From: an uncultured Lachnospiraceae bacterium
GTDB lineage: Bacteria; Bacillota; Clostridia; Lachnospirales; Lachnospiraceae
Length of the DNA stretch: 32,097 nt
Direction of reading: 5' to 3'
Assembly: GCA_946538525.1 (NCBI GenBank)
Contig: CAMNGU010000016.1
Span: 1-32,097, forward strand
Numbering within the stretch: the stretch's first letter is position 1; each line of letters starts with the position of its first letter. Shown in pieces: positions 1 through 32,097 of the stretch. The translations under genes were made by a program, and so were the position numbers. The notes beneath the pieces were generated by a model, which did not search any database, was not told the origin of the DNA, and worked only from the letters and a program-made list of their open reading frames with translations.

Positions 1-3000
1 AACATTTATTTTTGCTAATAATTCATTATTTTTGCTTTGCAAATTATCATTAGAAGTATTTAATTCACGCAGTTTTTCTTCTGTTTCTTTTAGTTTTTTA
101 GTAACTCTTTCAAGTTCAGCCTTTTTCCTTTCGTTTTCCTGATATATTCTTTTTATTTCATTATCCTTAGATTTGATTTCTTTTTTTTGAGAATCTAATT
201 TGGCATAAATCCCAGTTAATTCATTCTTATATTCTTCATTTTGGGAAGAGTAATCGCTTATTTCTTTTTTAGTTTTGCTTATTTCTTCTGCATGACATCT
301 AATAATTTTATCTTTCTCTAAGAGTTCCTTTTTTAATCTATCTTTTTCTTTTAATAAAGACTCAATTTTATCATCGATTTCATCCTTATCTTTTTTGTTG
401 ATTTTCTTATTTAGATTCGTTACATAAGATGATTTTTGATAATCCGTTGCACTATATACTTTTTGGCACTCAGTCGATAACTCCCTAGCCCGCTTCATCC
501 ACTCTTTTCTATTCATTGCTGCACTTGAATTAATTAGAGAATTAATACGCTCAGTCATCGTCATTTCTTTAACGATTCTATTTACATTTACAATATCCTC
601 ACTAAAGACCACATGTTTTTCTACAATGTCTTCAGATATATCTTTCTCCACAATATATCTATAAATATTAGAAGTTTCTATACTTCTATACAGGTTTTCC
701 CTTTCTTCTATTTCAAATTTATCCCCACCAAACAAATGATTGCTCTTTATTTGCAGAAGTTCTATATATTTTATACATTTATTAAAATCAATATCCTCGT
801 TTATTTTTTTTAAATATATATTAAATAGCCACTTGATAACCCCATTGCTGTTATTTATAACCCCCTCAAAGCCATCTGTTATTTTATTTAAATTTGAAAT
901 GTGTTTTCCATACATAAACGCATACCAGGTATTAAAGATAAAACATTTATATCTCTCACCGATATCTGAATAATAATCTATTTCAACATATTTAGAATAA
1001 CTTGAATTTTCATGAATTGCTTTATACACCTCATTAAAATATAATTCTAAATCATCTTTTTCAAAATCTAGCGCATTCCAAACCGAATACTCTTTTCTTT
1101 TTATTTCAAAACAAAAATACACCCTTTGATGATATGACTTGATTTTATTCCAAACTGTTACAATGATCCTATTTAGCCCTCCTGTAGAAACCACACAAGC
1201 AGAATCATTCGCCAACATACAAACACGCTTAATTATGTCATCTGTTATCTCATCATCATTCACTTTATCTACTATAATGCCACATAACTTATCCTCACTA
1301 ATGGAAATAAAATCACCATCAGCTTGATTTTGAGATGCACATAGTAGCAACAAATCTTCAACACTGCTTTTTCTCCAACCATCTACAACTTCATTGTTTT
1401 TTACTTCCGAGACATAATCATCATATTTCTTTACTAATTCGTTACTTATTTCATTTCTTTTCATATCAATCCACACATCAAATGTGCTGTTATTTTCATT
1501 AAATAACTCTTTGGAGTAATTTTTAAAAGTATCAAAAACAGTCTCAAAATATAAATTAGCGAGTCTATTTTCCATTTCACTGATTTCAGTTAAAATGAAA
1601 CCAAACTCCTCATTTATTCTGTTAATAATACCTTGTCGAATTAATGAATACCATTCTTCTCTTAACTCATATTCAATAAAATAATTTGTAACATAGGTTC
1701 TCTCAGAGTTTTCGAAATCAAAATAAGCAGAAATAGCTTTCTTCATAATCATATCAAGCTGATTTTTTCCAGTTACTGCATAACCATATTCCTGAACAAA
1801 GCGAAGAACACCATTTGTTTCAAGTCCGCAGATTTTTTCATTGATTTGATTTTCTGAAAACATTTCTCGGCTAATTTTTTTTCTCATCTCAAATGGAAGA
1901 TCATCCTTTTTTATCGAAAAGGATTCCCAGTCATAAGAGACTATATCTTCAAGAATAATCTGCGCATTTTGTAGCAAAAGGCCATCTTCCAAATGTTCAT
2001 TACGATTGAGTGCTTCAACTATCACATTAGTCCATAAACTATCAGCATTTGGAAGTTTTTCAAATTTCCGAATATTTTCCATAAGAAATTCTCTAGTATC
2101 GGACGAGGTTGATGCCATAGCAATAACACCATCAATATTTCGATTATATCCCTTTTCTATCTCTTCAATTGTTATTACATCCGATTCATCTAGCCTCGAA
2201 CTATAATATGCTTTATTTATTGATTGAATGGTAATATTAGAAGGATCCATGCCTTGTATAAGAAAAGACATAAACTCCCTATATGAGTCTAACGATTCAA
2301 ACATCCTATGTGATAGTTCAATAAAAACATCTAAACCACTTAACGTATTTTGCGAATTTAAATTCAAAGAATTATCTATTAACTGTTCGTCTTCCGAAAA
2401 AACAAACCTCGCTACCCCTACATTATCATGGGTATTTACCGCATATGTGATTTTTTTTATATAATCACTATAATCAGCACCAAATCCAGATATTAAGCAA
2501 GCCACAATATAAATTATATCTCTAGCAGAATTACTAAGACCCTTCTGTGATATCATTTTCTCCGATGGAACGATCAACAGTTGCGCATCCTGCCCTAAAA
2601 CAACCCCAAAAACTTTGTTTATGAAAACTGCCAGTTCCGATTCATCAAAATACATCGAGACCAATTCTCGAATCATAGTTTCAGAATAAATGGAAGGAAC
2701 TTCAACAGGCTCTAAAACCACAGCCTTTCTATAGTACTCACCATTATCCTTTATAAAATATCGACTATAGTATTCTTCATATCCAATAAGATATTTACTA
2801 TAATCCCCTAAAATCTGCTCCTTATCTAATACATTTTGAGTTTTAGGAATCATAAGCTGAATTAATCTATTATTTGGTCCTCCACCATACCAATTCGGTT
2901 CTGGTCCTACCTTTGCAACATAAAAGCAATTCAATGAATCCGAGAACAATAAGAATTCAGCACTTTTCCCGCCTATTTCAGTCTTAAATTTCCCACCTAA

Positions 3001-3117
3001 ATCCATACACTCATCTATAAAATCTTTGTTAGTATCACTTGAAAAAGCGACCCCCTGCCCCTCTCTTCCAAAGCACAAATCTTTTCCTCTAGAATAAAAA
3101 GCTATATCGTATACCAT
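1..3117 (-). CDS. GAP1-like GTPase-associated protein (partial, runs off left edge)
   Basis: An uninterrupted minus-strand frame of 1039 codons starts at ATG 3117 behind AGAGGA and is still open at base 1, so the C terminus lies outside the window. Residues 1-100 hold an N-terminal block (FYSRGKDLCFGREGQG, then YGGGPNNRLIQLMIP near 75-90). Residues 125-230 hold an alpha/beta block with VPSEKM and a SNSARDI...ITYAV stretch. Both resemble the N and M regions of the GTPase-associated protein 1 family. The middle is helical and acidic. From about residue 930 to the window edge it is a Lys/Glu-rich coiled coil. It is the third gene of an operon, 29 bp after the GTPase gene, which fits a GTPase-partner role in a predicted conflict system. 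Family assignment is by recalled pattern, not a search. The reading frame is certain; the function is inferred. The missing C terminus may carry the effector. Confidence 0.8.
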   Translation of the reverse strand, partial: MVYDIAFYSRGKDLCFGREGQGVAFSSDTNKDFIDECMDLGGKFKTEIGGKSAEFLLFSDSLNCFYVAKVGPEPNWYGGGPNNRLIQLMIPKTQNVLDKEQILGDYSKYLIGYEEYYSRYFIKDNGEYYRKAVVLEPVEVPSIYSETMIRELVSMYFDESELAVFINKVFGVVLGQDAQLLIVPSEKMISQKGLSNSARDIIYIVACLISGFGADYSDYIKKITYAVNTHDNVGVARFVFSEDEQLIDNSLNLNSQNTLSGLDVFIELSHRMFESLDSYREFMSFLIQGMDPSNITIQSINKAYYSSRLDESDVITIEEIEKGYNRNIDGVIAMASTSSDTREFLMENIRKFEKLPNADSLWTNVIVEALNRNEHLEDGLLLQNAQIILEDIVSYDWESFSIKKDDLPFEMRKKISREMFSENQINEKICGLETNGVLRFVQEYGYAVTGKNQLDMIMKKAISAYFDFENSERTYVTNYFIEYELREEWYSLIRQGIINRINEEFGFILTEISEMENRLANLYFETVFDTFKNYSKELFNENNSTFDVWIDMKRNEISNELVKKYDDYVSEVKNNEVVDGWRKSSVEDLLLLCASQNQADGDFISISEDKLCGIIVDKVNDDEITDDIIKRVCMLANDSACVVSTGGLNRIIVTVWNKIKSYHQRVYFCFEIKRKEYSVWNALDFEKDDLELYFNEVYKAIHENSSYSKYVEIDYYSDIGERYKCFIFNTWYAFMYGKHISNLNKITDGFEGVINNSNGVIKWLFNIYLKKINEDIDFNKCIKYIELLQIKSNHLFGGDKFEIEERENLYRSIETSNIYRYIVEKDISEDIVEKHVVFSEDIVNVNRIVKEMTMTERINSLINSSAAMNRKEWMKRARELSTECQKVYSATDYQKSSYVTNLNKKINKKDKDEIDDKIESLLKEKDRLKKELLEKDKIIRCHAEEISKTKKEISDYSSQNEEYKNELTGIYAKLDSQKKEIKSKDNEIKRIYQENERKKAELERVTKKLKETEEKLRELNTSNDNLQSKNNELLAKINV

Positions 3118-3146
3118 AAAAATCCTCTTAACACCTTTCCAGAATA

Positions 3147-5135
3147 TCACTCATCCAATAATATTGAAATACAATTAAATAATGCATCACCTATTCTGTA
3201 TGGAATCCAATCAAAACCATCTCTATCATATTCTTCTTCTATTTTTTCTAATTTCTGTTGAAGCCCTGTAAGTTCAAGTTGCATTTCGTCATTGCCCCTA
3301 TTTTCATCTTGTTCTAATGCTTTTGTTAGGCTCTCAATTTTGCTTTGAATTATTGCCAACTCCTCTGCTTTATCACTAAACGCCCCCGAACTAACCAGAC
3401 TCCAATGAACATTATTCTGTCTCTTCTGTATATCCCTTATATTTATCTCTGTATCATTTCCAAAAACCCGCTTAGCCACAAGTACTTCTTCTATTTTTGC
3501 ACTTCTTTGAGAATCATTTTCCACTTCAAAAGCTGGATTATTATCATCTAAATTCCCTCTTATGTCCATCAATCCCTTAAATTCATCTACTCCAATCAGC
3601 ATATCCGCTTTCGAAATAATACCTTCAAAACACTTATTATTAATCACAATATTTTTTCTACCACCATATTGTGTAATAACTCTTTTTATCGTTTTATATA
3701 TTCTGAATATTTCTCTTGATCTTACGCCATTAAAACTTGTTATTAATTCCTCTCCTTTTTTTGAGAGCCCCTTAATGTTTGCATTCCTTTGCATATCCCC
3801 CTGTTCTTCTAATCCCAATATCTTATATGTTGGAATTAATATATCTGCAGGAAAGAAGACAAAATACGCAAATGCATCAAGTATTTGCTCAATAATATAT
3901 GTGTCTCTATTCTGTTCTATTTGGGCAAAATTTTCACCAGGATAATCAAAAAGCCCTATAGTAAAAATATCCTTATAACTATCCCCTATTGTTTTTCTGA
4001 CATTGATAAAAACAGGAGTTGGAAGTTCACTAGGAGGAGTCTGAACTGTTGGAATTCCACTTGTTAGTAATTCCACATTCTTACCCCAATATGCATACAC
4101 AGGATCAGAGCTATCAAATTGGTTATAATCAGTAACCAACTCTATATTTTCTTTACAAATATTATTGCTAAACAATTCTTCTTCTATACCAGCAAGAATT
4201 GCAGAAGTATATGTGGTTTTTCCACTATGGGTACCTCCAATCATTACTATTCTTTTTATGTCACTATCATTTTCTATAAATCCCGTCGGAAGTCTCATGC
4301 CACACCCCGTACAACACGGAAATACATCTATACAATCTGTATCTCTATTATTAATTTCATATGAAATTCTTTTATAGCCATTACCATCCGAAAAAATATT
4401 TCTCTTTAGTACCATCAACTTCTTATCTGCTTGATTGTTTTTTCGTATAAAATAAATAAGTTCATTAAATTTTTTCAACCCATTTTCTTCACCCGAACTA
4501 ATCAAGTAATATCTAGGCCTAGTATGGTCAGTATGAACCCTTCTGCTCACCCCATCAAACACCCCAGAATTAATCAGCTCATCTATGCTACCCTCTTTTA
4601 TAAATGAATCTGCTCCTTTTAGTGGATTCTTGTCATCCCCAGAAAAAAGGATTGTTTTCGTCTTAATATCATTCCAATCATAATTATTCCCAACAATGGA
4701 TAATTCAAACGAGAGATTATTCAATCTCTGTGTACAATATGGACACCTTTTATTCTCATATCTAGCATAGAACACCTCCAGTTCAGACTCATCCTCATCT
4801 ATATACTGAGATTTAGTCCCGCTATTCCTACCATTTTCTTTCATTTGCATGGTACTATTTTTTCTTTTTTTATCTGCTTCTCTATTATTATCCGTAGCCT
4901 CATCACCCACATCAGCCCATCCAAAATTTTCGTTATCGCCTTCAGTGTCCCCCAGCGAATTATAAATCCCCTCGATCTGCTTATTAATCACATCAATAGA
5001 TTTTTGAATTTTCTTTCTCTGGTCGTTCTCTAGCTCCTCATCCGAGAGAGAAGCATAGAGTTTATCTCTCTGTTCAATATACTTATTCAAAAGCTCCCTT
5101 AAACCACTTGTATTTCCATTATCATTTGTTCCCAT
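3147..5135 (-). CDS. zinc-ribbon P-loop GTPase (double-GTPase/DO-GTPase-like)
   Basis: This is a 662-residue cytosolic protein with ATG behind GAGGAGG. The P-loop GGTHSGKTT lies at residues 300-308 (G1), DYPGEN at 397-402 (G3, DxxG), SKAD at 508-511 (G4) and VSSGAF at 581-586 (G5), so it should bind and hydrolyse GTP. Residues 1-60 and 588-637 are charged helical or coiled coil; 60-120 is low complexity. Two cysteine knuckles, CPYC (131-134) and CCTGC (274-278), could form one zinc ribbon split by about 140 residues. Only one clear nucleotide fold is visible, although the DO-GTPase class it recalls was named for two. It sits between the coiled-coil gene (24 bp upstream) and the GAP1-like gene (29 bp downstream), so the three are very probably one transcript. 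The GTPase call is firm; the subfamily is from memory. Confidence 0.88.
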   Translation of the reverse strand: MGTNDNGNTSGLRELLNKYIEQRDKLYASLSDEELENDQRKKIQKSIDVINKQIEGIYNSLGDTEGDNENFGWADVGDEATDNNREADKKRKNSTMQMKENGRNSGTKSQYIDEDESELEVFYARYENKRCPYCTQRLNNLSFELSIVGNNYDWNDIKTKTILFSGDDKNPLKGADSFIKEGSIDELINSGVFDGVSRRVHTDHTRPRYYLISSGEENGLKKFNELIYFIRKNNQADKKLMVLKRNIFSDGNGYKRISYEINNRDTDCIDVFPCCTGCGMRLPTGFIENDSDIKRIVMIGGTHSGKTTYTSAILAGIEEELFSNNICKENIELVTDYNQFDSSDPVYAYWGKNVELLTSGIPTVQTPPSELPTPVFINVRKTIGDSYKDIFTIGLFDYPGENFAQIEQNRDTYIIEQILDAFAYFVFFPADILIPTYKILGLEEQGDMQRNANIKGLSKKGEELITSFNGVRSREIFRIYKTIKRVITQYGGRKNIVINNKCFEGIISKADMLIGVDEFKGLMDIRGNLDDNNPAFEVENDSQRSAKIEEVLVAKRVFGNDTEINIRDIQKRQNNVHWSLVSSGAFSDKAEELAIIQSKIESLTKALEQDENRGNDEMQLELTGLQQKLEKIEEEYDRDGFDWIPYRIGDALFNCISILLDE

Positions 5136-5159
5136 TACTATTAATCCTCCTCAAACTTT

Positions 5160-6119
5160 TTATATATATATGTCAAATTCTAGACTTTTCAATCCCTCTT
5201 TGAGTTCAATATGATATCTGTTGTTGTTATACTCACTGCATATAATATCCTTAACGCCATTACACTTTATACTTTCTAGAAGTTCTATAATATGAAAATA
5301 TTTACTATCTTTCCCATTATCTTGAGGCATCATATCAACATAAAACATAACACTTTTTTCGAAGTTTTCTATTATCTTACTTATTTCATTTACCACTCCT
5401 AATTTTACGCTCGCATATTTTTTATCCTCTTCATAGAAAACACTATAATCTCCAATGAAAAAATGTTTATCCTCCTTATGCGCCTTACGAACCAACCTTT
5501 GATTAATTACGCCATATATTTCCTTCCCACAATACAAAACCTTTTTACATTCTTCTGCATTATTCTTTATCACAATATTATGTATTTCAATTTGTGGAAT
5601 AAATATCCCCTTAACTCTTTCTTTATATTCCTCTATTTCATTAATTAATCTATTCCCATCCTCTTCAATAGACATCCTAATTCCTTTAATTGAAGATATT
5701 GCTTTCTCAATTTCACTAAGATCTTTTTCTATTGTTTTTATTTCCCTATAATAATCTTCATCTCTAAAAAACAGTTTATTTAAATCCATTATTCTGGTAT
5801 ATTCATTAACCACATATTTGTTATACACCATCTTTATCGAAGCAAAGATTTCTCTATACCCAAAAAAAGCTTCATATAATGTATCAATTTGAGAATTCAT
5901 ATATCTATAAAGATTTATCTCATTAACTATCTCTTCTTTCTTCTCAATAAACTCGTTTATTTCATTATATTCAGTAACCAACTCATTTATTAACTCGTTA
6001 ATCCTCAGGCACAACACCCAGCTCTCCTCTTGAATCTCATGTCGTTCCTTGGCAATTTTATCTTCACCATACTTCTCAATAAGCAATTTTCGATAAGCCA
6101 GATTATCTTTTCCACCCAT
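5160..6119 (-). CDS. coiled-coil protein of unknown family, first gene of the GTPase operon
   Basis: I do not recognise this family. The frame is also open from a TTG at 6125, but ATG 6119 with GGGG 10 bases upstream is the better start (319 residues). Residues about 20-185 are almost wholly helical with heptad spacing and many Lys/Glu. Residues 190-319 look alpha/beta, with short strands (IFIPQIEIHNIVI, FFIGDYSVFY, MFYVDMMP). There is no signal peptide, membrane helix or metal motif. It is the promoter-proximal gene, 24 bp before the GTPase gene. This position suggests an adaptor, sensor or target-recognition partner, but that is inferred from context alone. A TATAAT-like hexamer on the minus strand at 6171-6176 may be its -10 element; no convincing -35 was seen. 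Confidence 0.8.
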   Translation of the reverse strand: MGGKDNLAYRKLLIEKYGEDKIAKERHEIQEESWVLCLRINELINELVTEYNEINEFIEKKEEIVNEINLYRYMNSQIDTLYEAFFGYREIFASIKMVYNKYVVNEYTRIMDLNKLFFRDEDYYREIKTIEKDLSEIEKAISSIKGIRMSIEEDGNRLINEIEEYKERVKGIFIPQIEIHNIVIKNNAEECKKVLYCGKEIYGVINQRLVRKAHKEDKHFFIGDYSVFYEEDKKYASVKLGVVNEISKIIENFEKSVMFYVDMMPQDNGKDSKYFHIIELLESIKCNGVKDIICSEYNNNRYHIELKEGLKSLEFDIYI

Positions 6120-6221
6120 AAACAAACAACCCCGTCAATCTTTATGAATTATCCCCAACAACACTTGTTAATTATATCATATTTTTCGCTTATATACATT
6201 TATATTTTATGCATTATATCC

Positions 6222-6259
6222 AAAAAAAGTTCATCCATGACACCTTTCGGTGCCATGGA
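6222..6259 (-). terminator. factor-independent terminator after the 6316-7497 gene
   Basis: On the minus strand an 11-bp stem (6249-6259 with 6234-6244, including one G-U pair) closed by a GAAA loop is followed by a run of seven T (complement of 6222-6228). It separates the membrane-protein unit from the GTPase operon downstream, so that operon probably needs its own promoter in 6120-6221. Confidence 0.75.
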
Positions 6260-6315
6260 TAGATATTGTTACAGCTAAATTTCCGGAGGTATTATTAACA
6301 ATATGAAAACAACAC

Positions 6316-7497
6316 TTACTTATAACAAAGTATTCCACTGTTATTCTCATTTACTCTCGAAAAGAGAAGTTTATTCTCTGGCTTAATCTTAATCTCATTA
6401 AGTCTACCATTATAAATAGAATCAACTGATACTTCTCCAAGATTACTCTTTCCTTCATTTTTATAGATGCACATTCTGCAAACCTTCTTTGTATCAGGAG
6501 ATATTTTTTCTTTCTTATAATCATCTATCTTTGAAGCATATGTAGAATGCCCATTTGCATTACTAAGCTTATCATATTCTGTGCCATCCACCTTTGCATC
6601 GAAGAACTCTATCTCTGCATTTTGATTAGTCTTATTCTCTACTAATAGTGTTAGATAATAATATCCATCATCTGTATAGTACTCATAATCAAGATAAGAA
6701 ACCTTAATATCGTCCGTATCTAACACAACATCCGGTTTTGAATAAACATTCATTTCTTTTGCCACTCTGTCACCAGCAATCATTGAATAGTTAAGCATAC
6801 AATTGGTATATGTTGACACTTCAGGGTTTTCATCAGAAAGATTATCTACACTGATTCCAACACCTAATTGAGTCCACACTCCACTATCTGCCGCAATATA
6901 TTTGCATATATCATCCCAAGGACCAAGCCCAAGATCCTTGCCTTCAATAGTGTATGACAGAACCACATTTTCTCCGTGACTAACCCTATCTACAACATAA
7001 TTATATTTTAGATCAAGATTATTATTATCAATATCTACTCTAATCCCATTAATCACGAAATAATCAGCCTTCACATTATATTCAGCAGAACTATCGTTCT
7101 GAACTACTATATTTATCTTCAAGGCATCTATTTTTGATCCATCTATTTCGCTGTAATACAAATGACCAAGATTCACACTGTCAAGTTTGATATTTAACGC
7201 ATCTGCATTATATAAATTCTTGCCAAAATAAATATAGTCGTCTTTCACAAAATCCAATGAACCATCATGGAAATCCAGATTAACGGCGCAAGTCTGTTCA
7301 TTATCAGTCTGTCCACTTACCAATTCGTTCTTCTTTGCAGCATCCTTTTCTTTTCTTTCCTTTTCTTTAGTTTTCTCCTTGGATACTCCAAGAATAATTA
7401 CCATAACTATAAGGAGCATCGTTGCTACTCCAAGCATTTTTCTTACCACTTTTATTGTAGAACTACTACTAAAAAAATTTGACATAGTTTTCTTCAT
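6316..7497 (-). CDS. membrane-anchored extracellular protein, unknown function
   Basis: This is a 393-residue protein with ATG 7497 behind AAGGAGG. Residues 18-38 form one hydrophobic helix (MLGVATMLLIVMVIILGV) after a short basic start, then a Lys/Glu-rich stretch (39-60) and an exported domain. The rest is beta-rich, with two similar blocks around residues 95-185 and 245-350. Each has an alternating pattern such as YYYLTLLVENKTN, recalling DUF4352-type immunoglobulin-like domains. No catalytic motif was recognised. It lies 63 bp after the XRE gene on the same strand and ends before a strong terminator, so the two are probably a regulator-target pair. It could be a lipid- or wall-proximal sensor, but nothing in the sequence decides this. 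Confidence 0.8.
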   Translation of the reverse strand: MKKTMSNFFSSSSTIKVVRKMLGVATMLLIVMVIILGVSKEKTKEKERKEKDAAKKNELVSGQTDNEQTCAVNLDFHDGSLDFVKDDYIYFGKNLYNADALNIKLDSVNLGHLYYSEIDGSKIDALKINIVVQNDSSAEYNVKADYFVINGIRVDIDNNNLDLKYNYVVDRVSHGENVVLSYTIEGKDLGLGPWDDICKYIAADSGVWTQLGVGISVDNLSDENPEVSTYTNCMLNYSMIAGDRVAKEMNVYSKPDVVLDTDDIKVSYLDYEYYTDDGYYYLTLLVENKTNQNAEIEFFDAKVDGTEYDKLSNANGHSTYASKIDDYKKEKISPDTKKVCRMCIYKNEGKSNLGEVSVDSIYNGRLNEIKIKPENKLLFSRVNENNSGILCYK

Positions 7498-7560
7498 AAG
7501 GCATTATCCTCCTTCATAGATATAATTTATTTGCACATTTTTATTAAAGCATGATTGCCT

Positions 7561-7839
7561 TTATTCTCTTGATGAATTATCCATCACAAATCCACTTTCC
7601 TTTGTGACTATGATATCCTCAACCTTTATGGTACGATTAAGTCTGAGTTCAAATAGCTTTGCAAGATTAAGAAGATTATCTATTGAAGGTAAACTTCCAC
7701 CTTTTTGCCACTTATATATCGTCTGAGGAGATTCAAAATTGAAAGCTTCTTGTATATCCTTTACCGACATCTTCGATTCTATGCGAAGTTCATATATTCT
7801 TTTTCCAGTTTCCAACATATCAATCATCTGCATATTCAT
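7561..7839 (-). CDS. XRE/Cro-family helix-turn-helix regulator
   Basis: A 92-residue protein whose residues 12-66 are a complete HTH_3 fold (GKRIYELRIESKMSVKDI, then the recognition helix around SPQTIYKWQKG, then LPSIDNLLNLAKLF). No extra ligand domain is present; residues 67-92 are a short tail. The start ATG 7839 has an excellent GGAGGAG site six bases upstream. It is the first gene of a unit with the membrane protein at 6316-7497 and lies about 220 bp beyond the terminator of the next unit. Autoregulation is usual for such small XRE proteins, but no clear dyad was found at its promoter. Confidence 0.85.
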   Translation of the reverse strand: MNMQMIDMLETGKRIYELRIESKMSVKDIQEAFNFESPQTIYKWQKGGSLPSIDNLLNLAKLFELRLNRTIKVEDIIVTKESGFVMDNSSRE

Positions 7840-7877
7840 TTCTATCTCCTCCTCTCTTCTTGCTATACTAATGTTCT

Positions 7878-7905
7878 ATCATACTTTTCATCCTCTAATG
7901 GTGAA
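7878..7905 (-). promoter_or_regulatory. candidate sigma-A promoter for the XRE unit
   Basis: On the minus strand TTCACC (complement of 7900-7905) and TATGAT (complement of 7878-7883) are separated by 16 bases, about 40 bases before the XRE start codon. The -10 matches consensus at five of six positions and the -35 at four of six. In such AT-rich DNA this is only suggestive. Confidence 0.35.
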
Positions 7906-7964
7906 CCCATTTTTTTCTAACATATATTTTTTTGCAAAATGTATCGTTTTGATATATAAATTAA

Positions 7965-8018
7965 AAAAAGCTCATGTTTCTCAATCCAACAAATAAGATT
8001 GAGAAACACGAGCTTTTT
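7965..8018 (-). terminator. strong factor-independent terminator after the 8065-8994 gene
   Basis: A 21-bp stem with a single mismatch (arms 7965-7985 and 7998-8018) and a 12-base loop. On the minus strand it is followed by a run of T (complement of 7963-7969). Both outer arms are A/T runs, so it may work in both directions. Confidence 0.85.
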
Positions 8019-8064
8019 CACTCCAGCTAACAAAACTGTTCACTCAAATGTAGAAACAATATAT

Positions 8065-8994
8065 TTATTTATTAGCATATTTTATTATTGCCCAACAACC
8101 AATAAATAACAGTGCAATATAAACGACAATAATTTTATTACCAAACACTCTTCCTAATAAATTATATAATACACTGCCTATTATGATCAAAATCAAAACA
8201 AAATGCACAAACAACTGTATATCATGAGCCCTATCATACGACTTATATAAATCAGAAAAATTATCTTTTACCATAGAAACAGCATTCCATTCACCTGAAA
8301 AGCAGTCATACGAACAAAAATAGTTAACAAAACAAACAAGGAGCATCGCCCAATGCACAATAATATATACTATGTAATATAGAATCCCTTTAGGTTCTAA
8401 AAAACGGATATTATCACCAAAATTTAGAAACATAAGAACCATAACATCAATAAACACTATAGAAGAATTAATTATATTTACAATCTTAGCGGATGCTATT
8501 CCATCATTTTTATAGTCCGTAATAATAAGATTAAACAATTCGTTAATACCCATAATACACAAACTTAAAAAAAGTCCATTTCTAGTCATTTTCCAGAACG
8601 GCGGTCCAACCGAAAGCAATTTTATATTTTTCCACGCAATCAAAAGCCATATAACCGACAATGTCAGGGCATTGATATTTATTAAAACCCCAGATTTTTT
8701 TATTATTTTCTTATCTTCTTCAAACGAATATAAATAATCCCTCTCTTCAACTTCAACCGATGTACCACCAACCATGTTATCATTTCTTTCTTCAAATGAT
8801 TTTTCTTCTCTCATTTGAAGCTTCTGGACATAAGAAACATATATCTTTTTCGTTTCCTCATCGAGTTTTTCAACACAAAAAAATGAATCTTCAAGAATAT
8901 TAAACCCACAAATACCACATATTCCCAAATCCATCTCACTTATTGCATTACCACACTTAGGACATATACAATTAGCTTCCTCTAGATTTATCAT
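8065..8994 (-). CDS. zinc-ribbon membrane protein, unknown function
   Basis: A frame opens at a TTG at 9015, but ATG 8994 with AAGGG eight bases upstream is the likelier start (309 residues). The N terminus is a small zinc ribbon: CPKCG at 11-15 and CGICG at 26-30. A charged cytoplasmic linker (35-90) follows. Then come about six hydrophobic helices near 95-115, 122-145, 160-182, 192-216, 248-275 and 283-304. This layout, an N-terminal zinc ribbon plus a polytopic membrane domain, is common in Firmicutes proteins of unknown role. It is a single-gene unit bounded by its own terminator. Codon use is as AT-rich as the neighbouring accessory genes. No transport or enzyme signature was seen. Confidence 0.82.
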   Translation of the reverse strand: MINLEEANCICPKCGNAISEMDLGICGICGFNILEDSFFCVEKLDEETKKIYVSYVQKLQMREEKSFEERNDNMVGGTSVEVEERDYLYSFEEDKKIIKKSGVLININALTLSVIWLLIAWKNIKLLSVGPPFWKMTRNGLFLSLCIMGINELFNLIITDYKNDGIASAKIVNIINSSIVFIDVMVLMFLNFGDNIRFLEPKGILYYIVYIIVHWAMLLVCFVNYFCSYDCFSGEWNAVSMVKDNFSDLYKSYDRAHDIQLFVHFVLILIIIGSVLYNLLGRVFGNKIIVVYIALLFIGCWAIIKYANK

Positions 8995-9246
8995 TAGATC
9001 ATCCCTTATTTTCAATATATATATGAATTAATGTTATTCTCGTATGTTACCCATATTCTACCACTTACAGATAATTCAATAAAGTTGCTTTTCTTATATG
9101 TCATTACATCTTATTGCAAGAATACAATTTATAAAAATTAGGTTCATACATTTCAAACCTTTATTTTTTTATAATAGAGTTAGATTTATCATTTCAATTT
9201 AAGGATTTATCTGGAATACTATTATATGGAATGGAGATATGAATTT

Positions 9247-10254
9247 ATGTACAGTTATCCTTGGTTAGCAAATTGGATCCGATTCAAAAGAATCGGTAAC
9301 AACAAATACAGAGTATACAACTATCTTTTCGATAAGAAATATATTCTCACAAAAGAATCAGTCGATAGATTAAGAATGCTCGATGGTGACACCGATCCCT
9401 TAGATATTTATTCTGATTTATCTGAAGATGAGGTATATGATTTAATCGAAAAGTATGAACAGGCAGGACTGATCAGAAAAGGACGATTTCTTATAAAGAG
9501 TTTTCCTACCATTAATTATACTTTGTTCGTTCCTCAAAAAACTAAAACAACCAGAAAAATATGTAAAGCGCTTAACCTAATTATCCTTTTATCCTGGTTA
9601 CCACTTTTCGCAGTCGGACTTTACTCCTTCTTCAATACTAATTCTTGGCTGATGGGATACGTTGATAATTACGAAATGCAGTTTATCCTTGGATATATAG
9701 TTGCTATTTTATTAGGACTATCTTTACACGAGATTTCTCATACCATCAGCTGTTTTGCATATGGAGGAGATGTTTTTGAATTCGGAGTAATGTTAAATTT
9801 TATTATTCCTGGAGCATATATATTAACAAACGAAAAAAAAATTAAGAATCGTTTTAGTCTTATACAATTATTTGCCGCTGGAATAGAAATGAATTTCCTT
9901 ATTGCAGGAATTAGTTTTCTATTAATGCCGCTATATTATTACTCACTTTCAATGTTCTTCTTTACTATAGCATTTATGAATTCTCTTCTAGGATTATTCA
10001 ACCTAGTATTAACAGGTTTTCTAGACGGACAACGTATATTCGAAAAAGCATTTGGTTATTGTGGAAAAAATTCCTTATTTGACTCTGTCGAAGTAATCAT
10101 CCATTCCAAGAGGACTCGAAATAGCCTTAGAAAAAAAGGGATTGATGGCAAAGCAACTATCATTTTCTCTTACATTCTATTTTCATTTAAATTAATGATG
10201 CCAATCTTTATACTAACAGATATTATAATCATTTTATTCGGGTATATACTATGA
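9247..10254 (+). CDS. M50-type intramembrane zinc metallopeptidase with PqqD-like N-terminal part
   Basis: The frame opens at ATG 9226, but ATG 9247 has GGAG ten bases upstream and is preferred (335 residues). Residues 1-90 look like a small winged-helix/PqqD-like domain (KYRVYNYLFDKKYILTKE..., then EDEVYDLIEKYEQAGLIRKG), as found in peptide-processing M50 proteins. Membrane helices follow. Helix two carries HEISH (residues 161-165, two His zinc ligands and the Glu), and a later helix carries NLVLTGFLDGQ, matching the M50 second motif with its Asp ligand. It should be an active membrane protease. The next gene overlaps by ATGA. In other genomes such proteases mature peptides or act on regulators; no precursor peptide gene was seen here, so the substrate is unknown. 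Confidence 0.85.
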   Translation: MYSYPWLANWIRFKRIGNNKYRVYNYLFDKKYILTKESVDRLRMLDGDTDPLDIYSDLSEDEVYDLIEKYEQAGLIRKGRFLIKSFPTINYTLFVPQKTKTTRKICKALNLIILLSWLPLFAVGLYSFFNTNSWLMGYVDNYEMQFILGYIVAILLGLSLHEISHTISCFAYGGDVFEFGVMLNFIIPGAYILTNEKKIKNRFSLIQLFAAGIEMNFLIAGISFLLMPLYYYSLSMFFFTIAFMNSLLGLFNLVLTGFLDGQRIFEKAFGYCGKNSLFDSVEVIIHSKRTRNSLRKKGIDGKATIIFSYILFSFKLMMPIFILTDIIIILFGYIL

Positions 10255-10655
10255 ACAAGATAAATCAAAGCAATAAAAAATTCAGCAATACATGGTTTCT
10301 ACTAACTATTATTCCAGCTTTCTTTTCGACATATGGAAGCATTTACAGAAACATTATTTTAATACTATCATCCATAATTATGACCTTTTTATTGGTTATA
10401 ATAATTCCTTTCTGTAGAAAACGAGAAAATCTCTGGATGTTTTTATTTCATGCATTCATCAGCATTCCTACTAATATTTTACTTGCCAAAAACATTGGGT
10501 ATTATTATGCTTATGAAATATTAGAATTCAAAGTATTTTTTGTACCTTTTTCAATATTTTTTTTCTTCGTAGTTTTATCTATCGAGGAAGTCATTATCTC
10601 AATAATAACTAGAGCTATTTGGCGTAAACAGAAGAGAACACTTCTGCCTGATTAA
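10251..10655 (+). CDS. small four-helix membrane protein coupled to the M50 peptidase
   Basis: A 134-residue hydrophobic protein with predicted helices near 14-27, 33-55, 60-79 and 93-117 and a basic C-terminal tail (RAIWRKQKR). Its ATG overlaps the peptidase stop as ATGA, so translation is coupled and the two probably act together. An Glu-Glu pair at the end of the last helix (SIEEVIISIITR) recalls CPBP-type proteases, but the spacing to Arg is wrong and the other CPBP motifs are absent, so I do not call it one. A partner, immunity or chaperone role for the peptidase is inference. Confidence 0.75.
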   Translation: MNKINQSNKKFSNTWFLLTIIPAFFSTYGSIYRNIILILSSIIMTFLLVIIIPFCRKRENLWMFLFHAFISIPTNILLAKNIGYYYAYEILEFKVFFVPFSIFFFFVVLSIEEVIISIITRAIWRKQKRTLLPD

Positions 10656-10713
10656 CCCCTATACCCATTGAATTCAAATAATATCACTGTATTTGTATTA
10701 ATCATATTTAAGC

Positions 10714-10739
10714 AAAAGAGGGTCCCTTTCAGGACCCTC
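10714..10739 (-). terminator. terminator of the MMPL-lipoprotein operon
   Basis: A GC-rich 8-bp stem (10732-10739 with 10718-10725, GAGGGTCC type) with a six-base loop, followed on the minus strand by TTTTGCTT. It lies 25 bp after the lipoprotein stop codon. The plus-strand side has no T-run, so it serves the minus strand. Confidence 0.8.
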
Positions 10740-10763
10740 CCAAAAATAAATCTATAAAATTTA

Positions 10764-13280
10764 TTAATCTATATTACTCTCTACCCCATTAACCTTGATG
10801 ATAAACTTTGTCTTTGCTTTCATATCTCCTCTTGCACCACCAAAGGTTTGATAATCCTTGGCAGCTTCCTTGATACTATTTACATTATCAACAAAATCAT
10901 TTACGCCGTCTTCTGTCTCATTCAGTTTATCCACCAGCTTATCAGTTGCATCCTGCAGTTCTGATGCGCCACTATTAAGAGCTGAACTGTTGGCTGTCAG
11001 TGTATCTGTTCCTGACTTCAGGGTTCCCACTCCATCTTTCAATGTCTTTGTTCCATTATATAGAGTTTCAGAACCACTCTTCAACTGACTCATTCCACTC
11101 TGAAGAGTACCTGCTCCAGTATCCAGCTGTGACAGTCCGTCGCTTACCTGACCGGCGCCAGATGCAAGAGAGGTAGCTCCTGTTGAAAGAGTTGTGGCTC
11201 CTGTTGAAAGGGTAGATGCTCCATTTGAAAGAGTTCCAAGTCCTGTAGTAAGTGAAGCAGATCCATCTGCCAAACTCTGTGTTCCAGCTTTAAGTGTATC
11301 CAGCTTAGTAGAAAAGCTTCCCATAGCTTCCCCAACTTTACCTAAAGTAACCTGTGATCCAGCTGAAGCATAAGCATTTGCCACATTTGATACAGCACCT
11401 GTAAATGAATCTCCTGCAAATCCAGCTTTAACCTGATCTGTGTACTTGCTGAACTCTGTTAAGTAAGTCTGATACTCTTCTGCATAACCAGCACCATATC
11501 CTGTACAATATGCATTTCCATAACCATCTCCATAACCAGCCTGATAGATACTATTTACCATTGCATCTGCTGCTGCCTCTGCTGTAGCCTGAGCTGTCGC
11601 CTCGTCGTATCCAGCCTCTACATACTGAGCTGTAAGTCCTGCAGCTATCTGAGCCTTAACTCCTACCAACGCATCCGCATTTGTTGAACCTGTATAACTT
11701 GCTGCTCCAGCTGCAGATGCAGCATATCCTGCAGCATTTGAAGCCTGTCCTGCTCCAGCCGCCTGAGCCGCCGACTGAACGGCAGCGGCGCCATTTACGC
11801 TATAATCCACAACCTGACTTACTGTATTAGTACTAACTGCACCACTTACCACATTCGTTACCGCTGTTCCAACATATGTTGAAGTATCTGCACCGAGAGT
11901 TGATTCAGCTGTGGACTTGATGGCAGATTTAGTTGCGTCATCAACCGCTCCACTGGCCATGGTTGTTACATCCGGAAGCTCTATAGCCTGAACAGCTGTG
12001 TTGAGCTCAGCAGCTCCATCACTTATCTGTTTGGCTCCACTATATGCATTATTTGCCCCACTGGACAGTTCTTTTGCTCCATTTGACAGTTCTTTTGCCC
12101 CACTGGACAGGGATGATGCACCACTGCTCACCTGTTCAGCTCCAGAATAAGCAGAATCCAGACCACTCTTTATAGTGTCCGCTCCAGAAGCAGCACTTTC
12201 AATTCCACTCTTAAGTGATCCCGCTCCCGAATATAGGGTTTCGCTGCCACTACTTAGGGTATTTACACCACTTGCCACCTGATCCACGCCATTTGTATAT
12301 TCTGAAATGCCATTTACCAGACTATTCATGCCATCCTGGTATTCACCAGCAAGATCATTTATCTCCTTCTCAGCATCACTTATATCAATCTCGTCGTCTC
12401 CAAGAGTTTCTATACTAGCAACAGTAACCGTCATCCCCAGCTGGAAATCTGTGGCATCTGCTTCCACTTCGAAGTAATCTGGAAGGTTAATATCTTCCTC
12501 ATCAAGATCAAGACTTTTTGACATTCCCGGCATTCCATAACCAACCGCAATATATCTTGAACCATCTGAGATAACCTTTGCATTTGTAGCGGTAACATTT
12601 GCAAAGTTCTCCATATCCAGAGACATACCTGTAGCCATAACAAATGGTGTATATACATCTCCGTTTCTGGCGGTATTATCATAATCATATCTGATCTTTA
12701 CATGTCCAGACTTTCCAGATAACTCTTCAGGGCTAATCTCCTTATCATCCAGATAGTAAGTTACTTTAACCGATACAGGAGCAGCTTCATCGCTATGTCC
12801 TTCATAATAGATATCAGCACCATTGGCGGCCCAGGTAAGCTTTGTTCCATCTTGGGTAAATGATTCATCACCCTTTACATTTTCTATATCATTTAGTCTG
12901 CTCACATCAGTCAGTTCATCTTTACCTTTCGGATTCTTCAACCACTCATCAACTATGGTATCCTGTACATTTCCATTAGCATCGGAAATGATATAAACAG
13001 TCTCTTCTTTATCTATATCCTCTGCATCAGTTGAAGTTCCCAGTCCAAGACTATTTGTTATAGCATCAGTTAATTCTTTTTCATTTTTAGTCTCGCTTTC
13101 TTTCTCATCCTGTTCTGCTTGAACCCCTTTTGAGTTAATCACAGAAGCAGTATCAGCACTACCACATCCAGCCAAACCTGCAACCATGAGAATACTCATA
13201 GCTGCTGCAATTTTCTTTTTTGAATTTATATTATATGAACTTTTCTTATTAACAATATTCTTATTATCAATATTTTTCAT
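10764..13280 (-). CDS. heptad-repeat (YhgE/Pip-like) surface lipoprotein
   Basis: An 838-residue exported protein; ATG 13280 follows AAAGGAAG. The signal peptide ends in a lipobox LAGC at 36-39, so Cys39 should be lipidated. Residues 90-300 form a folded domain (YIISDANGNVQ..., VTYYLDDKEISPEELSG..., GYGMPGMSKS). Two blocks of seven-residue repeats of the SLSSGAK/TLSTGAT type span about 317-425 and 664-775, as in YhgE/Pip-like proteins. Between them is an Ala/Gly/Tyr-rich region (GYGDGYGNAYCTGYGAGY). There is no C-terminal membrane domain, unlike full YhgE. It follows the MMPL gene by 47 bp and ends at a terminator, so it is probably the extracytoplasmic partner of that exporter. A stiff rod spanning the cell wall would fit, but that is inference. 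Confidence 0.85.
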   Translation of the reverse strand: MKNIDNKNIVNKKSSYNINSKKKIAAAMSILMVAGLAGCGSADTASVINSKGVQAEQDEKESETKNEKELTDAITNSLGLGTSTDAEDIDKEETVYIISDANGNVQDTIVDEWLKNPKGKDELTDVSRLNDIENVKGDESFTQDGTKLTWAANGADIYYEGHSDEAAPVSVKVTYYLDDKEISPEELSGKSGHVKIRYDYDNTARNGDVYTPFVMATGMSLDMENFANVTATNAKVISDGSRYIAVGYGMPGMSKSLDLDEEDINLPDYFEVEADATDFQLGMTVTVASIETLGDDEIDISDAEKEINDLAGEYQDGMNSLVNGISEYTNGVDQVASGVNTLSSGSETLYSGAGSLKSGIESAASGADTIKSGLDSAYSGAEQVSSGASSLSSGAKELSNGAKELSSGANNAYSGAKQISDGAAELNTAVQAIELPDVTTMASGAVDDATKSAIKSTAESTLGADTSTYVGTAVTNVVSGAVSTNTVSQVVDYSVNGAAAVQSAAQAAGAGQASNAAGYAASAAGAASYTGSTNADALVGVKAQIAAGLTAQYVEAGYDEATAQATAEAAADAMVNSIYQAGYGDGYGNAYCTGYGAGYAEEYQTYLTEFSKYTDQVKAGFAGDSFTGAVSNVANAYASAGSQVTLGKVGEAMGSFSTKLDTLKAGTQSLADGSASLTTGLGTLSNGASTLSTGATTLSTGATSLASGAGQVSDGLSQLDTGAGTLQSGMSQLKSGSETLYNGTKTLKDGVGTLKSGTDTLTANSSALNSGASELQDATDKLVDKLNETEDGVNDFVDNVNSIKEAAKDYQTFGGARGDMKAKTKFIIKVNGVESNID
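11173..11235. repeat. three tandem 21-bp units inside the heptad-repeat lipoprotein gene
   Basis: Units at 11173-11193, 11194-11214 and 11215-11235 differ at only a few bases. Each encodes exactly one seven-residue repeat of the lipoprotein. They are the most DNA-similar part of a longer repeat block and suggest recent slippage or duplication there. Confidence 0.8.
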
Positions 13281-13327
13281 ATTGCATCTTCCTTTCTTAC
13301 TTGAAATCTCTTAAAACCATTCACTCC

Positions 13328-15442
13328 CTAATGCTGGAACAGCATTCTATGATGATGTTTCTCGTTATTATCTTTTACTTTAACTTCATCAAAACCAGCT
13401 GTGGAATATACGATCACTTTATCGAATACCAGCAGCACTGCAGGCAGAAGCAGAATAACAACGAACATACTGATGATTGCGCCTCTAGCCATCAGGATAC
13501 AGAGTGAACTGATCATATCTATCTTGGAATACAGTCCTACACCGAAGGTAGCGGCGAAAAATGAAAGTGCCGATACAAATATAGAATTAATAGAGCCTTC
13601 TAATGCAGTAGTTACTGCGTCCCTTCTATCAAAGCCACCGATTCGTGCTGTTTTATACTTATTTGTCATCAGTATCGCGTAATCAACCGTTGATCCCAAC
13701 TGAATAGTTCCAATTACGATAGAAGCTACAAAAGGTAGAACAGCTCCTGTGTAATGAGGTATTCCCATATTGATAAATATCGCGAATTCGATAACTGAAA
13801 CAAGAAGGATCGGAAGAGAGACCGACTTAAATACGAAGATAATGATTAGTGCAACTAAAACTATTGATACCGAATTAACAATATTAAAGTCGTGGTCAGT
13901 TACCTTTATGAGATCCTCAGTACACGGAGCTTCACCTATCAACATTCCCTTAGCATCATACTTATCTACAATGTCATTTATCTTATCGCACTGTTCATTT
14001 ACTTCATCAGATGCAACCTTATATTCTGACATTACGAATAGAAGCTGATACTCTCCATCATCAAGTATATCTACTATCTTCTCTGGCATCATTTCTCTTG
14101 GAAGCCCTGCTCCCTCAAGCGCCTGAATACCTAAAGTAGTTTTAACGCCATCAACTGCATTTACTTCATTTATAAGATTTCTTACTTCTTTATCTGAAAG
14201 GTTAGAATCCAGCAGAATCATATGCGTGGATGCCATGCCAAATTCTTTCTCAAGCTTCTCATTTGCCTGAATACTCTCAAGTTCCTTAGGAAGTGAACTA
14301 TCCAGATTGTAATAAACCTTATTATGTTTCTGACCATAATATGCAGGTACAATCAGTACCGCAAAGATTATCAGGAATATATAAAAATGTTTCACAATCC
14401 ATGGACTCAACTTAGAAAAATCCGGCACCAAAGGTTTATGCTGTGTCTTCTCTATAGCCTTATCGAAAATGAGTACCATAGAAGGAAGTACTGTCACACA
14501 GCAGATAACTCCAAGTACAACTCCCTTGGCCATAACAATTCCCATATCAAGCCCCAATGTAAAACTCATGAAGCAGAGCGCTACGAAACCTGCAACAGTT
14601 GTGATGGAACTACCGATAACGGATACTAAAGTCTTATCTATAGCAACTGCCATAGCATCTTTTTTATCCTCAAACTCATTCTTCTCTTCACAGTAGCTGT
14701 GCCACAGGAAGATTGAATAGTCCATAGTTACTGCCAGCTGAAGTACTGCCGCCAGTGCCTTAGTTACATAGGATATTTCACCTCTGAAAATGTTACTACC
14801 CATATTGTATAGAACTGCACATCCTATACTGAGCAGAAAGAATACAGGTATAAGATAAGAATCCATAGTGAGCATAAGTACGATGAGACAAAGCGCAACT
14901 GCTATTGCAACATATATTGGCACCTCATGATCACTTAGATTTTTTGTGTCGATTACAACTGCGGACATTCCGCCTATATAAACACTCTCTCCTGCAATCT
15001 CTCTAATATCTTCCACCGCTTCAAGGGTTTCATCTGCAGAAAGAGTCGTATCATAGAATACCATCATAAGCTGAGCATCGCCCTGCTTTATAGTATCCTG
15101 TAATTCTTCAGGAAGCAGTTCAATCGGAACTGTTCCATTTGTAGCTGATGCATAGGAAAGAACTCTCTCCACATGATCAACCTTCTCAATCTTTTCCGCT
15201 AACCTTGCTATATCCTTATTGGGAAGCCCTTCCACGACCACCATGGAAAATGCTCCTGTTCCGAAATCCTCAGCAAGAATATCCTGACCCTTCATAGTCT
15301 CAATATCCTTTGGAAGATATGTGAGAATATCATAATTTGTTCTGGTTTTCAGGTATCCAAAAGCTGATGGAATCAGTAGGATGACGGCAAGTATTAATAT
15401 CGGAATTCTAAGTTTAACTACCAGCTTGCCAAATTTCATCAT
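13328..15442 (-). CDS. MMPL/RND-superfamily exporter
   Basis: A 704-residue polytopic membrane protein with the duplicated RND/MMPL layout. It has one helix at 12-30, an exported loop domain to about 175, five helices to about 335 including GSSITTVAGFVALCF, a single helix near 350-370, a second exported domain to about 525, and five more helices to 690. ATG 15442 or the next codon follows AAGGAGGG. Family members use proton-motive force to export lipids, peptides or other hydrophobic compounds; the substrate here is unknown. It is followed by the repeat lipoprotein after 47 bp. An imperfect dyad upstream (15531-15564) may be the binding site for a regulator such as the TetR protein at 16615. 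Confidence 0.92.
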   Translation of the reverse strand: MMKFGKLVVKLRIPILILAVILLIPSAFGYLKTRTNYDILTYLPKDIETMKGQDILAEDFGTGAFSMVVVEGLPNKDIARLAEKIEKVDHVERVLSYASATNGTVPIELLPEELQDTIKQGDAQLMMVFYDTTLSADETLEAVEDIREIAGESVYIGGMSAVVIDTKNLSDHEVPIYVAIAVALCLIVLMLTMDSYLIPVFFLLSIGCAVLYNMGSNIFRGEISYVTKALAAVLQLAVTMDYSIFLWHSYCEEKNEFEDKKDAMAVAIDKTLVSVIGSSITTVAGFVALCFMSFTLGLDMGIVMAKGVVLGVICCVTVLPSMVLIFDKAIEKTQHKPLVPDFSKLSPWIVKHFYIFLIIFAVLIVPAYYGQKHNKVYYNLDSSLPKELESIQANEKLEKEFGMASTHMILLDSNLSDKEVRNLINEVNAVDGVKTTLGIQALEGAGLPREMMPEKIVDILDDGEYQLLFVMSEYKVASDEVNEQCDKINDIVDKYDAKGMLIGEAPCTEDLIKVTDHDFNIVNSVSIVLVALIIIFVFKSVSLPILLVSVIEFAIFINMGIPHYTGAVLPFVASIVIGTIQLGSTVDYAILMTNKYKTARIGGFDRRDAVTTALEGSINSIFVSALSFFAATFGVGLYSKIDMISSLCILMARGAIISMFVVILLLPAVLLVFDKVIVYSTAGFDEVKVKDNNEKHHHRMLFQH

Positions 15443-15530
15443 TATCCCTCCTTAAATATTTTTCTTGTTTCGTAGATAAGATAACGCTTTAAATAAAAAA
15501 TGTAATTAGACAAAGCCCAGAGGATGACAT

Positions 15531-15564
15531 ATTATTGGACACTTTCTAAAATGTGTCTAATAAT
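15531..15564. promoter_or_regulatory. inverted repeat upstream of the MMPL operon, candidate operator
   Basis: Arms 15531-15542 (ATTATTGGACAC) and 15553-15564 (GTGTCTAATAAT) pair over 12 positions with one G-T pair and a 10-base centre. On the minus strand the dyad covers a possible TTAGAC...AATAAT promoter with an 18-base spacer, about 90-120 bp before the MMPL start. A GACAC...GTGTC core of this form fits a dimeric repressor site. Confidence 0.5.
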
Positions 15565-15596
15565 CCCTACTATCTTTTAGTATGGTTTAGAGCACA

Positions 15597-15625
15597 AAAA
15601 AAGAAGTGCAATGCACTCCTTTTTT
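15597..15625 (-). terminator. terminator of the LemA-family gene
   Basis: A 12-bp stem with one mismatch and an AAT loop (core AGTGC/GCACT) is flanked by A and T runs. On the minus strand it ends in a T-run and lies 20 bp after the stop of the gene at 15646. The symmetric runs make it possibly bidirectional. Confidence 0.8.
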
Positions 15626-15645
15626 ACTATTCTAACAATCATTTA

Positions 15646-16194
15646 CTATTTTTCTGTCTTAGCATCAAAATCAATAAAATAATATCCAAATATACTCTTA
15701 CTTGATTTTTTATGAAATGCAGCCATAACACTTCCTGGAAATCCTACTATATAAGCGTTGTAGCTATTAACAGCCTGATTATATTCCTTTCCAGCTTTAT
15801 CAAGTTCAATTCTAGCATTATTGAACTTCTGTATATGAACTGCCAGCTCTTCTTCTTTAGTCAACTTCTCAACAATCGGATTTTCCTTGATCATCTCACG
15901 AAGTTTTTTATCCTGTTGATCAGTCTTTTCAGCATTTAATGCCTGCATAGTTGGTGACATTCCCAGACCAAATGTATTTACATCCACCTTTTCCAGTTCA
16001 TGGTCAATTCCATTTGCTTCTAAGATTTCGATAATCTTGCTTAATTGAAAGCCTCTATCCCATATACCGCCATCTATTTCTGATCCCTTATCTCTAACCT
16101 TACTTTCAAGGCTATTTATTTTTGAAGTTACATATATAAAGAAATATGCAATTATTGCCAGACATACCAGCAACCCTATAAAAAGCGCAGTCAT
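15646..16194 (-). CDS. LemA-family membrane protein
   Basis: The frame opens at a TTG at 16239, but ATG 16194 with GGAGG upstream is the better start and puts the membrane helix at the very N terminus (182 residues). Helix 2-22 (ALFIGLLVCLAIIAYFFIY) is followed by a helical body. The C-terminal part carries the LemA signature: Y..AV..YN.YI..FPGSVMA near residues 138-160. The usual aromatic end is present (FGYYFIDF). LemA proteins are cytoplasmic-facing or exported helical bundles of unclear role that often accompany membrane-stress genes. An acidic insertion at 75-110 (MSPTMQALNAEKTDQQ) is not typical. It is a single-gene unit with its own promoter and terminator. Confidence 0.85.
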   Translation of the reverse strand: MTALFIGLLVCLAIIAYFFIYVTSKINSLESKVRDKGSEIDGGIWDRGFQLSKIIEILEANGIDHELEKVDVNTFGLGMSPTMQALNAEKTDQQDKKLREMIKENPIVEKLTKEEELAVHIQKFNNARIELDKAGKEYNQAVNSYNAYIVGFPGSVMAAFHKKSSKSIFGYYFIDFDAKTEK

Positions 16195-16266
16195 TTCGAC
16201 CCGTTCCTCCAAATATAACAGTTTCTCTCCGCTATACAATTATCTAACATTGTAAAATGCTTGAAT

Positions 16267-16275
16267 ATTATACCA
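16267..16275 (-). promoter_or_regulatory. extended -10 promoter element for the LemA-family gene
   Basis: On the minus strand TGGTATAAT is a perfect extended -10 (TGN plus TATAAT), about 75 bp before ATG 16194. No good -35 is visible, as is normal for extended -10 promoters. Confidence 0.55.
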
Positions 16276-16325
16276 CATCTTTTTAACAAATTAAACAGAA
16301 ACTATGATATCATGAACCACAGATG

Positions 16326-16582
16326 TACTATTCACTGTTTATGAGATAGGTAAATAAAATGACTGCTTGCAGGCAATTTTTATTTACCTATCTCATAAGG
16401 CCTGCGAAGCAGGGCTCAGAATACACGATTTATTGCCTCTGTAAGGAGGCAATAGAACACCGTCTGTGGATTTTATAAGCTTGCTTAATAAAATCCAACT
16501 GACGAGTATGGAATAAAGAGTGTATTCTGAATTAACAGTGAATAGTTATAGTACAGAAGTTACTTCTATTACTATTCACTGT
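16326..16582. repeat. nested palindromic (MITE-like) element or structured RNA
   Basis: This fills most of the 375-bp gap between the lemA-like and tetR genes. Terminal arms TACTATTCACTGTT (16326-16339) and AACAGTGAATAGT (16534-16546) are inverted. A third copy of the arm at 16571-16582 forms a further palindrome with the second. Inside are a perfect 21-bp hairpin (16339-16359 with 16378-16398), a short CCTGC-GAA-GCAGG hairpin (16401-16413), and an 11-bp stem (16416-16426 with 16520-16530). That stem encloses a 9-bp hairpin (16431-16454) and another of 10 bp with internal pairing (16467-16497) bounded by CGTC/GACG. Nearly every base is paired. This is typical of non-autonomous palindromic elements, but a structured RNA is also possible. 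It holds no gene. Confidence 0.65.
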
Positions 16583-16614
16583 AACATCCATATTCTATAA
16601 CAGGGAGACAGCAT

Positions 16615-17202
16615 ATGGCAGAATCAACTATCACAAAAAGAGCAATCGCAGACAGTCTTAAGGAATTAACGAAGACCAAAACCTTCGACAAAATTTCAGT
16701 TAAGGATATATCAGAAAAATGTGGCATCAACCGTCAGACTTTCTATTACCATTTCGAAGATAAGTTTGCACTATTAAAATGGATATATGAAACCGACCTG
16801 TTGGATAAATATCTTCAGGATGTCAACTTCGATAACTGGAATATAAAGCTGGAACTTATTCTCACCGATATGGCGGCGGACAAGCAGTTCTATACCAATA
16901 CTATTAATCATACTGAAAATTATATTCAGGAATATCTACTGGTTCAGGCACAGAAAATATTCGAACAGGCTATTGCTGTAATCGATGAAAGTGCCAATGA
17001 TGAAGCTCGTATCTCCGTAAGTGATGCTCAGAGAAATTTTATCGCCCGATTCTTTGCATACGGATCCTGTGGAATAATTATCGAATGGGTATCTCATGGA
17101 ATGGAGGAAACTCCTAGCTACATCTCAAATAGCATGAAGACTCTAAAGGAGCTATGCGAAAAAGCTTCCTACGACTACTTATCTGAAAAATTCTCTATAT
17201 AA
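16615..17202 (+). CDS. TetR/AcrR-family regulator (DhaS-like C-terminal type)
   Basis: A 195-residue protein with ATG behind AGGGAGA. Residues 8-55 are a TetR helix-turn-helix (AIADSLKELTKTKTFDKISV, then CGINRQTFYYHFEDKFALLKW). The remainder is the helical dimer and ligand domain of the type seen in DhaS-like regulators (FFAYGSCGIIIEWVSHGMEE near 145-165). It is expected to bind a palindromic operator as a dimer. A likely target is the nearby MMPL-lipoprotein operon, which has a dyad at 15531-15564, though the LemA gene lies between them. The element at 16326-16582 ends only about 30 bp before its start codon and must include or displace its promoter. Confidence 0.9.
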   Translation: MAESTITKRAIADSLKELTKTKTFDKISVKDISEKCGINRQTFYYHFEDKFALLKWIYETDLLDKYLQDVNFDNWNIKLELILTDMAADKQFYTNTINHTENYIQEYLLVQAQKIFEQAIAVIDESANDEARISVSDAQRNFIARFFAYGSCGIIIEWVSHGMEETPSYISNSMKTLKELCEKASYDYLSEKFSI

Positions 17203-17209
17203 ACTCTTT

Positions 17210-17231
17210 AAAACTTATGTGAAAGTTTTTT
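17210..17231 (+). terminator. weak hairpin after tetR, possible terminator
   Basis: A 7-bp AT-rich stem (17210-17216 with 17223-17229) with a six-base loop runs into six T. It lies eight bases after the tetR stop. Stability is low, so read-through into the M23 gene is possible. Confidence 0.3.
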
Positions 17232-17325
17232 GAAATTTCTGGTATACATAATTCTATTTTTATGGTAAACTACAGAATGGACTATTAAAAATACCAAAAA
17301 GATATATTTCAAAATGGTGATTTAT

Positions 17326-18690
17326 ATGATTAGATTCAAAGCAAGGAAATACCTTGGTGCCATCATGGTTGGAGCACTTCTCCTATCCGCTACACCTACA
17401 TTTCCAAATACAATCGAATATGTCGCCGCTGATGAACTCTCAGATGCTCAAGATAAAAAAGATGATGCGGCAGCTAAAAAGAAAGCTGCTGAAGAAAGAC
17501 TTACTCAGCTGGAAACTGATAAGGAAGACATCATGGAGCTTATCGAAGAGCTGGATAATGAAATAACAGGCTACGAGACAACTATTGCGGAGCTTCGAGA
17601 TAAGAAGAACACTCTGCAGGCTCAGGCATGTATCACAGAAGACAGTCTTCAAATGGCTTATATCGCTGAACAGAATCAGTACGAGAGCATGAAGGAAAGA
17701 ATTCAGTTCGCTTACGAAAATGGTGATTCCGACTATATCGGTGCTCTCCTATCCATAAAGGAATATTCCAGTGTTGTAAATCAGTCCGAATATGTATCAC
17801 AGGTTTCATCCTATGATCAGAAGCAGCTCAATGATCTGCTGGAGATTGAAACAACAATATATGAATATAAGGAAAGCATACAGAGTAATCTGGATGAGAT
17901 AGAATCTGTAAAGGTGGAAGCTGAAGGCGAACAGGAAGCCCTGCAGGTAATGCAGAGCGGAAAGATGGCTACTCTTGAAGAATATAATATTCAGATTGCT
18001 GATACTGAATATACCATAGAAGAAATGGCCGCTATCGAAGCGCAGCAGGATGCGGAAATTGTTTCTATCATCGCTCAAGCCGCTGCAAGAAGAGCCGCTG
18101 CTGAAGCCGCAGCATCACAAGCCGCTGAACAGGCTGCAGAGGAACAGAAGAAACAGCAGGAAGCTGCCCAAGCACAGACTGCATCTTCTACTGACGCTAC
18201 TCAGCAGGAAACACAGCAGACTCAACAAACTCAGCAGACACAGCAAGCTACTGCTCAAACAACAACCACACAGCCAGCATCAACTATGGCTACATATACA
18301 GGTGGTGGATTTACATGGCCATGTCCATCATCCACTTATATCACTTCTGGTTTCGGTGCTAGAGAAGCTCCAACAGAAGGAGCAACCACAAGCCATAAGG
18401 GTATTGATATTGGATGCGCATCCGGTTCATCCATCGTAGCTGCAGCAGATGGCGTTGTAGCCTTTGTTGGATATATGGGTGGCGGTGGAAACGCTGTACT
18501 AATTGATCATGGAAATGGTATCACAACCTGCTACTTCCATTTATCTGGATTTGCTGTAAGCACTGGTGCAAATGTATCTGCCGGACAGACAATCGGATAT
18601 GCCGGAAGTACCGGAGTATCTACAGGCCCACACCTTCATTTCGGTGTACTGCTCTACGGTTCTTATGTAGATCCAATGGGATATCTGTAA
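17326..18690 (+). CDS. secreted M23-family murein endopeptidase with coiled-coil N terminus
   Basis: ATG 17326 has GGTGA five bases upstream and is preferred to the in-frame ATG 17314 (454 residues). A signal peptide (about 1-34, KYLGAIMVGALLLSA core) is followed by an EnvC-like coiled coil to about residue 245, then a Gln/Thr-rich linker (about 265-315). The C-terminal M23/LytM domain carries HKGIDIG (His and Asp zinc ligands), a YFHLSGF motif and GPHLHFG (catalytic His pair), so the metal site is complete. It should cut peptide cross-links in the cell wall, probably at division or daughter-cell separation; the coiled coil often restrains or localises such enzymes. It is a single gene, ending before a hairpin pair. 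Confidence 0.92.
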   Translation: MIRFKARKYLGAIMVGALLLSATPTFPNTIEYVAADELSDAQDKKDDAAAKKKAAEERLTQLETDKEDIMELIEELDNEITGYETTIAELRDKKNTLQAQACITEDSLQMAYIAEQNQYESMKERIQFAYENGDSDYIGALLSIKEYSSVVNQSEYVSQVSSYDQKQLNDLLEIETTIYEYKESIQSNLDEIESVKVEAEGEQEALQVMQSGKMATLEEYNIQIADTEYTIEEMAAIEAQQDAEIVSIIAQAAARRAAAEAAASQAAEQAAEEQKKQQEAAQAQTASSTDATQQETQQTQQTQQTQQATAQTTTTQPASTMATYTGGGFTWPCPSSTYITSGFGAREAPTEGATTSHKGIDIGCASGSSIVAAADGVVAFVGYMGGGGNAVLIDHGNGITTCYFHLSGFAVSTGANVSAGQTIGYAGSTGVSTGPHLHFGVLLYGSYVDPMGYL

Positions 18691-18729
18691 AACTGTTACA
18701 TGTATTAATTTAAAACTTAATTAGCAATA

Positions 18730-18752
18730 TAGAAATCGCTATGCGGTTTCTA
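18730..18752. other. small hairpin between the M23 gene and its terminator
   Basis: A 10-bp stem (18730-18739 with 18743-18752, one G-U pair) with a three-base loop. No T-run follows directly. It could stabilise the 3' end of the M23 transcript. Confidence 0.5.
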
Positions 18753-18761
18753 CAATATAAT

Positions 18762-18815
18762 AAAGACTATGCATTTTCTGTGGGGACAGGTTGATATAAA
18801 GCATAGTCTTTTTTA
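18762..18815 (+). terminator. terminator between the convergent M23 and M15 genes
   Basis: An 11-bp stem (18762-18772 with 18801-18811) is followed by a run of T on the plus strand. The 28-base loop is unusually long. A shorter T stretch on the other strand could also serve the convergent M15 gene at 18835. Confidence 0.7.
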
Positions 18816-18834
18816 TTTATATTATTAATTTCTC

Positions 18835-20649
18835 TTATTGATTAACGAGATATCCATCTCCATTAAACATATAATCTATTCCATTTATATTCTGTGTAAC
18901 ATTTACATAGTAACTGCCATCCGCCAGTCTATAGCTCCATCCCACATCATCCATCTTCCAGCCCTCAATAGTAAGTCCTTCATTCAGTGTTTCCGGGCGA
19001 AGATTTGTAGTTGTAAGATTATCCTGAAAATGCCACCATTCACTGGAAATCATACTGAATCCTGCGGATTCCATATAACCTTTCATCTTGATAACATTAT
19101 CATTATTATATGCTTGAACTGAGCGGTAACTAATATCAAAGATTCCTGTTTGAGCCTGTAGTTCTGTGGAATCCTGTAATGTTTCCAGCATAACATCTAC
19201 TGCCACTCCCAGATTATGTCTTGAAGCGCTATCATCGAGAAATGCTCCAGTTTCATAACTTCCACCAAGCATGAGATTCTCGTATGTTTTTACATTAGGA
19301 TCATAAGATGGCTCTTCTGAAGCATCTCCATCACTTGCTTTTTCAGGTTCATACTTAGTCAGATCAGAAACACTAAGTACATTTGCATAATTTTCATTTA
19401 AATAATCATCTACTGTTATTCTGGTGAACTGCTCTTCTGGCACCAAATATTCTACACAATCTTTATATGTATCATATACATATTCTGTAGATATATATGG
19501 ACGGAAGGAATCATAGATTTTAAATACATAACCATCGGCCAAAGCCAGTTCTGCCGCTTCAGCCATCTTCTTTGCCGTAGGATATAAAAGTGGAACCACA
19601 AATGAGCCATCATTTAGAAGAACATTTTCGTACCCCGGGATAACCTTTCCTGTAATCTCCGGTATTCCATACCCCTGAATATTGATAATCGAATCATAGC
19701 TGTCAGTAATATCATATCTACAGATATCTCCCAGATACTCAGGAAGATTTATCAGACAATAACTGCTATCTATATATCCTTCACCAACATCTGTACTTAC
19801 AAGAAATCTATTATTTGTTTCATCTAATACCGCTAGTGTTGTATTTGCAGGGATAACGCCAAGTTGTTCATCCTTATCCGCTGACTTAAATACCGCCGTC
19901 TCTTTCGTAGTCCAGATTGTGGCATATAATGTTGAAGCCTTCGTATCAACTTCAAATACTTCACTATCAAATTGTTCCTCACCATATACCGAAACAATCT
20001 TGAAGCTCAAATGCTGATATGGATCCAACCGACCAGTATCAAAACTCATTTTTTCCTTTGGTTCTGAACAAGTTAATCTAGTCACTTCCTGCCATTCATT
20101 AAGCCCAACCTTACTCTGCATATCAGGATCAAGAAGACTATAACCCTTCTTATAAACAATAAACTGTGCAGCATTACTATTGGTCCAGGAAAAAATAAAT
20201 CTATTATTTCCTTTATCTGTCATTTTAATCTTAGGAGCACCCTCCGCATATTCCACCTCCGCATCTGCGTCAGTAGCTGTAGATGAAGATGTCCCCTTCC
20301 TATTAGCCAGATTGTTTCTCTTTCCAGTTTTCGCCCTGTTGTAACCAATTAACCCTAATATAATAATAGCAACTAATAAAGCTGCTATTATTCCTAAAAG
20401 TATTTTAGTCTTTTGGACTTTGTTTGAAACTGACTCTTCTGCTTTTTCAGCTTTCTTAGTTCTTTTCTGATTGCTTCTCTTGATTTTCTCAGGAAGTTTA
20501 TCTAGTTTAACAGATTTATTTTCGTCAGAATCTATAGAATACTTTTTAAGAATCTCTGCAACTTCATCAATTGCTTGGCTATTATTTTCTAGGCTATTTT
20601 TTTCTTGATTTATATTATCTTGATTTGTATTTTTTATCTTATCACTCAT
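18835..20649 (-). CDS. membrane-anchored VanX-like M15 D-Ala-D-Ala dipeptidase
   Basis: A 604-residue protein. A charged cytoplasmic tail (1-80) precedes one membrane helix (82-102) and a low-complexity linker. Residues 138-235 look like a fibronectin-III-like fold, and 240-300 like a bacterial SH3 domain ending GEGYIDSSYC. The M15D domain (300-545) has DSFRP (380-384), SRHNLGVAVD (476-485, His and Asp zinc ligands) and EWWH (537-540, catalytic Glu and His ligand), so it is complete. Residues 562-603 form a cell-wall-binding-type repeat (GWKMDDVGW, YMFNGDGYLV). It probably trims D-Ala-containing peptides in the wall outside the membrane. Its ATG overlaps the stop of a 30-codon frame as TAATG and has no good binding site of its own, so translation may be coupled. 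Confidence 0.88.
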   Translation of the reverse strand: MSDKIKNTNQDNINQEKNSLENNSQAIDEVAEILKKYSIDSDENKSVKLDKLPEKIKRSNQKRTKKAEKAEESVSNKVQKTKILLGIIAALLVAIIILGLIGYNRAKTGKRNNLANRKGTSSSTATDADAEVEYAEGAPKIKMTDKGNNRFIFSWTNSNAAQFIVYKKGYSLLDPDMQSKVGLNEWQEVTRLTCSEPKEKMSFDTGRLDPYQHLSFKIVSVYGEEQFDSEVFEVDTKASTLYATIWTTKETAVFKSADKDEQLGVIPANTTLAVLDETNNRFLVSTDVGEGYIDSSYCLINLPEYLGDICRYDITDSYDSIINIQGYGIPEITGKVIPGYENVLLNDGSFVVPLLYPTAKKMAEAAELALADGYVFKIYDSFRPYISTEYVYDTYKDCVEYLVPEEQFTRITVDDYLNENYANVLSVSDLTKYEPEKASDGDASEEPSYDPNVKTYENLMLGGSYETGAFLDDSASRHNLGVAVDVMLETLQDSTELQAQTGIFDISYRSVQAYNNDNVIKMKGYMESAGFSMISSEWWHFQDNLTTTNLRPETLNEGLTIEGWKMDDVGWSYRLADGSYYVNVTQNINGIDYMFNGDGYLVNQ

Positions 20650-20741
20650 TACTTAAGTTTCTTTTCTTTTTCTAAGCTTTCTTTTTCTAAGCTTTCTTTA
20701 AGACTCCAAAGATTTCTCAAGTTTTCTCGAGAATCTCCCAT
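20649..20741 (-). CDS. possible 30-residue charged peptide, coupled to the M15 gene
   Basis: A short minus-strand frame from ATG 20741 reads MGDSRENLRNLWSLKESLEK and continues with a second KESLEKE-type repeat to a TAA that overlaps the M15 start codon as TAATG. It lies 14 bases after the Hsp70 stop. Its own binding site is poor (AAAAAG only), and the A-rich tandem repeat could be fortuitous. The exact overlap with a start codon that lacks its own site is the main support. Function unknown. Confidence 0.35.
   Translation of the reverse strand: MGDSRENLRNLWSLKESLEKESLEKEKKLK
20663..20699. repeat. 2.5 copies of a 15-bp tandem repeat
   Basis: Units TTTCTTTTTCTAAGC at 20663-20677 and 20678-20692 are identical, followed by a partial unit. 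On the minus strand they are purine-rich and in phase with the 30-codon frame. Confidence 0.85.
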
Positions 20742-20755
20742 GCTTTTTAATATTT

Positions 20756-22537
20756 TTATGTCTCGTCTTCCCAGCCATCCAAGAATTCCTTAAGTCTTCC
20801 TCTTTCCTTCTCAATCAGTCTCTTGTCCTGAGAATTAAGAGCCATCTCAAATTTTCGAACTTCTGCATCAAGTACTTCTCTATCAAGCCCCAAAGCCTCT
20901 TCATAAAGTCTTTCTGCACGAAGAAGAATCAGCTTATTTTCCTCCTGATCTCTTGGTGGAATCTTTAAGTATGCCAATTCCTTAAAACGAGCTTCTATCT
21001 CTTCATCACTCATTTCAGTGTACTGACCCTTGATAATCTTTCTATACTTCTTTTCAGTTGAAATAACCTTTACTTCAACCTCCAAAATGGAATTAATATC
21101 ATATGTATAAGTAACATCCACCATTTCAGCTCCAGCTTTATTCTTTGGAACTTCAATCTCAATCATTCCCAGTTCAAGGTTGTTCTTTGCCATACGACTC
21201 TCACCTTGAAGAACCTTAATATCTATCTGAGACTGATCATCATGTGTAGTATAGAATCTTTGTGTACGGCTGGCAGGAATGATGGTATTTCTCTCAATTA
21301 TTGGACAATAATGGCCACTTTCTTTAAAGCCACCAAAGTCAACCACCACATCAGTACCTAATGTAAATGGACAAACATCCGTAAGAACTACCTCTTTGAT
21401 AGATTCCTTTCTCTCCTTCATAGCAGCCTGGATAGCTGCACCGAGAGCAATAGCCTCATCAGGATTAATGCTTGTATCAGGGAAAGTATGGAACATCTTA
21501 CTTACAAAACTTCTCACTCCAGCAAGCTTTGTTCCACCACCAACAAGAACAATCTTATCAATATCACTAAGTTTAAGTTTAGCATCTGTCAATGCTCTCT
21601 TAACAGGAACACGAATTTTCTCATATAGAGGCTCACATGCTTTATCATAATCCGCATAAGACAGATCCATAGTCACTTCTTTACTTTCACCATTTTCACT
21701 GATCTTTACTTTCATTGTCGTCTTTCCACTATCAGAAAGATCAATCTTACATTGTTCAGCAGCCTTGTGAATAAGTGCTCTTTCTCTATCTGTTATCTCT
21801 TCCTTTTTTACATCCTTATTTCTCTTGTAGAAAATATCTTCAACAATATTTGTAAAATCTTCTCCACCAAGATAATTATCACCAGCTACAGCTCTAACCT
21901 CAAGAATAGGTGGGAAATAATCCAGAATAGATACATCCAGAGTACCTCCTCCAAGGTCAAAAACAAGATTCTTTGCAGGCTTATCATCATTATAAAGTCC
22001 ATATGCGATTGCCGCTGCTGTAGGTTCACTGATTATTCTTTCAACCTTAAGTCCTGCAAGTTCACCAGCCCTCTTAGTTGCCTTTCTTCTCATATCATTA
22101 AAATATGCAGGTACACTAATAACAGCCTCTTCAATAGGTTCACCCAGATATGCCTCTGCATCCTCTTTAAGAGAACGAAGAATAAATGAAGATAATTCTT
22201 CTGCAGTAAACTCTTTCTTCACTTCTCCGTCTTTAAGCACATACTTCTTATCACTTCCCATATTACGCTTAAATACAGCAGCACTGGACTCTGGATAAAG
22301 ACGCATACGCTCACGAGCAGTTTTTCCAACATAAATAGTTTCCTGTACATCTTTAGATTCTTGATCTATTTTTTGATCTGAGTTTTGATCTGAGTTTTGA
22401 TCTAATTTTTCTACTGCAAGACTAACCACTGAAGGAGTAAGATTTTCTCCCAGTCTGTTAGGGATAATCTTTGGTCCCTCATTAGTATAGTAAGCTATTA
22501 AGCTGTTTGTTGTTCCTAAATCAATTCCTACTATCAT
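20756..22537 (-). CDS. short Hsp70-family chaperone (HscC-like)
   Basis: A 593-residue Hsp70 with ATG 22537 behind AGGAAG. The ATPase motifs are intact: GIDLGTTNS (4-12), [13 protein letters not shown] (192-204) and VLVGGGTKL (330-338), with the substrate-binding beta domain near 385-510. It is shorter than a housekeeping DnaK (about 610-640) and has a reduced helical lid with no conserved C-terminal tail, so it resembles specialised HscC-type Hsp70s. A Gln/Asp/Ser repeat (about 45-62) is inserted in ATPase subdomain I. It follows the J-like TPR gene by 121 bp on the same strand, pointing to a dedicated chaperone pair, and precedes the M15 dipeptidase. The client is unknown. No grpE is nearby. 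Confidence 0.92.
22371..22406. repeat. three 12-bp tandem units within the Hsp70 gene
   Basis: Two identical 12-bp units (22371-22382, 22383-22394) and one diverged unit (22395-22406) encode repeated four-residue NSDQ-like steps in a surface loop of the ATPase domain. The length is a multiple of three, so the frame is kept. Confidence 0.85.
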
Positions 22538-22658
22538 AATATCTTCCTATTCTATTTAGCGTTTCTATTTAGCCGCTTTTATTTAATGCTTTTACTATTT
22601 TTACATATATGAATTTTAGAATATCATATTTCGAGGGACAGTTATAGAGCCCCTTAGT

Positions 22659-25600
22659 TTAATCTATATTTTCTTTTCCAACAAGTTCCTTTAATGCAAC
22701 ATATATCTCTGCATCATCGGAAGAACCTTTTCTGGATAGTTTGAATAACTCTATCGCTCTAGGGAAATCTCCTGAAAGTTCAGCTATTCTAGCAAGTGTT
22801 AAAAATCTATCATAGCATACACCATAATTGCAAAAGTCACAAGGGGCAAGGTCTTTCACAGTTTCCAGCATCTCCATAGCCTCATCCTTTTTACCAGCAT
22901 AGAACAGAATCTGTGCTACATCACTTCTTCTTAGTGGCTCCGCCTGTGGGAAACTTAGATAATCCTCCAAAGAACCATAAGCTCTTTCAAAACAATTAAG
23001 TGATCTGCGACCTAACTCATTTGCCCACTCAATAAGTCCATAACTATAGCACGCTCCTGCAAAGAACCTGTACATTTCCCCAAGGTCCTTAAGATTTGCG
23101 CCCTCAATATTTTCTGGTTTTTCCACATATGGAGTTTTGCTCTTTTTGAAAAATCCCGGTTTAGATTTCTTGTTGTCAGCCAATGATACATCAGGTCCTT
23201 TTGTTCCTGCAGGCATATTAAATCTAATACATTTTTCAAAATACTGAATTGCTGTTGTATACTGTCTCATATTATTAAGGTAGAAATCAGCAACAAGTCT
23301 AAATACACTGGCAACACGGAATCTGTCAGAGCCAACAGTCTTCTCATCCAGATCCTTAGCCATATATCCATTCTTCACTAAATAATCATTTAACTCAGCC
23401 AAGCGAGACTGAACCATCTGATCATTTCCTGATAATATAGATACATCCACCTTCTTTATTAAATATCTAACAATCTTATTGTCAGTCCATTTATTTTTGG
23501 TGCGTGTTCTCTCTTCAAGATAATGAGATATCAGCTCCTCATATTGCTCGATTGCCTTGTCAAATTCTCTATTCTTTACATAGAGTCTTGCAAGGTTATA
23601 TCTATTATTTAGAGTCATTCCAAATCTTTCAACAGCCCTAAATATATATTCAATAGCTTTTCCAAATTCACCAAGATATTCAAAACATCTTGCTGCATTT
23701 GTATATGGAACAGGAGTCTTATCTTCCTTATTGATATTGACCATAATATCTATAGCTTTATCAAACTGCTCTATTGCTGCCATATATCTGCACTGTTTTG
23801 TATATACAAGACCTAAAGCATTATAGCCATAAACATTATCTTCCTTAAACTCTATGGCCTTCTTAGCATCTTCCTCAGCTCCGTCCAGATCATAACCATC
23901 CAGATAGAGAAGCGCTCTCTCGATGCGATAATACTCATCATCAATTATTTCAAGCTGACGAGTAGCACATTTTACTGCCCACTCATAGGATGCTTTATCT
24001 TCATCCTCATTATAAATATCCTGATAGATATTCATCAGTCTATTGTTCGCAACTCTATGATCAGGATTCTTATCCAGAGTATTTCTATACTGCTCAACAG
24101 CTTCCTTGATCATGTTCCGCCTTCTAAAGTACTCTCCATACTCATAATTAACCTGCGCATCTTCAGGGAAGAGTTTCAGCATCTTCTTATAAACTGAGTC
24201 CGGCTTTTTATTAAGCGCTTCCAGAATATCTGTATCAATCCATAGAAGTCTCTTATTCTCTGGATTCACATCAAAGCCCTTCTTTATGAAAACTTGAGCC
24301 TTATCAATCTTTATACGATTTCCATTCTCATCTTTATAGTTAAAGAAAAATGCAGCTACATCAGCATAGAAGTCAGCTATATCTTCTAGATCAGTTTCCT
24401 CCGCTTCAATATTCTTATCTATTTTCTCATAAATCGCTTCTGCGGATTCATTATCATCTATACATTCAAAGTAACGAGCCTTCACCTGATCAATCATATC
24501 GCTCTCTACTTCTGCATTATCCGCTCTATCGAATACACCCTTCGCGTCATCATACTGATCATATATCATGAATACCTTTGCTGCATAGAAATATGCCTTC
24601 GCATACTGTGGGTAATCTCTGATAATATTGTAGTAATCATCTATTACAAGTTGAGCATCTCTCATTGCATGAGCTGTTTCCTGTCTATGAATATATGCAG
24701 GAACACAATGATCTGTTTTCTCTATCATTGAATTCCAGATTCTCATAGCATCTTCATACTTTTCTTGAGCATATAAAAACTTACCATATGTTTCCATATA
24801 ATATAGGCATTCATTTATATCAATTGAAGCACCTATAGGATTATGCTGTGACATCTCAATAGCATTGACATACATTATACCGGCAGTCTCATAGTTTCCA
24901 AGCTTATGCTCACAGTCAGCATACATATAGTAACAAAATGCAGCTCTTCCGATACGATCAATATCCTTCTTACTAAGTTCCTCACCAGCATCATATTTAG
25001 CGCGAAGCTCGTCCATCATCTCCACCCATTTTGCAAGATAAGGCTCTGCTTCGTCATATTTTTCTTTCATAGAATAACATCTTCCATAAAGATTATTGTA
25101 CCCATAGAAAGTTTCTTTAGTTGGTTCAAAACTTCCAAGAATATCAAAAATAGGATCAATCTGCTCTAATCTAAAATATGACCAAGCCAGTTCCAACTTC
25201 TCTTTCTCCGTAGCTGTTCCGTCATCATATTTTGCCTTATAAGCATTAGCTGTCGCATCACTGATTCTCTTAAGAAGAAGAACTGCTTCAGAATTTCTTT
25301 GATTATCATCAAGCACTTCAATAACCTTGTCGGTGGCATCCTCATATTTTCTACGAGCGAGCAAAATGCTAGACTCAGCCATTTTGGACATGGCACTATT
25401 CTCTCTCATTTCTTTTAATGTAGCCATCCTCTCCTCAGCAGTAGAAAGAATTTTATTTTTTGAGAGTTTTTCGTCTGAGAAAAGTTCCGGCATATCCTCC
25501 ATGTCGTAGATAAGTTCCTTTATAGCAACTGAAGTCGCATAAAAATGTACAGGTACAATATCCGTAAACAGGATTGCCTTTGACAGTTCTATAGCCTCAG

Positions 25601-26516
25601 ATTTCCTGTCAAGGAAATGAAGTGCCATAATCGTTACTCCAATCTCAATTGGATGCCAGATATCAAAGTGAGACACATAATTAAGGGCATGACGAAGGTT
25701 TTCCAGCTGTTTCACTCTATCTTTTTCTCTAAGCTCTGGATCTATCTCATCATGATTTTCATCTACAAAAGTCTGTAAATATGAATTAATGAATGACTGC
25801 ATCATAGATACAGTTCTTAAATATGAGTCCTCCTTTACCAGATACTGTTCTGCTTCAAATGCATCTGGCACATCTTCAACCATTTCTATATCTAAAACAG
25901 CTGGTGCAGAATTCTTACATCTAGATATGAAATCGGCCCTTGGCTCAATATATTCATAATTTACAAAGTCTTCAGTTTCTATTCTAAATACAACAAAACT
26001 TATAAAATCTTCAGGGAATTTTTCCTGAAGCGTAGTACGACTTCCCCTAATATCAAACACTTCATCAAGCATTCCCCAGGCTTCATAAGGAATCAAATAA
26101 TGCTCCATGATATAAACAAGAGTAGCCTCTCTCATGGAATCCGTTGTGTCCAGTTCTGTACAGATTGGATCCGCCAGCCACTCCTTCCAAAGATTTAGAT
26201 TTGTTCTCTTATAAATATCTGAATAAATCTCATCCAGCTTATCAATATGTCTATCAATATCTGTTTTTTCTTCTTCAGATTTTTTAGATTTTTCAGATTT
26301 TCCAGAATTACCAGATTCTCCCCCATCACCATTTTGAACATCGTCTTCCCTGGCATAATTCATGGCCATTTCAAAAGCCTCACGAAGGCGCATAAATCCA
26401 TCCTGATCATCCTCTGGATTGACCGTTACCACCTTTGTTCTATATGCATTAACGATTTCCTGTTCATCTTTAGTAGGTTCTATCCCTAAAACCGACCACA
26501 TTTCTACAGTATTCAT
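22659..26516 (-). CDS. large TPR protein with degenerate J domain
   Basis: A 1285-residue cytosolic protein; ATG 26516 follows AGGAGA. Residues 3-55 have a J-domain pattern (MWSVLGIEPTKDEQEIVNAY, then FMRLREAFEMAM), but the HPD tripeptide that triggers Hsp70 ATPase is replaced by NPED at 33-36. An acidic low-complexity linker lies at 58-85. The rest is mostly helical with many tetratricopeptide repeats, for example KAYFYAAKVFMIYDQYDDAK and YGYNALGLVYTKQCRYMAAI, and a last group beyond residue 1150. It precedes the Hsp70 gene, so it probably presents clients to, or scaffolds, that Hsp70. No membrane segment was seen. Loss of HPD suggests either non-canonical stimulation or a purely structural J-like fold. 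Confidence 0.88.
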   Translation of the reverse strand: MNTVEMWSVLGIEPTKDEQEIVNAYRTKVVTVNPEDDQDGFMRLREAFEMAMNYAREDDVQNGDGGESGNSGKSEKSKKSEEEKTDIDRHIDKLDEIYSDIYKRTNLNLWKEWLADPICTELDTTDSMREATLVYIMEHYLIPYEAWGMLDEVFDIRGSRTTLQEKFPEDFISFVVFRIETEDFVNYEYIEPRADFISRCKNSAPAVLDIEMVEDVPDAFEAEQYLVKEDSYLRTVSMMQSFINSYLQTFVDENHDEIDPELREKDRVKQLENLRHALNYVSHFDIWHPIEIGVTIMALHFLDRKSEAIELSKAILFTDIVPVHFYATSVAIKELIYDMEDMPELFSDEKLSKNKILSTAEERMATLKEMRENSAMSKMAESSILLARRKYEDATDKVIEVLDDNQRNSEAVLLLKRISDATANAYKAKYDDGTATEKEKLELAWSYFRLEQIDPIFDILGSFEPTKETFYGYNNLYGRCYSMKEKYDEAEPYLAKWVEMMDELRAKYDAGEELSKKDIDRIGRAAFCYYMYADCEHKLGNYETAGIMYVNAIEMSQHNPIGASIDINECLYYMETYGKFLYAQEKYEDAMRIWNSMIEKTDHCVPAYIHRQETAHAMRDAQLVIDDYYNIIRDYPQYAKAYFYAAKVFMIYDQYDDAKGVFDRADNAEVESDMIDQVKARYFECIDDNESAEAIYEKIDKNIEAEETDLEDIADFYADVAAFFFNYKDENGNRIKIDKAQVFIKKGFDVNPENKRLLWIDTDILEALNKKPDSVYKKMLKLFPEDAQVNYEYGEYFRRRNMIKEAVEQYRNTLDKNPDHRVANNRLMNIYQDIYNEDEDKASYEWAVKCATRQLEIIDDEYYRIERALLYLDGYDLDGAEEDAKKAIEFKEDNVYGYNALGLVYTKQCRYMAAIEQFDKAIDIMVNINKEDKTPVPYTNAARCFEYLGEFGKAIEYIFRAVERFGMTLNNRYNLARLYVKNREFDKAIEQYEELISHYLEERTRTKNKWTDNKIVRYLIKKVDVSILSGNDQMVQSRLAELNDYLVKNGYMAKDLDEKTVGSDRFRVASVFRLVADFYLNNMRQYTTAIQYFEKCIRFNMPAGTKGPDVSLADNKKSKPGFFKKSKTPYVEKPENIEGANLKDLGEMYRFFAGACYSYGLIEWANELGRRSLNCFERAYGSLEDYLSFPQAEPLRRSDVAQILFYAGKKDEAMEMLETVKDLAPCDFCNYGVCYDRFLTLARIAELSGDFPRAIELFKLSRKGSSDDAEIYVALKELVGKENID

Positions 26517-26650
26517 ATTCTTCTCCTAATACTTTCAAATATTCACATAATAAAGATATCTAGAATATTATTCTGAAATCTTACTGATAAAACTTATTCT
26601 TCCATATCTTTTTTTATTTTTCCACTACATTTTCCTATATGAACCGCTCA

Positions 26651-29353
26651 TCATTTTAGATTGCGCTGGTATCTTACTATCTCATCATAGATTCTCTGAC
26701 AATTATTCCGGTCATTATATTCATAAAAATCATCAGCCCGCCGTCTAAATTCATCCTTCATCTTGCAGCCATTTTTCATATAATCTATGAGAAGGTCAAC
26801 TAACTCATTTCGCTTCTTTACTATCTCACCAAAAGCCATGGTGTCATAGTGAAATGAACCCTCTTCATAATGTGCTTCCAACTCCTCTGGATGATAGTAA
26901 ACCAAAGGCTTTCTCATATAAGCGAAGTCGAACTGTATTCCACTGTAATCCGTCACCATAAGACTGGACTCGCAGAACATCTTTTCATAACTCATATCTC
27001 CCACCGAAGGGATGATGTCCACATACTCATTTGAATCGAAATCCTTTGCCTGAGGACTCACTATTGGATGCAGTACATAGGCTATCCTATAACCATATTC
27101 CTTCGCAGCATTTATCAGTCGCTCATCATTTATCAGTCCGTTATAGACTTTGTAGTAATCAGTGTCCTTGAAAAATGGATTGTAATCTCGCTCCACTCCT
27201 TCATTCTTTGACACCAACATAGCCGACTGCATTCTCCAGGTTGGAGAGATCATGATCTGCTTCTTGTCATTATCCACAAGGCCGTCATATCTTGGCACAC
27301 CTGTCAGCTTCAGCGCATCGTAGCCCACATAGTCATAAACCGGATGAGACAGGTTATCAATCTCATACTTTGACGCGCAGAAGTAAAGTCTTGTATTATC
27401 ACGAAGTCTCTGCTGTGCCAGGGCAATCTTCTGCACCGAAAGCCCATGCTGAACGCATACCACATGGAAGTCAGGAATTCCTCTTATATATCTGGAATTC
27501 TCCATGTAATAATCATTAAATGCAAAGACTGTGGAATTGCTGACAATCATCATATCTGCATTCAGGAAGATAAGTCTATGAAGAAATGAACCTCTCTTTA
27601 GCGGCTTATACCCTTCCTTTACCAGTCTCTTATAATCCGATGTATGCACATCAACCAGATAGTAAAGCTTATCAGGAGCATCATACTTATCTGATGTCCC
27701 TTTACCAGCCTCTATCTGCTTAGAAGCATATTTATATAAATATTCAGATGAATCCCCTGCCTTATATATCTTGTCGAAGAACATCCAGATATTCTTATTC
27801 TTAAAGTATGGTCTGGTGGCAACCCAGGCAGCTCTTAAAAGAAAGAAATGGAAACGGTGCATCTGGAAAGAAAAAAGAAGTTCTGATCCATAACCAATTT
27901 CCTTCGCAGCCATTTTAAACCAGTTATAGGAGCTGATCTTAATCCCATAAACAGAACATTTTTCATTACTATTCTTCCGTCCCTTAATACTTGCAAGGTA
28001 GTTACCAAAATGCCAGTAAGAGTTAAATGGATATGCTGCCAATCGGCTGGTGTGGGACTCAAACTGAAATCCCACCTGATATTCCTTACCTTTATATCCT
28101 AGATAGCATTCCAGAATATTTCCCTCAGCATTCTCTTGGAACTCACTGGCTGAAGCATGTCTCATAAAAACTTCATCAATCGGAACACTTACATGAAATG
28201 GATATCTCTTATAAGCAGGTACTCCAAAGTATTTTGTAAGGCTATACCTTTCGCAGAAACTTACCGGATATTTTTTTCCATTTATCTTAAAATAGTATTC
28301 TATCTTAGTTTTGTCATAGGTATCTGGAAATGAACCATCTATTTCCAGCTTTCCATTTCTATAGTCCATAAACTGGATACTACACTTCAGACTGAAAGTA
28401 CTGTAAATAGGTTTCGAATCCTTAAGAGTAAAATACAGGTGCTGATCATCAATTATTTGAGTGTGATATATATCCTCAACTGTTTCATCTAAAATCTGAA
28501 GATTATCTGTAATCTCGTAAAGTCCTTCATCAAGTCCGGAGGCATCATTCATATTTTCTCTTCCGTACTTGATACGAAGCAACATCCTAGAGAACTGGAA
28601 ATCCCTTTTATAAACAGGATATCTGTCCACATTCATAATTATGCTGTCATCAATATAGGAAAGAGCCTCACGAATCTTATCCTTAAAAAGTTCTATCTCG
28701 TCACCTGAAAGAACATGACGGTTATTATTATTATGGTTTGCATTGAGACGACAGGTTATGTTATACATTGCGTAGTACTGAACCATATAAGGTATTCCAC
28801 TGCCTGAAGAACTATCTATATTTTTCTCCTGATTATTTATCTGATATTCTTTCAGCATCGGTATCAGGAAGTCCTCAAGATTATTCATATACCAGGCAGT
28901 ATCATATATGTCTTCAAGCTCCCGGAAATTTCCATCTCCAGGCTCCCCCTGGAAATATTCTATATCCTGAGATACCATAAATGGATTATCCTGAATAAGC
29001 TTAAGAAGGAAATCCGCCTCATAGTTATACTGCAGCTTATCATTCAGTCTATAAGGCAGCTTATGTACCTTCTCCACATCCAGCATTACACCGGTAATTC
29101 TATTTGGAAACTGGAATAACTTCTTTGGAGTTGCAAGTATGGCAGTAGGATTTAATTCCAATATTTCTGCCAGTTTCTGGGCCATTTCTTTTTCTAAAGC
29201 CTCACCCTGTAATTCTTTCCTAAATGTATCCAGTGGTGAAAGTACTAAAAGATAACCATCCTGATGAGAATCAAGATAGTTATTAAAATCTATTATGAAA
29301 TTATCTCTATCATTTTTCTTTAGTATATATACTTCTTTCATAAAATAATCCAT
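26651..29353 (-). CDS. CDP-glycerol glycerophosphotransferase-family protein (TagF-like)
   Basis: A 900-residue protein. ATG 29353 has no good binding site; ATG 29341 (residue 5) has a weak GGA site and is an alternative. The C-terminal domain (about 550-895) carries the glycerophosphotransferase pattern: CVQHGLS (633-639), GVPRYDGL (685-692), ISPTWR (702-707), LHP (761-763) and SLMVTDYSGIQFDFAYMRKP (797-816). The middle (300-440) is beta-rich. Residues 1-165 resemble the second half of a GT-A/GT2 domain (GVMLDVEKV, YNYEADFLLKLIQDNP) without an obvious nucleotide-binding first half. It probably adds glycerol phosphate or a related polyol phosphate to a wall polymer at the inner membrane face. 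It lies 134 bp upstream of the J-TPR gene on the same strand. Confidence 0.87.
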   Translation of the reverse strand: MDYFMKEVYILKKNDRDNFIIDFNNYLDSHQDGYLLVLSPLDTFRKELQGEALEKEMAQKLAEILELNPTAILATPKKLFQFPNRITGVMLDVEKVHKLPYRLNDKLQYNYEADFLLKLIQDNPFMVSQDIEYFQGEPGDGNFRELEDIYDTAWYMNNLEDFLIPMLKEYQINNQEKNIDSSSGSGIPYMVQYYAMYNITCRLNANHNNNNRHVLSGDEIELFKDKIREALSYIDDSIIMNVDRYPVYKRDFQFSRMLLRIKYGRENMNDASGLDEGLYEITDNLQILDETVEDIYHTQIIDDQHLYFTLKDSKPIYSTFSLKCSIQFMDYRNGKLEIDGSFPDTYDKTKIEYYFKINGKKYPVSFCERYSLTKYFGVPAYKRYPFHVSVPIDEVFMRHASASEFQENAEGNILECYLGYKGKEYQVGFQFESHTSRLAAYPFNSYWHFGNYLASIKGRKNSNEKCSVYGIKISSYNWFKMAAKEIGYGSELLFSFQMHRFHFFLLRAAWVATRPYFKNKNIWMFFDKIYKAGDSSEYLYKYASKQIEAGKGTSDKYDAPDKLYYLVDVHTSDYKRLVKEGYKPLKRGSFLHRLIFLNADMMIVSNSTVFAFNDYYMENSRYIRGIPDFHVVCVQHGLSVQKIALAQQRLRDNTRLYFCASKYEIDNLSHPVYDYVGYDALKLTGVPRYDGLVDNDKKQIMISPTWRMQSAMLVSKNEGVERDYNPFFKDTDYYKVYNGLINDERLINAAKEYGYRIAYVLHPIVSPQAKDFDSNEYVDIIPSVGDMSYEKMFCESSLMVTDYSGIQFDFAYMRKPLVYYHPEELEAHYEEGSFHYDTMAFGEIVKKRNELVDLLIDYMKNGCKMKDEFRRRADDFYEYNDRNNCQRIYDEIVRYQRNLK

Positions 29354-29423
29354 TCACAAAAGTTAATATATTATGATATGGGGCAAAAGCACCTTTTGAC
29401 ACTTATATCATAAAATCAAAGTT

Positions 29424-29449
29424 AGGGGTGTAGTCAGTTCTACACCCCT
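29424..29449. terminator. hairpin downstream of ridA
   Basis: A perfect 10-bp stem (AGGGGTGTAG 29424-29433 with CTACACCCCT 29440-29449) has a six-base loop. The flanks are AT-rich but lack a clean T-run on either strand, so its strength as a terminator is uncertain. It is about 100 bp after the ridA stop and about 70 bp before the glycerophosphotransferase start. Confidence 0.5.
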
Positions 29450-29552
29450 TTAAATGCTTATATTTTTATATTTTTAGTTATATCTTTGCAGGTTATAACT
29501 TTACAAAAATATACACCTGAAATTTTTTCATCTGTAAAACTATAAGTCCTGA

Positions 29553-29930
29553 TTATATTTCAGATATTGCTTCCATCTCAATAAGTACATCCTTAGGAAG
29601 TCTAGCAACTTCTACACAGCTTCTAGCTGGAAAATCAGATGTAAAATACTTAGCATAGATTTCATTTACCTTTGCAAAGTCGTCCATGTTCTTGATAAAT
29701 ACAACTGTCTTAACAACCTTATCCATTGAAGTTCCTGATGCTTCAAGAAGAGCCTTAACATTCTCAAGGGCTCTCTCTGCCTGAACTTCTATTCCACCTT
29801 CAACAAGTGTGTTAGTTGCTGGGTCAATTGGAATCATTCCTGAAGTAAAGAGAAGATTTCCAACCTTTACTGCCTGTGAATATGGTCCAATAGCTGCAGG
29901 TGCCTTTTCTGTACTGATTATTTCTTTCAT
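29553..29930 (-). CDS. ridA: RidA family reactive enamine/imine deaminase
   Basis: A 125-residue protein of normal family length with ATG 29930 behind TGGAGGA. It contains GPYSQAV (15-21), TSGMIP (29-34) and the C-terminal signature [14 protein letters not shown] (101-114). Arg103 matches the catalytic arginine of active RidA and Glu120 is in place. It hydrolyses 2-aminoacrylate and related enamines made by PLP enzymes, acting as a cytosolic trimer. It follows the cvfB-like gene by 24 bp and is probably co-transcribed with it. Confidence 0.95.
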
Positions 29931-29954
29931 AATAGTTCCTCCATATATATAAAT

Positions 29955-30842
29955 TTAGTTTATAACAATACTATCTTCATTTATCGTAATGAGCCTGTCC
30001 TTATATAACCTGCCCACTGCTCTCTTAAATGCGTTCTTGCTGATACCAAATTCCTTCTTGATCAGCTCCGCATCCGCCTTATCATTAAATGGAAGCCTTC
30101 CACCATAGCTCTTTATAATATCCAGAACCATCTCGGCATCCTTTTCCATCTGCTGTGGAATCTTATCTCTCATAGCCAGATCCAGCTTGCCATCTTCTCT
30201 GGCCTTCACAACTCTGCAAGTCACTTCGTCTCCCACATAAAGATTTTCGAATACCTCATTGGAATGAATAAGTCCTGAAAATGCGATTTCTTTTTCTGTA
30301 TTATTCTCTATATTATTTTCTATATTATCTGTGTTCTCCGCATTATCTGCATATACTGCAACGAACACACCAAAATCCTTCTTTACATTATATACAACAC
30401 CGCTGATATGATCACCAGCCTTATACATATCATTTGGTCTAAGTGCACTGGCTATCTTCATGGATGCAGCCAGTCTTCCCGTCTTATCCTCATAGAGTCT
30501 CACCAAGTAGGATTTCTCCTGCTGAACCTTAACCGTCTGCTCTTTAAAAGGAAGAAACAGATCACGGCTGAGTCCCCAATCGAGAAATGCACCAATATCG
30601 CTAACCGACTTAACCTTCAGCCTCTTAACCTGTCCCAGTGTTATATATGGCGTGTGAGTTGTAGCAATCATTCTATCCTCAGAATCTCTGTAGAGAAAGA
30701 CTTCCACATTATCGCCTATCTCACAACCTTCCGGTATCTGACGAGTAGGAAGAAGTACATCTTCTCCTCTTCCGTCCGTAAGATATGCTCCCACATCCTT
30801 AATTCTATCTATTCGAAGTAAATTCCATTCACCAAGTTTCAT
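29955..30842 (-). CDS. cvfB: CvfB-family S1 RNA-binding protein
   Basis: The frame begins with TTG at 30845, but the adjacent ATG 30842 has GAGGA eight bases upstream (295 residues). S1-like OB folds lie near residues 1-60, 66-130 and 142-218 (VKSVSDIGAFLDWG; HISGVVYNVKKDFGVFVAVY). A C-terminal winged helix follows at 228-295 (GRLPFNDKADAELIKKEFGI, then KNAFKRAVGRLYKD). The third S1 domain has an unusual Asn/Glu-rich insertion (about 172-190, ENTDNIENNIENNTEK). CvfB proteins bind RNA and affect virulence and stress gene expression in staphylococci; the role here is unproven. It is the first gene of an operon with ridA and is divergent from the symporter gene. Confidence 0.92.
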   Translation of the reverse strand: MKLGEWNLLRIDRIKDVGAYLTDGRGEDVLLPTRQIPEGCEIGDNVEVFLYRDSEDRMIATTHTPYITLGQVKRLKVKSVSDIGAFLDWGLSRDLFLPFKEQTVKVQQEKSYLVRLYEDKTGRLAASMKIASALRPNDMYKAGDHISGVVYNVKKDFGVFVAVYADNAENTDNIENNIENNTEKEIAFSGLIHSNEVFENLYVGDEVTCRVVKAREDGKLDLAMRDKIPQQMEKDAEMVLDIIKSYGGRLPFNDKADAELIKKEFGISKNAFKRAVGRLYKDRLITINEDSIVIN

Positions 30843-30979
30843 CAATTATATCCTCATCTATCTACTGCTATACACTCTTGCTTTACAAGAAACTATCGTT
30901 CTTCACAAGAAAACTAACGCTTATTTTACCACACATACAGCCATTTGTGTAAATAATTTAAACGCCCTTAAGTTTTATC

Positions 30980-31007
30980 TTGACATCCCTAACCATAGTT
31001 GTATAAT
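30980..31007 (+). promoter_or_regulatory. consensus sigma-A promoter of the symporter gene
   Basis: TTGACA (30980-30985) and TATAAT (31002-31007) are both perfect matches, with a 16-base spacer. Transcription should start near 31013-31015, leaving a leader of about 83 bases before ATG 31097. Confidence 0.85.
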
Positions 31008-31020
31008 ACACTTTAGCGCG

Positions 31021-31056
31021 TTAAATCGTTACTGTGGCAAAGTGTTAACGATTTAA
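31021..31056 (+). promoter_or_regulatory. 11-bp inverted repeat in the symporter leader, candidate operator or hairpin
   Basis: The arms TTAAATCGTTA (31021-31031) and TAACGATTTAA (31046-31056) are perfectly complementary with a 14-base centre. They begin about seven bases after the predicted transcription start. They could be a roadblock operator for a dimeric repressor or a leader hairpin. No T-run follows, so it is not a standard terminator. Confidence 0.6.
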
Positions 31057-31096
31057 ACATAAAAAAATCATAGAATTATTCAAAGGAGACACCATT

Positions 31097-32097
31097 ATGG
31101 CTATTAAAGTTACACTGCTCATAATATTCTTCGGCACAATGATAGGAATAGGTATCTATTCCAGAAATAAGGCTAAGAATGTTGATGATTATGTTCTCGG
31201 AGGTCGTACAGTAGGTCCATGGATTTCAGCTTTCGCTTTCGGAACATCTTACTTCTCATCTGTTGTATTCATTGGTTATGCCGGACAATTTGGTTGGAAA
31301 TTCGGTCTTGCATCAACATGGATCGGACTTGGAAATGCATTTATCGGAAGCCTTCTTGCTTGGCTGGTACTTGGTCGTAGAACCAGACTTATGACACAGC
31401 AGCTGGATGCGAAGACAATGCCTGAGTACTTTGGAAAGAGATATAATTCAAAGTCACTCCGTGTTGTAGGTTCCATCATAGCATTTATCTTCCTGGTTCC
31501 TTACACCGCTGGTGTATATAATGGTCTTTCAAGACTTTTCGGAATGGCGTTCTCTATTGATTATCGTATCTGCGTAATCATCATGGCACTCCTTACTGGA
31601 GCATATGTTGTTATCGGTGGTTATATGGCTACTGCCTTAAATGATTTCGTTCAGGGTATCATCATGCTGATCGGTATCTGTGCAGTAATCGGAGCTGTAT
31701 TAAATGGACAAGGCGGTTTCCTTAACGCAATTAAAGAGCTTTCATTAATCGCAACAGATCCATCAGTTACTACTCCTGCTCTTGCAGACAGTCAGGGACT
31801 TTTCGCAAGTTTCTTTGGTCCAGATCCTCTTGCACTTCTGGGAGTTGTTATTCTTACTTCTCTTGGTACATGGGGACTTCCACAGATGGTTCACAAATTC
31901 TATGCCATCAAGGATGAAAAGGCTGTTAAGACAGGAACTGTTGTATCAACATTCTTCGCTATCATCATCGCAGGTGGCTGCTACTTCCTTGGAGGATTTG
32001 GTCGTCTCTTCGGTGAGTACGAAGGAATAATCGTTGCTGCAGAGGACGGAACAACTAAGGTAGCATTTGATAACATCGTACCTACAATGCTTTCAAC
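31097..32097 (+). CDS. sodium:solute symporter (SSS family), partial at right edge
   Basis: The frame runs from ATG 31097, seven bases after AAAGGAG, to the window end with no stop (333 complete codons). It starts with a membrane helix (KVTLLIIFFGTMIGIGIYS) and the SSS signature DDYVLGGRTVGPW, then AFAFGTSYFSSVVFIGYAG, the MPEYFGKRY motif near residue 95, and GGYMATALNDFVQGIIMLIG near 175-195. GTWGLPQMVHKFYAIKDEKA near 258-277 is the typical motif of PutP/PanF-type members. It should import a small solute, possibly an amino acid or organic acid, with Na+. The substrate cannot be read from the sequence. It is controlled by a strong promoter with a dyad in its leader and is divergent from cvfB-ridA. 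Confidence 0.93.
   Translation, partial: MAIKVTLLIIFFGTMIGIGIYSRNKAKNVDDYVLGGRTVGPWISAFAFGTSYFSSVVFIGYAGQFGWKFGLASTWIGLGNAFIGSLLAWLVLGRRTRLMTQQLDAKTMPEYFGKRYNSKSLRVVGSIIAFIFLVPYTAGVYNGLSRLFGMAFSIDYRICVIIMALLTGAYVVIGGYMATALNDFVQGIIMLIGICAVIGAVLNGQGGFLNAIKELSLIATDPSVTTPALADSQGLFASFFGPDPLALLGVVILTSLGTWGLPQMVHKFYAIKDEKAVKTGTVVSTFFAIIIAGGCYFLGGFGRLFGEYEGIIVAAEDGTTKVAFDNIVPTMLS

Follow-up and report, generated by a model that had tools for sequence, protein, structure and literature searches.

DO-GTPase systems are at present predictions, and no experiment on such a DO-GTPase or on GAP1 was found among the titles and abstract openings surveyed. As described in the excerpts of PMC7159879 on which we draw, N-terminal zinc ribbons occur in 60% of DO-GTPases, paired paralogous GTPase copies are present in 38% of the systems and are not obligatory, and the GAP1 of firmicute tubulin-type systems carries a polar C-terminal extension. 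Here, we compare these systems with an operon located at one end of a 32,097-nucleotide stretch of DNA (the window) from an uncultured Lachnospiraceae bacterium (G000) and with the sole orthologous locus found, on contig C145 of the Lachnospiraceae MAG RUG12891 (G342). The host is a rumen bacterium.

Like the zinc-ribbon DO-GTPases (DO-GTPase2, PF19993, and DO-GTPase1, PF19975; Kaur et al. 2020, PMC7159879), the window GTPase combines a putative zinc knuckle just before the P-loop with a DxxGE Walker B motif, a KxD-type G4 motif, and a large partner gene directly after it. It differs from them in being single copy, in having CxxC pairs about 140 residues apart, in its heptad segment close to the C terminus, and in scoring below the Pfam cut-offs. 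The GAP1-N2 systems of the firmicute tubulin theme, found in the same genus (G314, loci L084 and L085), also have a GTPase with widely spaced CxxC pairs (positions 51 and 297 in L084), and their polar GAP1 extension, as far as the excerpts of PMC7159879 describe it, resembles the C terminus of the large window protein. The G314 locus also encodes a long relative (25 to 27% identical) of the vWA membrane protein of RUG12891. However, it contains a tubulin (PF13809, E = 1.9e-40), whereas the eight RUG12891 proteins scanned include no tubulin, recognizable GAP1, or FNIII and have an OmpA-domain protein instead; the P-loop is canonical in the window GTPase but degenerate in G314. Of the two vWA genes of the theme, one of them multi-TM, the RUG12891 contig shows one clear vWA membrane protein, and its OmpA-domain protein has a vWA match below cut-off. 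The GTPase of the same-genus tubulin-type locus and its 788-, 193-, and 459-residue neighbors have no meaningful Pfam match.

Two further types of system were compared. In the HSP70 theme of GAP1-N2 (G310, L024 and L054; G586, L044), zinc-ribbon DO-GTPases share the locus with a large GAP1-domain protein, and the G310 gene set includes HSP70 and GrpE-like genes, whereas in the window about 15 kb of DNA with unrelated genes separates an HSP70 and J/TPR pair from the operon, and the HSP70 was rejected as a part of the system for this distance. A GAP1-N1 system (G312, L027) has the same order, with a large partner gene after a DO-GTPase, but it has two small GTPases that lack zinc ribbons, and GAP1-N1 is present (PF20012, E = 5.7e-29).

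Organization of the operon

As originally predicted, three tightly packed ORFs are present, all on the minus strand and separated by gaps of 24 and 29 bp in the ORF list (Table 1). The first base of the window is the true start of the contig (G000:C16:1), so the large ORF is cut by the contig end. The 319-residue ORF runs from an ATG at 6119 to 5160, and an alternative TTG start at 6125 would give 321 residues. The terminator-like hairpin is mostly kept in RUG12891 in the pairwise alignment, and the linked 393-residue gene is strongly conserved between the two genomes (dN/dS 0.12). The GC content of the three operon genes is 0.29 to 0.34, versus 0.38 for window positions 10764 to 32097. With a simple heptad score, whose threshold was the second-highest of 20 shuffle maxima, segments were detected in the large protein (498 to 525 and 999 to 1029), the GTPase (585 to 613), and the 319-residue protein (112 to 146); the score of the RUG12891 large protein never rises above its own threshold. 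Searches of the window found neither a tRNA nor an RNA family that reaches its gathering score, and no tandem repeat was found within positions 1 to 9300.

Table 1. Features of the operon and its linked genes in the window
Feature	Position	Strand	Basis and remarks
Large GTPase-adjacent protein, at least 1039 aa	1..3117	minus	ATG at 3117, runs off left end; GAP1 position
Zinc-ribbon GTPase, 662 aa, supported as divergent DO-GTPase	3147..5135	minus	ORF; motifs; hhalign
Orphan protein, 319 aa, coiled-coil-like segment; optional gene	5160..6119	minus	ORF; no homologue found
TATAAT box, possible operon promoter, kept in RUG12891	6171..6176	minus	Pairwise alignment; consensus reading only
Terminator-like hairpin, interval between 393-aa gene and operon	6232..6261	minus	13 pairs, loop 4, T-run
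393-aa protein, one N-terminal TM segment; linked gene	6316..7497	minus	88% identical in RUG12891
HTH regulator, 92 aa, linked in both genomes	7561..7839	minus	PF01381, E = 7.4e-8; 85% identical in RUG12891

Relationship of the GTPase to DO-GTPases

The G1, G3, G4, and G5 motifs claimed for the GTPase can all be read directly (GGTHSGKT, 300 to 307; DYPGE, 397 to 401; SKAD, 508 to 511; SSG, 582 to 584) and are identical in the two orthologues, as are the CPYC (131 to 134) and CTGC (275 to 278) pairs of a putative, widely spaced zinc ribbon. DYPGE supplies, in both orthologues, the Walker B glutamate of the DO family. In hhalign, the GTPase matched a profile of seven DO-GTPases with a probability of 97.1 (E = 7.1e-11, 128 columns), compared with 8 to 53 over 16 to 59 columns (best E = 1.4e-4) for nine other P-loop controls and at most 0.9 for 60 column-shuffled queries. 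The part after the P-loop alone reached 41 against the seven-reference profile and only 4.3 when the references were limited to the five with zinc ribbons. The signal depends on the profile, because single references (0.6 to 72.6 for the seven) score no better than the nine controls (0.5 to 76.8). Among 483 ORFs of the compared loci, many of them duplicates, the CxxC/P-loop/DxxGE layout is confined to the five zinc-ribbon references, the L084 GTPase, and the GTPase of the window and RUG12891 (shuffle mean 0); direct comparison of the L084 and window GTPases gave a probability of only 2.8.

Profile-profile comparison with controls and the motif layout thus support the assignment of this protein as a divergent zinc-ribbon DO-GTPase, the relationship proposed originally, whereas the Pfam thresholds do not: PF19975 scores 13.8 bits against a cut-off of 27, PF19993 is not listed, and a PF19993 search of the window genome returned nothing at 3147 to 5135 at E = 0.001, with 39 of the 63 first-look candidates scored. 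Two references also stay under the Pfam cut-off, L054 with 21.2 bits and L024 marginally (26.7 bits). The window operon and the RUG12891 contig each have a single GTPase, with no second paralogous copy. The AlphaFold model of the G domain has a mean pLDDT of 33.4. Matches of the GTPase to TrbB/VirB11 P-loops (E = 0.003 to 0.08) were treated as noise.

The large protein and the search for GAP1

The large gene lies directly downstream of the GTPase gene in both loci, with gaps of 29 bp in the window and 28 bp in RUG12891, and encodes a constant start of about 900 residues followed by a varying C terminus. Its first 900 residues are 75.6% identical to the complete, 1098-residue orthologue; the C-terminal 140 or so are poorly conserved, polar, and coiled-coil-prone.

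GAP1-like N-terminal blocks had been proposed for this protein, and none of the searches recovered them. Pfam gave no GAP1 family at E values up to 1 for the window protein and up to 5 for its orthologue, and PF20013 and PF20014 profile searches of the window genome gave no match. Our own HMM, built from 12 GAP1 N+M regions, scored the large-protein fragment (L002 copy) at 1.9 bits (E = 4.8), compared with 201 to 456 bits for its members and 5.0 bits for the best background row. With an M-only HMM, the GAP1-M-like segment did no better than shuffles, 118 of the 919 scored shuffles being equal or higher. Local hhalign comparisons of the large protein with GAP1, whole and trimmed, gave probabilities of at most 1.8, and laxer settings (mact 0.01 to 0.05) lengthened the alignments but did not raise the probability. 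A reverse search with the N-terminal part placed one GAP1 (L035 and L046, the same gene) among its first rows at noise level (E = 0.93 to 1.4). The likeness to GAP1 appears to be one of position and layout only, and membership of GAP1 by sequence was not found. AlphaFold modeling of residues 1 to 430 from a two-sequence input gave a mean pLDDT of 34.5. For the large protein, matches to SMC/Rad50 coiled coils, LmuB, Druantia, and Zorya models, PDB coiled coils, and a PHROG with no known function (residues 156 to 234, E = 0.0097) were treated as noise.

The sister locus and the 319-residue protein

On the RUG12891 contig, the GTPase and large genes are followed by an 849-residue gene and two TM-protein genes, none with a family above cut-off. 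The same contig encodes, upstream, an OmpA-domain protein (PF00691, E = 4.1e-8; its vWA match, PF13519, reaches 20.3 against a cut-off of 27) and also a vWA membrane protein (PF00092, 44.2 bits, cut-off 23.8); neither adjoins the window operon. Among the eight RUG12891 proteins scanned, no effector or second GTPase was recognized, and the contig ends may hide genes; PADLOC gave weak, coiled-coil-like scores only. A vWA/OmpA-domain pair also occurs in another genome (G326) together with a transglutaminase-like gene, and no GTPase of the CxxC/P-loop/DxxGE layout is present in the approximately 39 kb listed there, so the pair may be unrelated to the operon. Judged from the RUG12891 contig, the gene set is wider than the three genes described earlier.

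The 319-residue protein, for which no homologue was found, is unrecognized, as first noted. Its gene occurs in 1 of the 61 genus genomes, that of the window, and is absent from the RUG12891 operon, although both flanks are conserved in the pairwise alignment. Since it is an orphan missing from the sister operon, the proposed three-gene system does not hold; the gene looks dispensable rather than a conserved core component, and what the two loci have in common is the GTPase and large genes, the HTH and 393-residue genes linked to them, and probably further downstream genes.

Distribution and selection

The GTPase occurs in 2 of the 61 genus genomes, the window genome included. A family-level search found it in the window genome only (1/299), and of the two wider genome-contig scans one gave none and the other gave one locus. 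The GTPase and large genes are adjacent in both of the genomes that have them, rather than apart or in a housekeeping context. The GTPase is 75% identical to its orthologue in amino acid sequence with a dN/dS of 0.25, and for the large protein the dN/dS over residues 1 to 900 is 0.24, indicating purifying selection; these values argue that neither is a chance ORF.

No match to the GTPase, large, or 319-residue proteins was found in plasmids, phages, or viral contigs, and reference GAP1 and GTPase queries found nothing in plasmids. Several candidates were set aside as noise: four short matches of operon profile A2 in other genomes (E = 9e-4 to 9e-3; L055 and L056 inspected), a match of profile A1 near its C terminus with an internal stop, and PF19993 matches limited to residues 2 to 25. 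By eye, a PF19993 match in the window genome (C14:28566-29189, 22.5 bits) is an ABC-type ATPase, and a G347 match is a TrmE-type GTPase.

Interpretation

Our leading reading, which we hold to be evenly poised between right and wrong, is a lineage-restricted, fast-diverging accessory operon with a GTPase switch at its center, a variant of the predicted GTPase-centric kind. A conflict function is plausible, and since the operon is sparse, fast-evolving, and low in GC and lies beside an HTH gene, a role in conflict or in the response to envelope damage, rather than housekeeping, is most likely. Of the original prediction of a GTPase-centered conflict system, the DO-GTPase relative is supported, the GAP1 identity was not found by sequence, and the three-gene core does not hold. 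In such an operon, the large protein would act in the role of GAP1: it would bind the GTPase, tie the GTP/GDP state of the GTPase to an event that is sensed, and relay that state so that a coiled-coil or membrane-linked complex assembles. The 319-residue protein, which is optional, would be a variable additional partner, and the OmpA-domain and vWA membrane proteins of the sister locus may link the complex to the envelope.

Alternatively, the large protein could be a genuine GAP1 of type N2 whose sequence has diverged past detection, which would make this an ordinary GAP1-N2 conflict system near the firmicute tubulin theme; we consider this somewhat unlikely. Its gene does occupy the typical GAP1 place directly downstream of a DO-GTPase relative and ends in a polar extension known from the GAP1 of tubulin-type systems (both in the excerpts of PMC7159879); the GTPase of the same-genus tubulin-type locus and its three neighbors named above escape Pfam as well, and a GAP1 surfaced, at noise level, in the reverse search. 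Visual inspection shows a likeness of FYS...G.G..FSSD and YIKKITYAVNTHDN to stretches of GAP1-N and GAP1-M, and the very low-confidence model suggests a beta-rich start followed by helices. Against this stand the HMM score under background, the M-like segment indistinguishable from shuffles, the low hhalign probabilities, and the lack of a recognized FNIII or tubulin among the eight RUG12891 proteins.

That the operon has no immune role and instead serves the envelope or cell shape, through a GTPase and a scaffold that cooperate with wall-binding proteins, is in our view unlikely. The OmpA-domain and vWA membrane proteins on the RUG12891 contig, the strongly conserved 393-residue gene with its TM segment, and the G326 pair beside a transglutaminase-like gene with no such GTPase nearby are consistent with it; the very sparse distribution, fast-changing C terminus, and optional gene would be unusual for envelope housekeeping. 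The 319-residue protein could also be a core subunit lost from RUG12891, whose system would then be incomplete. The last 11 or so codons and the stop of its gene do have a counterpart in RUG12891 just before the GTPase gene, resembling a deletion remnant, but this tract may also be intergenic sequence of ancestral origin beside an inserted gene, the remaining genes of the block are intact ORFs, and the gene is confined to a single genus genome, though the GTPase itself is in just two; we regard this reading as very improbable.

A bolder form of the accessory-operon reading, which we offer as doubtful, is a previously undescribed class in which the GAP1 of a split-zinc-ribbon DO-GTPase has been replaced by a large partner unrelated to it. 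The coiled-coil parts of such a system (the C-terminal extension and the optional 319-residue protein) would be interchangeable and its vWA/OmpA-domain sensors anchored in the envelope, leaving the switch constant and the partner modular. The comparison of orthologous operons rests on the two known loci. This variant would make a tractable model: it is compact, with a single partner for a single GTPase whose P-loop is canonical, and nature supplies one operon that has the coiled-coil gene and one that lacks it. Our results suggest that, even inside one genus, divergent members of these systems escape the present Pfam models.

The operon and its sister locus

The three ORFs of the original prediction, which had read them as a three-gene conflict system, are borne out in position, and every one lies on the minus strand. 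The window starts at the left end of its contig (source genome of 2.63 Mb, 187 contigs, 80% complete), where the assembly truncates the large ORF.

Features of the operon and of the remainder of the window
Feature	Position	Strand	Remarks
Coiled-coil protein ORF, 319 aa	6119-5160	minus	321 aa if started at TTG
Zinc-ribbon GTPase ORF, 662 aa	5135-3147	minus	
Large ORF, at least 1039 aa	3117 to 1	minus	
Terminator-like hairpin	6261-6232		between 393-aa gene and operon; kept in G342
TATAAT box	6176-6171		between 393-aa gene and operon; kept in G342
316-aa protein gene	8065-9015	minus	directly upstream of HTH gene
M50-type membrane peptidase homologue and overlapping small hydrophobic ORF	9226-10655	plus	peptidase: PF02163, E 3.5e-11
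838-aa lipoprotein-like protein and MMPL transporter genes	10764-15442	minus	adjacent genes; MMPL: PF03176, E 8.8e-53
HSP70 homologue (593 aa) and 1285-aa TPR protein genes	20756-26516	minus	adjacent genes

The only orthologous operon found lies on a 14,275-bp contig of a sister genome, G342, in the order OmpA-domain protein, vWA membrane protein, small ORF, HTH protein, 393-aa-like protein, GTPase, large protein (complete, 1098 aa), 849-aa protein, 254-aa protein with one transmembrane (TM) segment, and a TM protein that runs off the contig; the OmpA-domain protein is a lipoprotein by eye, with a vWA match under the Pfam cut-off. Nucleotide similarity spans the HTH gene through the large-protein gene, and the loci differ farther upstream: in place of the vWA membrane protein gene, the window has the 316-aa gene, whose product carries N-terminal CxxC pairs and hydrophobic segments. 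Amino acid identities are 85% (HTH), 88% (393-aa protein), 75% (GTPase), and 76% (large protein, first 900 residues), with dN/dS values of 0.13, 0.12, 0.25, and 0.24 (again first 900 residues), respectively, indicating that the compared genes are real and under selection. The GTPase and the large protein diverge more quickly than the linked HTH and 393-aa genes.

In surveys whose genome sets overlap, so that counts are not additive, the GTPase was present in 2 of 61 genus genomes (its own and G342) and 1 of 299 family genomes (its own); profile searches returned the own genome plus one marginal short match for the GTPase (329 phylum genomes) and the own genome plus four such matches for the large protein (341 class genomes). 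The first of two genome-contig scans gave no GTPase match, and the second gave one locus, CACZRU010000145.1 (uncultured Lachnospiraceae bacterium RUG12891), which agrees with the G342 contig in length and in the position of the match.

The coiled-coil protein, originally described as belonging to no named family, indeed has no relative above noise in Pfam, PADLOC, NCBIfam, PHROG, or PDB. Its gene is encoded in a single genus genome of 61, its own, and is missing from the sister operon, which speaks against a three-gene system. Almost exactly the coding region is absent from G342, where both flanks have counterparts, as do the last ~11 codons. With two loci to compare, a deletion may have left this tract behind, or it may go back to ancestral intergenic sequence; whichever its origin, the gene is not common to both operons.

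The GTPase resembles DO-GTPases

The GTPase carries CxxC pairs at 131 and 275 and the motifs GGTHSGKT, DYPGE, SKAD, and SSG. The reference set comprised seven DO-GTPases of loci detected by Pfam searches for DO-GTPase2, GAP1-N2, and GAP1-M (L044 and L027 contributing two each; L024, L054, and L062 contributing one each); those of L054 (21.2 bits) and L024 (26.7 bits) themselves score below the Pfam cut-off of 27, and zinc ribbons occur in all but the L027 pair. In profile-profile comparison, the window/G342 GTPase matched the seven-reference profile with a probability of 97.1 (E 7.1e-11, 128 columns), as against 8 to 53 (E 1.4e-4 or worse, 16 to 59 columns) for nine other P-loop proteins, upholding the predicted DO-GTPase match. 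Column-shuffled queries reached at most 0.9 (60 shuffles). Pairwise probabilities were much weaker and overlapped between single references (0.6 to 72.6) and the nine controls (0.5 to 76.8); the family signal therefore derives from the profile. The zinc knuckle and P-loop segment by itself scored 92 to 93, and the part after the P-loop 41 against the seven references but only 4.3 against the five with zinc ribbons, the latter alignment having G4 and G5 in register. The CxxC/P-loop/DxxGE layout was found in eight distinct proteins among 483 ORFs of the collected loci, duplicates included (the five zinc-ribbon references, L084 of genome G314, G342, and the window; 20 shuffling rounds averaged 0). 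The GTPase is thus predicted, with moderate to good confidence, to be a divergent zinc-ribbon DO-GTPase.

The large protein agrees with GAP1 in position but not in sequence

According to Kaur et al. (PMC7159879), the GAP1 gene is typically downstream of the DO-GTPase gene, and GAP1 of firmicute tubulin-type systems has a polar C-terminal extension. The large protein, whose C-terminal ~140 residues are poorly conserved in G342, agrees in position and layout, but its sequence disagrees. Neither it nor its orthologue matched a GAP1 family in Pfam. With an HMM of our own from 12 GAP1 N+M regions (members score 201 to 456 bits), it appeared among the best 60 matches only as a fragment (L002 copy; 1.9 bits, E 4.8), under the best background row; in the reverse search, one GAP1 gene (L035/L046) followed within the first rows below the self-match, but at E 0.93 to 1.4. 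Its GAP1-M-like stretch was no better than shuffles (118 of 919 as good), and hhalign probabilities against GAP1 were at most 1.8. The GAP1 match originally proposed thus failed in Pfam, HMM, shuffle, and hhalign comparisons. These failures are no proof of unrelatedness, since the protein that occupies the place of GAP1 in the G314 tubulin-type locus fails the M test as well (109 shuffles as good, with 1000 generated). AlphaFold models had mean pLDDT values of 34.5 (large protein, two sequences) and 33.4 (GTPase G domain).

Related loci and the vWA link

GAP1 is rare in the sampled family (PF20013, 0 of 150 genomes; PF20014, 1 of 299), and PF20013 occurs in 11 of 245 class genomes. The genus has at least three further GTPase-centric loci: one in G312 with GAP1-N1; one in G310, of HSP70 theme and including a nuclease and a GAP1-M protein; and one in G314 with tubulin (PF13809, E 1.9e-40) and vWA genes. 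Right after the GAP1-M gene of G310 lies a DNA/RNA non-specific endonuclease (L054:9328-10155, contig G310:C23; PF13930, E 1e-22), a possible effector. In G314 (L084/L085, contig G314:C23), the GTPase, with CxxC pairs far apart, a degenerate P-loop, and DIPGE, has no Pfam match, and the probable GAP1 has no match to GAP1.

For the vWA membrane protein of G342, a search at E 1e-8 gave matches in 32 of 61 genus genomes; its own aside, those spanning most of the protein are confined to G326 (37%) and G314 (25%), and the remaining listed matches fall chiefly in the vWA domain. G326 encodes an OmpA-domain protein, a vWA membrane protein, a TM protein, and a transglutaminase-like protein (L083:8422-13995, contig G326:C33), the last resembling one in DO-GTPase locus L044 (E 5.6e-15). 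The ~39 kb listed for this locus contains no protein of the GTPase layout, and the vWA link of the operon is therefore suggestive only.

Elsewhere in the window, the HSP70 and TPR proteins, the latter with a weak N-terminal J-domain match under the cut-off (E 5.6e-4), recall the HSP70/J-TPR theme of GAP1-N2 systems but lie ~15 kb from the GTPase. A small hydrophobic ORF overlaps the M50-type peptidase homologue, both opposing the operon, and the 838-aa protein shows many repeated SG-containing motifs by eye.

Discussion

The central claims of the original prediction were half right: a DO-GTPase-like GTPase stands, and the GAP1 identity of the large protein was not borne out by sequence. Computed support covers the pairing of the GTPase with the large protein in both loci, selection, the GTPase type, one gene in one of two operons, and the variable C terminus of the large protein. 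The large protein would bind the GTPase depending on its GTP state, in a complex that may assemble via coiled coils, be linked to the envelope, and act in conflict or envelope damage. Judged by title and abstract opening, the papers retrieved included no experimental study of the DO-GTPase or GAP1 families; one of them, PMC11237479, names DO-GTPase once. The locus is real and somewhat unusual, a divergent, new form of a predicted system type. As the G314 tubulin-type locus of the same genus suggests, current models may overlook divergent members.
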